From positions 1,481,001 through 1,545,000 of the forward strand of contig NZ_CP122539.1 in assembly GCF_029853675.1 (NCBI RefSeq): a stretch of 64,000 bases of DNA. Reading direction: 5' to 3'. Of the stretch, positions 1 to 64,000 are shown piece after piece. The position numbers and the translations under genes were made by a program. Source of the DNA: Tenacibaculum tangerinum (GTDB taxonomy: Bacteria; Bacteroidota; Bacteroidia; Flavobacteriales; Flavobacteriaceae). The notes under the pieces were generated by a model, which was given only the letters and a program-made list of their open reading frames with translations, was not told the origin of the DNA and ran no database searches. Positions within the stretch are counted from its first letter, which is position 1, and each line of letters begins with the position of its first letter.

Positions 1-249
1 CACAATCAGCATTATTTAGGAAATCGAATGCGAAAAAAAGGAGTGATGGAAAAATGTACTTTTTGTGTACAGCGCTCTAGAGCTGGCAAAAATCCAGCAT
101 GTGTTGAGGCTTGCCCTACTGGAGCTCGTATTTTCGGAAACTTGCTCGACCCTAATAGTACCATACGTTGGGTGCTAGAAAATAAAAAAGTATTCAGATT
201 AAAAGAAGATTTAGGTACCGAACCCAAGTTTTGGTACTTCATGGACTAA
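1..249 (+). CDS. 4Fe-4S dicluster ferredoxin subunit, C-terminal part (cut by window edge)
   Basis: The frame is open from base 1 and ends with TAA, so only the last 82 residues are present. Visible is a cysteine cluster CTFCVQR followed by CVEACPTGAR, the arrangement of the last ferredoxin-like repeat in DmsB/PhsB/TtrB/HybA-type electron-transfer subunits. Such subunits pass electrons between a membrane quinol-interacting NrfD-type subunit and a catalytic molybdoenzyme or cytochrome. The next gene, 10 bp downstream, is exactly such an NrfD membrane subunit, so the two form one operon. The catalytic subunit must lie left of the window, so the substrate cannot be named. Confidence 0.85.
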   Translation, partial: HNQHYLGNRMRKKGVMEKCTFCVQRSRAGKNPACVEACPTGARIFGNLLDPNSTIRWVLENKKVFRLKEDLGTEPKFWYFMD

Positions 250-259
250 AAAATATACA

Positions 260-1477
260 ATGAAACAACTCAAAGTTTTTAAAAGTTTAGTTAAAGACAG
301 TTTAGATGCTATTACCAAAGGTTCAAAAAAATACCATCTTTGGATGGCTTTTTTAACCCTAGCCATACTCATAGGCATGTATTGCTATTCTATTCAACTA
401 GAGCGTGGTTTAAGCGTAACTGGAATGACAGATAGGGTAAGTTGGGGATTGTATATTTCTAACTTCACATTTTTAGTAGGTGTTGCCGCCGCCGCCGTTA
501 TGTTGGTAATGCCAACCTATGTATTAAAAGATATTGATTTTAAACAAGCCGTTTTAATTGGTGAGGGATTAGCAGTTTCTGCATTAATTATGTGTTTGGC
601 TTTTGTTATTGCCGATATGGGAGGTCCTTCTGTACTATGGCACATGATTCCGGGTATCGGAGTATTTAATTTTCCTAATTCAATGCTTACTTGGGATGTA
701 ATCGTGTTAAACGGATATCTATTTCTTAATATTACCATTCCGTTTTATATCTTATTCAGACATTATCAAGGAAAAGAAGCAAAAGCTAGCGTGTATGTAC
801 CTGGTGCTATATTATCTGTTTTTTGGGCAGTAGCCATTCACTTAGTTACGGCATTTCTTTATCAAGGTTTACAAGCACGTCCTTTTTGGAACAATGCGTT
901 GTTAGGTCCTCGATTTTTAGCTTCTGCCTTTGCAGCTGGTCCGGCTTTAATTATTTTAGTTTTGGCAATTATCAGAACCTTTACAGCTTTTAAAATTGAA
1001 GATAAAACTATTAAAAAAATTGCGATGGTAGTTACTGTTGCTGCTCAAATAAATATTATCATGTTAGTGTCTGAACTATTTAAAGAATTCTACGCTCCAA
1101 CACACCATAGTGAAAGTGCTTATTATTTATTCTTCGGTTTAGACGGAAAAACAGCTTTGTTACCTTGGATATGGACTGCGATATCTTTAAATGTTTTAGC
1201 AACAGTTATTTTAACATTCCACAAGCTTCGTAACAACTTAAAAGTATTGTACTTCGCTTGTTTTATACTATTTATAGGAATATGGATTGAAAAAGGCTTC
1301 GGATTGATAGTTCCTGGTTTTATACCTGGTCCTTATGGGAAAATTGCTGAATATATGCCAACAGGTATAGAAATAGGAGTTACTTTAGGCATTTGGGCTT
1401 TAGGAGCACTAATTTTTACCATTTTAGCTAAAACAGCTATTGGTATTGAAACAGGGAAATTGAAATATAAAAAATAA
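260..1477 (+). CDS. nrfD: NrfD/PsrC family membrane subunit (DsrP-like)
   Basis: 405 residues with about ten hydrophobic segments, beginning near residue 28 after a short basic N-terminus. The family (NrfD, PsrC, DsrP, HybB) is the integral membrane quinol-oxidising or quinone-reducing partner of an iron-sulfur subunit. The long ten-helix form with a conserved Leu-Glu-Arg-Gly after the first helix resembles the HybB/DsrP branch rather than the eight-helix NrfD proper. It follows the ferredoxin subunit at 10 bp and is the last gene of the transcript, with a terminator about 20 bp downstream. Symbol is by family only; the acceptor or donor of the complex is unknown. Confidence 0.8.
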   Translation: MKQLKVFKSLVKDSLDAITKGSKKYHLWMAFLTLAILIGMYCYSIQLERGLSVTGMTDRVSWGLYISNFTFLVGVAAAAVMLVMPTYVLKDIDFKQAVLIGEGLAVSALIMCLAFVIADMGGPSVLWHMIPGIGVFNFPNSMLTWDVIVLNGYLFLNITIPFYILFRHYQGKEAKASVYVPGAILSVFWAVAIHLVTAFLYQGLQARPFWNNALLGPRFLASAFAAGPALIILVLAIIRTFTAFKIEDKTIKKIAMVVTVAAQINIIMLVSELFKEFYAPTHHSESAYYLFFGLDGKTALLPWIWTAISLNVLATVILTFHKLRNNLKVLYFACFILFIGIWIEKGFGLIVPGFIPGPYGKIAEYMPTGIEIGVTLGIWALGALIFTILAKTAIGIETGKLKYKK

Positions 1478-1497
1478 AATCATTTTAGATATAACAG

Positions 1498-1532
1498 AAA
1501 AAGACTAACATAAAAATAAGTTAGTCTTTTTT
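1498..1532 (+). terminator. Rho-independent terminator of the NrfD operon
   Basis: GACTAAC (1503-1509) pairs with GTTAGTC (1520-1526), flanked by A5 on the left and T6 on the right, giving a 12-bp extended stem with a 10-nt loop and a U-tract. Confidence 0.85.
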
Positions 1533-1539
1533 ATTTAAT

Positions 1540-1596
1540 AACGTGATTTGGGAGTAATTTGTCCCATTCTTTATAGGCTATAGATACTAACATATT
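1540..1596. mobile_element. Relic of an IS982-type element end
   Basis: About 55 bp here align, at roughly 70% identity by eye, with the left terminus of the IS982-type element at 34227-34283 (shared blocks ACGTGA, TTCTTT, TAGG, TAT.GATA.TAA.AT). No transposase sequence or second terminus is recognisable in the rest of 1597-1816, where I see nothing else, so this is a solitary end fragment. Confidence 0.5.
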
Positions 1597-1816
1597 TGAA
1601 GACCTTTGTACGAAACTCTAAAAACTCTTTTTTACACAAAATATTATAATATGATAATGTAAAAGGCACACCCCTATTTCATGTGAAGCGTCTGTTTTAT
1701 TAAAACATAAGTCTAAACCTAAAGCACAATATCATACCGTAAGACTCCCCCTAAAACTTCTAAAAAATTCTTTATAATTCAATCATAAAAGAAAGACAAC
1801 ACTTATTTTGAGATGA

Positions 1817-2851
1817 CTATTTCTTAAAATCCTTTACACTCTGCAAAACAACTGCATCAAACGCTTCTCCTCCGTTGAGAAATTCACTTTTAATAGCGAT
1901 ATACTGAAGTGAATTAATCTTACCTTCCAAACGCATATAATCTTTTTCAGTAGTTAGAATGATTTTTTGTTCAGAGCGCAAGTCTTCATACGCTTTTTTA
2001 ATAGTTGCAATATCTTTATCTGTAAAATTGTGATGGTCTGGAAAGTTTAACTGTTTATAACCTACTTTCTTTTTCTTTAAAAACTGTAACAAAGGAGTCG
2101 GATTGGCAATTCCTGTAATTAACAACACTTCCTTTTGTTGCAGGTCTTCAATCGACATTTCTTCTCTTCCTTTTATTGTTTCATCATACGCAATGGTTGT
2201 AAAAAACACCTGCTGATACGATTTAGGATGGAGTTTTTGTAGAATCTTTTCTTGCGCTGCTTCCGATAAATTTTCAGGACATTTGGTAACCACTATTACA
2301 GCGGCTCTTTTAGCTCCTCTCCTACTCTCTCGCAAATTTCCTGTGGGCAACAAAAAATCATTTACATATAAATCGTTGTATTTTGTAAGTAAAATATAGG
2401 TACTCGCCGTTACTTTTCTATGCTGGTACGCATCGTCTAGCAACACAACTTCTGGCGGATTCTCTCTCGCTAACAATTGCTGAATCCCATTAGTTCTATC
2501 GGCATCCACAGCTATCGTAACCTCATTTTTAAACTTTTTGTAAAATTGTAAAGGTTCATCCCCTACATCTTCAGCAGTATGTGTATCATTTACGATTTGA
2601 AAACCCTCTGTTTTACGCTTATAACCACGACTCAAGACCGCTATTCTATAGTCACTTTTTAATAAACGAATTAAATATTCAATTTGTGGAGATTTCCCTG
2701 TACCGCCCACACTCAAATTTCCAACAGCAATCACAGGGATATCAAAAGACGTAGATCGTAAGATACCAATATTAAAAAACCAATTGCGAATCCTCGTAAT
2801 GACATCGTACAAAACGGCAAACGGAAACAATAAAAATCGAAGTAATTTCAT
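1817..2851 (-). CDS. lpxK: Tetraacyldisaccharide 4'-kinase (lipid A biosynthesis)
   Basis: 344 residues, the usual LpxK length. It phosphorylates the 4' position of the lipid A disaccharide at the inner face of the inner membrane. Visible are the N-terminal hydrophobic anchor (residues 1-20), the Walker A-like loop VGNLSVGGTGKSP near residues 42-54, the SRGYKRK motif and a DDAYQHR motif matching the conserved DDGFQHR of the family. It is divergently oriented to the Nif3 gene with about 175 bp between them. Confidence 0.93.
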   Translation of the reverse strand: MKLLRFLLFPFAVLYDVITRIRNWFFNIGILRSTSFDIPVIAVGNLSVGGTGKSPQIEYLIRLLKSDYRIAVLSRGYKRKTEGFQIVNDTHTAEDVGDEPLQFYKKFKNEVTIAVDADRTNGIQQLLARENPPEVVLLDDAYQHRKVTASTYILLTKYNDLYVNDFLLPTGNLRESRRGAKRAAVIVVTKCPENLSEAAQEKILQKLHPKSYQQVFFTTIAYDETIKGREEMSIEDLQQKEVLLITGIANPTPLLQFLKKKKVGYKQLNFPDHHNFTDKDIATIKKAYEDLRSEQKIILTTEKDYMRLEGKINSLQYIAIKSEFLNGGEAFDAVVLQSVKDFKK

Positions 2852-3026
2852 TGTCTCAAAAGTAGTAATTTAGTTATAAAAAAGAAGTCAGGAATTAGAA
2901 TTAGGTTCAGAGTTGGTAAATTCGTGCTTCTACATACAAACAAAACTCGTAACTTTAAGAACCTTGCAAATAGTTAAACAGTTAAACTTTGTAACTTTAC
3001 AACGTTGTAACTTTTAAACTCAAAAA

Positions 3027-4121
3027 ATGCAAATAAAAGACGTTACCAACTATATCGAGCAATTAGCACCTCTTTCGTATGCGGAAGATTTTGATAATGT
3101 TGGTTTATTAATAGGAAATTACACGACGGAAGTAACTGGTGTTTTAGTTACTTTAGATACCCTTGAAGAAACGGTAGATGAAGCAATTGCCAACGACTGC
3201 AACCTCATCGTCAGCTTTCACCCTATTATATTTAGCGGATTAAAAAAAATAAACGGTAACAATTATGTAGAACGTGTGGTACTAAAAGCCATTCAGCACA
3301 ACATTGCTATTTATGCTACACACACTGCTTTAGATAATGTAAACAATGGTGTTTCTGCAAAAATGGGGGAAGTTTTGGGCTTAGAAAACATGAAAACACT
3401 CATTCCTAAAAAAGGAATCATTAAAAAGCTAACAACCTACGTTCCGAGCAAAGCAGCTACTAATCTTCGTGAAAAATTATTTGAAGCAGGTGCAGGAAGT
3501 ATTGGAAATTACGATCATTGCTCTTTTAATATAGAAGGAAAAGGAAGCTACAGAGGAAATGAAAATTCTAATCCTACCGTAGGCGAAAAAGGAACGTTAA
3601 TGTTTGAAGAAGAAACCTGTATTACCGTTACCTTCGATTCGTTTTTAGAACGAAAAATACGTACTACACTTTTTAAACACCATCCTTACGAAGAAGTTGC
3701 TTACGAAATTATTACTCTAGACAATCAACATCAACAAGTAGGTATGGGAATGGTAGGAGAACTTCCATCCGCAATGAATGAAAAAGATTTTTTGTTATTT
3801 GCAAAAAACACCTTTAAAACTGGGTGTGTACGACACTCAGAATTACGAAACAAACCTATTAAAAAAGTAGCGGTATTAGGAGGTTCTGGAAGTTTTGCCA
3901 TATCAAGCGCAAAGCGCGCTGGTGCCGATGCTTATATTAGTGCTGATTTTAAATATCATGAGTTTTTTAAAGCCGAAAAAAACATTGTGCTTGTTGATGT
4001 TGGACATTATGAAAGCGAACAGTTTACAAAAAATATTTTAGTTGATTATCTTAATAAAAAATTTAGTACTTTTGCAATTATTTTAAGCGAAAAGAGTACA
4101 AATCCTATACACTATATTTAA
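3027..4121 (+). CDS. Nif3-like dinuclear metal centre protein
   Basis: 364 residues, matching the long Bacteroidetes/Firmicutes Nif3 (YqfO type), in which two Nif3 halves flank a central insert domain. Metal-ligand motifs are visible: SFHPIIFSG and THTALDN in the N-terminal half and DVGHYESE near the C-terminus. The family forms hexameric toroids; its biochemical role is unsettled (annotated as GTP cyclohydrolase I type 2 in places). The next gene starts 3 bp after the stop codon, the conserved flavobacterial pairing of Nif3 with a zinc-ribbon coiled-coil protein. Confidence 0.9.
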   Translation: MQIKDVTNYIEQLAPLSYAEDFDNVGLLIGNYTTEVTGVLVTLDTLEETVDEAIANDCNLIVSFHPIIFSGLKKINGNNYVERVVLKAIQHNIAIYATHTALDNVNNGVSAKMGEVLGLENMKTLIPKKGIIKKLTTYVPSKAATNLREKLFEAGAGSIGNYDHCSFNIEGKGSYRGNENSNPTVGEKGTLMFEEETCITVTFDSFLERKIRTTLFKHHPYEEVAYEIITLDNQHQQVGMGMVGELPSAMNEKDFLLFAKNTFKTGCVRHSELRNKPIKKVAVLGGSGSFAISSAKRAGADAYISADFKYHEFFKAEKNIVLVDVGHYESEQFTKNILVDYLNKKFSTFAIILSEKSTNPIHYI

Positions 4122-4124
4122 CAG

Positions 4125-4894
4125 ATGGCAAAAAAGAAATAACGGTAGAAGAAAAATTAAGAGCGTTATACGATTTACAGTTAATCGATTCGAGAATTGA
4201 CGAAATTAGAAACGTTCGTGGTGAATTACCTTTAGAAGTAGAAGATTTAGAAGATGAAGTTGCCGGATTAAACAAAAGACTTTCTAATTTAGCTGAAGAT
4301 GTTAAAAATTTAGAAACTGATATTAGCAATAAAAAATTAGCGATTGAAGAGTCTAAAAACTTAATTAAAAAGTACGAAGAACAACAAAAAAATGTTCGTA
4401 ACAACCGTGAATTCGATTCTTTATCTAAAGAAATTGAGTATCAAGAATTAGAAATTCAATTATCTGAAAAAAGAATCAAAGAATACAAGGCTAAAATTGC
4501 TCAGAAGAAAGAGGTTATCGAAAAAACGAAAGGAAAGTTAACACAACAAGAAACGCATTTAGCGCATAAAAAAGGAGAGTTAGACGCTATTTTAAAAGAA
4601 ACTGAAAAAGAAGAAAAATTGTTGAAAGAAAAGTCTGAAGAATTTTCGCAATCTATCGACAAGCATTTACTAACAGCTTATAAAAGAATTAGAACCAAAG
4701 TAAGAAACGGATTGGCTGTAGTTGCTATTGAACGTGGTGCTGCTGGTGGTTCTTTCTTTACCATTCCTCCACAAGTGCAATTAGAAATCGCGAACCGTAA
4801 AAAGATTACCATCGATGAGCACAGTGGTCGTATTTTAGTAGACCCTGCTTTGGCACAAGAAGAAAAAGAAAAAATTGACAACTTATTTGCTTAA
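4125..4894 (+). CDS. C4-type zinc ribbon coiled-coil protein, frame broken at a slippery A-run near the start
   Basis: ATG at 4125 opens MAKKK and stops at TAA 4140-4142. In the -1 frame from 4136 an uninterrupted reading frame runs to 4894: EITVEEKLRALYDLQ, then a long coiled coil (about residues 25-180), then a GGSFFTIPP segment and a short C-terminal domain. This is the known family of coiled-coil proteins with a C-terminal zinc-ribbon-like region found beside Nif3. The bases AAAAAAG at 4130-4136 form A_AAA_AAG in the zero frame, the classic -1 frameshift heptamer, and the shift restores the expected N-terminus. Alternatives are a one-base loss in the A-run (mutation or sequencing error). 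The cysteines expected in a true C4 ribbon are not apparent here. The coiled-coil identity is clear, the frameshift mechanism is open. Confidence 0.75.
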
Positions 4895-4916
4895 TATTTT
4901 TTCTTTAAAATAGATA

Positions 4917-4948
4917 CAAAGCCTCCATTTATTTTGGAGGCTTTTTTT
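4917..4948 (+). terminator. Rho-independent terminator after the Nif3/zinc-ribbon operon
   Basis: GCCTCC (4921-4926) pairs with GGAGGC (4936-4941 region), preceded by AAA and followed by T7. Confidence 0.85.
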
Positions 4949-4987
4949 ATGTCTACCCTTTTCAGTAAAACTTATAATTGATACCAT

Positions 4988-5614
4988 TTATAATTTCATA
5001 CACTTTTTCAATACTTTCTCTGCCCTTTCTATATTAAATTTTGGATAGAATTTTTCAGTTATTTTTTCTTTCTCCCCCAACGCTATCGCTTTTTTAATAT
5101 TAGCACAAAACGGTTTGGTAGACTGACCAAAAAAACGGGCTGTTCCCATATCGGATTCTGCTTTACTTAAAATAACTCTCGGGTTGTTAGGAGCTATTTT
5201 TAATGCTTTCTCATACAATCCTGCATTTTTCATCGATAGGGTCATTCCATATTTCTGTCCGTCAAAAGCCATGTACGAAGTATGTAATAATGCTTGCATA
5301 ATTAATATTTCAGGGTTTTCGGGTGAAATAGAATTCGCAGTATCTATAAACTCCTGTGCCTTATGTAACTTCGCTATTCGCATTGCTTCCTCTTTTATTT
5401 GAAAACTTTCTAATATATAAATCGTTCCTGCATAATAAGATGGCAACCAATTTTCTTTTTCTACTTTAGAAATACGTTCGAATAATTGGGCTGCTTCTGT
5501 TGTTTTGTTTTCTTTCCACAACTCAAAAGCCTTTTCCATTCCTTTTTCATATTGGGTTTGTGCTGAGATACTGATGGTACATAGAAGTACTAATAATGTG
5601 ATTATTTTTTTCAT
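4988..5614 (-). CDS. Secreted TPR-containing protein
   Basis: 208 residues with a Sec signal peptide (residues 1-18, cleavage after ISAQ). The rest is helical with TPR-like spacing: EKGMEKAFELWKENK, ALLHTSYMAFDG and GLYEKALKIAPNNPRVILS. No catalytic motif. Homologues are common in flavobacteria as uncharacterised tetratricopeptide proteins. It is co-oriented with the TonB receptor upstream (about 100 bp apart) and may share its transcript. Function not inferable beyond a periplasmic or outer-membrane-associated scaffold. Confidence 0.75.
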   Translation of the reverse strand: MKKIITLLVLLCTISISAQTQYEKGMEKAFELWKENKTTEAAQLFERISKVEKENWLPSYYAGTIYILESFQIKEEAMRIAKLHKAQEFIDTANSISPENPEILIMQALLHTSYMAFDGQKYGMTLSMKNAGLYEKALKIAPNNPRVILSKAESDMGTARFFGQSTKPFCANIKKAIALGEKEKITEKFYPKFNIERAEKVLKKCMKL

Positions 5615-5716
5615 TTTTTGTTGATTTTAGTTTATACTTCAAATATCTTTTGATTGCGATGTTTTTTATAAAAAAGAACACCGAGCTGTTATTTTTTATG
5701 GCTGAATTGTGGTCGT

Positions 5717-7873
5717 TTATAAGTTATTTAACTGGTTCTCTTTTTTGTCATCGCTAATCGTCCAAAAGAACCCTACAAAAAAGAAACTATCGACCGATGG
5801 TATAATCGCCTGTCGATTAAAAAAACCTTCTGAATTTGGTGTATTCTTATAATTGTAACCAAATACATTCTGGGTACCTAAAACATTATTTATTGAGAAA
5901 TACAAGATTTTTTGTTGACTTATTAAGTACGCCCAGTTTACACTTACCGAATGGTAGTTTTTAGTTTTCTCATTTAAAAACCCACCCTTATTAGGATTAG
6001 TGTAACTTCTTCCTGAAGCAAAATTATAACTCATTCCTACTTGACTCTTCCAATCTGGAATCCAATGTTTTGCAACAACCGATAGGTTGTGCGTTGATGC
6101 AAAATTAGGTCTTGCTTTTACTGGGTAGTTTTTGTAATCTCTTTCTGTATCTAACAACGAATAAGAAATCCAATAATCTGTATTTTTTATATTTTTATTA
6201 TCTCTCCAAAAAACATCTATTCCTTTAGAAAATCCCTCTCCTGAATTTGAGAAATTTGAATATGGCAATGGTGTATCAGTATCGTATTTTACCAAATCTT
6301 GATATTTTTTATAATATCCTTCTATTCTTAGAATCTGTTTATTTTTTACATACTGATAATTCGCTATGAAATGAGATGTATGCGCTGCTTTAAACTGCGT
6401 ATTGAATTTCAGATATTCGTTTTCAGGATTCTGATAAAAACGTCCGTAAGCAAATGAAAACTGTGCATTTTCTCCCGATTTATACGCTATCGAAGCTCTT
6501 GGCGAAATGGTAAACTCACGTAACAGCTCAGAATTTTCCATACGTAGCCCTATTTTCGTTCCTAATTTTTTAGAAAAGAAAATAGCTGCTTCTGCAAAAC
6601 TTCCAAAGATATTATTATCAAATCCGTAGGTGGCATTTCCATTTATTTCACTGGTATAATCTTCAGAAAAATTGGTCATAAAATACTCAGCACCAACGTT
6701 CAGTTTGAATCGGTTTGAAAACCTCTTTTTCAATGTTGCTTTCACATGAGCTGAGTTTTCATTATCTACCACCTTATCATCTACTATATTTATTTTTGAG
6801 TTATCGTTGGTAAACGATACTCCTCCTGTAACTGTCCAATTATCAGCAAAGTGTTGTTTATAAGTTCCATTGAAATACAAGTTTCTATTTTTTAGCCCAA
6901 AACGAAATCCGTTTTCATAATTAATATTTTCTTGAATTAAATCGAAATCGGCATAACTATACGCCCCGTAAAACTTTAACAACGATTCGTTTTTAAATCT
7001 AAATCGATACACCGCTTCTCCGTTTAATGACTGAATTGGCTTCTTCCAAGTATTTCTATCAGGAAATAATTCTTGATAGGGTGCTAAGTTGATATACGAA
7101 GTATTGACGCTTAGCGAATTCTTTCCAAAAACTTGCGTATTTCCGACTCCTAAACCAACTGTCATTAACGATACATCTGTCTTCTCTTTTATTGCTTCGT
7201 CGTTAGTATTTAGCAATAAAACACTCGACAAAGCTTGTCCGTATTCCGCAGAATACCCTCCTGTTGAAAAGGTAATTCCTTTGAATAAAAACGGAGAAAA
7301 TCGACCACGAGTAGGAATATTCGGTGCCGACGGGCTGTAGGGTGTAAATACTCGAATTCCATCAATAAAAACTTGTGTTTCACCCGCTTCTCCTCCACGC
7401 ACAAACAAACGACCATCTTCACTTACCGAAGATGTACCTGGTAAGGTTTGTAACGCCCCAACAAAATCTCCTAAAGCACTTGCAGTGGTTACGACATCTA
7501 AAGGTTTTAAAGCGGTTACTTTTGCGTTATCTCCCGCTTCAAAGGTTCCTGCATTTATGATTACTGCATCTAAGGTATTGACATCTTCATGAAGTAGTAT
7601 TTTTACATTTTTAAATGTTGCTACATCGGCGGTTTTTGTATACGTTTCAAAAGAAATAAAAGACAGCGTTAATGTTTGCAATCCTTTTTCTGAAGTTGTA
7701 AAAGAGAAGTTTCCTTTTTCGTCAGAGGAAGTTCCGTCGTAAGTTCCTTCTAAATACACATTAGCCCCTTCAATAGGAATCCCTTTCGCATCGGTTACTC
7801 TTCCTGAAATCGTAGTTTGTGCGATGACTAGTGTATACGTTAAAAAACACACTATAAGTAGTACTTGTTTCAT
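5717..7873 (-). CDS. TonB-dependent receptor with carboxypeptidase-regulatory N-domain
   Basis: 718 residues. Signal peptide (1-18), then a CarboxypepD_reg-like beta-sandwich (about 20-105, beginning TTISGRVTDAKGIPIEGANV), plug domain (about 120-230 with RLFVRGGEAGETQVFIDGI), then an outer-membrane beta-barrel. It lies in the outer membrane and takes up an unidentified ligand using TonB energy. No SusD partner follows it, so a polysaccharide-type SusCD system is unlikely; metal chelates or small molecules are more plausible. It precedes a small TPR protein in the same direction. Confidence 0.88.
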   Translation of the reverse strand: MKQVLLIVCFLTYTLVIAQTTISGRVTDAKGIPIEGANVYLEGTYDGTSSDEKGNFSFTTSEKGLQTLTLSFISFETYTKTADVATFKNVKILLHEDVNTLDAVIINAGTFEAGDNAKVTALKPLDVVTTASALGDFVGALQTLPGTSSVSEDGRLFVRGGEAGETQVFIDGIRVFTPYSPSAPNIPTRGRFSPFLFKGITFSTGGYSAEYGQALSSVLLLNTNDEAIKEKTDVSLMTVGLGVGNTQVFGKNSLSVNTSYINLAPYQELFPDRNTWKKPIQSLNGEAVYRFRFKNESLLKFYGAYSYADFDLIQENINYENGFRFGLKNRNLYFNGTYKQHFADNWTVTGGVSFTNDNSKINIVDDKVVDNENSAHVKATLKKRFSNRFKLNVGAEYFMTNFSEDYTSEINGNATYGFDNNIFGSFAEAAIFFSKKLGTKIGLRMENSELLREFTISPRASIAYKSGENAQFSFAYGRFYQNPENEYLKFNTQFKAAHTSHFIANYQYVKNKQILRIEGYYKKYQDLVKYDTDTPLPYSNFSNSGEGFSKGIDVFWRDNKNIKNTDYWISYSLLDTERDYKNYPVKARPNFASTHNLSVVAKHWIPDWKSQVGMSYNFASGRSYTNPNKGGFLNEKTKNYHSVSVNWAYLISQQKILYFSINNVLGTQNVFGYNYKNTPNSEGFFNRQAIIPSVDSFFFVGFFWTISDDKKENQLNNL

Positions 7874-8109
7874 TTTTGTTCGTTTTTGACACTACAAAAC
7901 TGCTTTGTTTTCAAACTTCAACACAAAAAGAACTACCCAACTGTATAATTTTGTAGATGAACTGTTTTATGTATCAAAACGAAAATTACTCGACTGCTTA
8001 CATTTTACCATTCTTGCTTTAGATTATTCAAATCTTGCTAAATTTTAATGTGCAATACCTACAATACTTTTGATAATGTTGTACTTTTACATAGTATAAA
8101 TTAACAACA

Positions 8110-8757
8110 ATGGCACACGATTTAAGTGACTATAGAAAATCTTACGAAAAAAGAGAGTTACTAGAGAGTAACTGTCCTGAAAATCCTATTGAATTATTTA
8201 GAGACTGGTTTTTTGCTGCAGATGAATCTGAAATGGTAGATGAGGCAAACGCCATGACTATTGCTTCAATCGGGTTAGACGGTTTTCCGAAAAGCAGGGT
8301 TGTCTTATTAAAAAAATATACGTGGGAAGGTTTTATTTTTTATACCAATTACAACTCTGAGAAAGGAAGGGCTATTTTAAACAACAATAATGTTTGTTTA
8401 TCCTTTTTTTGGGCAGGTTTAGAGCAACAAATTATCATTAAAGGAAAAGCAGAGAAACTTGCTGAGAATTTATCTGACGGATATTTCGAGTCGAGACCAG
8501 ACGGAAGCAAGCTTGGAGCTTGGGCTTCTAATCAAAGTGAAGTGGTTGCTTCACGTGGTGAGTTGGATGACAGGCTAATTTCTTTTGAAAAAAAGTTTAA
8601 AAATCAAGAAATTCCTAGACCTAAACATTGGGGAGGCTTTATCGTAAAACCTCTTTCTATTGAGTTTTGGCAGGGGCGTCCAAACCGTATGCACGACCGT
8701 ATACGTTATACTTTGCAAAAAGATTTTTCTTGGAAAGTTGAACGTTTAGCTCCTTAA
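8110..8757 (+). CDS. pdxH: Pyridoxamine 5'-phosphate oxidase
   Basis: 215 residues, full length. It oxidises pyridoxine- or pyridoxamine-phosphate to pyridoxal 5'-phosphate with FMN and O2. The FMN-binding segment PKSRVVLLKKYTWEGFIFYTNY (in part), the SRGELDDR region and the C-terminal signature EFWQGRPNRMHDRIRY (in part) are all visible. It starts a run of three co-directional genes (pdxH, SixA-like, Ppx-like) with short gaps of 40 and 13 bp. Confidence 0.95.
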   Translation: MAHDLSDYRKSYEKRELLESNCPENPIELFRDWFFAADESEMVDEANAMTIASIGLDGFPKSRVVLLKKYTWEGFIFYTNYNSEKGRAILNNNNVCLSFFWAGLEQQIIIKGKAEKLAENLSDGYFESRPDGSKLGAWASNQSEVVASRGELDDRLISFEKKFKNQEIPRPKHWGGFIVKPLSIEFWQGRPNRMHDRIRYTLQKDFSWKVERLAP

Positions 8758-8797
8758 TTTTATATTTACTTATATTTACATCGTATTTTATATTTGA

Positions 8798-9286
8798 ATG
8801 AAAACACTTTATATCGTTCGTCACGCTAAATCATCATGGGAATATGATAGCGTTAAAGATATTGACAGACCATTAAAAGAGCGCGGTATTAACGATGCCC
8901 ATCTTTTATCTAAATACCTAGCGGAAGAAATTAAAAGACCCGATGTATTTCTTTCGAGTAGCGCCAATAGGGCGTTGCATACGGCTGTTATTTTTTGTGA
9001 AAATTTTGAGTATCCGCTCTCCAATCTTAAAATAAAACGTCAGTTGTATAGCTTTAGTGATGGCTATTTAGTTAAAACGGTAAAAGCTCTTGACGATAGT
9101 TTTAACAGTGCTATTGTATTTAGTCACGACCACGGTATTAATAGTTTTGTAAACAAGTTTGGAAGTAAACCTATTGCACATGTTGCTACTTGTGGTGTTG
9201 TTGGAATAGCTTTTGATACCAAACACTGGAAAGACATAAAGAAAGGAAACACTATTTTAATAGAGTTTCCTAAAAACCATAGATAA
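8798..9286 (+). CDS. SixA-like histidine phosphatase
   Basis: 162 residues. The N-terminal phosphohistidine motif is LYIVRHAKSSW, with the catalytic His at residue 9 and Arg at 8; a second conserved His occurs in VFSHDHGI. This is the short branch-2 histidine phosphatase type related to E. coli SixA, which removes phosphate from HPt histidines or other small substrates. It is cytoplasmic, with no signal peptide. It sits 13 bp before the exopolyphosphatase-like gene, a pairing often seen in flavobacteria together with polyphosphate metabolism; a link to phosphate metabolism is inference. Confidence 0.85.
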   Translation: MKTLYIVRHAKSSWEYDSVKDIDRPLKERGINDAHLLSKYLAEEIKRPDVFLSSSANRALHTAVIFCENFEYPLSNLKIKRQLYSFSDGYLVKTVKALDDSFNSAIVFSHDHGINSFVNKFGSKPIAHVATCGVVGIAFDTKHWKDIKKGNTILIEFPKNHR

Positions 9287-9299
9287 ACCTACATATATT

Positions 9300-10193
9300 T
9301 TGAAGATAAAAAAGTACGGTGCTATTGATATTGGATCGAATGCGGTGAGATTATTGGTAGCGAATGTTATTGAAGAAAAAAACAAGGATCCACAATTTAA
9401 AAAATCCTCTTTAGTTCGTGTGCCTATTCGTTTAGGTGCTGATGCTTTTGTTTCTGGAAAAATTTCGGAAGGTAATATTCAACGAATGATTGATGCTATG
9501 CAAGCCTTCAAATTAATCATGAAAATTCATGGCGTAGAAAGATACAAGGCTTGTGCAACCTCTGCAATGCGAGAGGCAGAAAATGGTAAAGAAGTCGTAG
9601 CTACTATTTTAAAAACCACCGAAGTTCCGATTGATATTATTGACGGAAAAAAAGAAGCTGCAATCATATCGTCTACCGACTTAAATCAGCTAATAGAGTC
9701 TGATGCTACCTATTTATACGTAGATGTAGGTGGTGGTAGTACCGAATTCACCCTATTTTCTAAAGGTAAAATCATCAACTCTAAATCGTTTAAAATAGGA
9801 ACGGTACGTTTGCTAAACAATACCAAACCTGAAAACAAAATATTGTTTAAAAAGGTTCAAAAATGGATTGAAGAAAACACGAGCGAGTATAAACGTATTT
9901 CGCTAATAGGGTCTGGTGGAAACATCAATAAACTTTTTAAAATGTCTGGTAGAGATATCGGAAAACCAATTTCGTATATCTACTTAAATGCGCAATATGA
10001 ATTCTTAAAAAGGATGAGTTATCAAGAGCGAATTTCTGAACTTAGTTTAAACCCAGATAGAGCCGATGTAATTATTCCCGCAACAAAAATTTATCTTTCT
10101 GCCATGAAGTGGAGTGGCGCAAGAAAAATTTATGTTCCTAAAATTGGACTTTCAGACGGAATTATAAAAAGTTTATATTTCAATAAGTTATAA
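9300..10193 (+). CDS. Ppx/GppA family phosphatase (exopolyphosphatase-like)
   Basis: 297 residues, comprising only the N-terminal actin-like ATPase fold of the Ppx/GppA family without the C-terminal HD region of the long E. coli Ppx. The two phosphate-binding loops are visible: GAIDIGSNAVRLLV near residue 8 and YVDVGGGSTEFTLF near 140, plus SLIGSGGNINKL. It hydrolyses polyphosphate or pppGpp. The start is TTG at 9300, chosen because it directly precedes the conserved KKYGAIDIGSN and no ATG lies upstream in frame. Cotranscribed with the SixA-like gene. Confidence 0.88.
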   Translation: MKIKKYGAIDIGSNAVRLLVANVIEEKNKDPQFKKSSLVRVPIRLGADAFVSGKISEGNIQRMIDAMQAFKLIMKIHGVERYKACATSAMREAENGKEVVATILKTTEVPIDIIDGKKEAAIISSTDLNQLIESDATYLYVDVGGGSTEFTLFSKGKIINSKSFKIGTVRLLNNTKPENKILFKKVQKWIEENTSEYKRISLIGSGGNINKLFKMSGRDIGKPISYIYLNAQYEFLKRMSYQERISELSLNPDRADVIIPATKIYLSAMKWSGARKIYVPKIGLSDGIIKSLYFNKL

Positions 10194-10593
10194 GCTTATT
10201 TCAATATTTATAAGCATTTTGTAGCTTTCAGCCAAGAATGACTTATTTGAGAGCGATTTTTCGATTCTAAAAACGTCGTATTTAAGAGCACTTATGATTA
10301 GGGTAAGCACCATTTTATTTGTAAGACTTGCTAAATAAGTGTTATGTTCATTGTAATACGATTAATAGTTTATTATTTCGCATTTAGGTCTACCTCTGAG
10401 ATTTTTTTTCTTAACGACTTATATTTTACATAGCATACTCTTTTTCTAAGCTATTTTTCTTTTTCAATAAAGCTTTCCTAAAAGAAAAAATTACCATTTA
10501 TTATCTAATAATAAGTGACTTTTTAAAAAAACGGTGTCATATATGTAGAGTGAATAAGTATACCTTGGTATAAAACTCTAACAAAAAATCAAA
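10194..10593. other. 400-bp intergenic stretch without recognisable gene
   Basis: AT-rich, no open frame of note on either strand and no obvious repeat. Only the bidirectional terminator at its right end is recognisable. Confidence 0.6.
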
Positions 10594-10623
10594 AAAAAAC
10601 CGAGTTTCACAACTCGGTTTTTG
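10594..10623. terminator. Bidirectional terminator
   Basis: CCGAGTT (10600-10606), loop TCAC, AACTCGG (10611-10617), with A-run on the left and T-run on the right. It can serve the Ppx gene transcript from the left and the DUF389 gene from the right. Confidence 0.85.
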
Positions 10624-10634
10624 ATTTTGATTAC

Positions 10635-12083
10635 TTATTTTCTCGTCAACTCTAAGGCGTTTATTTTTAGCTCTTTTTGAATCCAACCTTTAAATTCTTT
10701 TTCTTTTTTAACAAGAGTTGAATCGGGTAATTTTTCATTCCATTTAACTGAGACTTGCGTTACGGTATCAATCTTAATAAAATCGGTCGATGATAAAACT
10801 TTCGACACACTCATTTCTTTAATATCATTAAATCTAATTTTGGCTTCTGTACTAATCTTACTAAAAGGTATTGAGTTTTTATTTCGATTAAGCGCATCTT
10901 GTTCTATTCTTTGGTTTAAGGCAGAGATTGTTTCCTTCAATCCTTCTATTTCTTTATGTAAGCCCTCAATTACATTGTCTTTTTTATCTAAGTCTGCAAT
11001 GGCTCTGTCATACGCATCGACCACTCTGTCGACACTTTTTGCTTTATTTTCGTTTACCTCTAACTCGTATGCTCCTATTCTTGGGAAAGTTTTTAACTCA
11101 TTTCTTAAAAAAGATTCTGTTGCATCGCTAATATCTCCGTTAAAAAATAGACTTATCTTTTTATCTTTAATATTTATTTTATTTCGCTGCAACCATAGGT
11201 TAGGATTGTCCATCACTTTCGTTTTCAAAAACCGTTCATAGTTGGCATTAACAATACTCTCTTTATATACTCCTACAAAAGTAAAAACAGCGGGTATCAT
11301 TACCATAAATGCTATAAAAGACACCAATCTAGCAATTCTTTTACGTTTTGCTGAATTCACATAGCGAATCATGGTAAAACCTAAGAGCTTTAAAATTAAG
11401 ATGGTTGCCAGTGCGATAAAAATTGTATTTATGGTGAATAAATACATCGCACCTAAGAAATAGTCGAAATTGCCTACTGCCAAACCATACCCTGCGGTAC
11501 ACAAAGGTGGCATTAACGCTGTTGCAATTGCTACACCAAAAATTACAGAAGCAATTGTTCCTTTCTTAGTTCTTGCTATAATCAATGCCAAACCACCGAA
11601 AAAGGCAATTAGCACATCGCGTATATCAGGTCTTACCCTACCCAATAATTCTGAGGTTTCTTCACGAAGTGGAAATAAAAAGAAGAATAAAAATGCGGTT
11701 AACAAACTTAACACAATCATTGTCGCCAAATTTATCAACGATTTTCGTAGCGTATCGATGTCGTTGATAGCAATTGACAGTCCTACTCCTAAAATGGGAC
11801 CCATTAGAGGAGAAATTAACATCGCTCCAATTACTACAGCTGTCGAATTTGCATTTAAACCTATTGATGCTACAAAAATAGAACAGATTAAAATCCATGC
11901 CGTAGCTCCTTTAAAAGGAATGTCATTTTTTATGGCCTCTATGGTTGCTTCTTGATCGGTATCGTCTCTAAAGTCAAGCAACTCTATTAGAAACTTCCTC
12001 ACCTTTTTCCACAGTCCTCTGGCATCTTTCTGTATTTCTTGCTTCGACTGCTCTACAGCTTGTTCTTGCTTGTTTTCTTCCAT
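10635..12083 (-). CDS. DUF389 membrane protein
   Basis: 482 residues. Six or more hydrophobic segments fill residues 55-265, including the family signature stretch AVVIGAMLISPLMGPILGVG (residues 80-100) and ATALMPPLCTAGYGLAVG. Then follows a C-terminal soluble region with a coiled coil near 355-395. DUF389 (TIGR00341-like) proteins are of unknown function. No partner gene is evident; neighbours are unrelated. Confidence 0.85.
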   Translation of the reverse strand: MEENKQEQAVEQSKQEIQKDARGLWKKVRKFLIELLDFRDDTDQEATIEAIKNDIPFKGATAWILICSIFVASIGLNANSTAVVIGAMLISPLMGPILGVGLSIAINDIDTLRKSLINLATMIVLSLLTAFLFFFLFPLREETSELLGRVRPDIRDVLIAFFGGLALIIARTKKGTIASVIFGVAIATALMPPLCTAGYGLAVGNFDYFLGAMYLFTINTIFIALATILILKLLGFTMIRYVNSAKRKRIARLVSFIAFMVMIPAVFTFVGVYKESIVNANYERFLKTKVMDNPNLWLQRNKINIKDKKISLFFNGDISDATESFLRNELKTFPRIGAYELEVNENKAKSVDRVVDAYDRAIADLDKKDNVIEGLHKEIEGLKETISALNQRIEQDALNRNKNSIPFSKISTEAKIRFNDIKEMSVSKVLSSTDFIKIDTVTQVSVKWNEKLPDSTLVKKEKEFKGWIQKELKINALELTRK

Positions 12084-12139
12084 ATTTTTGATTTTTGTTA
12101 ACTTCGGAAAGATACGAAATTCCCAAATTAGAAATGAGA

Positions 12140-12178
12140 TAAAAAACGCTTGAAGATTCTACACCTTCAAGCGTTTTA
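12140..12178 (-). terminator. Terminator of the C1 peptidase gene
   Basis: AACGCTTGAAG and CTTCAAGCGTT form an 11-bp stem around a 9-nt loop, with A6 at the left (U-tract when read leftwards) and T4 at the right. Confidence 0.85.
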
Positions 12179-12198
12179 AACCACCAAAAAAGCTTCTC

Positions 12199-13314
12199 TT
12201 ACCTAAGATCTAATTTATTTTTTAAACTCGGTGAAATTGCTTCTTTGTGTACTAAAACTGATATTGTTTTTAGTTTAAAGTAAGGAATTGACATGTATAC
12301 ATACCCTTTATTTCCTTGATTGGTACCCCATGAGTTCTTTACTTTAAAATACGTATTTCCTTTTTGGTCTTTTACCAACCCAACAATGTGCATTAAATGA
12401 TCGTCGGTGGTATTAAAATTTTCAAACTCTGCCTGACGTAAACTTGGTGTAATCGTTTTTTCCTTAACAATTTCTGTCATTGCTTTCTCATTTTCCAAGC
12501 TACTCGCTGGAATTACAGCTACTCCGTTTTTTGACGAGAATGTTTGTTCTGAAACATCACAATCCAGTTCAACAGTGTATCCTTTTGTAATAGCTTCTTC
12601 AGTTACAGAAACCAGTTCATCTAAAGAAATATTGTAAAATGCTCCATTTGAAAAGTTATCTGGAATACTTAACACAAATGGGTCGTATTTCTTAGCATGC
12701 TCAAAAGAACTAATGGTCACATAGTTTGAAGGATCAATTTTTACGTATTCAGCAAAAGACTTGGGAGTATATTTTTTTCCTTCAAAAGTAAATTCCTCTT
12801 TACCTTTACCTAAATACACATCTAAAACACTTTCTACGGATTGTTTCCATTTCGGACTTAATTCTCCGGCTGGATTTGTAATGTAGGTGTCTAACATCGA
12901 CTTTAATACGGCAACCATTTCTGCATGATTATGCCTGTCTTGCCCGAGATCTAAACCTGTAAAAACCTGCTCAGGTACCAATCCGTATCTTTGTACCGAA
13001 TTCATCACATCGTGCGCTAAGCCTCCTTCACTAAACTGTGCTTTTCCTTGACGGTACAGGTAATTGGTTGCTTTATCGGAATACGTGTTACGAACGGTAT
13101 ACATTTCAGACAAGTCTATATTTTTACCTGTTAATCGAATAATTTCTGATTCTAAAAAAGAGGTGGTAGAAAAACTCCAACACGTTCCTGTTCTCCCTTG
13201 GCTTTTAACTTCGGTATCTTCAATATCTTTTACTGTTGAAAATTGATATTTTTGTGCTGTAGTAGCAGTAATGCTTAAAAAAGTTAGCACGACTGCTAAA
13301 AGAATTCTTTTCAT
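12199..13314 (-). CDS. Secreted C1 (papain-fold) peptidase, bleomycin hydrolase/aminopeptidase C type
   Basis: 371 residues with a signal peptide (1-21). Catalytic residues are in place: Cys45 in GRTGTCWSFS, His in DHLMHIVGLVKD and Asn in VKNSWG. The layout (large insert between Cys and His) fits peptidase family C1B. Cytosolic PepC has no signal peptide; this flavobacterial version is exported to the periplasm or beyond. It stands alone with its own terminator. Confidence 0.88.
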   Translation of the reverse strand: MKRILLAVVLTFLSITATTAQKYQFSTVKDIEDTEVKSQGRTGTCWSFSTTSFLESEIIRLTGKNIDLSEMYTVRNTYSDKATNYLYRQGKAQFSEGGLAHDVMNSVQRYGLVPEQVFTGLDLGQDRHNHAEMVAVLKSMLDTYITNPAGELSPKWKQSVESVLDVYLGKGKEEFTFEGKKYTPKSFAEYVKIDPSNYVTISSFEHAKKYDPFVLSIPDNFSNGAFYNISLDELVSVTEEAITKGYTVELDCDVSEQTFSSKNGVAVIPASSLENEKAMTEIVKEKTITPSLRQAEFENFNTTDDHLMHIVGLVKDQKGNTYFKVKNSWGTNQGNKGYVYMSIPYFKLKTISVLVHKEAISPSLKNKLDLR

Positions 13315-13379
13315 GTTGAATAGCTTGTGTTTGAGCTAGCAATTTACTCTTTTTAGAAGAGTATAAAACTAGAAAACTG

Positions 13380-15779
13380 TTAAAAATCGACAATTACTCC
13401 TAAACGGGGCAACGCTCGTCCTGTTGTACTTTCTATTTCTTCTAATAGATATCTCGAACTATCATTAGGGTCGGTAATTCGTCCGCTTTCATTTTCTAGA
13501 GGCAATAAAAAAGGTTGTTGCTTAGAGCTACTCGCATATATATTTTGAACGTCTACATACAAATTAATTGCTGCTTTTTTTAAGAACCAAGTTTTATCTA
13601 CACGTACATCTAACTGAGTATAAGTATCTAATCTTTTTTCATTTAGTTTTGTGTAATCTAAAATACCACCGTTACGAACATCGTAATTTTCTTTTAATGA
13701 AGACGCTTCTAAGTCGTAAGGAGTATACGGTCTGCCCCCAACCAATCGAAACTTCGTTCCTACTTCCCAGTTTCTATTTAGCTTTTTTCCTGCCGTTATC
13801 GTTAATAGGTGTTTGTTATCCCAGGTTGATGGCACATAGTTTCCCTGCACGTCTTTAAATTCACTTCTTACAAAAGTATACGACGCTATTCCGTATAAAC
13901 CGCTGTACGATTTTTTTTGGGCTAATAGCTCAAATCCATAAGCTCTTCCTTCAGAGGTAGAACTTACAGCTTCGTTTCCTACAACACCAAAATCAGCACC
14001 TAAATTGGCTAAACTTATTTGATTTCTTAAGGAAAACGGATAATCCTCATACCCTTTGTAAAAACCTTCAAAAGTTACTTTTGCACTTGTATCAGGCTTA
14101 AAAGTTAATCCACCTACATAATGATCCGATTGAATGTATTTTAAACCGTTTTTATTTTCAAATTCTCCCAAATTGTTTTGGTACCCTAATACGGTGTATG
14201 AAGGCAGTTGATAGTATCTTCCTACCGAAGAACTGAGCATCCAATTTTCAGCTAACTGATAGCTCAAAGAGATTCTTGGCGAAAACTGATTGAGTGGGTT
14301 GCTCATGGTTGAATTGTAATCAATTCCATCCATTCTAAAACCAAAAGAAACTCCTAATTTTTCATTCAAATACTTCTTTGACACTTGTCCGAAAACACCA
14401 TATTTAACAAAATCGATGACAGCATTAAAATCATTGATAAAAACCCCATCAGAATTTGCCTTCTTTTGAAAGTTATTGTTGGTATAGGTCGCTGTTTCTA
14501 AGTTGAACCCTAAGTTGAAATCCATGTTATTGTTACTTTCAAAATTGTTCTCATAACGCAACTTATTTTCTATTTCTCTAGAGGTAAAATTAAGCAGCAA
14601 ATTGTCAGGAGTTTCTTCGTTTAAAAAATATTTTACAGCTCTATTTTCCCATTCGTTTCTACTCAACACAAACAAATGTGTAGCGTTTGGTGCAAAATAT
14701 TTATAACTTGCTCCTACAGTATAATTCCATTGATTGTTTACTGGAACTGAATTCAAGATAACTTTATTTCTTTTAATCGTTTCTACATCTGTTTCTCCAT
14801 CGTTTACCTCTTTGTTAATTTCAAAATTATCAATCGCTCCGAGAGCTACTATCGACAGCTCGCTGTTTTTTGATAATTGTGACTTCACATTTAGCTGAAA
14901 GTCGTTGTATGTTGGTAAAAAAGGTAGTTTAATCAATTTAAACAAAAACTGTAAGTACGATTGTCTTGCTGAAAAAATAAACGTGGTATTTTTACCCAAA
15001 GGACCGTCTAAAGTAATACCTGCATCTGAGGTTCCTAAGGTCGCTCGTGTGTTTAACGAATTTGGATTTCCTCTTTTCTGAGTAAATTCTATTACCGAAC
15101 TTAATGCGTTTCCTCTATTGGCAGGAAATGCACTCGAATAAAAATCTACTTTACGTATCAAATCGGCATTCATAATACCTACAGGACCACCTGTAGCTCC
15201 TTGGGTTTGAAAGTGATTGATTACTGGAACTTCGATTCCATCTAAATAAAACTTATTTTCTGAGGTAGCCCCTCCTCTAATGATAATATCATTTCTAAAT
15301 CCAGGGTTTGAAGCGACTCCTGGAAAAGATTGAATTACTTTTAAAACATCTCGATCACCACCGGGGTTCTTTTCTATTTCTGCAATACCTAAAGATTGAA
15401 GTGATAGCGGACTTACAACCGATTCTTTGAATAAGGCTGCTTTTATTTGTACTTCGTTTAATTGTGTTGAACTTTCTACCAGTTCTATCGTGATATATGG
15501 TGAGTTGTCTTTTGTTACCAAATACTCATCAGAAATCAATGTTTCATAGCCTATAAATGAAGCTTGAATTTTGTTATACCCTAACGGGATGTTATTCAAT
15601 ATAAAATTTCCATTTTCATCAGATACCGCACCGATAGTGGTTCCGTATACTAAAACATTTACGAAAGGAAGCGTCTCTCTTGTTTTTGAATCGATAATCT
15701 TTCCAGAAATTTTACCTTCATTTTGAGCTAAACCAATGAACGCTTGAAATAAAGCTAAGAATATTACTATTTTTTTCAT
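13380..15779 (-). CDS. TonB-dependent receptor with carboxypeptidase-regulatory N-domain
   Basis: 799 residues. Signal peptide 1-18, CarboxypepD_reg-like domain (about 22-110), plug domain (about 115-235; RNDIIIRGGATSENKFYLDGI), barrel to the C-terminal phenylalanine (LGVIVDF). No SusD follows. It is about 65 bp upstream of the C1 peptidase, both leftward, but the spacing gives no firm operon call. Ligand unknown. Confidence 0.88.
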   Translation of the reverse strand: MKKIVIFLALFQAFIGLAQNEGKISGKIIDSKTRETLPFVNVLVYGTTIGAVSDENGNFILNNIPLGYNKIQASFIGYETLISDEYLVTKDNSPYITIELVESSTQLNEVQIKAALFKESVVSPLSLQSLGIAEIEKNPGGDRDVLKVIQSFPGVASNPGFRNDIIIRGGATSENKFYLDGIEVPVINHFQTQGATGGPVGIMNADLIRKVDFYSSAFPANRGNALSSVIEFTQKRGNPNSLNTRATLGTSDAGITLDGPLGKNTTFIFSARQSYLQFLFKLIKLPFLPTYNDFQLNVKSQLSKNSELSIVALGAIDNFEINKEVNDGETDVETIKRNKVILNSVPVNNQWNYTVGASYKYFAPNATHLFVLSRNEWENRAVKYFLNEETPDNLLLNFTSREIENKLRYENNFESNNNMDFNLGFNLETATYTNNNFQKKANSDGVFINDFNAVIDFVKYGVFGQVSKKYLNEKLGVSFGFRMDGIDYNSTMSNPLNQFSPRISLSYQLAENWMLSSSVGRYYQLPSYTVLGYQNNLGEFENKNGLKYIQSDHYVGGLTFKPDTSAKVTFEGFYKGYEDYPFSLRNQISLANLGADFGVVGNEAVSSTSEGRAYGFELLAQKKSYSGLYGIASYTFVRSEFKDVQGNYVPSTWDNKHLLTITAGKKLNRNWEVGTKFRLVGGRPYTPYDLEASSLKENYDVRNGGILDYTKLNEKRLDTYTQLDVRVDKTWFLKKAAINLYVDVQNIYASSSKQQPFLLPLENESGRITDPNDSSRYLLEEIESTTGRALPRLGVIVDF

Positions 15780-15865
15780 AATTTGGGAGGTATTTGTACC
15801 CTACAAAAATACAATTTTTGTTTAGTATATAACATTTTTTGTTAAACAAAATTACAGTAAAAACA

Positions 15866-15896
15866 AAAAAAGAACAACATCTGGTTGTTCTTTTTA
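15866..15896 (-). terminator. Terminator after the tRNA pair
   Basis: AGAACAAC (15871-15878) pairs with GTTGTTCT (15884-15891), followed leftwards by an A7 run (U-tract on the minus strand). It lies directly downstream of tRNA-Tyr. Confidence 0.75.
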
Positions 15897-15897
15897 G

Positions 15898-15980
15898 TGG
15901 GGAGAGCAGGATTCGAACCTGCGAAGTCGTAAGACAACGGAGTTACAGTCCGTCCCATTTGGCCGCTCTGGAATCTCCCC
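15898..15980 (-). tRNA. tRNA-Tyr (anticodon GTA)
   Basis: 83 nt on the minus strand with a 7-bp acceptor stem (GGGGAGA/TCTCCCC), anticodon arm ACGGA-CTGTAAC-TCCGT, a long class II variable arm and T-arm GCAGG-TTCGAAT-CCTGC. The 3' CCA is not encoded. Confidence 0.97.
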
Positions 15981-15988
15981 AAAGCTTT

Positions 15989-16023
15989 AAAAAAAGCTTC
16001 TCTATTTTTTATTGAGAAGCTTT
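15989..16023 (-). terminator. Hairpin between tRNA-Lys and tRNA-Tyr
   Basis: AAAGCTTCTC (15993-16002) pairs perfectly with GAGAAGCTTT (16014-16023), with a T-run on the minus-strand side. It may be a terminator or a processing hairpin between two tRNAs of one transcript. Confidence 0.65.
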
Positions 16024-16028
16024 ATTAG

Positions 16029-16101
16029 TGACCGGGCTGGGGCTCGAACCCAGGACCCTCTCCTTAAAAGGGAGATGCTCTACCAACTGAGCTACCCGGT
16101 C
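16029..16101 (-). tRNA. tRNA-Lys (anticodon TTT)
   Basis: 73 nt on the minus strand. Acceptor GACCGGG/CCCGGTC, D-arm GCTC/GAGC, anticodon arm TCTCC-CTTTTAA-GGAGA and T-arm CTGGG-TTCGAGC-CCCAG all pair. CCA not encoded. Confidence 0.97.
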
Positions 16102-16234
16102 ATTAATTACATTTGCATTTCTGCGTTTGCGGGTGCAAATATAGAAGGTTTTATTGTTCTCACAAATATTTTTTTAAATTTATTTTGATTTTTTTCAGCA
16201 CTCTTTTGTTATAGTTTAAGTAACAGAAAGTTAC

Positions 16235-16999
16235 CTAAAAATCATTCAAATAGGCAGTTCTTACTTTTTTAAATAAGTTCGAAGAATACACGAAATCTAC
16301 CACCGCTTCATTTTCTGTTTTAAAAATTTCTTTGTACGATCCTTCCCATGCTTTTACTCCATTTTTAAGAAAAACAATCTTGTCTCCTATCTCCATTACA
16401 GAATTCATATCGTGGGTATTGATTACGGTAGTTATTTGATACTCGTCTGTAATTTCTTGTATCAGGTTGTCGATAACAATCGCTGTTTGTGGGTCTAATC
16501 CTGAGTTTGGCTCATCACAAAACAAATATTTAGGTCTCATTACAATAGCACGAGCAATGGCCACCCTTTTTTGCATTCCTCCAGATAATTCAGCCGGAAA
16601 TTTCTTATTTGCATTTTCTAAATTCACTCGTTGTAAAACAAAATTTACTCTATCGAGCATTTCACTTTCTGGTTGCTTGGTAAACATTTTTAGCGGAAAC
16701 ATTACATTTTCTTCTACCGTTTGAGAGTCAAACAATGCACTGCCTTGAAATACCATACCCAATTCTTGTCGAAATTGACGTTTGTCTTCTAAAGTCATAT
16801 CAACATTGGCAAGACCATTGTAAATAATCGTTCCTTTTTCAGGGGTATGCAAACCAATCAACGACTTTAAAAATACTGTTTTACCAGAACCACTTTGTCC
16901 GATAATTAAACTTGTTTCTCCTGGTTTAAACGACGTTGTAATTCCTTTTAAAATCTCAACACCATTAAAACCTTTGTGCAAATTGTGTACTTCTATCAT
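16235..16999 (-). CDS. mlaF: ABC transporter ATP-binding protein, MlaF type
   Basis: 254 residues. Walker A IGQSGSGKTVF near residue 34, signature ELSGGMQKRVAIARA near 142 and Walker B YLFCDEPNSGLDP near 163; the Met-Gln-Lys after the signature and the Asn-Ser-Gly in Walker B are typical of the Mla/Mkl lipid-transport ATPases. It energises inner-membrane lipid transport together with the MlaE permease whose stop codon it overlaps by one base (TAATG). An MCE-domain protein is not in the window. Confidence 0.87.
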   Translation of the reverse strand: MIEVHNLHKGFNGVEILKGITTSFKPGETSLIIGQSGSGKTVFLKSLIGLHTPEKGTIIYNGLANVDMTLEDKRQFRQELGMVFQGSALFDSQTVEENVMFPLKMFTKQPESEMLDRVNFVLQRVNLENANKKFPAELSGGMQKRVAIARAIVMRPKYLFCDEPNSGLDPQTAIVIDNLIQEITDEYQITTVINTHDMNSVMEIGDKIVFLKNGVKAWEGSYKEIFKTENEAVVDFVYSSNLFKKVRTAYLNDF

Positions 17000-17739
17000 T
17001 AGGTTAATAACATTTGAGTTAAGAAATAATTGGCGATTACAATGAGTACGGTGGTCCAGACTACCGATTGTGTACTTGCTTTCCCTACTTCTAACGAACC
17101 TCCCTTTACATAGTATCCGTGATACGAAGGTACTGTGGCTATTAAAAAAGCAAAAACTACCGTTTTTATCAACGCATAGGTAATTAAAAACGGATCAAAA
17201 TCGAGCTGCACTCCTGCAATATAATCTACACCCGAAAATAAACCCGATAACACTCCTGCTATCCATCCGCCAAAAATTCCTAAAAACATTCCTAAAATAA
17301 TTAAAAAAGGATAAAAGAAAACCGTCGCTATTATTTTAGGCAATACCAAATAGTTTAAAGAGTTAATTCCCATAACTTCTAAAGCATCTATTTGTTCGGT
17401 AACACGCATGGTTCCTATACTTGAGGTAATATACGACCCTACTTTTCCTGCTAAAATAATAGAACAAAAAGTAGGCGCAAACTCCAAAATTACCGATCGC
17501 TTTGCAGCAAAACCAATGAGGGATCTTGGAATAAATGGACTATCTAAATTCAATGCAGTTTGTAAAGCGATTACCCCTCCTATAAAAAATGAGATAAAAG
17601 CTATGATTCCTATCGACTTATGCCCTAATTCATCTATTTCTCTAAACAAAGCCTCGCGAAATACCCGTGCCCTTTGAGGTTTCGTAAAAACCTGTTTTAG
17701 CATGGCGACGTATTTACCTATATGCTCAATGTAATTCAT
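16999..17739 (-). CDS. mlaE: MlaE-type lipid transport permease
   Basis: 246 residues with about five membrane segments and the family signature EQIDALEVMGINSLNYLVLP near residue 135. It is the permease of the Mla-type phospholipid transporter in the inner membrane and is translationally coupled to the ATPase gene. The N-terminal amphipathic segment (1-35) is typical. The gene is divergent from the PafA-type phosphatase. Confidence 0.88.
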   Translation of the reverse strand: MNYIEHIGKYVAMLKQVFTKPQRARVFREALFREIDELGHKSIGIIAFISFFIGGVIALQTALNLDSPFIPRSLIGFAAKRSVILEFAPTFCSIILAGKVGSYITSSIGTMRVTEQIDALEVMGINSLNYLVLPKIIATVFFYPFLIILGMFLGIFGGWIAGVLSGLFSGVDYIAGVQLDFDPFLITYALIKTVVFAFLIATVPSYHGYYVKGGSLEVGKASTQSVVWTTVLIVIANYFLTQMLLT

Positions 17740-17826
17740 TAAACGAAATCTATTTTCTTTTTTGCTAAAGTATTAAAAAACCATTAACTCATCGCCTTAT
17801 TTACAAGTTTTAGCTCGCTTTTTATG

Positions 17827-17834
17827 TACCTTTG
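17827..17834 (+). promoter_or_regulatory. Bacteroidetes-type -7 element upstream of the phosphatase gene
   Basis: TACCTTTG fits the TAnnTTTG consensus of the flavobacterial primary sigma factor and lies 23 bp before the ATG at 17858. I see no clear -33 TTG partner at the expected spacing. Confidence 0.4.
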
Positions 17835-17857
17835 ATTTTTAATTGTGAAAAAATAAA

Positions 17858-19495
17858 ATGAAAAAAATAGCTTTTTTGGCACTTGTACTATGTTTCACAA
17901 GCTGCACTTTGAACAAAAAAACAACTACTCACAAACCAAAACTCGTCGTTGGTATTGTTATCGACCAAATGCGTTACGATTACCTAACTCGTTTTGCTGA
18001 TCGGTATGGAAATGATGGTTTTAAACGTTTACTTAGAGAAGGATACTCTTTAGAAAATGCACACTTTAATTATATTCCTACCTATACTGCTGTAGGACAT
18101 GCTTCAATATATACTGGAACCACTCCTACTAACCACGGAATTATTGGTAATTATTGGTATGATAAGTATGCTAAAAAAAGTATTTATTGTGTTGATGATG
18201 ATCACTACAATACTGTTGGTAATGACAGTAAAGGCGGTAAAAAATCGCCTTACAGAATGCATACCACCACCATAACCGATCAATTAAAACTAGCCCAGAA
18301 CATGAACGGTAAAACCATAGGTATTGCCATTAAAGATCGTTCTGCTATTTTACCTGCTGGTCATACTGCCAATGCTGCTTACTGGTTTGATGGTGGCGAT
18401 AAAGGGCAGTGGATTTCTTCTTCTTTTTATTTAAAAGAGTTACCAACTTGGGTACAAGAGTTTAATGCTTCTGGAAAAGCTGATGAGTATTTGAGTGCGC
18501 CATGGGAAACGTTGTATGATATAAGTACGTATACTCAAAGTATTGAAGATGACAACAATTTTGAGGAGACTTTTAAGGGCGAAGAAAAGCCTGTGTTTCC
18601 TCATGACATTCCAAAACTTAGAAAAAGCAATAATAATTACAGTATTATAAAAGGTATTCCTGCAGGTAATTCTATTACGACCGATTTTGCAAAAGCAGCG
18701 ATTATCGGTGAAAACTTGGGTGCGTCAGAATATACCGATTTTCTGGCGGTTAGTTATTCTTCTACAGATTATGTAGGACATCAATTTGGAGTAGCTTCTA
18801 AAGAAATTGAAGATACGTATTTACGCTTGGATCAAGATTTAGCTGAGTTATTCAAATTTTTAGACGCACAAGTTGGAAAAGACAAGTACACCTTGTTCTT
18901 AACTGCCGATCATGCTGCGGTACAAGTTCCTTCGTACTTAGCATCTTTAAAAATTCCTGCGGGGTATGTAAAGCCTATTGCCTTTCAAAATTTTTTAAAT
19001 GAAATTACCGTAAAGCATTTTAAATCGGATGAAATCATTGAAAATATTTCTAATTTCCAAGTTTTTTTGAACAAGGAAAAAATCAGAGAACTGAAGTTAG
19101 ATTATGAAACGGTGGCTCAAACCATTGCTGATGAAGTGATATATCACAACAAAATTTACAAAGCAGTAACTGCGAGAACGATGCAAACGACTACATTTAC
19201 CGATGGCATTTTACACGTGTTACAAAACGGATACAATCAAAAGTTTTCGGGTGATGTAATTTTAGTTCCGAATCCGTCAACAATTGCTAGTAGTTCAAAA
19301 AAAGGTACCACTCACGGTTCTGGATATTCTTACGACACACATATTCCTGTAATTTTCTACGGAAACGGAATTAAACAAGGGGTTTCTAAAAAGAAATACG
19401 AAATTATAGATATAGCGCCCACGCTCTCTAATTTGTTACAAATAGAATTCCCAAATGGGTGCTCTGGAAAAATTATTGAAGAAGTGCTTGAATAA
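17858..19495 (+). CDS. pafA: PafA-type alkaline phosphatase (type I phosphodiesterase superfamily)
   Basis: 545 residues. N-terminal signal with a lipobox-like end (CFTSC at 12-16), suggesting a lipoprotein. The metal-binding Asp of VIDQMRYDYL (Asp36) and the Thr nucleophile in PTYTAVGHASIYTG (Thr77) are visible, followed by later metal ligands in SSTDYVGHQFG and TADHAAVQ and a terminal THGSGYSYDTHIP. This layout is that of PafA, the phosphate-irrepressible monoesterase of Bacteroidetes, which releases phosphate from organic monoesters in the periplasm. Monocistronic, followed by a strong terminator. Confidence 0.88.
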   Translation: MKKIAFLALVLCFTSCTLNKKTTTHKPKLVVGIVIDQMRYDYLTRFADRYGNDGFKRLLREGYSLENAHFNYIPTYTAVGHASIYTGTTPTNHGIIGNYWYDKYAKKSIYCVDDDHYNTVGNDSKGGKKSPYRMHTTTITDQLKLAQNMNGKTIGIAIKDRSAILPAGHTANAAYWFDGGDKGQWISSSFYLKELPTWVQEFNASGKADEYLSAPWETLYDISTYTQSIEDDNNFEETFKGEEKPVFPHDIPKLRKSNNNYSIIKGIPAGNSITTDFAKAAIIGENLGASEYTDFLAVSYSSTDYVGHQFGVASKEIEDTYLRLDQDLAELFKFLDAQVGKDKYTLFLTADHAAVQVPSYLASLKIPAGYVKPIAFQNFLNEITVKHFKSDEIIENISNFQVFLNKEKIRELKLDYETVAQTIADEVIYHNKIYKAVTARTMQTTTFTDGILHVLQNGYNQKFSGDVILVPNPSTIASSSKKGTTHGSGYSYDTHIPVIFYGNGIKQGVSKKKYEIIDIAPTLSNLLQIEFPNGCSGKIIEEVLE

Positions 19496-19550
19496 AGAAC
19501 GGATAAAGATAGACCATAGACTAAAGAGAAGAGAAACTAGAAAAAAGACA
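19495..19550. repeat. Degenerate 7-bp-phased repeat (about 8 units)
   Basis: The stretch between the PafA-type stop codon and its terminator divides into eight successive 7-mers such as GATAGAC, CATAGAC, TAAAGAG and AAAAGAC. Read on the minus strand the better units are GTCTATG, GTCTATC and GTCTTTT, related to the GTCTCTT units at 59287-59368. Confidence 0.45.
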
Positions 19551-19586
19551 AAAAATCCATTTTGATTCTATCAAAATGGATTTTTA
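19551..19586 (+). terminator. Terminator of the PafA-type phosphatase gene
   Basis: AAAAATCCATTTTGAT pairs with ATCAAAATGGATTTTT around a 4-nt loop; the stem is perfect over 16 bp including the A/T tracts. Confidence 0.9.
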
Positions 19587-19626
19587 TTTAATTAATTCAT
19601 TTCCAAATCACAAATGAATACATTGA

Positions 19627-19782
19627 TTAATTAGGATTATTTAATATGATAAGTGCTGCAATTACCCCTGGTACCCAACCACAAAGTGTTAGCAAAAACA
19701 CAATTACAATAGATCCACACCCCTTACCTATGACTGCCAATGGTGGAAAAAAAATTGCTAATAAAACTCTTAATAAACTCAT
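19627..19782 (-). CDS. Pmp3/YqaE family small membrane protein (UPF0057)
   Basis: 51 residues, read on the minus strand from ATG at 19782 to TAA at 19627. Two hydrophobic helices with the family signature FFPPLAVIGKGCG near residues 11-23 and LLTLCGWVPGVIAALIIL (30-47). The family comprises tiny stress-induced inner-membrane proteolipids found from bacteria to plants. The sequence is full length and clearly coding although very short. It stands alone and faces the terminator of the phosphatase gene. Confidence 0.93.
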   Translation of the reverse strand: MSLLRVLLAIFFPPLAVIGKGCGSIVIVFLLTLCGWVPGVIAALIILNNPN

Positions 19783-19970
19783 AGTCTTTTTTTAATTAAT
19801 ATTCTGTACTCATAAGACGAGTGTACAGCAATCTTGTTACACATGCATGGAACACTTCATTGATATGAACTCGATGTAGCTTTTTTATTTGGCAAAAGGA
19901 TTTAAAATTTATTTTCTCAAAAATAACCTAGTCAAACTACGCACTTTAAATTGTCTGTAATTTATATATA

Positions 19971-20125
19971 CCAACACCTAAACAGCAAAATTGCACGCTA
20001 CTATATATACAAATTACGGACTAAAAAACAATATAACTAAATGATTATCAGCGATATTTTTTTTAAAAAATCTATAAAACTTTTTTGCAGAGACCCGAAA
20101 ATGTCTATATATTTAGGTGTTGGCA
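19971..20125. repeat. Imperfect palindromic inter-gene element (attC-like), first of the series
   Basis: CCAACACCTAAA (19971-19982) is exactly repeated in inverse as TTTAGGTGTTGG (20112-20123), and both outer flanks contain TATATA. Just outside and inside lies a second inverted pair, GTCTGTAATTT.TATATA (19954-19970) with TATATA.AAATTACGGAC (20003-20022). Single-stranded it can fold into a long hairpin. It lies 20 bp before the next gene. Confidence 0.5.
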
Positions 20126-20144
20126 ATAATTTAGAACATCCATC

Positions 20145-20870
20145 ATGAGAAAACAATTTCTGATTTTAATTTTATTATTTTACATTCCAATCGTTGGTCA
20201 AAATATTAAAAATGATAGTTTGCAAGACCAAAACAATATTTTAGAATTAGAAAAGAAAGTTCTTATTCTTGAAACTAAACTTGAAACTGTTGATTCAACT
20301 AATACTAAAATTTTGAATACAGTTTACTGGACATTAGGAGGATTAATGTCTGTTTTTATTGCTATAATAGGTTTAAACTTCTTTCAAAACTTCAATCTGA
20401 ATAGGAAAAAAATTGATTCTATAAAATGGGAATTAAATAATGAACTTTTTAAAGCGATAAATACTATGACTGACAGCATTCTAAAAACAAATAAGGAACT
20501 TAAAAAAGAACTGAAGGAGGATATTGATTCTGGAATCAAAACTTCATTCCAATCTTTCGACTATGAAATAAATAGACTTAAAGATAACTATAAAGAGGTT
20601 TATAGGAGCGAGTTAATTAGAAAAGCATTTGAGCATAAAGAAAAGAATCAAATGGGTTATATACTTAACCTAATTGAGCTATTAAAATTAGATATTGAAA
20701 AAGGACATGATTTTAGAATTCACGAATCATTGCAATTAATAACCGATTGTTTGGACAGTGGATTTAAAGGAAATTCTGATAGTATAACTCGATTAAACGC
20801 TACATTAAAAAAATTGCCCGAAGAGTATGATTTACAGAAAAAAAATATCGAATCGAAAATGACATTATAA
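20145..20870 (+). CDS. Membrane-anchored coiled-coil protein of unknown function
   Basis: 241 residues. N-terminal hydrophobic signal (1-19), short coiled coil (about 28-50), a transmembrane helix (about 60-82, VYWTLGGLMSVFIAIIGL) and a long charged helical C-terminal region. I do not recognise the family. It is the first of the single, rightward genes in the accessory region. The stop codon is followed within 20 bp by an IS1182 relic. Base composition is AT-rich like the following unknown genes. Confidence 0.6.
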   Translation: MRKQFLILILLFYIPIVGQNIKNDSLQDQNNILELEKKVLILETKLETVDSTNTKILNTVYWTLGGLMSVFIAIIGLNFFQNFNLNRKKIDSIKWELNNELFKAINTMTDSILKTNKELKKELKEDIDSGIKTSFQSFDYEINRLKDNYKEVYRSELIRKAFEHKEKNQMGYILNLIELLKLDIEKGHDFRIHESLQLITDCLDSGFKGNSDSITRLNATLKKLPEEYDLQKKNIESKMTL

Positions 20871-20885
20871 AAAACTATTGTCAAC

Positions 20886-21140
20886 ACCGGTAGCTGATGG
20901 GCAACCCCCAAATTTCAAAAAACGGATTTCCTTTTAAAGCTACCTAAGGGCTTTATTTAGAACGAAGCCAAAATTTTTAACTCCTTATTTTGCTTTTTTT
21001 CTGAGCTTAAAACGAAATTTATTAAGTGATATCGTACGTTTTTTAACCAAAACACAAAAGCAACCACTTTGGCCTCAGTTTTAGTAGGTTTACCCAAGAA
21101 CTTTAATAGTTTTTAATGTTGATAGCTGCATGCACTTATT
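20886..21140 (-). mobile_element. IS1182-type transposase relic, copy 1 (C-terminal end only)
   Basis: About 250 bp match the copy at 23562-23828. On the minus strand the C-terminal transposase residues TKTEAKVVAFVFWLKNV (and on to ASF) are readable, but a lost A in an A-run and a 13-bp deletion break the frame. The match ends abruptly at 21140, where the oxygenase pseudogene begins. Confidence 0.7.
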
Positions 21141-21587
21141 AGCTTGTTTGATACCTATGATGATGAGCTGCGAAAAAGCACTGTGGTGTTTATTGAAAAC
21201 ACTCAAGAAAACGAATGGATTTACAACCGATTGGCTGGTTTGGCGATTCAATGCAACAACGAACGGTATGGATTTGATTTATTGGGTTTTCACAACAATT
21301 TGCAATTGGCTAGCTATGCGGAAGGAGATTTCTTTGACTGGCATTTGGATTTCGGAGCGGGAGAAATTTCTGACAGAAAACTCAGCATTTCCATGCAGTT
21401 ATCGGATTCTGATAACTATGAAGGTGGCGACTTATAGTTTATGATGAATCAAAAAATTGTAACTGCTCCTAGAGAAAAGGGAACCATTATTGTTTTTCCG
21501 TCATTTATAATGCACCGTGTGACGCCCATCACCAAAGAGATTCACAAATCTATGGTGGATTGGGTTGCGGGGCCTCCGTATAGGTAG
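21141..21587 (+). pseudogene. 2OG-Fe(II) oxygenase, N-terminally truncated and with an in-frame stop
   Basis: The frame LFDTYDDELRKSTVVFI leads into DWHLDFGAG, the HxD iron ligands of a prolyl-4-hydroxylase/PKHD-type 2-oxoglutarate dioxygenase. After YEGGDL a TAG at 21435-21437 replaces the expected Gln codon CAG of the common GGDLQF motif; the frame then continues through FPSFIMHRVTPITK (distal His and Arg) to VDWVAGPPYR and a stop at 21587. The first 50 or so residues are missing and the left border coincides with the IS1182 relic. It is therefore a decayed gene truncated by the element. Confidence 0.8.
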
Positions 21588-21590
21588 GAA

Positions 21591-21639
21591 TTAGTTCTTA
21601 GTCCTTAATGCTTAGTTATTAGTTCTTGGGAGTTAGCGA
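21591..21639. repeat. Degenerate 7-bp-phased repeat (7 units)
   Basis: Consecutive heptamers TTAGTTC, TTAGTCC, TTAATGC, TTAGTTA, TTAGTTC, TTGGGAG, TTAGCGA directly after the oxygenase pseudogene. Confidence 0.6.
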
Positions 21640-21697
21640 CTTATTTTTATAAGATGCTCCTACAGTGTTAAGGCAGTTAGCTTTGATATAAAGGTGT

Positions 21698-21781
21698 GTG
21701 CCGTAGTATCTGCGGAGCACGCCGTGATAGCAGCGACACGTGCCGTGGTGTCTGCGGAGCATGCCGTACTATCAGCGACCC
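21698..21781. repeat. GC-rich tandem repeat, 2 x 42 bp (4 x about 21 bp)
   Basis: Unit 1 starts GTGCCGTAGTATCTGCGG at 21698, unit 2 starts GTGCCGTGGTGTCTGCGG at 21740. Each unit splits into two related halves beginning (G)TGCCGT or CGCCGT and ending in a GCGGAGC or AGCGAC motif. GC is far above the surrounding DNA. 21782-21935 contains nothing else recognisable. Confidence 0.7.
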
Positions 21782-21935
21782 AAACAGTGATATAAAGAAC
21801 GTTACTGCTCTAAAAAGCAACTTTTATAACCTAAATAGGGGAGCTTATGGGATTCCGTAAGATTGTGTGGGTTCAATGTTTTAGATTCGCAAGAATTGTA
21901 AGAACAACTCGATTTTTATAATTAATTAACAAATA

Positions 21936-22078
21936 GCAATAACTCGTTAACAACTTTACTTTTCATAAAGCATTGGTTTTGATATATTTGATAGCGTTTA
22001 ATCATTGTTAAATTTTAGTTTACCCTATGTTTTTATCGGGATAACAAAACTAAAGTTTGGTATAAAACGAGTTAGCAT
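21936..22078. repeat. attC-like palindromic element before the HNH gene
   Basis: TAACTCGTT (21940-21948) is inversely repeated as AACGAGTTA (22066-22074), 135 bp overall, with an inner inverted pair TTTTAGTTT / AAAACTAAA (around 22010-22054). The right end reads ACGAGTTAGC, like the GTTAGC/GTTAGGC ends of the other elements. Confidence 0.5.
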
Positions 22079-22094
22079 CAATTAAAACCGATTT

Positions 22095-22811
22095 ATGGCA
22101 ATCACCAAAAAATTTGATAATTACACAATTGCCGAAGTAATAAAAGCCTACTTATTAGACGGACAGAGTCACAGGAAAATCCAAAGAGAAATTCTCGATT
22201 TGCCTGCACCAGCAAGAGGTGGCGGATTTGTAGCTATGGAATTGTTACATCATTATAATATACGTGGCGACAAGAAAGGACTTTTGAATAAAAAAACGAT
22301 TTCTGAATTAAATACCACTGATGATTTAAGGTTTAAAAAAGCATTAGAAATCATTGCCGAATTGAATTTTGTTGAAGAAGAAGCTGAGGAATATTTTGTA
22401 AGAAATCAAGAAATAAACAAAAACAATAACCCGACTGAATCTAAAAGTGAAATAAAAGTTAGAGCTTATCAAAACAAGCTTAGGGAAATTGTTTTAGATA
22501 ATTACAATTCAACTTGTGCTATCTGTGAAATAAATAAAACTGACTTACTCGTCTGCAGCCATATTAAACCCTGGTTTGTTGACAAAGAAGAAAGATTGAA
22601 CCCCAAAAACACTATTTGCTTTTGTGTCCTTCACGATAAAATGTTTGACAAAGGATATTTTTCCTTGGACTCTAATTTCAAAATAATCTTTGGAGAAAAA
22701 GCAGATAATCAAATAAAGGAATTGTTAAAAACAAGTAAATTTAAAAGACCAAAAATAAATGAACCAAATGAAGTATTCTTAAAATACCATTTTGAAGAAA
22801 TTTGTAGATAA
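22095..22811 (+). CDS. HNH endonuclease domain protein
   Basis: 238 residues. The N-terminal half (1-110) is a helical region beginning KKFDNYTIAEVIKAYLLDG, with no motif I recognise. The C-terminal half is an HNH_2-type nuclease: Cys141-x2-Cys144 (CAIC), His156 in CSHIKPW, Asn in LNPKN (169-172) and His180 in LHDKMFDKGYFSLD. Such standalone HNH proteins act as restriction-like nucleases in many defence loci. No methyltransferase neighbour exists, so a modification-dependent or stand-alone nuclease is likelier than a classic type II system. The next gene starts 19 bp later, so the two may be cotranscribed. Confidence 0.82.
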   Translation: MAITKKFDNYTIAEVIKAYLLDGQSHRKIQREILDLPAPARGGGFVAMELLHHYNIRGDKKGLLNKKTISELNTTDDLRFKKALEIIAELNFVEEEAEEYFVRNQEINKNNNPTESKSEIKVRAYQNKLREIVLDNYNSTCAICEINKTDLLVCSHIKPWFVDKEERLNPKNTICFCVLHDKMFDKGYFSLDSNFKIIFGEKADNQIKELLKTSKFKRPKINEPNEVFLKYHFEEICR

Positions 22812-22830
22812 CTATTCAATATTATAAAAT

Positions 22831-23544
22831 ATGGACGAAATAAATTGGATTGAATTAATTATTAAGGTTACGCTATTCTTAATAGCATCATACTTTATTT
22901 TTTATAGGTCTTGGTTAAAGTCTCTCGGTAATGAAGTTGCAAAATTATCAACTCGAAAACAACTTACGGAATTGGAAGAAACAGTAAAAAAAGATTTTAA
23001 TGAAAAACTTGAATCATATAAAAGTAAATTAAATGAAGAATTAGCATTAAAAATCGAACCTATAAAATCCGATTTAGCAAAAAGCAATATCACTCATCAA
23101 ATACAATTTGGTGTTCTACATCAAGAAAGAGCAAAAATCACGATTGAATTATATAAAAAATTACAGGAAGTCCATTCAGCAATGGTTATTTGGACTGCTT
23201 TTATGCATCCAATAATTGAAAATGCAGAGAAAGAAGCATTAGAACGGACGGACAGAGTTAATAAAGCTATGGACGATTTTAGAAACTTCTATATTGTAAA
23301 TAAAATCTATTTCAGCCTAAGTTTCTGTAAGGTTATAGATAGTGTATTTCAAGAATATTGGGATAAGGCTTGGAATTATAATTATAAACAGCAAAGAATT
23401 CAAAGTGGACAGTTGCCAAAAGAATTTTACAAGGAATATTCGGAAGAAATGTCCAAAATATCAAAAGAAATTAGAGAGCAGCTTCCAAAAAAAATTGAAG
23501 AAATCGAAGCTATGCTGAGAAAAATTTTAAATGTAGAAGATTAA
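22831..23544 (+). CDS. Membrane-anchored coiled-coil protein of unknown function
   Basis: 237 residues. One N-terminal transmembrane helix (about 6-26), then a coiled coil (about 40-90, heptads with TRKQLTELEETVKKDFNEKL) and a helical C-terminal domain with WTAFMHP near residue 129. I do not recognise a named family. It follows the HNH gene by 19 bp, the only close gene pair among the unknown genes here, so a functional pair is possible. Confidence 0.6.
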   Translation: MDEINWIELIIKVTLFLIASYFIFYRSWLKSLGNEVAKLSTRKQLTELEETVKKDFNEKLESYKSKLNEELALKIEPIKSDLAKSNITHQIQFGVLHQERAKITIELYKKLQEVHSAMVIWTAFMHPIIENAEKEALERTDRVNKAMDDFRNFYIVNKIYFSLSFCKVIDSVFQEYWDKAWNYNYKQQRIQSGQLPKEFYKEYSEEMSKISKEIREQLPKKIEEIEAMLRKILNVED

Positions 23545-23559
23545 AATAACTGTGCACAA

Positions 23560-23990
23560 CAATGGTAGCTGATGCACAACCCCTAAATTTCAAAAAATGG
23601 AATTCATTTTAAAGCTATGTAAGGGTTGTATTTAGAACGAAGCCAAAATTTTTAACTCCTTATTTTGCTTTTTTTCTGAGCTTAAAACGAAATTTATTAA
23701 GTGATATCGTACATTTTTTAACCAAAACACACAAGCAGCTGCTTTGGCCTCAGTTTTACTAGGTGTACCCAAGAATTTTAATAGTTTTTTAATGTTGTAT
23801 GCAGCCCCTGCCATGAGCATGCACTTATTCGCCCCATAGATACCTCTAACATTAACTTTGCGCAAGCCCATATACTGTGTTAAGGTGCCAAAAAAGGGTT
23901 CTACCGTGCTTTGCCGTTTGGCTTTGATGTAACTTCCCTGTCGAGTGTTTACCTGGGCGATATTGTGCTCATACTGCGCCTAGTAATAGG
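23560..23990 (-). mobile_element. IS1182-type transposase relic, copy 2 (C-terminal end)
   Basis: On the minus strand about 115 residues of the transposase C-terminus are readable: QYEHNIAQVNTRQGSYIKAK, STVEPFFGTLTQYMGLRKVN, GANKCMLMAGAAYNIKKLL, ending ASF and TAA at 23632. A TAG lies upstream near 23980 and sequence similarity stops by about 23990. The 23562-23630 flank is shared with copy 1, so that part belongs to the element end. Confidence 0.8.
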
Positions 23991-24070
23991 TGATTGACAT
24001 ACAATAATATAACATGAAACTCGCTCGTTTATTGGAAAAAATAAAATCGTATATTAGGGTTGTGCAACAG

Positions 24071-24222
24071 GCACAATGTATAACCGCAATTACGACGTAT
24101 TCGACTACCCTTCGACTCCGCTCAGGGTAAACTGAATCCACTCAGCAATTGCCTAACACAGTTGCTTAACAACCAAATTATCACTAAATTAGACCCTAAC
24201 TGACGGTTATACGAACTGGTGT
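24071..24222. repeat. attC-like palindromic element (homologue of 30488-30616)
   Basis: GTATAACCG (24078-24086) is exactly inversely repeated as CGGTTATAC (24204-24212). The interior contains CGTATTCGACTAC, AATCCACTC and CAATTGC, all shared with the element at 30488. Between them is an inserted CCCTTCGACTCCGCTCAGGG (24108-24127), absent from the homologue. Confidence 0.65.
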
Positions 24223-24259
24223 AGAGCATTTGACCAAACACAAATAAAATGAATTCAAA

Positions 24260-24916
24260 TTGAGTATTTTCTTCAAAATAGTACAAAACGAAAATCAACG
24301 ATTGACAAAACAGGATTTTTTAATTGGAACGATTATCGCTTTTGCATTACTGATAGCTTTTACACTTGGAAGTTCTGGAATGAGTTTAATAGCTACTTTT
24401 GTTCCTGGACTTATTTTTAGTTGGAGCTTGTTTGCCTTTTTGTACTTCAAGAAAATTGACCTTCCTGATTTCAATATTTTCTTACCTGTATATCTTTTGA
24501 CTTTGGGTTGGCAGTTCATTCATTTTTCGGAAGAATTTACAACAAACTTCAAAGAACTATTTCCGATAGCCTATGGTGGACAACCATACACGAACAATAC
24601 TTTTGTGATATTTAATATGTCAGCATATTTTGTGTTTATAGTAACGCCTATTTTGGTTTATTTTAAAGGGCTGAAATTTTTATTCATACCGATTTTATTT
24701 TTTACGGTTTATGGAGCAATGGGCAATGCGATTTCTCACACTTGGTGGAGAATTTATTACGGTGAATATTTTCCAGGCTTCTACACTGCCCAACTTTATT
24801 GGGTACTCGCACCGATTTTGTTAACAATGATTATCAAATCAAGAAAAGTAACGGGAATTTATATCATTGTGTTTTCAATAGTTTTATTAACAACACTAAC
24901 CCTTTTAATGGAGTAA
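24260..24916 (+). CDS. HXXEE-domain-like membrane protein
   Basis: 218 residues with six predicted hydrophobic helices. The motif HFSEEF (His-x-x-Glu-Glu) in the third helix region and ISHTWW with YYGEYFPGFYTA further on match the HXXEE family layout, in which conserved His/Glu residues in the membrane suggest an enzyme or ion-binding role of unknown kind. The only in-frame start is TTG at 24260; an ATG 11 bp upstream (24249) is out of frame and stops after four codons, so a small indel at the start is possible. Single gene between two palindromic elements. Confidence 0.6.
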   Translation: MSIFFKIVQNENQRLTKQDFLIGTIIAFALLIAFTLGSSGMSLIATFVPGLIFSWSLFAFLYFKKIDLPDFNIFLPVYLLTLGWQFIHFSEEFTTNFKELFPIAYGGQPYTNNTFVIFNMSAYFVFIVTPILVYFKGLKFLFIPILFFTVYGAMGNAISHTWWRIYYGEYFPGFYTAQLYWVLAPILLTMIIKSRKVTGIYIIVFSIVLLTTLTLLME

Positions 24917-24920
24917 ACGT

Positions 24921-25052
24921 CCTACAACAATGTACATAAAAAATAGTCAAAACAGCAATAAATTCAAGGCTTTTAGCTCTTATCAAACTTTATATTTAAC
25001 CGAAGGTTTAGAGCTTCGAAAGCGCCTACTTTATATATACTAACCGTTAGGC
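24921..25052. repeat. attC-like palindromic element with GTTAGGC right core
   Basis: 132 bp beginning CCTACAAC four bases after the previous stop codon and ending CCGTTAGGC (core GTTAGGC at 25046-25052). GTACATAAAAAATAG on the left pairs imperfectly with CTACTTTATATATAC on the right; inner arms AAGGCTTTTAGCTCT and AGAGCTTCGAAAGCGCC pair around a loop of about 30 nt. Arms with scattered mismatches and bulges are the attC style. Confidence 0.65.
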
Positions 25053-25078
25053 ACAAGCCTACAAACATCAAGAAAAAC

Positions 25079-25714
25079 ATGGCTGTTTGGCAATATCAAT
25101 TAAACATAATTCCAAGAAAAGCTATACTCGAAAAGTATGGAGAAATACCCAAAACTTTATTCATAGATTTTGATGGCTGGGAAAAATATTGGGAGAATGT
25201 AGATTATAATAATGGATTTCCTGATCCTGATTTTGAGGATGCAAAAACCATAAAATGGTGGGCTAATACATTACTTGATATTAATGATATTTCTAAACAA
25301 ATTGACAAACTAGTTGCCCGAGCCCAATGGGGAAATGAATCATCAAACTCTATCAACTGGAAAGGAAATTCTAATAACTATGAAGATAATGACTGTTATA
25401 TATCATATAATAAAACAAAAAAGACTATTAATGAGTTTCAATTCAGAGTTGATCTAAGAAAGAAAGAAAATTTTTCCCTATTCTTAAAAGGTATACTTGA
25501 ATTGTGCAAAAAAAATGAATTAATGGTTTTTAATACAAATGGAGCCTTATTTGAGCCAAAAATAGAAGTGATTTATGAAGACTTAAAAAAATCTAATGCT
25601 GTAGCTTTTTTAACAGACCCTGAAAAATTTCTTGATAAAATTGCATATAGAGAAAATATCAAGATTCAAAAAAAGGTGAATTTATGGACGAAAATTAAAA
25701 CTTTTTTGAAATAA
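25079..25714 (+). CDS. Unknown protein (cassette-type single gene)
   Basis: 211 residues, soluble, no signal peptide. It begins MAVWQYQLNIIPRKAILEKY, and is rich in Trp and acidic residues in the first third. I know related 'MAVWQ...' proteins only as uncharacterised, often in similar single-gene settings and sometimes near toxin/immunity genes; no function is assigned. ATG lies 27 bp after the GTTAGGC end of the preceding palindrome. Confidence 0.6.
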   Translation: MAVWQYQLNIIPRKAILEKYGEIPKTLFIDFDGWEKYWENVDYNNGFPDPDFEDAKTIKWWANTLLDINDISKQIDKLVARAQWGNESSNSINWKGNSNNYEDNDCYISYNKTKKTINEFQFRVDLRKKENFSLFLKGILELCKKNELMVFNTNGALFEPKIEVIYEDLKKSNAVAFLTDPEKFLDKIAYRENIKIQKKVNLWTKIKTFLK

Positions 25715-25723
25715 AATACCAAT

Positions 25724-25855
25724 GCCTAACACGATATATAATTAATTGCTAGTACTCGCCTACTTCTGAAAACCCTCACGGATTTTCAGTTTGGTATGTA
25801 CTTGCTAATTTAGACACTTAAAAAACGTAACTAGCTCTATACCAATCGTTTTCAT
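25724..25855. repeat. attC-like palindromic element with GCCTAAC left core
   Basis: Starts with GCCTAAC (25724-25730) nine bases after the stop codon. ACGATATATA...GCTAGT on the left is matched inversely by ACTAGCTCTATACCAATCGT on the right; the centre has CTGAAAA (about 25772) against TTTTCAG. Homologous over most of its length to 29532-29656 and in its centre to 28568-28710. 25856-25960 holds nothing else recognisable. Confidence 0.65.
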
Positions 25856-25960
25856 TAATCCCCCACATAAAGAAACTCTATTAATTTATTAAGTTAACGA
25901 GTGAAATTTTTAGAGGAGTTTAAAAGAACAAAATTATCGTTATTCAGAATTTGAAAAACT

Positions 25961-26416
25961 ATGAATTATAATAAATTAGATAAGAATTGGAAAGAATTCG
26001 CAAAAAAAGAAAATGCGGAATTAGTATATATTGAAAAAGAATTATTTAACGCAATCAGATGTGAATATATACTTACAATCACTGCTGAATTTTATAAAAC
26101 TAAAATTGTTGGAACATTATGGAAATCGCAGGATGGACATAATAGAAACAATACTATAATTTATATAAAATATAATAATAGAGATTCTTCACAAGCAATC
26201 GATATGAATGATAGAGGAATTAAAAGTTTGTTTGCGAAAAATGAACTAAAAGCTTTAGAAAATAATATTTACCAAAGTTTTAAAAAAGTAGGCGGAAAGG
26301 AATTAAAACTATATGAACATCTTTTGAGACTCGAACTAAACAAAATCATCTCTAAGCACTCTGAATTTGAAGAAATATCTGAAATAATAAATGTGATAAA
26401 AAACTGCACACAATAA
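25961..26416 (+). CDS. Unknown small protein
   Basis: 151 residues, soluble and highly charged, no signal peptide or recognised domain. Beta-rich N-terminal half (YILTITAEFYKTKIVGTLW) followed by a helical C-terminal half. Very AT-rich codon use. Single gene between two palindromic elements. Confidence 0.55.
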   Translation: MNYNKLDKNWKEFAKKENAELVYIEKELFNAIRCEYILTITAEFYKTKIVGTLWKSQDGHNRNNTIIYIKYNNRDSSQAIDMNDRGIKSLFAKNELKALENNIYQSFKKVGGKELKLYEHLLRLELNKIISKHSEFEEISEIINVIKNCTQ

Positions 26417-26418
26417 AA

Positions 26419-26544
26419 ACAACTATAATTCATTCCGGCTAAATTTCCCCGCTGGAAATTCAATCTTATTGATTATCTTTCCACTACAAAGGAAAACGAC
26501 TCACTTACATTTCCTGCAAAAAATTATACACAAAGCCATTAGGC
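26419..26544. repeat. attC-like palindromic element with ATTAGGC right core
   Basis: Begins CAACTATAATT just after the stop codon and ends AATTATACACAAAGCC plus ATTAGGC (26538-26544), so TATAATT pairs with AATTATA and CCGGCT with AGCC; a small inner hairpin TTTCCccgctGGAAA is present near 26444. Confidence 0.5.
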
Positions 26545-26569
26545 TTAATAATGAAAAAAGAACGACATA

Positions 26570-27154
26570 ATGGATAAATTCAAATTCGGACTATTTGACA
26601 TCTTCGTTTACACTTTGCCAGGGTTTATTGTTTTAGTGTCTTTATATTTCCTTTGTCTTGATATTGATTTAACGATTGTTGGAATAATACAGAAATCAAT
26701 GAATACATTAGATAAACTAAGTTTTAATTCTTTCTTATTGGTATTTGTTTGTTCTTATATACTTGGCTTGGTTTTGGACTATTTTGGATATAATTACTTC
26801 AATTTGGTTGGAAAAAGAATTTGGAAGAAAGCTTTAAAAGGAAAAGAAAAGAGTTTATCAAAAATGGAAAATAAATATGTTCTTGTAAGACATTTTAGTA
26901 AAGAAAACTTTATTTACCTTGAACTTTGGAATGCCTCTCGTGGTATGTCCTTTAATCTTTCGTTAGCTTTTATTATTTTAGGTTTATCAATTCTAATTAA
27001 AATTATTGAATTTTCATATTTCAATTCTGACTGGATTATAGCCATTATTGGATGTATAATATTTTCATTTGTGATGTTAAGAAGGGCAGTAACTTATCAT
27101 AAGTGGAGCCATAATACATTAGAAAAGACTGTTGATAAATTGAAACTAAAATAA
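26570..27154 (+). CDS. Unknown four-helix membrane protein
   Basis: 194 residues. Hydrophobic segments near residues 9-30, 52-72, 127-145 and 150-170, with a charged cytoplasmic loop between helices two and three containing YVLVRHFSKENFIYLELWN. I know related proteins only as uncharacterised. It follows a palindromic element by 25 bp and is followed by another by 10 bp. Confidence 0.6.
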   Translation: MDKFKFGLFDIFVYTLPGFIVLVSLYFLCLDIDLTIVGIIQKSMNTLDKLSFNSFLLVFVCSYILGLVLDYFGYNYFNLVGKRIWKKALKGKEKSLSKMENKYVLVRHFSKENFIYLELWNASRGMSFNLSLAFIILGLSILIKIIEFSYFNSDWIIAIIGCIIFSFVMLRRAVTYHKWSHNTLEKTVDKLKLK

Positions 27155-27164
27155 AAATCACAGA

Positions 27165-27351
27165 GCCTAACAAGATGTGTAACCAATAGGGCATTTAAAG
27201 ATAAACTGAAAGTCCTGTTCATTGAGCAAGCAACGCCAAAACAACGTTTTGACGTTTAACAAAAAAAGTAAAAACGTTTGTTTTGACTTAGTGGAAACCG
27301 AAAGTAAATTGCTTCGAATCTGCCCTTCTATCAACACACAGAACGTTAGCG
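27165..27351. repeat. Largest attC-like palindromic element (GCCTAAC ... CGTTAGC)
   Basis: 187 bp. Outer ends GCCTAAC (27165-27171) and CGTTAGC (27344-27350) are complementary but for one bulged base; next AAGATGTGT faces ACACACAG, then AGGGC faces GCCCT. Near the tip GCCAAAACAACGTTTT pairs with AAAACGTTTGTTTTGAC with one bulge around a loop of about 22 nt. The element is a single long bulged hairpin exactly between a stop codon (10 bp left) and a start codon (20 bp right). Confidence 0.7.
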
Positions 27352-27370
27352 ATAATTTGTCAAACTAAAA

Positions 27371-28567
27371 ATGAAACATAAAGTAATACTATTAATAGTT
27401 CTTATATCGAGTCATATTTATTCACAGAATATTGACTTGAATATTGGAAAAGTAACATCAAAAAAATATTATGAAGAAATCGGTTTTGAGTTTATAAAAG
27501 ATAAAATAATTATCCCTGTATCTATCGAAGGAAAAGAATATAAATTTATTCTTGATACCGGTGCTCCAAATATTATTTCAAACGAAATAAACAATTTAAT
27601 AAGCCCTGAGCTAATTCAAACAATACCAGTTTCCGATGCGAGTGGTAAGAAGGAAAATTTAAAAGTTGTATCTGTAAAAAAATTAATGCTTGGTAATATT
27701 GAGTTTATTAACACCGCAACTTTAGTTTATGATTTAAACTCAAATCCAATTTTTAAGTGTTTTGGTATAGATGGTTTTATTGGTAGTAATATGCTTAGAA
27801 AATCAATTATTCAAATTGACAGCAAGAAAAAAATATTAACCATTACAGATAGTCAGAAAAAGTTATCTCTAAATAAAAAAGAATCCATTAAAATTAAACT
27901 TATAGGAAATCAAAGTAGTCCTTATATCTGGATAAATTTAAAAGGGTTAGATAATGGCAAAGAAAATGTGTTAATAGATACTGGAATGGATGGACTCTAT
28001 GATGTCTCTAAAAGAAATTATCAAATATTTAAAGAAAAAGAAATATTTAATGTTACTGGAAAAAGCAAAGGAGCTTCCTCTTTGAGTCTTTTTGGAGATG
28101 TTCCTGTCAATGAACATTATGAATTGTTGTTACCTTCTCTAAAACTAGTAGACACAGAATTTGAAAATGTAGTTACTCATACTACCAATGACAATAATTC
28201 TAGAATTGGTGCAGAACTACTCGAATATGGAATAATGACGATCGACTTTAAACATAAAAGATTTTATTTTAAATCAAATTCTCGTAAAATAAATCTAAAT
28301 GATTTTGGATTTGGATTTACTAGAACTCTGAAAGACGAAAAACTGATAATTGGCTTTGTATGGGACCAAGAATTGAAAAGCAAATTATCTTATGGAGATG
28401 AAATCATAGAAATTAATGGTAAACCTGTAAATATCTGTAATTTAATAACTAAAAATATAATCAATAAAAATGATAAGACTCTAAAAATGAAAATTAAGCC
28501 TAAAAAAGGAGAACTATTTGAAATTAGTATAAATAAAAAGACTATCGCCAATAGTGGTTCTAAGTAA
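27371..28567 (+). CDS. Retropepsin-like aspartic protease with PDZ domain
   Basis: 398 residues with a signal peptide (1-19). Two aspartic-protease motifs occur, FILDTGAPNIIS (Asp62) and VLIDTGMDGLYD (Asp203), giving the duplicated single-chain arrangement, followed by a PDZ domain (about 310-385, YGDEIIEINGKPV). The family is widespread in Bacteroidetes as 'aspartyl protease family protein'; substrates are unknown. Exported. It is a single gene between two palindromic elements, larger than its neighbours in the array. Confidence 0.8.
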   Translation: MKHKVILLIVLISSHIYSQNIDLNIGKVTSKKYYEEIGFEFIKDKIIIPVSIEGKEYKFILDTGAPNIISNEINNLISPELIQTIPVSDASGKKENLKVVSVKKLMLGNIEFINTATLVYDLNSNPIFKCFGIDGFIGSNMLRKSIIQIDSKKKILTITDSQKKLSLNKKESIKIKLIGNQSSPYIWINLKGLDNGKENVLIDTGMDGLYDVSKRNYQIFKEKEIFNVTGKSKGASSLSLFGDVPVNEHYELLLPSLKLVDTEFENVVTHTTNDNNSRIGAELLEYGIMTIDFKHKRFYFKSNSRKINLNDFGFGFTRTLKDEKLIIGFVWDQELKSKLSYGDEIIEINGKPVNICNLITKNIINKNDKTLKMKIKPKKGELFEISINKKTIANSGSK

Positions 28568-28710
28568 TTGTTTGTTCTCGCCCACCTTCAACTACGTTTA
28601 GAGTATCACTTCTGAAAAATCCACTGAGATTCTTAGTTTGGTGTGTGCTTGCAAATTTTGTAACTTGTTCTCGCAACTACTCATAGCCGAAACCAATATC
28701 ACACATTAGA
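28568..28710. repeat. Palindromic-type inter-gene element related to 25724-25855
   Basis: Shares CTCGCC.ACCTTC, CACTTCTGAAAA, a GATT..TAGTTTGGT.TGT.CTTGC.AATTT block and an AACT..TC/GC segment with the element at 25724. The terminal cores are not recognisable, so it may be a decayed copy. Confidence 0.45.
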
Positions 28711-28733
28711 AATCTAGCCTAGTCCTGTTTAAT

Positions 28734-29531
28734 ATGAAAAAGCTAATTTATTTAAGTTCCGTTCTGTTTATATTAATTTCTTGTAATCATAAAAAAGAAA
28801 ACCAAATAATAAAAGCAGACCTTATACCTGAAGAACAACAAAGCGAGCTATTTAAAGCAATAGCAACAATGGATAGTTTATATTTTTCGGCTCAAAACGT
28901 CTGTGATTTAGAAAAATACGCTTACTATTTGTCGGATGATTTTGAGTTTTTTCATGATAAAGCAGGATTAACTGCATCTAAGGAAGAGGAAATGAAAGAT
29001 ATGTCTATTTTTTGTGGAGAAGAACAAAGGAATAGGCAACCTCTTAGAAGGGAGTTAAGTGAAGGTACGCTCAAGGTTTATCCGATTGATAATTACGGAG
29101 CTCTTGAGTTTTGTGATCATGTTTTTTACCTGCAAATCAATGATGGGACAGAAAAAGTTGTAGGTTCTGGTAAATTGACTGCATTATGGAAAAAAGAAAA
29201 CAATGAATGGAAATTAGCACGTGTAATAAGTTATGACCATCAGCATCTTGCCGAAGTTGAACTGACAAGTGAAATTCTGGATCAATATGTGGGTGATTAT
29301 ATTCTTCCTGATAGAATAGTAAATATTAAAAAAGAAGGAAAACTACTTAGAGCAACAGATGTTAATGATGGAAAACCAGGTTGGAATACGCTCCTATTTC
29401 CTGAATCAGAGAATACTTTCTACTTCAACTACGAGAATGTTGTGTACAAATTTATAAAATCTGGAATCAAAATTAAAACCTTGAATATATACGAGAACGG
29501 GAAACTCATCGAGGAAGCAAAAAGAAAATAA
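28734..29531 (+). CDS. NTF2-like (DUF4440) lipoprotein
   Basis: 265 residues. Lipoprotein signal with lipobox ILISC (Cys17). Residues about 38-175 form an NTF2-like/DUF4440 fold: start ATMDSLYFSAQNVCDLEKYA, SDDFEFFHDKAG and end WKKENNEWKLARVISYDHQ. The remaining 85 residues are a beta-rich tail (LDQYVGDYILPDRIVNIKKEG) like the extra domain found after some beta-lactamase-like or NTF2 proteins. It probably lies in the outer membrane facing the periplasm. Function unknown. Confidence 0.75.
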   Translation: MKKLIYLSSVLFILISCNHKKENQIIKADLIPEEQQSELFKAIATMDSLYFSAQNVCDLEKYAYYLSDDFEFFHDKAGLTASKEEEMKDMSIFCGEEQRNRQPLRRELSEGTLKVYPIDNYGALEFCDHVFYLQINDGTEKVVGSGKLTALWKKENNEWKLARVISYDHQHLAEVELTSEILDQYVGDYILPDRIVNIKKEGKLLRATDVNDGKPGWNTLLFPESENTFYFNYENVVYKFIKSGIKIKTLNIYENGKLIEEAKRK

Positions 29532-29656
29532 TATAACGTATGGTAACGTCTATAATTAATGGCTAGTACTCGCCTACTCGCGAAAATCTTCGCAGATTTT
29601 TTTATTGTTTTTTTATTTGCTAAATTAATGCTTAAAACACGCAACTAACTTTATAT
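29532..29656. repeat. attC-like palindromic element (homologue of 25724-25855)
   Basis: Begins TATAACGTATGGTAAC immediately after the stop codon; TCTATAATTAATGGCTAGTA and CTCGCCTACT are nearly identical to the 25731-25755 region. The right end reads CAACTAACTTTATATGAATG, and the next gene starts within it. Confidence 0.6.
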
Positions 29657-29658
29657 GA

Positions 29659-30489
29659 ATGACTGTAAAAAATCTTTCTGACATATCGTTTGAAACTATT
29701 CTAGAGTGCTTCTTAAAAGCATTTGAAAACTATTTTGTCGAATTACCTCGTAACGAAAAATACTATAAACAACGATGGAAAGCGGCTAAGGTAGACTTTA
29801 GATATTCCTATGGCATGTTTGAAGGAGAAAAGATGGTTGGCTTCATACTCCATGCTCTTGACAAAAGAAAAAATAAGCTAATCGCATTCAATACGGGAAC
29901 AGGAGTTATTCCTAAATACAGAGGGAAAAGAATAGTGAATTCTATTTACACCTATGCGTTAAAAGACTTAAAAGAAAAAAACGTTGAACTGAGTGTATTA
30001 GAAGTCATCACTAAAAATGACATCGCCATTAAATTATACGAAGGTATTGGATTCGAAAAATGTAAAGAATACAAATGCTTCAAAGGTGAAATTCAAATTG
30101 ACTCGACTGAAGAAGTCATTTTAAATGAAATAGCCTTAAACGATGTTGATTGGAATAGTTTACCTAATCAAGGTTCATATTCTTGGGACAATCAAAAAGA
30201 ATCTATTTTGGAAGGAAACTATCGATTTTTTCAAGTAATACGTAAAATTGAACCAGAGTCTTTTTTTATAATTAACCCTGAAATAAATTACTTGGCACAA
30301 TTTGACTTGTTAAAAAAAGAGAATAATGGCTGGGCTAGACTTTTCGCAGGAATAATGAAAATTTCCGAGTACATTAAAATTAATAACGTTGATAATAGAT
30401 TGAAAGAAAAGCTAGGTACACTAGCTTTAGTTGGATTAAAAAACACAGTTGATCAATTTGAAATGGAATTAAAAATGAAAAGATGGTAA
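29659..30489 (+). CDS. GNAT-family acetyltransferase
   Basis: 276 residues. The N-terminal 145 residues are a GNAT fold with acetyl-CoA loop VIPKYRGKRIVNSIYTYAL (near 87-105) and a terminal LYEGIGFEKCKEY motif. The C-terminal 130 residues resemble a second, degenerate GNAT-like half with no acetyl-CoA loop. Substrate unknown. Start is ATG at 29659, a few bases after the preceding palindrome. Confidence 0.8.
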   Translation: MTVKNLSDISFETILECFLKAFENYFVELPRNEKYYKQRWKAAKVDFRYSYGMFEGEKMVGFILHALDKRKNKLIAFNTGTGVIPKYRGKRIVNSIYTYALKDLKEKNVELSVLEVITKNDIAIKLYEGIGFEKCKEYKCFKGEIQIDSTEEVILNEIALNDVDWNSLPNQGSYSWDNQKESILEGNYRFFQVIRKIEPESFFIINPEINYLAQFDLLKKENNGWARLFAGIMKISEYIKINNVDNRLKEKLGTLALVGLKNTVDQFEMELKMKRW

Positions 30490-30616
30490 CAATGTATCCG
30501 TAACTACAGCGTATTCGACTACGTCCGAATCCACTCCGAATTGCTATAGCTCTTTCATTATCCGATAAATATTTATTAAATTGGTAGTAACTGATGGTTA
30601 TACCCACCGTTATGTC
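30488..30616. repeat. attC-like palindromic element (homologue of 24071-24222)
   Basis: Begins AACAATGTATCCGTAACTAC at the GNAT stop codon and ends ACTGATGGTTATACCCACC plus GTTATGTC (30609-30616). It shares GTATTCGACTAC, GAATCCACTC and AATTGC with 24071-24222. Confidence 0.65.
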
Positions 30617-30720
30617 TAATATTGACCCGCCCTGAATAAAGGTTACATAATTTTAATCATTATGTATAAAAATGTCAAAGTAATCAGACGGTATTTAGAA
30701 CACTTTAAACTGAAAATTGT
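30617..30720 (+). mobile_element. IS3-type orfA relic
   Basis: ATG at 30662 opens MYKNVKVIRRYLEHFKLKIV, which resembles the N-terminus of IS3-family OrfA proteins of Bacteroidetes (MYKND-VIRRYSE-FKLK type). Only about 20 residues match before the sequence changes. The preceding TAATATTGACCCGCCCTG may be the element's left end. Confidence 0.45.
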
Positions 30721-30953
30721 ATCTCTACCAGGCATTTACAAGCGTAGATCACGCCAAAGGAGAAACAAAAAGTGCTGTCAATTTATACAACCAAATTAAA
30801 ATTATAGGTATCTTTAGGATAGAAAACACCGAATATGGTATCGTTGAAATCAGCGTAAAATCTACCGAAGCTTCGGACCATATTTCAGGACTAGACACCC
30901 TGAAAATGCACAAAAAAATCATACACAAACATCATACAAGCATTAGAAAATGA
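30717..30953 (+). CDS. C-terminal gene fragment or small unknown protein
   Basis: 78 codons from a TTG start; the region from YQAFTSVDHAKGETKSAVNL onward looks like real coding sequence (FRIENTEYGIVEISVKSTEA). It has no plausible start of its own and begins at the border of the IS3-type relic, so it is probably the 3' end of a gene cut by the element. Its stop codon overlaps the start of the methyltransferase gene (ATGA), which suggests the lost gene and the methyltransferase were one operon. Family not recognised. Confidence 0.45.
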   Translation: MYLYQAFTSVDHAKGETKSAVNLYNQIKIIGIFRIENTEYGIVEISVKSTEASDHISGLDTLKMHKKIIHKHHTSIRK

Positions 30954-31747
30954 GCGAAACAAGAACAAAATGGCAACCTGAGCTTTACAATCAAAAGCAC
31001 TCATTTGTTTATCATTATGGAGAGGCGCTGATAAAGTTGCTCAACCCAAAACAAAATGAACGTGTTTTGGATGTAGGTTGTGGCTCGGGACAGTTGACAG
31101 ATAAAATAAACAACCTCTCAAATGAAGCCATTGGAATTGATAAATCTGCTGAAATGATTGCGGATGCCAAATCAAAATTCCCAAACATCGAATTTCATGT
31201 AGGAGATGCTGAAAACTTCGCATTCGAGAAAAAATTTGATGCTATTTTTTCAAACGCAACCCTTCACTGGGTAAAAAATTATAGGAGAGCCATACAATGT
31301 ATGTATGATAATTTAAAACCAAATGGAAAAATTGTAGTGGAATTTGGAGGAAAAGGAAATGTACAGACTATTGTTAATCAGTTGAGAAACTCTTTAAAAA
31401 AAAGAAACTATAAAGAACAATCTGATTTGCACTTATGGTATTTTCCTTCAATCGGAGAGTATTCAACTGCACTCGAATCGGCTGGATTTAGGGTTCTTTT
31501 AGCTGAGCATTACGACAGACCCACTGAACTTGCAGATGAGAATACAGGAATAAAAGATTGGATTTCTATGTTTGCTGAAAGCTTTTTTATCGGGGTTTCA
31601 GAAAATCACATAGCGGAAATTAAATGTGAGGTACAGGAAAAAATTAAGAAACAATGTTTAATTAACGGAAAGTGGTTTGCTGATTATAAAAGAATTAGAA
31701 TAGTTGCAACAAAAGAAAAACTGAACATTATACCATCGAGTGTGTAA
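30950..31747 (+). CDS. SAM-dependent methyltransferase (trans-aconitate methyltransferase-like)
   Basis: 265 residues, class I Rossmann fold. Motif I VLDVGCGSGQLTDKI (39-53), acidic residue after beta-2 in AIGIDKSAEMI, motif post-II FDAIFSNATLHWVKNY (near 94-109) and NGKIVVEFGGKGN. The last is characteristic of the Tam-like group acting on small carboxylates, but the substrate is not provable. Start ATG overlaps the upstream fragment's stop by four bases. A decayed partial copy of this gene's 3' third lies at 33192-33485. Confidence 0.82.
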   Translation: MSETRTKWQPELYNQKHSFVYHYGEALIKLLNPKQNERVLDVGCGSGQLTDKINNLSNEAIGIDKSAEMIADAKSKFPNIEFHVGDAENFAFEKKFDAIFSNATLHWVKNYRRAIQCMYDNLKPNGKIVVEFGGKGNVQTIVNQLRNSLKKRNYKEQSDLHLWYFPSIGEYSTALESAGFRVLLAEHYDRPTELADENTGIKDWISMFAESFFIGVSENHIAEIKCEVQEKIKKQCLINGKWFADYKRIRIVATKEKLNIIPSSV

Positions 31748-32406
31748 ACTTATTTTTTCGGTTTTGTAACCTACGAGTCTTCAATAATTAAATAGATAAC
31801 TCCGAGAGGTCTGTAGTGTTTTTATTTGCAGCCTTGTTGTTATATCGAACAAATACTGCTTTTACATAGGTACAGAGGAACATAAGATGCTACAAAACCA
31901 TACAAACAACATTATGTATAATTGAAAACAATCAATATTGATCATATCTTTCAAATTATGCTTTTTACTATTCATTATCCTTTTCAGGTTAAAGTATTTT
32001 TTACAAAAAATGGTTGAAGAGTATAAGCCCGTAAAAAACAGCCTTATAATTGGAACTAGAAATACTTTTTTTGTCTTTTATTCAAAAAGATCATACCCAA
32101 ATACTTCCTGAAAACAAAGGTCAGCAGATAAACAAACTATTTTTGTATATCTAGTTTAACCCTCAAACTCGATAAAGTTAGAATTATTTAATCTTTCCGA
32201 ACTTTTTAAAACAAAAAGTAAAATTACAGCATTCATAATGGAAATACGATTGTAAAAACCCATTACGTTAACTTTGTTTACAACTGTAGAATACCTAAAT
32301 TGCATTTCAATTTTTTGTTTTACAGTCTTTTACAAGTTTTATTTAAGATTGTCTTTTAAACCCTATTACCCGGCTAACAACCAATTAAAACTAAAAAAAC
32401 AACATA
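31748..32406. other. 659-bp intergenic stretch, no gene recognised
   Basis: AT-rich with stops in all frames. No TPP-riboswitch-like sequence is seen before the ThiG gene. No repeat shared with the rest of the window was found by eye. It may be decayed DNA. Confidence 0.5.
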
Positions 32407-33177
32407 ATGACACTAAACCAAAATGATGATTTTTATATCGCCGAAAAGGCATTCAAATCAAGATTAATAGTCGAAATAACCGGATTTGATCAGACAATGC
32501 TCACCAATCTATTGAATGCGAGCCAATCCGAGATTGTCACCCACACACAAATACAGTCGCTCGATAAACCCAAAAGTAAAGATGGATTACATTGTGAAAA
32601 TGTTCCTAATCACATTACATACATTCCCAATACCCATGGTTGCAAAACTGCCGATGAAGCTGTTGCATTGGCAAGATTAATACGAAAAGCAGGTTTGTCT
32701 GATTGGATTAAACTTGAAGTTTCCCCATATAATACTCATTACATGAGCGATGGTGTAGAAACCCTTAAAGCGGCCGATATTTTAGTAAAAGAGGGCTTTA
32801 AAGTACTTCCCTACATCCATGCCGACCCAGTATTGGCTAAAAGACTACAAGAGGTTGGTTGCTCAACAGTTATGCCACTGGGTTCACCTATTGGTTCAGG
32901 AAAAGGGCTTATAACCAAAGAATTTATTGAAATGATTATTGAAGAAGCGAACGTTCCTGTTATTGTTGATGCTGGTATTGGTAAACCCTCGCACGCTACT
33001 GAAGCCATGCAAATTGGTGCAGATGCAGTAATTGTGCATACCGCTATTATTTATGCGGAAAATCCAATATTACAGGCACAAGCTTTTAAAACTGCCGTTC
33101 AAGCGGGAAGAGCTTCTTTTTTAGCAAAGGGAGATTATTCAAAATACAAAGAAAACAATCCAAAAATCAGTACATAA
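32407..33177 (+). CDS. thiG: Orphan thiazole synthase-like protein (ThiG family)
   Basis: 256 residues, the length of ThiG, a TIM-barrel enzyme that builds the thiazole phosphate of thiamine from DXP, dehydroglycine/iminoglycine and ThiS thiocarboxylate. The Schiff-base lysine is in WIKLEV (Lys102); the phosphate-site loops MPLGSPIGSGKGL and VDAGIGKPSHATEAM are conserved. The first 75 residues are divergent: the usual LVGTGKY-type segment reads LIVEITGFDQTM, and the region after it is shortened. None of thiS, thiF, thiH, thiC or thiE is nearby and no riboswitch is visible. It lies between a methyltransferase gene and a decayed copy of that gene's 3' end. Confidence 0.82.
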   Translation: MTLNQNDDFYIAEKAFKSRLIVEITGFDQTMLTNLLNASQSEIVTHTQIQSLDKPKSKDGLHCENVPNHITYIPNTHGCKTADEAVALARLIRKAGLSDWIKLEVSPYNTHYMSDGVETLKAADILVKEGFKVLPYIHADPVLAKRLQEVGCSTVMPLGSPIGSGKGLITKEFIEMIIEEANVPVIVDAGIGKPSHATEAMQIGADAVIVHTAIIYAENPILQAQAFKTAVQAGRASFLAKGDYSKYKENNPKIST

Positions 33178-33191
33178 TAATCTAAAATAGT

Positions 33192-33485
33192 GAAACTATA
33201 AAGAACAATCTGATTTATACTTATGGTATTTTCCTTCAATCAAAGAGTATTCAACTGCACTCGAATTGGCTGGATTTAGGGTTCTTTTAGCTAAGCATTA
33301 CGACAGAACCACTGAGCCTGCAGAAGAGAATACGGGAATATGGGAATAAAAGATTGGATTTCTGTGTTCGCAGAAAGCTTTTTTATCGGGGTTTCAGAAA
33401 ATCATATAGCGGAAATTAAAACTGAAGTACAGGAAAAAATTAAGAAACAATGTCTCATTAAAGGAAAGTAGTTTGCTGAATTTTA
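33192..33485 (+). pseudogene. Decayed partial copy of the methyltransferase gene
   Basis: About 290 bp match 31404-31690 at about 90% identity by eye. Differences include an 8-bp tandem insertion (GGGAATAT duplicated, near 33335) that shifts the frame and TGG to TAG in AAGTAGTTTGC (about 33470). It starts abruptly at codon 152 equivalent and has no 5' part. Confidence 0.9.
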
Positions 33486-33705
33486 AGGTGTCCTAAAAAG
33501 GGGAAGGCTACAATCTATGTAATACACATAATGTTTAAAAACAATTTCTTTGTGCCGTTTATCAGAAAATCTGACAGACTTTTAATAAGAGTAGTACTTT
33601 TTTGCTAAATTAGCTAAAGAAGCAACAACACCAATTCCTACACAAACTGTTGGCATGAGTGTAGTTTACTAAAATATAAGATTAATTATATAAAAAGACA
33701 CCATT

Positions 33706-34191
33706 ATGAAAAGCATACTAAAAATATTAATAACGATTATTGTCTTCTTCACATTTATCAATGCGTTAATTTTTATAGTAATGGGTATTATGAATATTTA
33801 TAAGGGAATTTCAGGTCTTTTCAATGCTTCGCAAGAAGTTTCATATGCTGCACTGAAAATATTAGATTCATTAGATTTATTTTTGGTAGCTTTAGTTTTT
33901 ATCGTCTTTTCCTCGGGCATTTATAATATATTTTTTCCTCAAAATAACAACAACGCAGCGTCTACTGAGAAAAAACATATTTTACATATTAATAGCTTTT
34001 CACAATTGAAGGTTTTACTATGGCAAACTATCTTAACGACTCTAGTAATTCATTTTGTTGCTAGCATTATACATGCACACGGAAAAATAGATTGGTATTT
34101 TTTAATACTACCCATTTCTATATTACTACTTACCGTGAGTCTCGGGTTATTTCAGTTTAAGGGAAATAACAAAAAAGGTGATGGGCACTAA
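33706..34191 (+). CDS. YqhA-like (UPF0114) membrane protein
   Basis: 161 residues. Four hydrophobic helices (about 5-30, 52-75, 102-122, 130-150). The stretch LDSLDLFLVALVFIVFSSGI and the following IYNIFF resemble the conserved IDLFLLA..L.IFGLGLYELF region of UPF0114/YqhA proteins, and INSFSQLKVLLWQTILT matches the later I.SLDDLK.KL segment. Function of the family unknown. It has its own leader of 200 bp (33490-33705) in which I see nothing specific. Confidence 0.6.
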   Translation: MKSILKILITIIVFFTFINALIFIVMGIMNIYKGISGLFNASQEVSYAALKILDSLDLFLVALVFIVFSSGIYNIFFPQNNNNAASTEKKHILHINSFSQLKVLLWQTILTTLVIHFVASIIHAHGKIDWYFLILPISILLLTVSLGLFQFKGNNKKGDGH

Positions 34192-34226
34192 ATTTGAAAA
34201 TTAAAGCTTATAGTATAGAGCCTAAT

Positions 34227-35229
34227 TAACGTGAGTTCGGGATAGTTTACCCTATTCTTTGTAGGTTATCGATATTAATATTAGGTTTAGTTGGATAGAA
34301 CGAATAAGCGATTAACCCTGCGACCAAATTTAAGATAAAGTTATCGAAGCTTCTGTGTCTTGTGTGCTCTATTTGACATACGTTTTTCAAAATATCATTC
34401 ACACTTTCAATAACAGCCCTTTTTCTAAGCATAATTTTATCATAGATATGCATAAGAGTATTTTTCATATTCTTTCTAATTTTTGTAACCAAATGTATTC
34501 CATCTACAAAAGCTGTTCAAACAGTTCTTTACCTAAATACCCTCTGTCGGCAAATATTTTTCCGAACACACGATCATGAAAGGCTTTATCTTTAAGTGGT
34601 TGTCTGTCATCTATATTACCTTGCGTAATTAAAAAGTCAACAATATCGCCCTTTTCATTGATAATAATATGAAGTTTAAAACCAAAAAATCACCCCAGAT
34701 TCCTTTCCCTTTTTTTGTGGTGTTTTTTAAAAACTTTGTTCTGTTTTTCTCTTTTATAATGACATACTTTAATAGTGGTAGAATCTAAAAAAGAGATCCC
34801 TGTGCATTGACCTAAACAGTGCATTTGAAGAAACAGTATCATAGGCACTGAACAACGCTTTTTCAATTCAACAAATCGGTTATAGGAAACTAAATCGACA
34901 AGTGTTTGCTAACATATTCGATATAAAAGTGTTTAAAACACCTAAAACCACTAAAATAAAAAAGTACCATAATGGTAATTATTTCACTTTGGGTGAGTTT
35001 AGGCTTTCTTCGTCTAACTATCTTTGAACAGGTTTCTAAAGCATTTTTATCAATAACTTGATTAATTTAGGCACAAAAATCATCAATTAAACAGAAAAAT
35101 TCAGTAATTTTAAAATCGGAAATCATAGTGGATAATTTAGTTATACAGTTAAAAATCAATACTTTAATTTACTAAATTTTTCGCTTTTTTTCGTGTAATT
35201 AAAAACTTTTTTATCCCGAACTCACGTTA
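34227..35229 (-). mobile_element. IS982-family element, about 1.0 kb, inactive
   Basis: Perfect 18-bp terminal inverted repeats TAACGTGAGTTCGGGATA (34227-34244) and TATCCCGAACTCACGTTA (35212-35229) enclose a single leftward transposase gene. Size and gene content fit IS982. No clear target duplication is visible at the borders. Confidence 0.9.
34247..35126 (-). pseudogene. IS982-type transposase, multiply disrupted
   Basis: From ATG at 35126 the frame reads MISDFKITEFFCLIDDFCA, hits a stop, and continues as SKIVRRRKPKLTQSEIITIM. Further stops and frameshifts follow, but ADRGYLGKELFEQL and the C-terminal LRKRAVIESVNDILKN with IEHTRHRSFDNFILNLVAGL are typical of IS982 transposases. It cannot give a full-length protein. 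Confidence 0.88.
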
Positions 35230-35595
35230 GATAGTACAAAATTCACTTCGAAAGATTAATACACTTTCAGACTGAAGGATTTGCATCTTGAATAACAGTT
35301 GCTTTTTTTAATAAGCTCAAAAAATGTGGTATTCCATTATTAATGGTGTCGCCAGAATACCTAATTGTGTAGTCTATCCGATTCTATAGTCTCACCCAAA
35401 AATTATTTCTAATAAATAATTGTTTCCATTTCATTCAACTAATTTTACTCGAAGAGACAATGGGTCTAAATTCGAAATAATAAAAATAAATCGTAAAGTA
35501 TTAATTTTACGGTTTTTCTTTACTTTTTTACGGTTTTTCTTCACTTGTTCTTAAATTAAATATCTAATTTTCAAAAACTTTAAAACTTTAAAATT
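35230..35595. other. 365-bp leader region before the double-glycine peptide gene
   Basis: No gene. Near 35505-35552 the block TTTACGGTTTTTCTT occurs twice in tandem (TTTTACGGTTTTTCTTTAC and TTTTACGGTTTTTCTTCAC), close upstream of the peptide gene. On the minus strand a short coding-like fragment GDTINNGIPHFLSLLKKATV (about 35354-35270) is readable and may be debris of another gene. Confidence 0.45.
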
Positions 35596-35817
35596 ATGCT
35601 AAAAAACATTTCAAACTTAGGTTCAACTTTGAACAAAAATGAACAACGATTAATTAACGGAGGTTCTGGCTACGGTACTGTAACCTGTGAAGATGGAGCG
35701 ACTTTTAGTGCTTCTGCTGAATCCATGGACTCAGTGGTTTCGAGTGGTAATCGTTGGTGCGAAGATCATGGACATGGTGGTGGAAGTACTTATTTTTTTG
35801 TAGGCGGAATAGAGTAG
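35596..35817 (+). CDS. Double-glycine-leader secreted peptide (bacteriocin/ComC-like)
   Basis: 73 residues. The N-terminal LGSTLNKNEQRLINGG (8-23) has the form of a class II bacteriocin/ComC double-glycine leader as used in Bacteroidetes, with cleavage expected after Gly23. The predicted mature part is 50 residues, rich in Gly, Ser, Asp and His, with two cysteines (31 and 55) that could form one disulfide, and a hydrophobic end YFFVGGIE. No peptidase-containing ABC exporter or immunity gene is adjacent, so export would depend on a distant transporter. It is followed by an unusually perfect hairpin. Confidence 0.72.
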   Translation: MLKNISNLGSTLNKNEQRLINGGSGYGTVTCEDGATFSASAESMDSVVSSGNRWCEDHGHGGGSTYFFVGGIE

Positions 35818-35821
35818 CTTC

Positions 35822-35882
35822 AAATTACTTGACTCGTCCTAGAAAAATCATTACATTTTTTTTAGGACGAGTCAAGTAATTT
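35822..35882. terminator. Perfect 20-bp inverted repeat between convergent genes
   Basis: AAATTACTTGACTCGTCCTA (35822-35841) and TAGGACGAGTCAAGTAATTT (35863-35882) are exact reverse complements around a 21-nt loop. It probably terminates both the peptide gene and the M14 peptidase gene, although only a short T-tract follows. It could also be a small transposon-related palindrome. Confidence 0.7.
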
Positions 35883-35891
35883 TAAAAACCA

Positions 35892-38390
35892 CTACATCAA
35901 CTTTCCAAAGAAAATAGCATTCATCAATAACTTGTTCGTACCAAACCAAAATCCTCTAAAATTGGTATTATCGGTAAAAACAATTACCCTTCCACTACCC
36001 AATCGCTCAACTTTAAACGGAACCGTGTTTTTTAAAGCTTTTAAGTTTTCTTTTGAAATATAACCACTTAATAAAGGACTGTTCGTATACTGAATCGGAT
36101 TGTTATAACTCTTCGCATCGGGTTGTATAAACTGCTTTGTATTTCTAAACAAGGCTATTTTGTCGTTTTTATATCCGAAATTTATAGGGTGAGAACGATC
36201 GAGTTTTGCTTCAAAAATAGCCCCTCCTATTACTTGCGCTCCCGATTGCAACGAACGGTTTTCAAAAGATACATTTTGCACAGAATCTATTTTTGTCTTA
36301 TTAAACTTTAAGTTGATAAATCCTTTGTTAGACAACCAACTCACCGCATTTCGATATCCGATTAACACCCCACCGTTGCGTACCCATATTTTTAGTTTCT
36401 CTACTAAATTTTTATCTAGAGCGCGACTATTCGGAATAATAATGGTGGTATAGGTTTCGAGATTTATTCTCGAAGCATAATCCGTATCTAGCTTTGTAAT
36501 TTTCATATCGTAACGCTGGTCAAACAAATGCCAAATTTCGCCAGCATCGTAACTTGTGATTCCTCTACCCACCAACATGGCTACTTTTTGAGGCTTTATA
36601 GCTTCAAAATTTCTACTTCCCAAATCAATTCCTTCATTCAGTCCTGTAGATACCCCTTTAATTTCTATATGATTTTCATTGGCTACTTTTCCTAAAAAAT
36701 CGAATAATTCACTTCCGTTTAACTTTTGATTTTGCGCTGGAATAAAGATAGTTCCGTAGTCGTACGAATTACCATCGTTTGCAAACTTTTTCATCGCTAC
36801 TTTTGCTCGTAGTCCTTTTTCTAAAATGACATTTAAAGCTTTTGGAGTGTAGTATTCATTCCAAGGAAATAAGTAGCCTACACTACTTTTTTGTTGAATA
36901 GTTCCTTGCCTAGGTTGTATTTTAGCAACCTCAACACCTGCTTTAGACAACGATACATTATCCGCAAAATCAACTCCGAATGCATAGTTGAATGTCCACG
37001 CAGACACATCGTAAAACAAGCTGTCTTTAAAGCTAGTTCGCACGTCAAACATCGCTTGTACCAATCGGTGATTTTTTTGATTCATCGGCACTACGTAACT
37101 ATAGCCTTTTTTGAATTGTGTACCGTTTGATGTCACATCTTCTTTTAACTCATGAATTTTTATGTGATGACGTTGTAAAACCGCTGCCAAATGATTTGTT
37201 TTTGCTGCATCTTTTTCATCACCAAACACTATCACTTTATTTGTTACCGAATTCCTAGAATTTGTATAAAAATCTTGCTGATACTGTAAGATTTTTGTTC
37301 GCATATTGTGAGCAGCTTCTAGGGTTGATAGTGCCGCTGTAAACTGATTTCGGATGGCAAACGGAAACGTTAAAATTCCATTTTCACTCTCTTGAGCATG
37401 CCCACGAGAACTCCCTTGTTCAAACAAAATGCCGATACCTCCATTAATATCTGGAAATGTAGAGCCTTTTCCGTAGTAAAAATCATCGAAGCTTTCTTCT
37501 GAATAATAGGTTGAACCAATTTTATCGAAGGCCTTGGCGTGATAAGTAGCAATCTCTTTGGTTAATTCTTGATTCATTTTTGGCGTTAACGGATTGGTTC
37601 TGTTGGGAATTCCTGGTTGAAAAAAGAAGGTGGAATTCGTGCCCATTTCATGATGATCGGTTAAAATATTAGGCAACCATTGATGAAAAGTTTCAATTCT
37701 TGCCTTGCTTTCTGGTAATTGAACAGGCAACCAATCACGATTCATATCAAACCAATAATGGTTGGTTCTGCCTCCTGGCCAAACCTCATGGTATTCTCTA
37801 TCGTTCGGGTCTGGATTTATATGACTCGCTTTATTCGTGTTTGCCCAATAGGCAAAACGTTGCAATCCGTCAGGGTTTAGAGAAGGGTCAAACAAAATTA
37901 TGGTGTTACGCAATAACTTCTCTATTTTTGGGCCTTCAGCAGCTGCTAAATAATATGCTGCTGCCAATGCTGCATTCGAACCGCTTGCTTCATTACCATG
38001 AATCGAAAATCCTTGATACACCACTATCGGACTATCCATTACTACAACGGAAGCATCGTTGGTTGCTTCGATATGTTTTTTTCGTATAGCTTCTAAATTT
38101 TGATGATTGTTAGCCGAAGTAATGGTTAGCAACAGCAAAGGCCTCCCTTCATAGGTTGTTCCTCTGTTTTCAAGTACCACTCTATCTGAAGCATCAGCAA
38201 GTGCTTTCATGTATGTTACCAACTTGTCATGTGTTACATGCCACTCCCCCACTTCATGCCCTAAAACTGATTTTGGTGTAGGGATGTTTTGATTGTAAGA
38301 AACATCTTTTGGCAAGTAATAACTCAAATCGATGTTTTGAGCTGTTAATGTCGCGCTGACAAATAGTAGAGATAGTACTAAGTTTTTCAT
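35892..38390 (-). CDS. Secreted M14-family zinc carboxypeptidase
   Basis: 832 residues with a signal peptide (1-17). The N-terminal peptidase domain carries the zinc motif SIHGNEASGSNAALAAAYYL (His-x-x-Glu) and a following TDHHEMGTNSTFFFQPG region, with the catalytic Glu probably in ILFEQGSSRG. Then comes a long C-terminal region with a GATase/ThuA-like fold look (IIIPNSRALDKNLVEKLKIW, GGVLIGYRNAVSWL). This architecture is common in flavobacterial secreted M14 peptidases acting on peptides in the periplasm or outside. Confidence 0.88.
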   Translation of the reverse strand: MKNLVLSLLFVSATLTAQNIDLSYYLPKDVSYNQNIPTPKSVLGHEVGEWHVTHDKLVTYMKALADASDRVVLENRGTTYEGRPLLLLTITSANNHQNLEAIRKKHIEATNDASVVVMDSPIVVYQGFSIHGNEASGSNAALAAAYYLAAAEGPKIEKLLRNTIILFDPSLNPDGLQRFAYWANTNKASHINPDPNDREYHEVWPGGRTNHYWFDMNRDWLPVQLPESKARIETFHQWLPNILTDHHEMGTNSTFFFQPGIPNRTNPLTPKMNQELTKEIATYHAKAFDKIGSTYYSEESFDDFYYGKGSTFPDINGGIGILFEQGSSRGHAQESENGILTFPFAIRNQFTAALSTLEAAHNMRTKILQYQQDFYTNSRNSVTNKVIVFGDEKDAAKTNHLAAVLQRHHIKIHELKEDVTSNGTQFKKGYSYVVPMNQKNHRLVQAMFDVRTSFKDSLFYDVSAWTFNYAFGVDFADNVSLSKAGVEVAKIQPRQGTIQQKSSVGYLFPWNEYYTPKALNVILEKGLRAKVAMKKFANDGNSYDYGTIFIPAQNQKLNGSELFDFLGKVANENHIEIKGVSTGLNEGIDLGSRNFEAIKPQKVAMLVGRGITSYDAGEIWHLFDQRYDMKITKLDTDYASRINLETYTTIIIPNSRALDKNLVEKLKIWVRNGGVLIGYRNAVSWLSNKGFINLKFNKTKIDSVQNVSFENRSLQSGAQVIGGAIFEAKLDRSHPINFGYKNDKIALFRNTKQFIQPDAKSYNNPIQYTNSPLLSGYISKENLKALKNTVPFKVERLGSGRVIVFTDNTNFRGFWFGTNKLLMNAIFFGKLM

Positions 38391-38504
38391 TATTTTTTTG
38401 GTTTCGTTTGTGGTTCAGTATAAAATTGAGTAATTCATCAAATTTAACAGACAAAATCCCACACCAACTGCGGGACTTATCTTATCTTCAATCTTTATTC
38501 TCAA

Positions 38505-39125
38505 CTATCCTTCTTTTTTATATTTAATCGAACACCCTATGGCTCTGGTATCTGTTTTCGTTGGTTTTTCTCCTTGTAATAAAGCATCTACTGCGTTTTC
38601 TACAAAACGTTCTTTTACCGTTGCTTCATTGCGCGAACTATCGTCAATAGCCCCGATATAAGCTACCATTAGTTTCTCGTTTTCTTTCTGTAGAATATAT
38701 ACATGAGGCGTTTTCGTTGCTCCGTATTTCGGATATACTCGCTGGCCTTCGTCAAACAAATAAGGAAAAGTAAATCCTTTTTCTTTAGCACGTACTTTCA
38801 TTGCTTCAAAACTATCTCCTTTGGACACTTCAGGGTCATTCGGATTGATAGCGATTACTGGATATCCTTTTGTTTTGTATTTTTTATCCAACGCAATTAA
38901 GCGATCTTCATTGGCTACTGAGTATGGACACATATTGCAGGTGAATACTACAATAAAGCCTTTGGCATCTGGGAAGTCAGCCAAAGAAACCATGGTATCA
39001 TCGATGTTTTTTAAAGAAAAATCTGAAGCCTCGTCTCCTACTTTATATCCTGTAGAACTAGTGTTGGTAAATGCGAAAGCCGTTGCAACGATCACTAACA
39101 TGAGTAATATTCTAGCTATTTTCAT
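38505..39125 (-). CDS. Exported thioredoxin-fold (AhpC/TSA-redoxin) protein
   Basis: 206 residues with a signal peptide (1-18). Redoxin fold starting YKVGDEASDFSLKNIDDTMV, with an active-site-like CxxC in VFTCNMCPYS and a cis-proline TKTPHVYIL. This is the 'thioredoxin family protein' with C-N-M-C motif often found beside TlpA-like proteins. Likely periplasmic, reducing or oxidising thiols. It starts 6 bp after the TlpA-like gene, so both form one operon. Confidence 0.82.
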   Translation of the reverse strand: MKIARILLMLVIVATAFAFTNTSSTGYKVGDEASDFSLKNIDDTMVSLADFPDAKGFIVVFTCNMCPYSVANEDRLIALDKKYKTKGYPVIAINPNDPEVSKGDSFEAMKVRAKEKGFTFPYLFDEGQRVYPKYGATKTPHVYILQKENEKLMVAYIGAIDDSSRNEATVKERFVENAVDALLQGEKPTKTDTRAIGCSIKYKKEG

Positions 39126-39131
39126 ATTTGT

Positions 39132-39641
39132 TTAGTTTAAAAAGGTTTGTAATTCGTTTTGTAGTTCTTCATAGCTAAAAGTTCGTTCGTAAAACTTTCT
39201 CTTTTGTTTGTTGTAAATTAAGGTTGCCGGAATCGCTCCTGACCATTTTTCTGAAATATCTCGAATCCAAAATTGTTCGTTAGCATCTTCAAAATGAAGC
39301 ACTTTAGATTGCAACTTTTTCTTTTTTATAAACGGAATCAAATTTGTTTCTACTTGCTTCGCAAAATCTAAATTTACCAAAACAACCTCAACTTTCTTGT
39401 TTTTATATGCTTGTTGAATTTTTTCAAAAGCTGGTAACTCCTTTACACAAGGTAGGCACCAAGTAGCCCAGAAATTAACTACATACGTTGTATCGTTGTT
39501 TTGATGTAAAAATGGTTTGAGCTCTTCGTAATTTAAGGTAGTTATGTTAGATGTATTCGTAACCTGAGCCTTGGTTATTACACTACTGAAAAGAGTGGTA
39601 AATAGAGCTACGAGCAGGAATGTACTTCTAAACATATTCAA
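39132..39641 (-). CDS. TlpA-like periplasmic thioredoxin
   Basis: 169 residues with an N-terminal signal (1-25). Active site FWATWCLPCVKELP (Cys-Leu-Pro-Cys) and cis-Pro in GAIPATLIY. TlpA-type proteins reduce disulfides in the periplasm, for example in cytochrome c or copper-site maturation. First gene of the two-gene thiol-redox operon. Confidence 0.87.
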   Translation of the reverse strand: MNMFRSTFLLVALFTTLFSSVITKAQVTNTSNITTLNYEELKPFLHQNNDTTYVVNFWATWCLPCVKELPAFEKIQQAYKNKKVEVVLVNLDFAKQVETNLIPFIKKKKLQSKVLHFEDANEQFWIRDISEKWSGAIPATLIYNKQKRKFYERTFSYEELQNELQTFLN

Positions 39642-39708
39642 ACGATTTATCTCAAAATTAACGGTTTCTCTTTTTAAAATGATAGAATTAACTAAATATT
39701 AACAAGAA

Positions 39709-39737
39709 AAAAGCTCGGAAAATATGTTTCCGAGCCT
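39709..39737 (-). terminator. Terminator of the S1/P1 nuclease gene
   Basis: GCTCGGAAA (39713-39721) and TTTCCGAGC (39727-39735) form a 9-bp stem with an A6 run on the left, i.e. a U-tract on the minus strand. Confidence 0.85.
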
Positions 39738-39762
39738 TAGTATTATTATTGTATTGTGTGGA

Positions 39763-40551
39763 CTAACTAAAGATATCATTGAGTAATTTTGCCAAACGCA
39801 ATCCTCCTTTTTGTAATTGTTCTCTTACTACTGGAAAGTACACATACGAATATCGATATCTTAAATTCTCGCCTACCTCAACAGATGAGTACACTCCTTT
39901 GGTAATTTTGTGCGTGTCGTGCAGCCAGTCTACAACCGTACCTTGTTGAATATAGTTGATTTGCTCTTTCGACAGGTCTTTGGCATTGCAAGCAAGTTCT
40001 ACATAACTCATGTCCCACTTATCAATGATATCCTCATCCCAAACTCTGTGCAAATTAGAACCTTTTCCGTGCCACTGAACCTGAATCGTATTACCTCCTT
40101 TGTCTTCTTTTTGTCCAACATGCATCGGTTGGTGTAAGTCTCCCACCAAGTGCACCAACATTTTCAAGTAAAAACGCTTGTCTTCGATTGAGCTATTTTC
40201 ATCCTTCAATACTTTTATACAATAGGTTATTCCTGTTACCATATCGCCATCAGGATTTTTCTCAGTATCTTCGTAACGGGCATCTAAAGGCATATTCACG
40301 TAGTGCCACGTATAAAACTTTCCGTATTTTTTTCTGTCAGATTTTATTTCATCCGCATAAGTAGATACAAATGCTAAACTCTCCCCTTGCAATAACTTTT
40401 CTATTTTCTTTTTGGCTCTTTTTGTTAAATGTTGCTCTGCAATTTTACCTGTAGTTCGATGACCAGTAGGTCCCCAAACATCTTCACTGTTAGCTATGGA
40501 TGATACACTTACCAATAAAGCGGCCAATACTATTAAAAATTTTGTCTTCAT
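39763..40551 (-). CDS. Secreted S1/P1 nuclease
   Basis: 262 residues with a signal peptide ending near SIANSEDV, so that the family's essential tryptophan (Trp26, VWGPTGHR) lies at the mature N-terminus as a zinc ligand. Other zinc ligands are visible in TWHYVNMPLD, HLVGDLHQPMHVG and NLHRVWDEDII. These enzymes degrade single-stranded DNA and RNA and remove 3'-phosphates; here probably nucleic-acid scavenging outside the cytoplasm. Monocistronic. Confidence 0.93.
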   Translation of the reverse strand: MKTKFLIVLAALLVSVSSIANSEDVWGPTGHRTTGKIAEQHLTKRAKKKIEKLLQGESLAFVSTYADEIKSDRKKYGKFYTWHYVNMPLDARYEDTEKNPDGDMVTGITYCIKVLKDENSSIEDKRFYLKMLVHLVGDLHQPMHVGQKEDKGGNTIQVQWHGKGSNLHRVWDEDIIDKWDMSYVELACNAKDLSKEQINYIQQGTVVDWLHDTHKITKGVYSSVEVGENLRYRYSYVYFPVVREQLQKGGLRLAKLLNDIFS

Positions 40552-40672
40552 GAATCGTTTAAATTAAAATCGGAAGCTAAATTATAAAAATAAATCTTCA
40601 AAAATTTGCAATTGATAAATTTTATTTTATATCTTTATGATATCAATTTAATATCAATTTAACTCAACAAAT

Positions 40673-41533
40673 ATGAAAGCAGAAAAAATTATCAAACCAG
40701 CAAACGGGTATGTAATGTTTTTTATCGTACTTATTCTTTTTATTGGCGGTATCGCACTTGCCATAAACACTGAAAACCCTATCTTCATTCTCATTACGAT
40801 CATCGCTTTTATCTTATCCTTAGGTTTTATTTTGGTGAACCCTAATTCTTCTAAAGTGTTGTTATTCTTCGGAAAATATGTCGGTACCGTTAAGCAAAAC
40901 GGTTTGTTTTGGGCGAATCCTTTATACAAAAAGAAAACTATTTCTTTAAGAGCTAGTAATTTTGATAGCGAGCGTTTGAAAGTGAACGATAAGCTCGGAA
41001 ACCCTGTAATGATTTCTACTATTTTGGTATGGAGGGTTACCGAAACCTACAAAGCTGCTTTCGATGTAGATAACTATGAGAATTTTGTTCGCGTACAAAC
41101 AGATGCTGCTGTACGTAAACTAGCAAGCATGTATCCGTATGACAATTTTGCGGACGAAGGGCATGAGGAGGATATTACCCTACGCTCAAGTGTAAATGAA
41201 GTAAGCGAGGCTTTAGAAAAAGAATTAGAAGAACGCTTGGCTATTGCAGGTATCGAGGTGTTAGAAGCTCGCATTGGGTATTTAGCCTATGCGCAAGAAA
41301 TTGCCAGCGCTATGTTAAAACGCCAGCAAGCTACCGCTATTGTTGCTGCTCGACATAAAATTGTACAGGGTGCTGTTGATATGGTAGATATGGCTTTAGA
41401 AGAATTGAGTAAAAAAGAAATTATAGAACTCGACGAAGAACGCAAAGCAGCCATGGTTAGTAACTTATTAGTTATTTTATGTGGAGACAAAGAAGCTTCA
41501 CCTGTAGTAAATGCTGGGACTTTGAATCATTAA
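40673..41533 (+). CDS. SPFH/Band 7 domain membrane protein
   Basis: 286 residues. Two hydrophobic helices (about 12-32 and 34-54), then an SPFH domain (about 65-230: KYVGTVKQNGLFWANPLYKK, SERLKVNDKLGNPVMISTIL, YKAAFDVDNYENFVRVQTDA). Stomatin/flotillin relatives organise membrane microdomains and protease complexes. It heads a compact run of rightward genes (a 55-residue protein, a PH-like membrane protein, a hydrolase and an Arc-type protein) with gaps of 16 bp or less, some overlapping. Confidence 0.85.
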   Translation: MKAEKIIKPANGYVMFFIVLILFIGGIALAINTENPIFILITIIAFILSLGFILVNPNSSKVLLFFGKYVGTVKQNGLFWANPLYKKKTISLRASNFDSERLKVNDKLGNPVMISTILVWRVTETYKAAFDVDNYENFVRVQTDAAVRKLASMYPYDNFADEGHEEDITLRSSVNEVSEALEKELEERLAIAGIEVLEARIGYLAYAQEIASAMLKRQQATAIVAARHKIVQGAVDMVDMALEELSKKEIIELDEERKAAMVSNLLVILCGDKEASPVVNAGTLNH

Positions 41534-41549
41534 ACTATTTATTTGCCCT

Positions 41550-41717
41550 ATGAAAGAATATAAGATTATACATAGAAAATTTAGTTGGTCTAACGGAAGA
41601 CAAAAATTTGAAGATGAAATTAACAATTATGCAAAACAAGGCTGGCATGTAGCGAGTACCTACCATGTGAGTGACGGCAATATTGAACTTATTTTAGAAA
41701 GAGATAAAAACCGATAA
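41550..41717 (+). CDS. DUF4177-like small protein
   Basis: 55 residues from ATG 41550 to TAA 41717. YKIIHRKFSWSNGRQKFEDE, then LNxxAxxGWxV-type core NNYAKQGWHVAST and an ending IELILERDKN. The 'GW.V' core followed by a beta-strand with 'ILER' is the hallmark of DUF4177 domain proteins. Function unknown. It is separated by 1 bp from the next gene, so translation is tightly linked. Confidence 0.75.
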   Translation: MKEYKIIHRKFSWSNGRQKFEDEINNYAKQGWHVASTYHVSDGNIELILERDKNR

Positions 41718-41718
41718 T

Positions 41719-42204
41719 ATGAAAATTTTTAAAGAAGAACAGCGGTTTACACAATGGTGGCTGTGGATTTTACTCATAACCATTAACGGATTATTCTTGT
41801 ACGGAACATACCAACAACTATTTTTAAAAATTCCTTATGGTGATAATCCAATGCCAAATAGTATGCTAATAATCACCACATTGGTACTGCTATGTTTTAC
41901 AAGTTTTTTTTACTTTACAAAACTGGAAACAAGAATCGATGAACATGGTATACATTACAGGTTTTACCCTATTAACTTGAATTACAAAAAAATTCCTTGG
42001 AAAGATATAAATGAAGTTAACGTAATTAAATATAGACCTATTACTGATTACGGTGGTTGGGGTATTAAAGGAAATGCAGTAAATGTAAAAGGAAATATTG
42101 GAATTAAAATCTATACAAAAGACAACAAAAACAAACTCATAGGAACTCAAAAAGAAAACGAAGCAAGAAGCGTTTTAGAAACCTATAAATTGAAAAAACA
42201 ATGA
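41719..42204 (+). CDS. Membrane protein with PH-like domain
   Basis: 161 residues. Two transmembrane helices (about 14-34, 48-66) followed by a soluble beta-rich domain with RIDEHGIHYRFYPINL and IPWKDINEV, the pattern of bacterial PH-like domains anchored in the membrane (DUF6141-like). Overlaps the next gene by 4 bp (ATGA). Confidence 0.65.
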   Translation: MKIFKEEQRFTQWWLWILLITINGLFLYGTYQQLFLKIPYGDNPMPNSMLIITTLVLLCFTSFFYFTKLETRIDEHGIHYRFYPINLNYKKIPWKDINEVNVIKYRPITDYGGWGIKGNAVNVKGNIGIKIYTKDNKNKLIGTQKENEARSVLETYKLKKQ

Positions 42205-43121
42205 TTCGTGTAATAACCTTTTTACTTATATACGTCATCTGCTTCATCAACTCATTTGGGCAAGTAACAGCAGAAGAAATTGTCATAAAGAACAACCAAA
42301 TAGAACTACCAGGTACGCTAAGCTATACCCAAAAAAATAGTCCGTTATTAATCTGGGTACACGGATCTGGAAATGTCGACAGAAACGGAAACCAAGCCCC
42401 TTTAGTTAAAGCTAATTATATACAACAATTTAGAAATGCTGTAAACCAGCACCATTTGGCTTTTTTTAGTTACGATAAAAGAACTGCAAACCCTAAAAAC
42501 AACGAGTATTTGAAAGGAACACTTTTTGAAGATTTTGTGGCAGACACCAAAAAAGTAGTAAGCTATTTTAAAGACAACCATCAATTTTCAGAGCTTATTC
42601 TTGTCGGACACAGTCAAGGCTCGCTAGTAGCCATGTTAGCATCTGAAAAAGCAACGAAATACGTTTCTTTAGCTGGCCCCGCAAATACCATTGACTCTCT
42701 TATTGTTAAACAACTAAAAAAACAAGCTCCTTTTTTAGAAACGGCTCTAAACGCTCATTTTAAAGAATTAAAAGAAACAGATACTATTAAAGAGGTAAAC
42801 CCTTTATTTATGAGCATTTTATCTCCTGAAAACCTACCATTCATCAAATCTTGGATGCACTACAACCCTTCCGAAGAAATAAAAAAAATTACCCTTCCTA
42901 CCTTAATAATTAACGGAACTAAAGATTTACAAGTAGCCGTAGAAGACGCTGAATTATTGCACAAAGCCAATCCGAACGCAACATTGGTCGTTATTAACAA
43001 CATGAATCACGTATTAAAGCACATAACTAAAAACGAAGACAATCAAAACTCATACCTGTCACCAGACTATCCGGTATCAGAAAAATTAATAAAATCTATT
43101 GTTAACTTTGCGAAACAATAA
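42201..43121 (+). CDS. Secreted alpha/beta hydrolase
   Basis: 306 residues with a signal peptide (1-20). Oxyanion region LIWVHGSGNVDRNGN, nucleophile elbow LVGHSQGSLVAML (Ser near residue 139), catalytic Asp in INGTKDLQVAVED and His in NMNHVLKH. Serine hydrolase of the dienelactone/prolyl-oligopeptidase-like fold, probably an esterase in the periplasm. Translationally coupled to the preceding gene. Confidence 0.85.
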   Translation: MIRVITFLLIYVICFINSFGQVTAEEIVIKNNQIELPGTLSYTQKNSPLLIWVHGSGNVDRNGNQAPLVKANYIQQFRNAVNQHHLAFFSYDKRTANPKNNEYLKGTLFEDFVADTKKVVSYFKDNHQFSELILVGHSQGSLVAMLASEKATKYVSLAGPANTIDSLIVKQLKKQAPFLETALNAHFKELKETDTIKEVNPLFMSILSPENLPFIKSWMHYNPSEEIKKITLPTLIINGTKDLQVAVEDAELLHKANPNATLVVINNMNHVLKHITKNEDNQNSYLSPDYPVSEKLIKSIVNFAKQ

Positions 43122-43123
43122 TT

Positions 43124-43288
43124 ATGGCAAAAAAGAAAGCATTTGCACTCCGCATTAATGAAGATATGTTGAAAGCCATTGAAAAATGGGCTTCTGATGA
43201 ATTTCGATCGACCAATGGTCAGATTGAATGGATGCTAATGCAAACTCTGAAGGAAGCCCAAAGAGCACCCAAAAAGAAAGAGGAATAA
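43124..43288 (+). CDS. Arc-type ribbon-helix-helix protein
   Basis: 54 residues. MAKKKAFALRINEDMLKAIE is a beta-strand plus first helix of an RHH DNA-binding fold, followed by KWASDEFRSTNGQIEWMLMQ, and the end is lysine-rich. Known flavobacterial synteny places this protein with SPFH proteins. It could autoregulate the SPFH operon. Begins 2 bp after the hydrolase stop codon. Confidence 0.85.
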   Translation: MAKKKAFALRINEDMLKAIEKWASDEFRSTNGQIEWMLMQTLKEAQRAPKKKEE

Positions 43289-43383
43289 CAAATCTTAAGA
43301 ACTTGTTAAAAAGAACGCCCTATTTTATAGAGCGTTTTCTATTTTGTACATTGTACGTTTTAAACTACAATGAATCATCCCTT

Positions 43384-46300
43384 ATGAAAAAACTTTGTTA
43401 CCTGCTGTTTATTACCTTCTCTTGTGCTACTTTTTCTCAAGAGTTTTCAATGGACTTAGTTAAAAACATGAAGCCTCGAAACATTGGTCCTGGAGGTATG
43501 AGCGGACGTGTAACTGCGATTGACGTGGTAACGTCTAATCCTGATATTATGTTTGTGGGTACTGCCTCTGGCGGAATTTGGAAATCTACCTCAGGGGGAA
43601 TAAAATGGGAGCCGATTTTCGACAAGGAAGTAACTGCTTCTATCGGTGCCATAGCCATACAACAATCAAACCCTAGCGTAGTTTGGGCAGGAACCGGAGA
43701 AGGAAACCCTCGTAACAGTTTAAATGGTGGTTACGGAATTTTCAAATCGCTAGATGGCGGTCGATCATGGAAATCAATGGGATTGGAAAAAACACGTCAC
43801 ATACACCGTGTGGTGATACACCCAGATAACCCAGATATTGTGTATGTAGGCGCTATCGGTTCTCCTTGGGGAGCACATAAAGAACGAGGTGTGTACAAAA
43901 CTACCGACGGCGGAAAAACTTGGAAACAAATTTTATTCAACAACGATAAAACAGGGGCTGCCGATTTAATCATGGACCCATCGAACCCAAACAAGCTCAT
44001 AGCCGCCATGTGGGAACACAAACGCGACCCTTGGTTTTTCAAATCGGGTGGCGAAGGAAGTGGTTTGTATATTACCCATGATGGTGGAGAAAACTGGAAG
44101 AAAATTACCGATAAAGAAGGTTTTCCTAAAGGTGAATTAGGTAGAATTGGAGTCGCCATTGCTCCTTCCAATCCCAATACTGTATATGCTTTAGTAGAAG
44201 CTAAAAAAAATGCCTTGTACAAAAGTGAAGACGGTGGCTTTTCTTGGAAAAAAATCAATGATAAAAGTGGTATCGGAAATCGACCTTTTTATTATTCAGA
44301 AATTTATGTAGACCCTACCAACGAACACAAACTATATACGGTTTTTACCTATGTAAATGTTTCTATTGACGGAGGTAAAAACTTTGAAGAACTCATGCCT
44401 GCTTACGGTGTTGACAACGGAGTACATCCTGACCATCACGCATGGTGGATTCACCCCAACAATGGAAACTTTATGATTGATGGAAACGATGGTGGAATGA
44501 ATGTGACCAAAGACGGTGGTAAAACCTGGCGCTTTATTGGTAACTTACCTGTAGCACAATTCTACCATATAAATGTAGATAATGAATTTCCGTACAATGT
44601 GTATGGAGGAATGCAAGACAATGGTTCTTGGCGTGGACCTGCCTATGTGTGGAAAGCGCAAGGAATTCGAAATTCGTATTGGCAAGAAATTAGTTTTGGT
44701 GATGGTTTTGATGTCGTACCCGATAAAGACGATTCACGCTACGGTTGGACTATGAGTCAACAAGGCTACGTATCTCGTTACGATTACCAAACAGGAAACA
44801 ATTATACCGTGCGTCCAACACACCCCGATGCCAACGTTAAATTACGTTTTAACTGGAATGCCGCCATTAATATCGATCCCTTTGATAACAGCACTTTATA
44901 CTTCGGAAGCCAGTTTGTACACAAATCAACCGACAAGGGATTAACATGGAGCGTTATTTCTCCAGACTTAACGACCAACGACCCCAATAAACTTAAACAA
45001 TCGGAAAGTGGCGGACTCACCATGGATGCTACCGGAGCAGAAAATCACTGTACTATTCTGGTGATTGAACCCTCTCCGTTAGAAAAAGATATGCTATGGG
45101 TTGCTACCGATGACGGACAAGTACATATTACCAAAAATGGAGGCGCTACTTGGACCAATATTGCAAAAAACCTAAAAGGCTTACCGGAAAATAGTTGGAT
45201 CACGCAAATAAAAGCATCCAATAAAAACAAAGGAGAAGCTTTACTGGTTGCGAACGATTATCGTCGTTTTAACTACACACCCTACGCCTATCGAACCACA
45301 GATTACGGAAAAACATGGGAGCGTATTGTTCATGAAAGTGATGCAAAAAGCTTTACTCTATGTATAGTAGAAGATCCTATTGAACCGAATTTACTGTTTT
45401 TAGGAACGGATGATGGGTTATATATTTCTTTAAATGCAGGAGAAAAATGGACCAAATGGACGGAAGGTTTCCCCACCGTTCCTGTAAAAGACTTGGTAAT
45501 TCACCCAAGAGAACACGATTTAGTGATAGGTACTTTTGGTAGAGCAGCGTGGGTATTGGATGATATTCGTCCGCTAAGAGCCTTGGCGAAAAACAAAAAC
45601 ATTCTTACTAAAAATATTCAGCTATTTACGCCACCAACGGGCTACCAAGCCGCATATCAGCAACCCACAGGTAGCCGATTTGGTGCTGATGCGATGTATA
45701 ATGGCACTAACAGAAGTCGTGGTGCTTTGGTACAGTTTTATGTAAACAAACCAAAATCAGCAAAAAACATTGATGAAAAAGACAAAAAATCGGATGTAAA
45801 AGAAGACGAAAACATCGTAAAATGGGACTCGATTAAATTTGAAATTTTTGATGGTAATAGACTTATTAGAACCCTTAAAAGAAAAACTCCTGAAGAAAAT
45901 GGAATTCATAAAGCTGTATGGTTTATGGATGAAAAAGGTGTAGCACGACCTTCGAGAACCATTAGAAAACAAAAAAGAGAACCCAGTGGTGTTCGAGTAA
46001 AGCCCGGAATGTACACGATAAAAGCTACGTTTGGAGATCAAACATCAACACAAAACATTACGGTGAAGTTTGACCCAAGACTTCGTATCTCTCAAGAAGC
46101 TATCGACCAAAAATATGCCGCAGCAAAAGACTTGGAAACACACCAAAAGATTGTAGCAGATGCCGTGCAACAGCTAGTAGAGAGTAAAAATATTGCAACC
46201 GATTTCAAACAAAAATTAACAAAAAAAGACAAAAAAAGATATAAAGAATCTATAAAGCATTCTGAGGATATTGTTAAGAAGATTGACACACTTTTAGCGC

Positions 46301-46578
46301 TGTACTTAGGAAAAGTAGATAAAAGACAAGGCATTACTCGAAACCCAGAATCAACTGTTATGCAACGCTTCGGAACAGCTAGTAGCTATGTAAATAGTAG
46401 GTTTGGAGAACAAACGGCTACAGAAAAACAATTAATCATTCAATTTAAAGAAGCACTACAACCTGCTCTAGAAAAAACCAACGCTTTCTTCGATAAAGAC
46501 TGGACGACATATAAAGAGCAACTCGAAAAAATAGAGTTATCTCCGTTTAAAGAAATCAAGCAATTTAATTTAGAATAA
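43384..46578 (+). CDS. Large secreted BNR/VPS10-type beta-propeller protein
   Basis: 1064 residues from ATG 43384, chosen because a signal peptide (MKKLCYLLFITFSCATFSQ) follows directly; the frame is open upstream but that part overlaps the Arc gene. At least six BNR/sortilin-like repeats occur (GGIWKSTSGGIKWEPIFD, GVYKTTDGGKTWKQILF, LYITHDGGENWKKIT, and similar), followed by an Ig-like segment and a helical C-terminal region (about 930-1064). Similar 'VPS10 domain/glycosyl hydrolase' proteins are abundant in flavobacteria; no catalytic activity can be assigned from sequence. Confidence 0.85.
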   Translation: MKKLCYLLFITFSCATFSQEFSMDLVKNMKPRNIGPGGMSGRVTAIDVVTSNPDIMFVGTASGGIWKSTSGGIKWEPIFDKEVTASIGAIAIQQSNPSVVWAGTGEGNPRNSLNGGYGIFKSLDGGRSWKSMGLEKTRHIHRVVIHPDNPDIVYVGAIGSPWGAHKERGVYKTTDGGKTWKQILFNNDKTGAADLIMDPSNPNKLIAAMWEHKRDPWFFKSGGEGSGLYITHDGGENWKKITDKEGFPKGELGRIGVAIAPSNPNTVYALVEAKKNALYKSEDGGFSWKKINDKSGIGNRPFYYSEIYVDPTNEHKLYTVFTYVNVSIDGGKNFEELMPAYGVDNGVHPDHHAWWIHPNNGNFMIDGNDGGMNVTKDGGKTWRFIGNLPVAQFYHINVDNEFPYNVYGGMQDNGSWRGPAYVWKAQGIRNSYWQEISFGDGFDVVPDKDDSRYGWTMSQQGYVSRYDYQTGNNYTVRPTHPDANVKLRFNWNAAINIDPFDNSTLYFGSQFVHKSTDKGLTWSVISPDLTTNDPNKLKQSESGGLTMDATGAENHCTILVIEPSPLEKDMLWVATDDGQVHITKNGGATWTNIAKNLKGLPENSWITQIKASNKNKGEALLVANDYRRFNYTPYAYRTTDYGKTWERIVHESDAKSFTLCIVEDPIEPNLLFLGTDDGLYISLNAGEKWTKWTEGFPTVPVKDLVIHPREHDLVIGTFGRAAWVLDDIRPLRALAKNKNILTKNIQLFTPPTGYQAAYQQPTGSRFGADAMYNGTNRSRGALVQFYVNKPKSAKNIDEKDKKSDVKEDENIVKWDSIKFEIFDGNRLIRTLKRKTPEENGIHKAVWFMDEKGVARPSRTIRKQKREPSGVRVKPGMYTIKATFGDQTSTQNITVKFDPRLRISQEAIDQKYAAAKDLETHQKIVADAVQQLVESKNIATDFKQKLTKKDKKRYKESIKHSEDIVKKIDTLLALYLGKVDKRQGITRNPESTVMQRFGTASSYVNSRFGEQTATEKQLIIQFKEALQPALEKTNAFFDKDWTTYKEQLEKIELSPFKEIKQFNLE

Positions 46579-46668
46579 AAAGCTGAATATAAGACGAACA
46601 CAATTTTAACAGTCAATTCTTTTCGTAAGAAACTTTAGAACTTTATTTTTGCTGACTCAAAGAGTAAG

Positions 46669-46704
46669 TCTCCTTTATATATTATATATTTAGGAGGTTT
46701 TTAA
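46669..46704 (+). terminator. Hairpin with T-run upstream of the DUF2490 gene
   Basis: CTCCT and AGGAG enclose an AT-rich palindrome TATATA/TATATA, followed by T5. It fits a terminator of the BNR gene. A TATTTTTG -7-like element at 46644-46651 lies just before it, so it could instead sit in the leader of the next gene. Confidence 0.5.
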
Positions 46705-46730
46705 TATAAAAAACTACCACTGTAACAATT

Positions 46731-47396
46731 ATGAAAAAGTTAACTTTATTAACTATCATTTTATTTTCATTAAACAATTTCGCTCAACAATCAATAGCAC
46801 CAGATCCGACAAAAGAATTGGGAGCATGGTATATGTACAAAGGTTCTCATCAAATTTCTGATAAGTTTAGTTTAAAAAGTATGGTACAATTCCGTTTCTT
46901 TGAAATTGGAGACGATATGCAACAATTTATTGTTCGCTTAGGTGGTAATTATAAATTTAGTAAAACTATAAGTGCTGCTGTTGGATATGTTTTTTTAAAT
47001 ACTGATAGAACTTTTAATGTAGATGCAGGTGATTTTAATGAACATCGTATTTATGAAGATCTAAACGTAAAACATAAAATAGCTACTGTAAGCTTTACCC
47101 ACCGTTTGAGAGGAGAACAACGTTTTTTTGAATCAACCACAGGCAACTTTTTAAGATATCAAATAGCCTTAAGTCAACCTATCAATGAAAAATGGTCCGC
47201 TTATTTGTACGATGAAACCTTTTTAGATTTTGAAGGAGAATCGTATAATCAAAATTGGTTAGGAGCTGGTTTTAAATATAAGGTATCTACTACTTTAAAA
47301 TTACAAGCAGGATATCAATTAATTAATGTAAACGAAATAGGTAACTTTAATAGAATTCTGCTAGGAGTTGCAATTAGTACAAATCATAGAAAATAG
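46731..47396 (+). CDS. DUF2490 outer-membrane beta-barrel protein
   Basis: 221 residues with a signal peptide (1-18). Alternating-hydrophobic strands (FSLKSMVQFRFFEIGDDMQQ, VSFTHRLRGEQRFFE, LGAGFKYKVSTTLKLQAGYQ) fit a small outer-membrane barrel of the DUF2490 type. Role unknown. Confidence 0.85.
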   Translation: MKKLTLLTIILFSLNNFAQQSIAPDPTKELGAWYMYKGSHQISDKFSLKSMVQFRFFEIGDDMQQFIVRLGGNYKFSKTISAAVGYVFLNTDRTFNVDAGDFNEHRIYEDLNVKHKIATVSFTHRLRGEQRFFESTTGNFLRYQIALSQPINEKWSAYLYDETFLDFEGESYNQNWLGAGFKYKVSTTLKLQAGYQLINVNEIGNFNRILLGVAISTNHRK

Positions 47397-47440
47397 AACT
47401 CAGTATTATTTCATACTTTAGCAACAAATTATTTTTTTAG

Positions 47441-48748
47441 ATGGAAGCACCTCATTTTACAAACGATGCAATCGTATTTGGTATTTTAATGATTTCGTTA
47501 GGTTTTGTGTTTTATACAGAATCGAAAACTTCAGGATTTTGGTATAAATTTTATAAAATAGTTCCTGGGTTATTTATGGCCTATTTTATACCCGCCATCT
47601 TTACAACCCTAGGCATTATTGCTCCCGAATGGCAAACTAAGAATACCATCGGAGAAATTGTAGAAAACGAATCACAACTTTATTATGTTGCCAGTCGATT
47701 TTTATTACCTGCCGCACTGGTTTTAATGACTCTGAGTATTGACTTAAAAGCCATATTTAATCTGGGTTCAAAAGCATTAATTATGTTTTTTACAGGTACT
47801 GTAGGAATCATCATAGGTGGCCCTATAGCAATTTTATTAATTTCTGCATTTTCACCAGAAACTGTTGGAGGTGCTGGGTTTGATGCTGTTTGGAGAGGAC
47901 TTTCTACCTTAGCAGGAAGCTGGATTGGTGGTGGAGCTAACCAGACTGCCATGCTAGAAATTTATCAATACAATCCTGCTAAATATGGAGGAATGGTATT
48001 TGTAGATATTGTAGTTGCCAATATTTGGATGGCCATTTTACTAATAGGTATTGGTAAAAAAGACAAAATTAATAAGTGGCTAAAAGCCGATACCTCAGCG
48101 ATAGAAGATTTAAAAGAACGCGTATCTGACTTTACCCAAAGCGTAAAAAGAACCCCTACCCTAACCGATTTTATGATTATGTTAGCTATTGCTTTCGGAA
48201 CTGTTGGTTTTGGGCATTTTGCCGGCGCATATTTAAGCAACGTGTTCTCTTCATTAACTGCAAATATAGCATCTCAAACCTGGAGAAATATCTTTTCTTT
48301 TTTAGGCTCTAGTTTCTTTTGGTTGATTAGTATATCGACTATTGTTGCTATTATCTTATCTTTTACAAAAGCAAAAAATTATGAAGGTGCAGGCGCCAGT
48401 AAAGTAGGAAGTATTTTTATTTATGTCTTGGTCGCAACCATAGGAATGAAAATGGATTTAACCTTAATTTTTGAAAATGTGAATCTAATTTTCATTGGTT
48501 TGGTTTGGATGTCAATTCATGCCGGATTGTTAATTTTAGTAGCTAAATTAATCCGTGCTCCGTACTTTTTCTTAGCAGTAGGTAGCCAAGCCAATGTTGG
48601 GGGTGCTGCATCTGCCCCAATTGTAGCACAAGCTTTTCATCCTTCCTTAGCAACTGTAGGTGTTTTATTGGCTGTTTTTGGTTATGCCATAGGTACTATC
48701 GGTGCGATTGTGTGTACAATTTTAATGGAAATTGCCTCTAAAGTTTAG
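47441..48748 (+). CDS. DUF819 family membrane protein
   Basis: 435 residues with about ten hydrophobic helices. The segment LAGSWIGGGANQTAMLEIYQ (mid-protein) and VGSQANVGGAASAPIVAQAF (near the C-terminus) are an inverted-duplication signature of the DUF819 (YjcL-like) family, resembling ion/solute carriers. Substrate unknown. Possibly cotranscribed with the downstream lipoprotein gene (40 bp gap). Confidence 0.87.
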   Translation: MEAPHFTNDAIVFGILMISLGFVFYTESKTSGFWYKFYKIVPGLFMAYFIPAIFTTLGIIAPEWQTKNTIGEIVENESQLYYVASRFLLPAALVLMTLSIDLKAIFNLGSKALIMFFTGTVGIIIGGPIAILLISAFSPETVGGAGFDAVWRGLSTLAGSWIGGGANQTAMLEIYQYNPAKYGGMVFVDIVVANIWMAILLIGIGKKDKINKWLKADTSAIEDLKERVSDFTQSVKRTPTLTDFMIMLAIAFGTVGFGHFAGAYLSNVFSSLTANIASQTWRNIFSFLGSSFFWLISISTIVAIILSFTKAKNYEGAGASKVGSIFIYVLVATIGMKMDLTLIFENVNLIFIGLVWMSIHAGLLILVAKLIRAPYFFLAVGSQANVGGAASAPIVAQAFHPSLATVGVLLAVFGYAIGTIGAIVCTILMEIASKV

Positions 48749-48788
48749 GAGAAATCTGCATATTTGCACCAGATAAATTTTGAATTCA

Positions 48789-49496
48789 ATGAAGAAAATT
48801 ATTGCGCTTTTCGCAATTGCACTTATTGCGGTTGCTTGCTCCTCTAAAAAAGAGGGAAATATGATTGTAAAAGGTCAAATTAAAGGATTAAAAAAAGGTA
48901 CTTTATACCTTCAAAAAATGAAGGATACGTTATTAGTGCCCGTCGACTCTATGTCTTTATTAGCTGATGACAAATTTATACTAACTGATAACGTAGAGTC
49001 TCCTGTAATGTATTACTTGACTTTTGATGGCAATACCACCGATAAACACATTATGTTTTTTGGAGAAGAAGGAAAAATTACTATAAATGATAATGTTGAA
49101 GAATTTGGTTTTAAACCTGAAATAATAGGTTCTAAAAATCAGGAGGTAATAGATAACTACCGTAAAATAAATAAAAAATTTACAGACCAACGCTTAGATT
49201 TTATTAAGAAAGTGGTTGAAGCACGTCAGGCTCAAGACGAAGAACTCTTGAAGGAATTAGAAGCTGATTATAACAAAATGATACGTCGCCGTTTCTTATT
49301 TTCAGCAAACTTTGCTATTACCAATGCCGATAGTGAAGCGGCTCCTTATATTGCTTTATCTGAATTATACGATGCTAATATTAAACTTTTAGATACGATT
49401 AATAACAGTTTAACACCCAAGGTTAAAAACTCTGAATACGGTAAACGTTTACAAAAATTTGTAGATGAAATAAAAGCTAAAGAAGAAAAACAATAG
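48789..49496 (+). CDS. DUF4369 lipoprotein
   Basis: 235 residues from ATG 48789 (an in-frame TTG lies 9 bp upstream, less likely). Lipobox IAVAC at Cys17. Residues about 25-115 form the DUF4369 beta-sandwich (IVKGQIKGLKKGTLYLQKMK), usually the N-terminal half of TlpA-like thioredoxins in Bacteroidetes. The thioredoxin half is absent here and replaced by a helical tail (130-235). Confidence 0.85.
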   Translation: MKKIIALFAIALIAVACSSKKEGNMIVKGQIKGLKKGTLYLQKMKDTLLVPVDSMSLLADDKFILTDNVESPVMYYLTFDGNTTDKHIMFFGEEGKITINDNVEEFGFKPEIIGSKNQEVIDNYRKINKKFTDQRLDFIKKVVEARQAQDEELLKELEADYNKMIRRRFLFSANFAITNADSEAAPYIALSELYDANIKLLDTINNSLTPKVKNSEYGKRLQKFVDEIKAKEEKQ

Positions 49497-49507
49497 TTTT
49501 TCTTTGT

Positions 49508-49553
49508 AAAAAACCAAAAGCTCATTCAATTTGAATGAGCTTTTGGTTTTTTA
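49508..49553. terminator. Strong bidirectional terminator
   Basis: AAAAACCAAAAGCTCATTC pairs exactly with GAATGAGCTTTTGGTTTTT around a short loop, with A- and T-tracts at both ends; placed between convergent DUF4369 and usp genes. Confidence 0.93.
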
Positions 49554-49557
49554 TAAC

Positions 49558-50400
49558 TTATTGAACTTTAAAAGACAGTACAGGTAACTTGCTATGATTA
49601 GCAATGTCTTCAGAAATACTTCCTTCAAAAAAGTGTGTAATGCCCTTTCTGCCGTGAGTAGCTACGACTAAAATATCTGAGTTTTCTTTATTGGCATAAT
49701 AAAATACTCCCTTTTCTACAGAATAATCAGAAACCATTTTTACTTTAGGAATACTATCTTGATGTTTTTCATCGGTTTGATTGAAAAAATGCATCATTCT
49801 ATCTTCTAGCTCCTTCGAACTTTTAAATTTAGAATTTGGAGTGCTTACATACAGTATTTCTATTTTTGCATCTAAATTTTTAAAGAATTTTTTAGCTTTC
49901 ATGTAGGGCTCTACATCTTCGTCAGAAAAATCACACGCAAACAATACTTTTTCTATTTTACTTGCTATGGGCTCCTCCTTAATTACCAGCACAGGTACGT
50001 GTGCATGACGAATTACTTTTTCGGTGTTAGAACCAACGAGTATTTCTTTGACTCCTCCTACCCCTTTTGAACCCATAATGATTAAATCAGCCTCTTCATT
50101 TTTGGCTAAATCATCTAATTCACTAAAAATTTTAAAATGTTTGATAATTGGAGTTACTTTTACATCTGATAAATACTCTTTTTGTAAAAATTCATTAAAT
50201 CTTTTCTCTGCTAATTTCAGGTAAAATACCATTTCTTGTTGTACAGCACTTTCAGATTGACTAATTACTGCATTCGATAACTCTAGCATGTGTACCGCTA
50301 ACACTTCTGCTTCTTTTTGTTTGGCTAAGAAAGCAGCTGTTCTTAAAGCATTTTCAGAGTACTCAGAGAAATCAACAGGGACAATAATTTTTTTCATCAT
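49558..50400 (-). CDS. Tandem-domain universal stress protein
   Basis: 280 residues containing two UspA domains (1-140 and 145-280). The first has the nucleotide-binding pattern MGSKGVGGVKEILVGSNTEK with a following VPVLVIK strand; the second has ATHGRKGITHFFEGSISEDI. It is last in the cbb3 oxidase region and has its own upstream FNR-like palindrome 65 bp before the start codon, which suggests induction at low oxygen. Confidence 0.9.
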   Translation of the reverse strand: MMKKIIVPVDFSEYSENALRTAAFLAKQKEAEVLAVHMLELSNAVISQSESAVQQEMVFYLKLAEKRFNEFLQKEYLSDVKVTPIIKHFKIFSELDDLAKNEEADLIIMGSKGVGGVKEILVGSNTEKVIRHAHVPVLVIKEEPIASKIEKVLFACDFSDEDVEPYMKAKKFFKNLDAKIEILYVSTPNSKFKSSKELEDRMMHFFNQTDEKHQDSIPKVKMVSDYSVEKGVFYYANKENSDILVVATHGRKGITHFFEGSISEDIANHSKLPVLSFKVQ

Positions 50401-50465
50401 TTATTTTATTGTTTTAGGGGTTTAACATTATATTATAAAGTTAGCTAAACTTTACCAGTTATACC

Positions 50466-50479
50466 ATGACAATTATCAT
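50466..50479. promoter_or_regulatory. FNR-like operator upstream of the usp gene
   Basis: ATGACAATTATCAT, whose reverse complement ATGATAATTGTCAT matches the sites at 56732 and 62815. Located 66 bp upstream of the usp ATG. Confidence 0.6.
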
Positions 50480-50484
50480 TATTT

Positions 50485-51183
50485 TTAATGACAACCTTGC
50501 GTTGCGTTATGAAAGTCGGTAACAGGAACTGGAGATACATAAGGAATACCCAATCCTAAACCTCTCAAAATAAACAATATACCTATAACAACAACTACAT
50601 AAGGTATGGCTTGCTGAACTCTTTTTCGTATGAAACCATTTGCAAAATTACCTACGTATACAACAGCGGTCATTAAGGGTATGGTTCCTAATCCGAAGAG
50701 AAACATATAAAAACTTCCCGACAACATACTGGTAGTGGTTAATGCGCCAAAAACAGCCATATACACCAATCCGCAAGGTAAAAAACCATTTAAAAAGCCA
50801 ATGGTAAAAAACGTATCGTTTCCTTTTTTTCTCAACTCTTTTCCCAAGGAAGATTTCACCTTCATTACGAGCCTATTCATTGGGTTTGAAAAGTTGTACT
50901 TCTGAAAGGTTTTGGGTACAAGGATTGCTAAAATCATCAACACTCCCACGATAATTGAAAGTTGTTGTTGAAATCCGAAGAAATAAAATCCTTTTCCTAG
51001 CAAACCAAATAAAAAACCTATTAAACTATAGGTAAATAAACGTCCTAAATGATAACTTGTAATTTGAAAAAACTGCGTTACTTTATTTCTTCTATCTACT
51101 GGTAACATAAAGGCAATCGGGCCGCACATACCAATACAATGGAAGCTTCCTAATAAACCAAATATGATTGCTGAAAGAAACAT
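50485..51183 (-). CDS. SafE/UreH-type membrane protein (CcoH-associated)
   Basis: 232 residues with six hydrophobic helices. It begins with the cysteine/His motif FHCIGMCGPIAFMLP (near 14-28), the signature of the cytochrome-c-biogenesis DsbD_2-like 'sulfite exporter TauE/SafE' group, and a second half FLNGFLPCGLVYMA; the C-terminus has HNATQGCH. Members near cco genes are thought to help copper or haem delivery to cbb3 oxidase. Its start codon abuts the ccoH stop (position 51183 shared). Confidence 0.82.
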   Translation of the reverse strand: MFLSAIIFGLLGSFHCIGMCGPIAFMLPVDRRNKVTQFFQITSYHLGRLFTYSLIGFLFGLLGKGFYFFGFQQQLSIIVGVLMILAILVPKTFQKYNFSNPMNRLVMKVKSSLGKELRKKGNDTFFTIGFLNGFLPCGLVYMAVFGALTTTSMLSGSFYMFLFGLGTIPLMTAVVYVGNFANGFIRKRVQQAIPYVVVVIGILFILRGLGLGIPYVSPVPVTDFHNATQGCH

Positions 51184-51629
51184 TAGTACATCAACTCTTT
51201 CTGAAATAAATAATCTTTATTTTTGTAGTTCCAAGAAACAGTTATGTTCCAACGACCACCTAACAAACGTTTCTCAGGCACGAGCAAATATGTTTCAGAA
51301 ATCGAAATAGGCATTTCGAAATCTAATTGTTTATCAGATGGTCTGTATAGGAACACTTTTCCATTTATATCTTTAGGATTAAAGTCCGTTGGAAAATGGA
51401 CTTTAATTCCTTCAGTTACTTTTTCTAATTTGATGTTTTCTTTTAATGCTTTTGCGTTTTTAGTAGCATCTAATTTGTTCTGAAACTCTAATTCTTGTTG
51501 ATAGTATTTTTCTGTTACCAAATCGTGATTGTAGTTTTTACCTGTACTCATTGCTACTACAAAATACATGATAAAGCCTATAAAGCCTATAATTGCTATT
51601 ACTATACCCGTGCCCCAGTTTAGTTTCAT
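51183..51629 (-). CDS. ccoH: CcoH/FixH family protein
   Basis: 148 residues with one N-terminal membrane helix (about 7-28) and a periplasmic beta-rich domain ending ITVSWNYKNKDYLFQKELMY. YNHDLVTEKYYQQELEFQNK is the conserved post-helix segment of FixH. Accessory protein for assembly of cbb3-type oxidase. It lies between ccoG and the SafE-like gene. Confidence 0.88.
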   Translation of the reverse strand: MKLNWGTGIVIAIIGFIGFIMYFVVAMSTGKNYNHDLVTEKYYQQELEFQNKLDATKNAKALKENIKLEKVTEGIKVHFPTDFNPKDINGKVFLYRPSDKQLDFEMPISISETYLLVPEKRLLGGRWNITVSWNYKNKDYLFQKELMY

Positions 51630-51639
51630 TTTATTTAAT

Positions 51640-51667
51640 TTTAGTCTTTAACTTTTAGTCTTTAGTT
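51640..51667. repeat. 7-bp-phased repeat (4 units) between ccoG and ccoH
   Basis: TTTAGTC, TTTAACT, TTTAGTC, TTTAGTT in perfect succession, 11 bp upstream of the ccoH start codon on the minus strand. Confidence 0.6.
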
Positions 51668-51704
51668 AGAATACAAACTAAAAACTACCAACGTATTGAC
51701 TTGG

Positions 51705-53126
51705 TTATCTATAACTCCTTGGTCCTAAAAAATTGGTTGTGGTGGTTTCAATAAGTTTGTCGCCGCTATACACCCCAATCTCTAGGTTTACTTTTTCTTT
51801 TTTCATTTCCGATTGATGCATTTCTATAAATAGGGTACCTTCTGCTAATCCTTGTTTAGGAACTTCAAAATTTTGATGCGTTACTGTTTCAATCTTTCCT
51901 TTGTGAGATAGTAATTTATAACTCACATTTTCTATTTGTTTCGTGGTTTTATTTACTACTTTAAACGTGTAAATATTACTAATAATTCCGTTTTCTTTAT
52001 GCTGATACAACTGACCTGGTAGTCTTAAAATTGTTGCTTCTACATCATTTCTTAAAAATAGCATTCCTATTAAAACTCCTACTAAAATGACTAATACTGC
52101 TGAGTATCCTTTCATCCTAGCCGTAAACTTAAAAGGCGTTTTCTTAACAATATTTGCTTCACTTGCATAGCGAATTAAACCTGTTGGCAATCCTACCTTT
52201 TCCATCATCTGATCACATTCATCGATACAAGCTGTACAGTTCACGCACTCTAATTGCGTACCGTTTCGAATGTCTATTCCTGTAGGACATACATGTACAC
52301 ATTGAAAACAATCTATACAATCTCCTTTTCCTGTTGTTGCTCTGTCTTCGTTTTTTCTAAACTTTCCTCTACCTGTTTTTCCTTCTCCTCTTACATGGTC
52401 ATAGGCTACGTTAATCGTTTTGTTGTCTAATAACACTCCCTGCAATCTACCATAAGGACAAGCAATGATACATACTTGTTCTCTAAACCATGCAAACACA
52501 AAATAGAAGACTCCTGTAAATATTAGCAGTGATATTAATGTACTGAGATGATCTGATGGGTTGCCTGTTATATAACTTATTAATTTGTCTCCTCCGATTA
52601 AATAGGCCAAGAAAACATTTGCTATGATGAACGAGATGATAAAAAAGACTATCCATTTTAAGACCCTTTTTCTAATCTTTTCGGCATTCCAAGGCTGCTT
52701 TGCTAGTCGAATTTGTTTTCCTCTATCTCCTTCAATAAAGTATTCAATTTTTCTAAACACCATTTCCATAAAAATGGTTTGCGGACAAATCCATCCACAG
52801 AAAATCCGACCAAATACAACGGTAAATAGGATGATAAACACCACTCCTATAATCATTGAAATTACCATTAGATGAAAATCTTGTGGCCAGAAAGGAAATC
52901 CGAAAATAGAAAACTTACGTTCTAGAACATTGAAGAGTAAAAACTGATTTCCATTAATTTTTATAAAAGGTGCGGCTAATAAAAAGGCTAATAAAAAATA
53001 GCTTACATAGCTTCGGTATTTATAAAATTTTCCGCTAGGTTTTTTTGGAAACACCCAAGCTCTTTTTCCTTCATCGTTTATAGTACCAATACTATCTCTG
53101 AATTGTTCGTTCTTGGGTGTTTCCAT
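51705..53126 (-). CDS. ccoG: CcoG, cbb3 oxidase assembly ferredoxin
   Basis: 473 residues. Several membrane helices in the first 230 residues with WICPQTIFME and the IIACPYGRLQG motif, then two [4Fe-4S] motifs (CIDCFQCVHVCP and CVNCTACIDECD), a further helix and a C-terminal Ig-like domain (about 365-473). CcoG (FixG/RdxA) handles copper reduction during cbb3 oxidase assembly. Downstream of ccoP by 39 bp. Confidence 0.93.
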   Translation of the reverse strand: METPKNEQFRDSIGTINDEGKRAWVFPKKPSGKFYKYRSYVSYFLLAFLLAAPFIKINGNQFLLFNVLERKFSIFGFPFWPQDFHLMVISMIIGVVFIILFTVVFGRIFCGWICPQTIFMEMVFRKIEYFIEGDRGKQIRLAKQPWNAEKIRKRVLKWIVFFIISFIIANVFLAYLIGGDKLISYITGNPSDHLSTLISLLIFTGVFYFVFAWFREQVCIIACPYGRLQGVLLDNKTINVAYDHVRGEGKTGRGKFRKNEDRATTGKGDCIDCFQCVHVCPTGIDIRNGTQLECVNCTACIDECDQMMEKVGLPTGLIRYASEANIVKKTPFKFTARMKGYSAVLVILVGVLIGMLFLRNDVEATILRLPGQLYQHKENGIISNIYTFKVVNKTTKQIENVSYKLLSHKGKIETVTHQNFEVPKQGLAEGTLFIEMHQSEMKKEKVNLEIGVYSGDKLIETTTTNFLGPRSYR

Positions 53127-53165
53127 ATCAACTATTAAAAACTAATTTGTAATGAATTGTACCTA

Positions 53166-54092
53166 CTATTGGATACTGTCTTTTAATTGCTCTTCTGTTG
53201 TTGGCATAACTACAGCTGGTGCTTCACCGTCTTCTTTATACAACTCTCCTTGCGGTTCTTTTGGTTTTGCTGGTGTAGTTCCTTGTAACGAAATGATATA
53301 ACTTGCTACTTTTTGAATATCTTTTGGTTTTAGTGTTTTGTTCCAAGCTACCATACCTTTTCCATCTCTTCCTCCATTGGCAATGGTGTTGAAAATATTT
53401 TTCATACCTCCACCTAAAATCCAGTATTCATCGGTTAAGTTTGGACCAATACCTCCTCCTCCGTCTGCTACGTGACATGCAGCACAGTTTAGGTTATATA
53501 CCGCTTTACCTCTACTCAAGTCACTAGCATCAGTTAAAACAGTGGCTGTTTCGGCATCGACAATAGCTTCTTTAGAATTTGATTTATATGCTGCTAACTC
53601 TCGTTTTGCTTCTTCAACTGAATGGGCGTATTCCATCTCTTGAGTATCTGCTCCTAGTATATGATATCTTGTTAAATATACGGCGGCAAAAATAATGGTT
53701 GCATAGAATAAGTATAGCCACCATGGCGGTAAGTTATTGTCTAACTCTTTAATTCCATCATAATTATGGTCCAAAATTATTTCATCTTCCTCTTCTATGG
53801 CTTTCGCTGCCGTCCATTTATTAATAATACTCTTAGCCCAAGCCCAGTTATCAACTTCTTCAGGTTGAATTCCGTCTTTTTCTAATTGAAGTTGCTCTGC
53901 CTTTTGTTGTGAAACAATATTTAAAGCTTCTTTTAAAATTATTACTATAATAAGTGCTACCGCAGCTATCCATACCAACGGATGTTCATACAAGCTAAAT
54001 GGATTTTCGTATGATTTAATTGCAGTAGCAATAGCAAAAAGGGTTACTGCAATAAAAATGATATATGCTATAGATTGAAAATATTTTTTCAT
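53166..54092 (-). CDS. ccoP: cbb3 oxidase cytochrome c subunit CcoP, single-haem form
   Basis: 308 residues. Two N-terminal helices (about 8-25, 36-56) and a third after PPWWLYLFYATIIFAAVYL, the CcoP N-terminal signature, followed by one cytochrome c domain with CAACH (near 207-211) and axial Met in GKGMVAWNKTL. Only one CxxCH occurs, whereas proteobacterial CcoP carries two; the shorter form is typical of this phylum. It passes electrons to CcoNO in the inner membrane. Confidence 0.92.
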   Translation of the reverse strand: MKKYFQSIAYIIFIAVTLFAIATAIKSYENPFSLYEHPLVWIAAVALIIVIILKEALNIVSQQKAEQLQLEKDGIQPEEVDNWAWAKSIINKWTAAKAIEEEDEIILDHNYDGIKELDNNLPPWWLYLFYATIIFAAVYLTRYHILGADTQEMEYAHSVEEAKRELAAYKSNSKEAIVDAETATVLTDASDLSRGKAVYNLNCAACHVADGGGGIGPNLTDEYWILGGGMKNIFNTIANGGRDGKGMVAWNKTLKPKDIQKVASYIISLQGTTPAKPKEPQGELYKEDGEAPAVVMPTTEEQLKDSIQ

Positions 54093-54106
54093 CTTTTTTA
54101 ATTTTA

Positions 54107-54274
54107 CTAATTATCAAATGGTAATTTACTTACACTACTTATATACTCTTTTTTGGCTGTAAACACCCACCAAAACAACACTACGAAAAACGTAAAGAAT
54201 ATGGTTAGCGAAATAATTGGGTATATTTCTATACCTGCAATAGTTTCCATATGGTTTTTTACAAACTTTAACAT
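54107..54274 (-). CDS. ccoQ: CcoQ, small cbb3 oxidase subunit
   Basis: 55 residues, read from ATG at 54274 to TAG at 54107. One membrane helix (about 18-38, PIISLTIFFTFFVVLFWWVF) followed by a short charged tail KKEYISSVSKLPFDN. Position between ccoNO (5 bp) and ccoP (14 bp) and the single-helix design identify it as CcoQ. Confidence 0.92.
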   Translation of the reverse strand: MLKFVKNHMETIAGIEIYPIISLTIFFTFFVVLFWWVFTAKKEYISSVSKLPFDN

Positions 54275-54279
54275 AATCT

Positions 54280-56481
54280 CTAATTTTTAGCGCTTAATTG
54301 TTTTTCAACGTCTTTTACTTTAATATCGGTACCTAATCTTTGTAAATAAGCAATTAGGGCTACGATCTCTCTATCTTTCATTTCAATGAAAGTTTGTCCG
54401 TTTTCTTGAGCATACTTTTTATCTGCTTCGTAATTGGTTGCAAAATCTGGATCGGCATATAAGTTCTCTTGAATTTTAGCTCCTTGTTGTTCCATGCTCG
54501 CTTGCGCATTGGCGATATCCTGCTCGGTATAAGGAACTCCTAAGGTTACCATTGCTTTCATTTTGCTTTCGGTATCACTCTTATCTAACTTATTTCTTAC
54601 AAGCCATTGGTATGCTGGCATGATAGATCCTGGCGAGGTACTTTGTGGGTCGTACATGTGATTTAAGTGCCAACTATCGTTATACTTACCTCCAACTCTT
54701 AATAAATCTGGTCCTGTACGTTTAGAACCCCATAAGAATGGATGGTCGTATACAAATTCTCCTGCTTTTGCAAATTCTCCATAACGTTCTACTTCTGATC
54801 TAAATGGACGTACCATTTGTGAGTGACATCCTACACATCCTTCACGGATATAGATATCTCGTCCTTCTAATTCTAATGGTGTGTAAGGTTGAACGCTAGT
54901 AATAGTAGGTATATTAGATTTTACTAATAATGTAGGTATAATTTGAACAATACCACCAATTAAAATAGCTACTGTAGCATAGATAGTTAATTTAATAGGT
55001 CTTCTTTCTAACCACGTGTGCCATCCTTCTTTAGAAGTTCTGTGTTTAGAAACCTTCGTTAATGCTGGTGCTTCTGCTAATTCATCGGTAACGTCGCTAC
55101 CAGAGCGTACTGTGATAATAATGTTATATACCATTACTAACGCTCCAAGGATGTATAAACTTCCTCCAATGGCACGCATCCAATACATAGGAATGATTTC
55201 GTTTACGGTTTCTAAGAAGTTTCCGTAGGTTAATGTTCCGTCTGGATTAAATTGTTTCCACATTGAAGCTTGTACAAATCCAGCTACATACATTGGTAAG
55301 GCATACACTATGATACCCAACGTTCCAATCCAGAAATGGAAGTTTGCCAATGCTGTAGAATATAGTTTTGTTTTAAACATTCTTGGTACTAGCCAGTATA
55401 GCATACCGAAGGTTAAGAATCCGTTCCATGCTAAGGCACCTACGTGTACGTGTGCGATAATCCAATCACTAAAGTGTGCAATTGCGTTTACATTTTTTAA
55501 TGATAACATTGGACCTTCGAAAGTTGCCATACCGTATCCTGTAATGGCTACTACCATAAATTTTAATACAGGGTCTACTCGTACTTTATCCCAAGCTCCA
55601 CGAAGTGTTAACAACCCGTTGATCATACCTCCCCAAGAAGGTGCAATTAACATTACAGAAAATGCTACTCCTAAGTTTTGTGCCCAATCTGGTAGTGATG
55701 TATATAATAAGTGGTGTGGTCCTGCCCAAATGTAGATGAATATTAATGACCAGAAGTGTACGATAGATAATCTATATGAATATACGGGTCTGTTTGCTGC
55801 TTTAGGCACGAAATAGTACATCAACCCTAAGAAAGGAGTTGTTAAGAAGAATGCTACGGCGTTGTGCCCGTACCACCATTGTACTAATGCGTCTTGAACT
55901 CCTGCGTATACTGAATAACTTTTTAAGAAACTTACTGGTAATTCTAAACTATTAAAAATATGTAGTACCGCTACGGTTACAAAAGTTCCTAAATAGAACC
56001 AAATGGCTACATATAAGTGACGTTGTCTTCTTTTTAAGATTGTCCAAATCATATTCACACCAAAAGCTACCCAAACTAAAGCAATGGCGATATCGATTGG
56101 CCATTCTAACTCGGCATATTCTTTTGATGTGGTAATTCCTAGTGGTAATGTTATAGCTGCTGCAACAATAATTAACTGCCACCCCCAAAAGTTGAAATTA
56201 CTTAAAAAATCACTCGCCATACGGGCTTTTAACAATCGTTGTAACGAGTAATATACTCCTGCGTATATGGCATTCCCCACGAAAGCAAAAATTACAGCAT
56301 TCGTGTGTAATGGTCTTAAACGTCCAAAACTTAACCACGAAATACCGTCTGTTAAATTTGGGAATAAAAACATAAAAGCCAATAACAATCCTACTGAGAA
56401 ACCTACTATTCCCCATAGTAAAGTTGCATAGATGAATTTTTTTACGATTTTATTATCGTAATAAAATTGTTGCATTTCCAT
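54280..56481 (-). CDS. ccoNO: Fused cbb3 oxidase catalytic and cytochrome c subunits (CcoNO)
   Basis: 733 residues. Residues 1-470 are CcoN, the haem-copper oxidase subunit: HTNAVIFAFVGN holds a haem ligand, WYGHNAVAFF and WAGPHHLLYT carry copper-B/active-site histidines, and HFSDWIIAHVHVGALAWNG provides the low- and high-spin haem ligands. Residues 500-733 are CcoO, with one haem motif EGCVGCHSQMVRP. Fusion into one chain is normal in Bacteroidetes. It reduces O2 at low oxygen tension in the inner membrane. Confidence 0.95.
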   Translation of the reverse strand: MEMQQFYYDNKIVKKFIYATLLWGIVGFSVGLLLAFMFLFPNLTDGISWLSFGRLRPLHTNAVIFAFVGNAIYAGVYYSLQRLLKARMASDFLSNFNFWGWQLIIVAAAITLPLGITTSKEYAELEWPIDIAIALVWVAFGVNMIWTILKRRQRHLYVAIWFYLGTFVTVAVLHIFNSLELPVSFLKSYSVYAGVQDALVQWWYGHNAVAFFLTTPFLGLMYYFVPKAANRPVYSYRLSIVHFWSLIFIYIWAGPHHLLYTSLPDWAQNLGVAFSVMLIAPSWGGMINGLLTLRGAWDKVRVDPVLKFMVVAITGYGMATFEGPMLSLKNVNAIAHFSDWIIAHVHVGALAWNGFLTFGMLYWLVPRMFKTKLYSTALANFHFWIGTLGIIVYALPMYVAGFVQASMWKQFNPDGTLTYGNFLETVNEIIPMYWMRAIGGSLYILGALVMVYNIIITVRSGSDVTDELAEAPALTKVSKHRTSKEGWHTWLERRPIKLTIYATVAILIGGIVQIIPTLLVKSNIPTITSVQPYTPLELEGRDIYIREGCVGCHSQMVRPFRSEVERYGEFAKAGEFVYDHPFLWGSKRTGPDLLRVGGKYNDSWHLNHMYDPQSTSPGSIMPAYQWLVRNKLDKSDTESKMKAMVTLGVPYTEQDIANAQASMEQQGAKIQENLYADPDFATNYEADKKYAQENGQTFIEMKDREIVALIAYLQRLGTDIKVKDVEKQLSAKN

Positions 56482-56514
56482 AATTTATTTGAATTTAATA
56501 TCTGTTGTTACTTG

Positions 56515-56679
56515 TTAGTTCTTTGTTTCTTCTTTTACCAGTTCATCATCAAACAACATACGTACCGACGGCGTGTACGAATCGTCGTACTGCCCGCTTT
56601 TTACTGAAACAATAAATGCTATAAAGAAAATAACAGCCACTAGAATACTTAGTGTGAGTAGTAAATAAATAACGCTCAT
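56515..56679 (-). CDS. ccoS: CcoS, cbb3 oxidase maturation protein
   Basis: 54 residues from ATG at 56679 to TAA at 56515. SVIYLLLTLSILVAVIFFIA (2-21) is a membrane helix followed by the short conserved SGQYDD motif and an acidic tail. CcoS is needed for cofactor insertion into cbb3 oxidase. First gene of the cco operon, 52 bp downstream of an FNR-like palindrome. Confidence 0.93.
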   Translation of the reverse strand: MSVIYLLLTLSILVAVIFFIAFIVSVKSGQYDDSYTPSVRMLFDDELVKEETKN

Positions 56680-56731
56680 ATTTTGCCTGATAATTATGAT
56701 TCAAAGATAAATGTGAAGGTTTTCTTAAAAC

Positions 56732-56745
56732 ATGATATTTGTCAT
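56732..56745. promoter_or_regulatory. FNR-like operator upstream of ccoS
   Basis: ATGATATTTGTCAT within AAAACATGATATTTGTCATG; nearly identical context (TAAAACATGATA) to the site at 62815-62828. 53 bp upstream of the ccoS ATG. Confidence 0.7.
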
Positions 56746-57093
56746 GTTTAAAAATTTCTCACAAAATTCAAAACACAGTTTGAAAGATACTAAAAACCAG
56801 TAGTATTGCAACCACTCTAAGCTGTTTTATTGTTAAAAACCAATTAACATTATTGATTGTAAGCACGTTACATACACAATAATTTTTCAATTCGTCATCC
56901 CACTCATAAGACTGCCATAAAAACTTCATGTTATTTCGTTTTTTCGCAGTGAAGGTTTCCTTTTTTTATCCTTTACGATAAACCTCGCTATTGTGTTGTT
57001 AACTGCTAAGTTCGAAGTCATAAGAAACAGATTTCTCAGTCGTTACCACTCCTTCGAAATGACTAGAATTTTATTTAAAATGCTCAAATGTCA
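56746..57093. other. Intergenic stretch between ccoS promoter and hemN
   Basis: About 350 bp with no open frame of interest. Includes a TTTTTTTATCC stretch near 56960; I see no gene, tRNA or element here apart from the adjoining 7-bp repeat. Confidence 0.5.
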
Positions 57094-57142
<49 letters not shown>

Positions 57143-57144
57143 GT

Positions 57145-58506
57145 TTAAATTGTCATTGAAAACAACTTTGTTTCGGGTTGTTTTTCGTGTAATTTTTTAT
57201 CGAATGCCATACAGATGTTTCGCACATAGGGTCTTGCTTTTTCTGGAACGGTTAGCTTTTCTCCTTCAATAAAAACCAAACCGTCGTCAATCATTTCGTC
57301 TAACTTTTCGATATGAGCTTCTACGTTTTCTATCTGCAACGAAGCCGATTCCCACGAAGTGGAAAAATGACACATAATGTTTAAGATATGTTTTCTGATG
57401 ATTAAATCTTCTTCAGATAATATGTGCCCTCTAAACACAGGGATTTCTCCTTCGTTTACAATTTTTTCGTACTCTTTTACCGTTTTCACATTTTGTGCAA
57501 ATCCGTACCAAGAATCAGAGATTGACGACATGCCTAACCCAACCATTAATTGTGTTTTGTTCGCAGTGTACCCCATAAAGTTACGGTGTAAGGTTTTCTC
57601 CTCAGTTGCTTTGTATAAACTATCGGTGGGTAGTGCAAAATGATCCATTCCTATTTCGATATACCCCATTTCTGCAAACAACTCTTTTCCTATTTCATAC
57701 AACTCTCGTTTTTCTTCATTTTTTGGTAAATCGTCTTCGTTAAATCCGCGTTGCCCTACTCCTTTTACCCAGGGTACATGGGCATAACTGTAAAATGAAA
57801 TTCTATCGGGTTGTAATTCTTTGGTTTTGTTAATGGTATCGATTACATTTTCTTTGGTTTGAAACGGAAGTCCGAATACCAAATCGTGACTAATCGATGT
57901 GTATCCTATTTCTTTTGCCCAAGTATGTACGTTTTGTACGTTTTCAAAAGGCTGTATTCGATGAATGGCTTCTTGTACTTTTAGATTGTAATCTTGTACG
58001 CCAAAACTCACTCTTGTAAATCCTACATCATATAGCGTTTGTAAGTGTTCTTTTGTCGTATTGTTTGGATGTCCTTCAAAACTGAATTCGTGTTCAGGGT
58101 GTTTTTGTGCATGGAGAAAAATTCCGTCTATTAATCGTTTCAATTGTTCTTCAGAAAAGAATGTTGGGGTTCCTCCTCCTAAATGAATTTCTTTTATTAT
58201 CGGTGTTTCATCTACCAAATCTACATACAATTGCCATTCTTTTAAAACGGTTTCTATATACGGATTTTCCATTTCATGGCGTTTTGTTATGTGTTTGTGG
58301 CAGGCACAAAACGTACACAAACTCTCGCAAAATGGTAAATGAATGTACAAGCTGATTCCTTCTGAAGAATTACTTTCTATAAACGATTGTTTAAACGTTT
58401 GTATCCATTTTTCTTTTGAAAAGGTATCATTATCCCAATACGGAACGGTTGGATAACTTGTATATCTTGGCCCTGGAATGTTGTATTTTTGAATAAGTGA
58501 ATTCAT
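57145..58506 (-). CDS. hemN: Oxygen-independent coproporphyrinogen III dehydrogenase
   Basis: 453 residues from ATG at 58506 (MNSLIQKYNIPGPRYTSYP); an upstream in-frame ATG at 58524 would add six unconserved residues. The radical-SAM cluster motif is LPFCESLCTFCACHK (CxxxCxxC), preceded by YPTVPYWD, and the glycine-rich HLGGGTPTFF follows. The enzyme decarboxylates coproporphyrinogen III without oxygen, so it fits the low-oxygen haem demand of the adjacent cbb3 oxidase. Confidence 0.95.
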   Translation of the reverse strand: MNSLIQKYNIPGPRYTSYPTVPYWDNDTFSKEKWIQTFKQSFIESNSSEGISLYIHLPFCESLCTFCACHKHITKRHEMENPYIETVLKEWQLYVDLVDETPIIKEIHLGGGTPTFFSEEQLKRLIDGIFLHAQKHPEHEFSFEGHPNNTTKEHLQTLYDVGFTRVSFGVQDYNLKVQEAIHRIQPFENVQNVHTWAKEIGYTSISHDLVFGLPFQTKENVIDTINKTKELQPDRISFYSYAHVPWVKGVGQRGFNEDDLPKNEEKRELYEIGKELFAEMGYIEIGMDHFALPTDSLYKATEEKTLHRNFMGYTANKTQLMVGLGMSSISDSWYGFAQNVKTVKEYEKIVNEGEIPVFRGHILSEEDLIIRKHILNIMCHFSTSWESASLQIENVEAHIEKLDEMIDDGLVFIEGEKLTVPEKARPYVRNICMAFDKKLHEKQPETKLFSMTI

Positions 58507-58557
58507 GTCTTTGTTTTTGCGCATTGTTAAGACCTCTCATCTGCATTTGAGGTGACA

Positions 58558-59256
58558 TTAAGCCAATTCTAATGCGATTTCTATCATTTCTTTAAAGGTT
58601 TGTTCTCTTTCATCGGCAGTCGTTCTTTCTCCTGTAACCAAACTATCTGAGATGGTTAAAATAGATAATGCCTGGACGTTGTTTTTCGCTGCTACTGTAT
58701 ACAATCCGTTGGTTTCCATCTCTACACAAAGCACCCCATAGGCTGCCCATTTTTTATAGCTTTCAAACTCATCGGCATAAAATTCATCTGAACTCAACAC
58801 ATTCCCTGCTTTTAATGAGATTCCTTTTCTTTTGGCAGCGTCGATTGCTTTTAAGAACAATTCAAAACTTGCTGTTGGGGCATAATCGGCACCGTGAAAG
58901 CGCTTCGTATTCAATCCGGAATTTGTGGAAGCTGCCATGGCAATAACGATATCGCGGATTTTAACTTCTTTTTGATACGATCCGGCAGTACCTACTCTTA
59001 TTAAATTTTTTACGCCGTATTCGGTAATTAATTCGTGTGTATAAATTAACGTAGAAGGAATTCCCATTCCTGTTCCTTGTACTGAAATTCGTTTTCCTTG
59101 ATAGGTTCCTGTAAATCCTAACATACCACGAACATCGTTATAACAAACTGGGTTTTCTAAAAATGTTTCGGCTATCCATTTGGCCCGCATAGGGTCTCCT
59201 GGTAATAAAACAGTTTCTGCTATTTCTCCGTTTTTTGCTCCTATATGTACACTCAT
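58558..59256 (-). CDS. deoD: Purine nucleoside phosphorylase DeoD
   Basis: 232 residues, the hexameric bacterial PNP. Phosphate site [19 protein letters not shown], central GTAGSYQ, nucleoside site [18 protein letters not shown] and [11 protein letters not shown] with catalytic Asp. It cleaves purine (deoxy)nucleosides to base and (deoxy)ribose-1-phosphate. Part of a leftward gene series deoC-deoD-hemN; the spacing to deoC (130 bp) is occupied by a 7-bp repeat array. Confidence 0.95.
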
Positions 59257-59286
59257 ATTTTTTGTCGTTGGATAATTTTAAAATTT

Positions 59287-59368
59287 GTCTCTTGTCTCTT
59301 GTCTCTTGGCTCTTGGTTCTTGGCTATTGGCTATTGGCTATTGGCTATTGGCTATTGGCTATTGGCTA
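59287..59368. repeat. Heptanucleotide tandem array (11 full units plus 5 bp)
   Basis: Three GTCTCTT, then GGCTCTT, GGTTCTT, then six GGCTATT and a final GGCTA, all in strict 7-bp phase. It lies 30 bp upstream of the deoD start on the minus strand. Confidence 0.9.
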
Positions 59369-59385
59369 AAAATACATTTGTTTTA

Positions 59386-60051
59386 TCAGTACTCATTTTT
59401 GTTTGAAATACCACTTGTTACTAACGCTACTCCTGAAGAGGTTCCTAAGCGTGTAACACCCTTCTCTATATATTGTAGCGCTGTTTGGATATCTCTAATG
59501 CCCCCTGCCGCTTTTATCTGGGCTTTACCATCTACAACGCTATCCATAATCATAACGTCTTCAAAAGTGGCGCCCCCCGTACCAAACCCTGTAGATGTTT
59601 TTACAAAATCAGCTCCTGATTCTACAGCTAATTGACTTACTGTTTTTATTTGTTGTTTCGATAGGTAACAGTTTTCAAAAATCACTTTTAAAATCTTTTC
59701 TCCTATTGCTTCTTTTATTGAGCGAATTTCTTTTTCTACATAATTCTCATCGCCTGCTAACAACTTACCAATATTGATAACCATATCAATTTCTGAAGCA
59801 CCATTTTTTATACACTCTTTGGCTTCAAAAACTTTGGCTTTGGTTGTCATTGCTCCTAAAGGAAATCCTATTACGGCTGCTACTTTTACCTCTGTCCCTT
59901 CTAACTCTTTGGCTGCCAACTCTACATAACACCCGTTTACACAAACTGCATAAAAGTTATATTCTTTGGCTTCCTCACATAGTTTTACGATCTCGGCTTT
60001 TGTTGCTGTAGCTTTTAGTAACGTATGATCGATGTATTTATTAATATTCAT
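59386..60051 (-). CDS. deoC: Deoxyribose-phosphate aldolase
   Basis: 221 residues, full-length class I aldolase. N-terminal YIDHTLLKATAT, mid-barrel Asp in SEIDMVINIG, Schiff-base lysine in FVKTSTGFGTGGAT (near 155) and KAAGGIRD with the proton-relay lysine. It splits deoxyribose-5-phosphate into glyceraldehyde-3-phosphate and acetaldehyde, downstream of DeoD. Its start is 2 bp from the cupin gene's stop codon. Confidence 0.95.
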   Translation of the reverse strand: MNINKYIDHTLLKATATKAEIVKLCEEAKEYNFYAVCVNGCYVELAAKELEGTEVKVAAVIGFPLGAMTTKAKVFEAKECIKNGASEIDMVINIGKLLAGDENYVEKEIRSIKEAIGEKILKVIFENCYLSKQQIKTVSQLAVESGADFVKTSTGFGTGGATFEDVMIMDSVVDGKAQIKAAGGIRDIQTALQYIEKGVTRLGTSSGVALVTSGISNKNEY

Positions 60052-60053
60052 AA

Positions 60054-60386
60054 TTATACTTCTTTTACTCTTTTTAACGTATCTAATTTTGATAATGATA
60101 ACCGTACGATGCTTTCTTCAGTAGCTGTTAGATTATGTACTACTTGTGGTTTTAATGAAATGATATCTCCAGTAACTATTTGTTTTACTTCTCCTGCGAC
60201 TCCAAAATCGATAGCTCCTTTTACTATTTGAACAATGATTGCAAATGGGGCTTGGTGATCTTCCATAGTTTGCCCTTTTTTGAATACCACTCGTATTTCT
60301 TTTGAGAACTCTGTATCTAATACTAAAGACACTGCTGGTTTGAGTTCATTAAATTTTATATCTTCTAAAAATGAGGCTACTTGCAT
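60054..60386 (-). CDS. Small cupin-domain protein
   Basis: 110 residues, a single cupin barrel. The first motif KKGQTMEDHQAPFAIIVQIV has only one His at the usual metal position, and the second motif reads TGDIISLKPQVVHNLTATEE. Similar proteins often occur beside ccoI or in nitrosative/anaerobic-stress loci of Bacteroidetes. It is 5 bp downstream of ccoI and 2 bp upstream of deoC, clearly in the same transcript. Ligand unknown. Confidence 0.82.
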   Translation of the reverse strand: MQVASFLEDIKFNELKPAVSLVLDTEFSKEIRVVFKKGQTMEDHQAPFAIIVQIVKGAIDFGVAGEVKQIVTGDIISLKPQVVHNLTATEESIVRLSLSKLDTLKRVKEV

Positions 60387-60391
60387 AATTT

Positions 60392-62764
60392 TTATTTTAT
60401 TTTTCTACCTAACATGTTGGTTGCTATGGTGGTAAACACGACTACACTAATTGAACTGAGCGGCATTAAAATGGCTGCTATTACTGGCATTAACTGTCCT
60501 GTTACTGCGAAATAAAGTCCCACAACATTGTATAGTAACGATAATAAAAAGCAATACTTTATGATTTGTATCGATTTTTGTGATGCTTTGATATAACTTC
60601 CTATCTCACTAAATTTTGTGGCGTCTAAAATGGCATCGCAAGCAGGCGAAAATACGTTGATATTTTCTGATAATGCAACTCCTACATTACTTTGTGCTAA
60701 GGCGCCTGCATCGTTTAATCCGTCTCCAACCATCAATACACTTTCTCCGCGCTCTTGTAGCGTTTCGACATAGTGTAGTTTATCTTGTGGCTTTTGATTG
60801 AATAAGAATGTTGTTTCTTTAGGTAATAATTCTTTTAAAAAAGTTTTCTCTCCTTCATTGTCTCCCGAAACTACTGATAGTTCATAGTTTTTATTCAAAT
60901 TAGAGAATAGGTTTTTTACTCCTTTTCTATAAGCATTTTTAAATACGAATTTTCCTTTATACTCGTCGTTGACACTAATGTGTACGGACGTATCTAAGTT
61001 GGCTTGTTCTTTTGCATTTGCTACAAAAGAAGACGAACCTATTTTTAATCTTGTTTGTTGATAGCTTGTTTCAATTCCTTTTCCTACATATTCTTGATAA
61101 GCATCAACTGGTAACATTTCTTCTTGTAAAGAAGCATACAACATTCTGCTTAATGGGTGGTTTGATGATCTTAAAGAACTTTTTAAAATGGACTTTTGAG
61201 TTGTATTTAGTTCTTCGCCTTCATAGGTTATGGTATTTTCTTTATTGGTAGTAAGGGTACCTGTTTTATCAAAAATAACTGAATTTACTGCTGCCAATTG
61301 TTCTACTACAGTCGCATTTTTTAAATAAAACTTCTTTCGTCCAAAAATTCGCAGGATATTTCCTAAGGTAAATGGTGCTGCCAAGGCTATTGCACAGGGG
61401 CATGCAATAATTAATACCGAGGTAAATACATTTAATGCTGCGCTTGAATCGTAGTACAACCAGAAGGCTGTAGATACAAACGCTATGGACAGTACTATGA
61501 TGGTAAAGTTTTTACTTATTTTATCGGTTAAGGTTTTAAATGATGAATTTTTATCTTTTTGAAATACATCGTTGCTCCATAACTGTGTTAAGTAACTTTG
61601 TGAAACTGAAGTTAGCACTTCCATTTCTATACTTCCTGACAGTTGCTTTCCTCCTGCAAATAGCTTATCGCCCGATTTTTTCGTAACGGGTACCGCTTCG
61701 CCTGTAACAAAACTGTAATCTATTTTTGCTTCTCCGTTTATTAAAATTCCATCAACAGGAATTAATTCTTGATTTCTAATTAACAGCCTGTCTCCTTTCG
61801 TAACATCATAAAGTTGTATGTTTTCTTCTTTTTTATCGGAAGTTATTTTGGTAACTGCAATAGGGAAGTACGATTTGTAATCACGTTCAAATGACAGGAA
61901 GTTATAGGTTTTTTGCTGAAAAAATTTCCCTAATAATAAAAAGAACACCAACCCTGTTAAACTATCAAAAAAGCCTGTTCCTAAATCTAACACAATTTCT
62001 GCGGTACTACGCACAAAAAGCACTAAGATTCCTAAGGCAATAGGAACATCGATATTCAATATTTTTGAACGTAGTCCTTTGTATGCAGAAATAAAATAGT
62101 CTTGCCCCGCATAAAAAACCACAGGCAACGAAAATATAAACATTAACCAGCGAAAGATGCCTTTGTATTGTTCTAACCAATATTCTGATACTTCAAAATA
62201 CTCGGGAAAAGATAAAAACATCACATTTCCAAAGGCAAAACCTGCTATTCCTAATTTGTAGATTAAACTACGGTCTATTTTCTTCTTCCCTACCTCATAA
62301 TCCTCTAAACTAATATAAGGCTCGTACCCAATAGAACTTAGCAATAGTACTATTTCTTTGAGCGAGGTTTTTTCAGAATTATAAGTAATTCGTACGGTTT
62401 TCTTCGGAAAATTAACTTGTGATGAAGATACATATTCCTGTAGTTTATGTAAGTTTTCTAAAACCCAAATACATGAGCTACAGTGTATATGCGGAATGTA
62501 TAAATTAACAACTTGAATATTGCCATCGTTAAACTCTACTAACTTGTCTACAATAGCCTCATTATCTAAGAAATCATATTTTCCTTTTATCTCTTCGGGG
62601 ATGGCTCCTGGATTGCTTTGAAAATCGTAATAACAAGTTAAATCGTTCTCTGAAAAAATTTCAAAAACCGTTTTACATCCATTACAACAGAAAAATTTAT
62701 CCTCTATTGTATTTTTTTTTGTATCGCACTCGTTACCACAATGAAAACATGTTGTGCTTTCCAT
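60392..62764 (-). CDS. ccoI: CcoI/FixI copper-exporting P1B-ATPase
   Basis: 790 residues from ATG at 62764 (a GTG at 62785 is possible but less likely). N-terminal zinc-finger-like region (CFHCGNEC ... CCNGCKTVFE), HMA domain with HCSSCIW near 100, eight membrane helices, transmembrane metal site ACPCAIALAAP, phosphorylation motif IFDKTGTLT and GDGLNDAGAL. FixI-type ATPases deliver copper for cbb3 oxidase assembly. First gene of a leftward operon with the cupin and deoC, sharing its promoter region with the divergent fnr gene. Confidence 0.94.
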   Translation of the reverse strand: MESTTCFHCGNECDTKKNTIEDKFFCCNGCKTVFEIFSENDLTCYYDFQSNPGAIPEEIKGKYDFLDNEAIVDKLVEFNDGNIQVVNLYIPHIHCSSCIWVLENLHKLQEYVSSSQVNFPKKTVRITYNSEKTSLKEIVLLLSSIGYEPYISLEDYEVGKKKIDRSLIYKLGIAGFAFGNVMFLSFPEYFEVSEYWLEQYKGIFRWLMFIFSLPVVFYAGQDYFISAYKGLRSKILNIDVPIALGILVLFVRSTAEIVLDLGTGFFDSLTGLVFFLLLGKFFQQKTYNFLSFERDYKSYFPIAVTKITSDKKEENIQLYDVTKGDRLLIRNQELIPVDGILINGEAKIDYSFVTGEAVPVTKKSGDKLFAGGKQLSGSIEMEVLTSVSQSYLTQLWSNDVFQKDKNSSFKTLTDKISKNFTIIVLSIAFVSTAFWLYYDSSAALNVFTSVLIIACPCAIALAAPFTLGNILRIFGRKKFYLKNATVVEQLAAVNSVIFDKTGTLTTNKENTITYEGEELNTTQKSILKSSLRSSNHPLSRMLYASLQEEMLPVDAYQEYVGKGIETSYQQTRLKIGSSSFVANAKEQANLDTSVHISVNDEYKGKFVFKNAYRKGVKNLFSNLNKNYELSVVSGDNEGEKTFLKELLPKETTFLFNQKPQDKLHYVETLQERGESVLMVGDGLNDAGALAQSNVGVALSENINVFSPACDAILDATKFSEIGSYIKASQKSIQIIKYCFLLSLLYNVVGLYFAVTGQLMPVIAAILMPLSSISVVVFTTIATNMLGRKIK

Positions 62765-62814
62765 ATTTACTCTTTTGCCTGGCACAAATATCTAATAAGA
62801 TATTATATTAAAAC

Positions 62815-62828
62815 ATGATAATTGTCAG
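62815..62828. promoter_or_regulatory. FNR-like operator between ccoI and the Crp/Fnr gene
   Basis: ATGATAATTGTCAG in the context TAAAACATGATAATTGTCAG. It lies 51 bp from the ccoI ATG and 38 bp from the regulator's ATG, so it could serve both directions. Confidence 0.65.
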
Positions 62829-62836
62829 CTTTTATG

Positions 62837-62844
62837 TATCTTTG
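62837..62844 (+). promoter_or_regulatory. Bacteroidetes-type -7 element of the Crp/Fnr gene
   Basis: TATCTTTG matches TAnnTTTG and lies 22 bp before the ATG. The FNR-like palindrome would then overlap the -33 region, which suggests autoregulation (possibly repression). Confidence 0.45.
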
Positions 62845-62866
62845 AACAGTTAAAAAAGGCATATTT

Positions 62867-63553
62867 ATGAGCAAGTGTGAACAATGCATCGTTCGGGAAT
62901 TCAATTCTTTAAAAGCTTTGACTAAAGAGGAATTGATTAGGGTGACGGGATGTAAAACTTCAAAAATAGTAAAAAAAGGAGAAGTACTTTTTGATGAAGG
63001 TGAATACATTAATGGTATTTTTTGTGTTAAAGATGGCGTTTGTAAAGTTTCTAAAATGAGTGATAATGGTCGAGATCAAATTATTCATTTAATTAAAAAA
63101 GGAGATATCATAGGCGAACGCAGTTTAATAAACAATGAGGCTTCTAATTTAAAAGCCATCGCAGTAAATGACATGGAAGTTTGTTTTATTCCTAAGGAAG
63201 AAATTCTTAGAGATTTAGAGAACAACGCTAGTTTCTCTATGGATATTTTAAAGAAAATGGCAAATTCTTTGAAGGAAGCAGATGATGTTATTGTTGATAT
63301 GGCTCAAAAAACAGTAAAACAACGTTTAGCTGCCACGCTATTGTTGTTAGATGCTAAGTTTGATAAAAATGAAAATGGCTCTATGAATATTTCCTTATCA
63401 AGAGAAGACATTGCCAATATTATTGGCACGGCTACCGAAAGTGCCATTCGCTTGCTATCTGAATTTAAAAAGAAAAAACTTATTGACTTAAAAGGGAAAG
63501 AAATTTTTATTAATGATATAAAAGCATTAAGAGAACTTTCGGAAGGTTTTTAA
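62867..63553 (+). CDS. fnr: Crp/Fnr-family regulator with N-terminal cysteines
   Basis: 228 residues. cAMP-binding-fold sensor domain (about 20-140, LFDEGEYINGIFCVKDGVCK, GDIIGERSLIN) and a C-terminal winged HTH (about 155-220, LSREDIANIIGTATESAIRL). Cysteines at 4, 7 (CEQC), 29, 53, 59 and about 106 are candidates for an oxygen-labile iron-sulfur cluster like that of FNR (three N-terminal plus one internal Cys). It is divergent from ccoI and the three ATGATAATTGTCAT-like sites nearby are its likely targets. Confidence 0.9.
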   Translation: MSKCEQCIVREFNSLKALTKEELIRVTGCKTSKIVKKGEVLFDEGEYINGIFCVKDGVCKVSKMSDNGRDQIIHLIKKGDIIGERSLINNEASNLKAIAVNDMEVCFIPKEEILRDLENNASFSMDILKKMANSLKEADDVIVDMAQKTVKQRLAATLLLLDAKFDKNENGSMNISLSREDIANIIGTATESAIRLLSEFKKKKLIDLKGKEIFINDIKALRELSEGF

Positions 63554-63573
63554 GCTTAGCCTATACAAATAAA

Positions 63574-63614
63574 TAAAAAAAATCGTCTAAATAAATTAGA
63601 CGATTTTTTTTATG
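63574..63614. terminator. Bidirectional terminator between the regulator and DUF3467 genes
   Basis: AAAAAAATCGTCTAA pairs with TTAGACGATTTTTTT around ATAAA; convergent genes on both sides. Confidence 0.93.
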
Positions 63615-63918
63615 CTTCACCTGTGGTTCCTCCAAAATTCATTGGAATTGGTGGTTGTTCATAATCTTTTATTTCACCGTGTGCTTGTTCGAACTTACGA
63701 ATGTTATCTGCCAATGCTTTTGACAAACGCTTCGCATGCTGTGGTGTTAAGATAATTCTTGATTTTACTTTTGCTTTGGGAACACCTGGCATAATATTGA
63801 TGAAATCTACTATAAACTCTGAAACAGAGTGATTTATAATAGCTAAATTACTATAGGTTCCTTCTGCTACTTCCTGATCTAATTCTATATTTAATTGTGG
63901 TTCTTTATTTTCTGCCAT
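63610..63918 (-). CDS. DUF3467 domain protein
   Basis: 102 residues, the length of the family. The core FIVDFINIMPGVPKAKVKSR followed by ILTPQHAKRLSKALADNIRKF is the DUF3467 signature; function unknown, widespread in Bacteroidetes. No membrane segment. 63919-64000 contains only its upstream region, without a recognisable site. Confidence 0.9.
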   Translation of the reverse strand: MAENKEPQLNIELDQEVAEGTYSNLAIINHSVSEFIVDFINIMPGVPKAKVKSRIILTPQHAKRLSKALADNIRKFEQAHGEIKDYEQPPIPMNFGGTTGEA

Positions 63919-64000
63919 AATCGTATGTTTTTTAATAGTTATATCAAGTAATTGTTAAAGAAAAAGTTGAATTGCATCGGTAAATAAATTACGTTAACAA

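Follow-up and report, generated by a model that had tools for sequence, protein, structure and literature searches.

The window analyzed here, a stretch of 64,000 nucleotides of the Tenacibaculum tangerinum chromosome, raises the question of what assembled a run of rightward genes with imperfect palindromes between them, and which recombinase, if any, served it. About ten rightward open reading frames (ORFs) spaced in this way can be read directly at 19971..30616, where the initial annotation had counted nine or so, and the motifs it quoted are present (GCCTAAC at 25724 and 27165, CCTACAAC at 24921, GTTAGGC at 25046, ATTAGGC at 26538 and CGTTAGC at 27344). We consider, with a probability of about 85%, that what lies here is a decayed cluster of the integron type, a worn array of mobile cassettes with one gene each and no integrase. 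It is one branch of an integron-like system widespread in flavobacteria.

The array in the window and its host genome

The covariance model R1, built from sister sites outside the window, finds five good sites in the window (E 8.7e-17 to 9.5e-6; Table 1), together with one partial match (E 0.28) and four weak sites at E 0.02 to 0.07, of which 33520-33661 falls beyond the array. Since R1 was trained elsewhere, its matches place the window palindromes beyond chance. The only hits of an Rfam gathering scan of the window are two tRNAs. Most units hold a single gene, as first described, with the exception of 22095 and 22831, which lie only 19 nt apart and therefore form a two-gene unit. Two long spacers, 20871-22094 and 23545-24259, hold insertion-sequence (IS) remnants, and, among the host-genome arrays retrieved, the IS end GGGTTGTGCAACAGGCACA at 24057 recurs 9 more times. 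None of the genome's 10 TIGR02249 matches lies inside the window, the nearest being 13.7 kb past its right end. The array is thus like a CALIN (an attC cluster lacking an integrase) in having no adjoining integrase, but differs in that the integrase of its lineage is not IntI.

Table 1. Features of the array and its surroundings, in window coordinates.
Feature	Position	Strand	Evidence
Island holding the array	19843..35891	.	Flanks nearly contiguous in two sister species
Worn first site, right core GTT at 20119	19971..20129	+	Palindrome CCAACACCTAAA / TTTAGGTGTTGG, read directly and from the fold; no R1 match
Cassette 1, gene 20145-20870	20119..20885	+	Start GTTGGCAATA, end TATTGTCAAC; 6/7 complementary beyond core
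Site broken by IS remnants, direct repeat D1 20869-21114	20876..22090	+	Right end AGTTAGC near 22070; D1 90% to 23544-23789
Two-gene unit: HNH endonuclease 22095-22811, 237-aa protein 22831-23544	22095..23544	+	ORFs; PF13391 in 22095-22811, E 1.6e-08, over its cut-off
Site interrupted by IS remnant (about 23564-24071)	23545..24230	+	Weak R1 match 24063-24230, E 0.051
Cassette 4, gene 24260-24916	24218..24928	+	Ends 5/7 complementary; start core worn to GGT
attC-type site	24916..25058	+	R1 59.2 bits, E 1.5e-11
Cassette 5, gene 25079-25714	25046..25730	+	Start GTTAGGC, end GCCTAAC; 5/7 complementary beyond core
attC-type site	25718..25860	+	R1 82.2 bits, E 8.7e-17
Cassette 6, gene 25961-26416	25848..26420	+	5/7 complementary
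Worn attC-type site	26402..26550	+	R1 19.0 bits, E 0.02
Cassette 7, gene 26570-27154	26538..27171	+	5/7 complementary
attC-type site, long kind	27155..27357	+	Weak R1 match 27232-27357, E 0.07; hairpin in fold
Cassette 8, gene 27371-28567, aspartyl protease domain	27345..28552	+	Ends 6/7 complementary; PF13650 E 1.7e-07, over its cut-off
attC-type site	28540..28707	+	R1 57.1 bits, E 4.4e-11
Cassette 9 gene, DUF4440	28734..29531	+	PF14534 E 2.6e-12; cassette ends heavily worn
attC-type site	29535..29674	+	R1 65.6 bits, E 5.2e-13
Cassette 10 gene, GNAT acetyltransferase	29659..30489	+	PF00583 E 6.8e-09; cassette ends heavily worn
Last attC-type site of array	30478..30621	+	R1 33.7 bits, E 9.5e-06

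The covariance model from sister sites locates 87 sites in about 17 places of the host genome, and blastn places the site at 25718..25860 in 26, itself included. An early concern was that the palindromes might occur genome-wide with no connection to single genes; they are genome-wide, but lie mostly in arrays joined to single genes, with the longest ORF on the site strand in 58/60 intervals. Some cassettes carry defence-like domains.

The array occupies a 16-kb island that is missing from two sister species. In L199 (genome G455) 12 bp separate the alignments of window segments 17730-19842 and 35892-35999. The gap between the island flanks is 31 bp in L200 (G451) and about 1.26 kb in L198 (G460), and the corresponding loci of six relatives have no R1 site at E<=0.05. 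The window array probably arose by insertion at a distance from an integrase. It would now be frozen, since the host's integrases are broken: the genome holds two decayed integrase genes, each heading another array.

Cassette ends and boundaries

The palindromes are real attC-type recombination sites, with R and L boxes; recombination at them is predicted from sequence. Within a cassette, the variable nucleotides that follow the first GTT are complementary to those preceding the last AAC, perfectly so over 6 nt in 44/48 pairs. This same-cassette complementarity amounts to 276/288 nt, where permutations average 110.6 and 0/20,000 shuffles reach the observed value. Among the host genome's own pairs 37/47 score 5 to 7 of 7, while the remaining 10, at 4 of 7 or less, speak against our explanation. 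In the window, 32/42 of the nucleotides in the 7 nt beyond the core are complementary over the six testable cassettes, the cores of the others being too worn, and 2/720 permutations reach that value. Opposite ends of the same spacer are complementary at 0 to 2 of 7 (four spacers). The matching left and right ends of the initial annotation therefore exist as motifs, but they pair across a cassette, start with end, rather than across a spacer. Covariation of the L box and AAC/GTT is partly built in, because both were used in picking the seed sites.

A cassette as a rule comprises one gene and a 3' folding site of the form AAC-3 nt-L box ... loop ... L box-5/6 nt-GTT. Cutting and joining of cassettes are expected at C/GTT, so that the two ends of a cassette carry inverted copies of a variable hexamer particular to it. 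Breakpoints at this position had been proposed as a check, and the start edges of homologous cassettes in different genomes fall at CGTT, in line with the G/TT boundary of integrons, in 9/9 pairs; these nine are all that passed the filter, and three of them represent a single cassette present in three genomes. In 5/9 pairs the common 3' site stops at CGTT. In the other four the 3' sites are unlike (0.32 to 0.42 in ungapped comparison), and a site is thus not always kept with its gene.

The linked recombinase

In relatives an integrase gene precedes the array. A site lies downstream in 56/61 integrase loci, and in 40/41 of those with at least 5 kb of room. All 296 downstream sites are on the integrase's strand, and 196 of them come from the 40 loci that gave the model no seed. 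Sites are present in 175/199 genomes of the host's family and 95/247 of the phylum. Within the family they occur in 124/126 genomes with the integrase and in 51/73 without, defined as no match at E<=1e-30 (Fisher p 3.7e-9, 199 genomes); the latter count stands against the explanation favored here.

The integrase is a tyrosine recombinase with Xer-like spacing and, usually, an N-terminal domain of ~100 residues; the catalytic R-H-R-H-Y is found in 67/68 flavobacterial-type enzymes. A search for a tyrosine recombinase with the integron-specific insertion had been suggested, and the enzyme that heads the arrays is one without it: the insert (I2, or patch) is absent in 68/68, where 58-59 residues compare with 100 in 12/12 IntI and with 63 and 66 in two Xer proteins. 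The recombinase of the arrays is therefore not IntI. TIGR02249 stays below its cut-off in the host genome and in 5/5 relatives scanned. In the tree the 12 IntI rows form one group (100/99) and the 30 flavobacterial rows another outside it (94/97, short of the starred level and with long branches flagged). Judged from these protein comparisons, the flavobacterial enzyme is a lineage separate from IntI.

Xer recombinases are linked to and act at dif, and are not known to carry a large extra N-terminal domain before their core. XerA/XerD (NF040815, PDB 4a8e, 5hxy) are closest in catalytic-core sequence and fold, but the flavobacterial enzyme is linked to cassette arrays and usually has such a domain, with a median of 101 residues (range 0-207) before the core versus no more than 5 in two Xer proteins of the host. 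TpnF, encoded upstream of tet(X3) on Acinetobacter plasmids, shares 51% identity with residues 146-376 of the L085 integrase. Its locus has an attI-like palindrome and then GTT ahead of the next gene; TpnF differs in lacking the N-terminal domain, and no R1 site at E<=0.01 was found there. Integrons (IntI, attI and attC), including canonical ones of other Bacteroidota, share attC-type sites with R and L boxes, the GTT cut point, cassette-end complementarity, single-gene cassettes in one direction and an array at the recombinase. They differ in the enzyme, as above, and in that the flavobacterial recombinase lies upstream of its array on the same strand: among 12 canonical loci examined, the array is 5' of intI in at least five, and its genes are opposite to intI in the two that were strand-checked. 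In one canonical locus, L227, matched pairs lie on the 3' side, and orientation alone thus cannot separate the two systems. In operation the array system resembles an integron, recombination being a predicted step, but it does not pass as one by its integrase. No description of such a system was found among the open-access papers searched.

In relatives, the reaction is most likely carried out by the tyrosine recombinase whose codirectional gene lies immediately upstream. This gene would be followed by an attI-like site at which the first cassette begins; a recurrent ATATAAACAAGTTG or a palindrome and then GTTG after the integrase stop, judged by eye, is a candidate attI. The recombinase may perform the reaction on a folded single strand, its N-terminal domain taking over the role of I2.

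Alternative readings and implications

The array could be an ordinary CALIN, whose cassettes were moved by a canonical IntI since lost, the linked XerA-like recombinase being a bystander. The canonical-type geometry of the sites, the same 10-nt cassette-end complementarity in canonical Bacteroidota attC sites and the presence of canonical IntI in 70/247 genomes of the phylum are all in keeping with this. It is nevertheless improbable: IntI exceeds its cut-off in 0/27 host-family genomes of the phylum sample, although sites abound in the family, R1 matches only 2/20 canonical IntI loci at E<=1, and a non-IntI recombinase heads the arrays, with every downstream site on its strand.

Still less probable is exchange through homologous recombination alone, in which similar sites cross over and no recombinase is dedicated to the task. 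Crossovers would then fall anywhere in a site and would not keep a cassette's variable ends matched, but the start edges fall at CGTT. In its favor, blastn identities to the probe are 71 to 90% for sites within one genome, the unlike 3' sites described above fit it, and a 99.7% duplicate in the host genome stays identical for ~30 bp past the GTT at one end. An origin of the palindromes as MITEs, or as dispersed repeats of another kind that fell between genes by chance, is very hard to sustain despite the dispersal of 87 copies over the chromosome. Their ends differ from copy to copy and match across the gene, not within a copy, which contradicts such an origin; the nearly constant ORF strand and the tie to a recombinase also speak against it. 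The cassette array is thus the preferred reading, and the proposal of attC-like cassettes clustered with no integrase beside them ("or a Bacteroidetes analogue") is borne out by the end complementarity, the C/GTT start edges, the ORF strand and the upstream recombinase of relatives.

The array system seems to be run by a recombinase without the part thought to define integron integrases, and such gene capture may therefore have arisen in more than one way. We lean slightly towards a second, separately evolved integron type widespread in Bacteroidota, in which a tyrosine recombinase without the I2 helix captures and shuffles hairpin-bounded cassettes and its N-terminal domain reads the folded strand. 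The relevant passages of PMC7790495 hold that I2 and single-strand DNA recombination belong to integron integrases only, and that I2 is required for cassette capture. A second integron type without I2 would, if true, contradict the view printed there, and that view can be tested directly in a widespread lineage that has attC-type cassettes and lacks I2. A possible natural history for tet(X) is also suggested, since its plasmid neighbor is a truncated relative of the flavobacterial recombinase. A large unread pool of cassettes is opened, and some of the variation in gene content among flavobacteria may be due to these cassettes, given sites in 175/199 sampled family genomes.

The window array and its site family

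The host genome is a single contig of 3.61 Mb, of which the window forms bases 1,481,001-1,545,000. The window contains successive rightward genes with imperfect palindromes between them (Table). Recognizable domains are few in their products (HNH endonuclease, aspartyl protease, DUF4440 and GNAT in Pfam): five of the ten proteins have no Pfam match at E<=0.01, and a sixth has matches solely below the curated cut-offs. One 156-base spacer has blastn matches at 26 places in the genome, itself counted. Sixty-six related sites outside the window, from the host's own arrays and from relatives, were aligned by arms and loops to seed a covariance model, R1. The sites share a common anatomy. AAC is separated by 3 nt from a 6-nt L box, which leads into a stem and a variable loop; the stem and the L box then return, and 5 or 6 nt separate the latter from GTT. 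Changes on both sides occur in 12 of 17 pairs, a signal lost with slid pairings; this covariation is only partly independent support, because the seed rule included the L box and AAC/GTT and weakly selected the inner stem (at least 4 of 10 positions). R1 detects 87 sites at E<=0.1, of which 86 reach E<=7e-4, spread over about 17 places of the host genome, and has five good, four weak and one partial match in the window.

The sequences flanking the array are 12 bp apart in one sister species (G455), 31 bp apart in a second (G451) and about 1.26 kb apart in a third (G460), and the corresponding loci of six relatives contain no R1 site at E<=0.05. The array therefore lies in an island that was either gained by the host lineage or lost by the others. 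The island also has genes that are not part of the array, among them a methyltransferase and a ThiG-like gene. An insertion sequence, which we take to be IS1182-like, ends identically at one and the same position within attC-type sites in the window and at nine further places (fetched loci L091, L092, L095, L098, L100, L102 and L103), and therefore seems to target such sites. A repeat of ~1 kb recurs, 94-96% identical, in five of the array regions fetched from the host genome and is probably another insertion sequence.

Table. Locations of the array, its surroundings and related features
Feature	Sequence	Position
Rightward gene row with palindromes	window	19,971-30,621
Island, putatively gained or lost	window	19,843-35,891
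End of insertion sequence	window	24057
Repeat of ~1 kb	window	34226-35229
Tyrosine recombinase gene	host genome	241-242 kb
Second recombinase fragment	host genome	842.6 kb
Array after second fragment	host genome	845-860 kb
Cassettes near decayed host integrase	L009	835-5641
Very short integrase-adjacent sites	L080	10857-12257
Homologous cassette	L074	13691-14658
Homologous cassette	L080	12228-13249
TpnF directly upstream of tet(X3)	L164 (Acinetobacter indicus plasmid)	5043-7212
TpnF directly upstream of tet(X3)	L165 (pHH1107)	

Cassette ends and cassette movement

Cassettes that are cut and joined whole at C/GTT would have the bases after their starting GTT match those before their ending AAC. 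Among 48 consecutive pairs from the host's and relatives' arrays, 44 match at 6/6, two at 5 and two at 1, for a total of 276 of 288; permutation gives a mean of 110.6, with 0 of 20,000 permutations as high. Across one spacer, the mean match is 2.05 of 6 (88 sites). Of 62 pairs from the host genome alone, 47 were scorable: 37 match at 5 to 7 of 7 and 10 at 4 or less. They total 265 of 329, compared with 116 on average and at most 158 under permutation, and the value across one spacer is 2.8 of 7 (67 sites). The longest ORF lies on the site strand in 58 of 60 host intervals. Cassette ends in the window are complementary at 32 of 42 over six testable cassettes (2 of 720 permutations as high), and at 0 to 2 of 7 across the same spacer. 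Because the ends match in these six cassettes, the window array is a worn member of the genome-wide site family. The initial annotation, which described an integron-like cassette array, was right in substance.

All-against-all comparison of arrays revealed shared cassettes with edges at sites. A cassette common to Algibacter onchidii (L074) and a second genome (L142), at 93% identity, begins precisely at CGTT, the DNA before that point being unrelated, and terminates at the CGTT belonging to its own site. The filter retained nine homologous pairs from different genomes; three of these represent a single cassette present in three genomes. Identity in the nine is 0.32-0.33 at 20 to 60 nt upstream of the start, 0.57 over the final 6 to 20 nt, which include the L box, 1.0 at CGTT and 0.78-1.0 just inside, and falls to 0.33-0.44 directly after the end GTT. 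Four of the nine pairs have dissimilar 3' sites (0.32-0.42), which speaks against a simple picture of whole-cassette movement. In one of these four, shared by L074 and L080, the genes are about 87% alike and are followed by different 3' sites; neither the start hexamer nor the end hexamer is the same in the two genomes, yet the ends match within each cassette. Either both site halves were replaced together, or one half follows the other. Within the host genome, one cassette occurs twice at 99.7% identity in arrays 0.9 Mb apart, and the identity extends ~30 bp beyond GTT at one end.

The recombinase and its arrays

The integron integrase profile TIGR02249 has ten matches in the host genome, all below the profile cut-off; none is inside the window, where the initial annotation had correctly reported no integrase. 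At one match, a tyrosine recombinase gene shares its strand with the array that follows it. The reading frame of this gene has a stop after the HxLRH box and then continues in pieces, and the gene on its other side is presumably mutS2. A second recombinase fragment also precedes an array. The products of cassettes close to the decayed host integrase include a caspase-domain protein and a NACHT protein. Other cassettes, in L088 and L099, have matches to endonucleases of the Mrr and HNH kinds, and PADLOC gives hits for some.

Relatives of this integrase are present at E<=1e-30 in 126 of 199 host-family genomes, and R1 sites at E<=1e-6 in 175 of 199 (at most 15 scored per genome); sites occur in 124 of the 126 genomes with the integrase, versus 51 of the 73 without. 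Over 61 integrase loci (60 from relatives and the host's own), R1 found 297 sites at E<=0.001. Sites lie downstream of the recombinase in 56 of the 61 loci (40 of the 41 loci with 5 kb or more of following sequence). The recombinase failed the tests for IntI, the canonical integron integrase. All 296 downstream sites are on the integrase's strand, one site is upstream, and the median distance to the first site is 853 bp. Seed sites were searched for in 21 loci; among the other 40, which gave no seed and were fetched almost only downstream, 36 have sites, 196/196 on the integrase's strand. Some integrase-adjacent sites are very short (about 65-110 nt), with scarcely more than the arms remaining.

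Inspection by eye showed that the integrase stop is repeatedly followed by ATATAAACAAGTTG or by a palindrome with GTTG at its end, read as a candidate attI-like element. Of 68 loci, 18 have TAnnTTTG within 75 nt after the stop, against a shuffled mean of 3.5 and a maximum of 9 of 300; it is a possible cassette promoter. In a phylum sample of 247 genomes from 121 genera, 95 genomes and 55 genera contain R1 sites at E<=1e-5, and 80 genomes contain integrase relatives at E<=1e-40; outside the host's family, some weak R1 matches could be canonical sites. Flavobacterial-type integrases are also found on plasmids of Chryseobacterium sp. SNU WT5 (L166), with three R1 sites after the integrase, and Pontibacter kalidii (L167), with one weak site. 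TpnF, encoded next to tet(X3), is an N-terminally truncated relative of the flavobacterial integrase (51% identity). Before tet(X3) lie a palindrome and GTTATGTGCC; the AAACGGCTACTAAC after the gene resembles a cassette end with three mismatches. Flavobacteriaceae are named in one source as the likely origin of tet(X) (PMC8069840).

Relation to canonical integrons

Canonical IntI exceeds the cut-off in 70 of the 247 Bacteroidota genomes and in none of the 27 host-family genomes among them. It is common in the phylum outside the host's family (other classes, e.g., L239 and L240), beyond what the excerpted IntegronFinder 2.0 account suggests. That account gives In0 as all that was earlier reported in Bacteroidetes, to which it adds a single complete integron, from Salinibacter ruber (PMC9024848); Bacteroidota are elsewhere named among integron-bearing phyla (PMC8618304, PMC9668308). 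Of 20 canonical IntI loci used as controls, two yielded R1 matches at E<=1, five in total; one locus accounts for four of these, at 3.8 to 6.5 kb from IntI. At E<0.1, R1 separates canonical from flavobacterial sites in 19 of 20 loci. Cassette-end matching placed arrays 5' of intI in at least five of 12 canonical loci; one locus (L227) has two matched pairs 3' of intI, and genes are opposite to intI in 2 of 2 arrays checked. The canonical sites have the same geometry and long end complementarity as the flavobacterial ones, and therefore both systems use attC-type sites.

The I2 insert and single-strand recombination are described as exclusive to integron integrases (PMC7790495), and an 'integron-like' subgroup as having an insert that is not fully conserved but is essential for integron function (PMC8138268). 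One study modelled attC for 11 taxa, Bacteroidota not being among those in the excerpted account (PMC8352920). We found no description of the flavobacterial cassette system among the open-access papers searched. The system works like an integron, with recombination suggested by sequence comparison; because its recombinase fails the IntI tests, it is not filed as an integron but rather as a variant. Within its kind the window array is unremarkable, and it is eroded; what is unusual is the kind itself.
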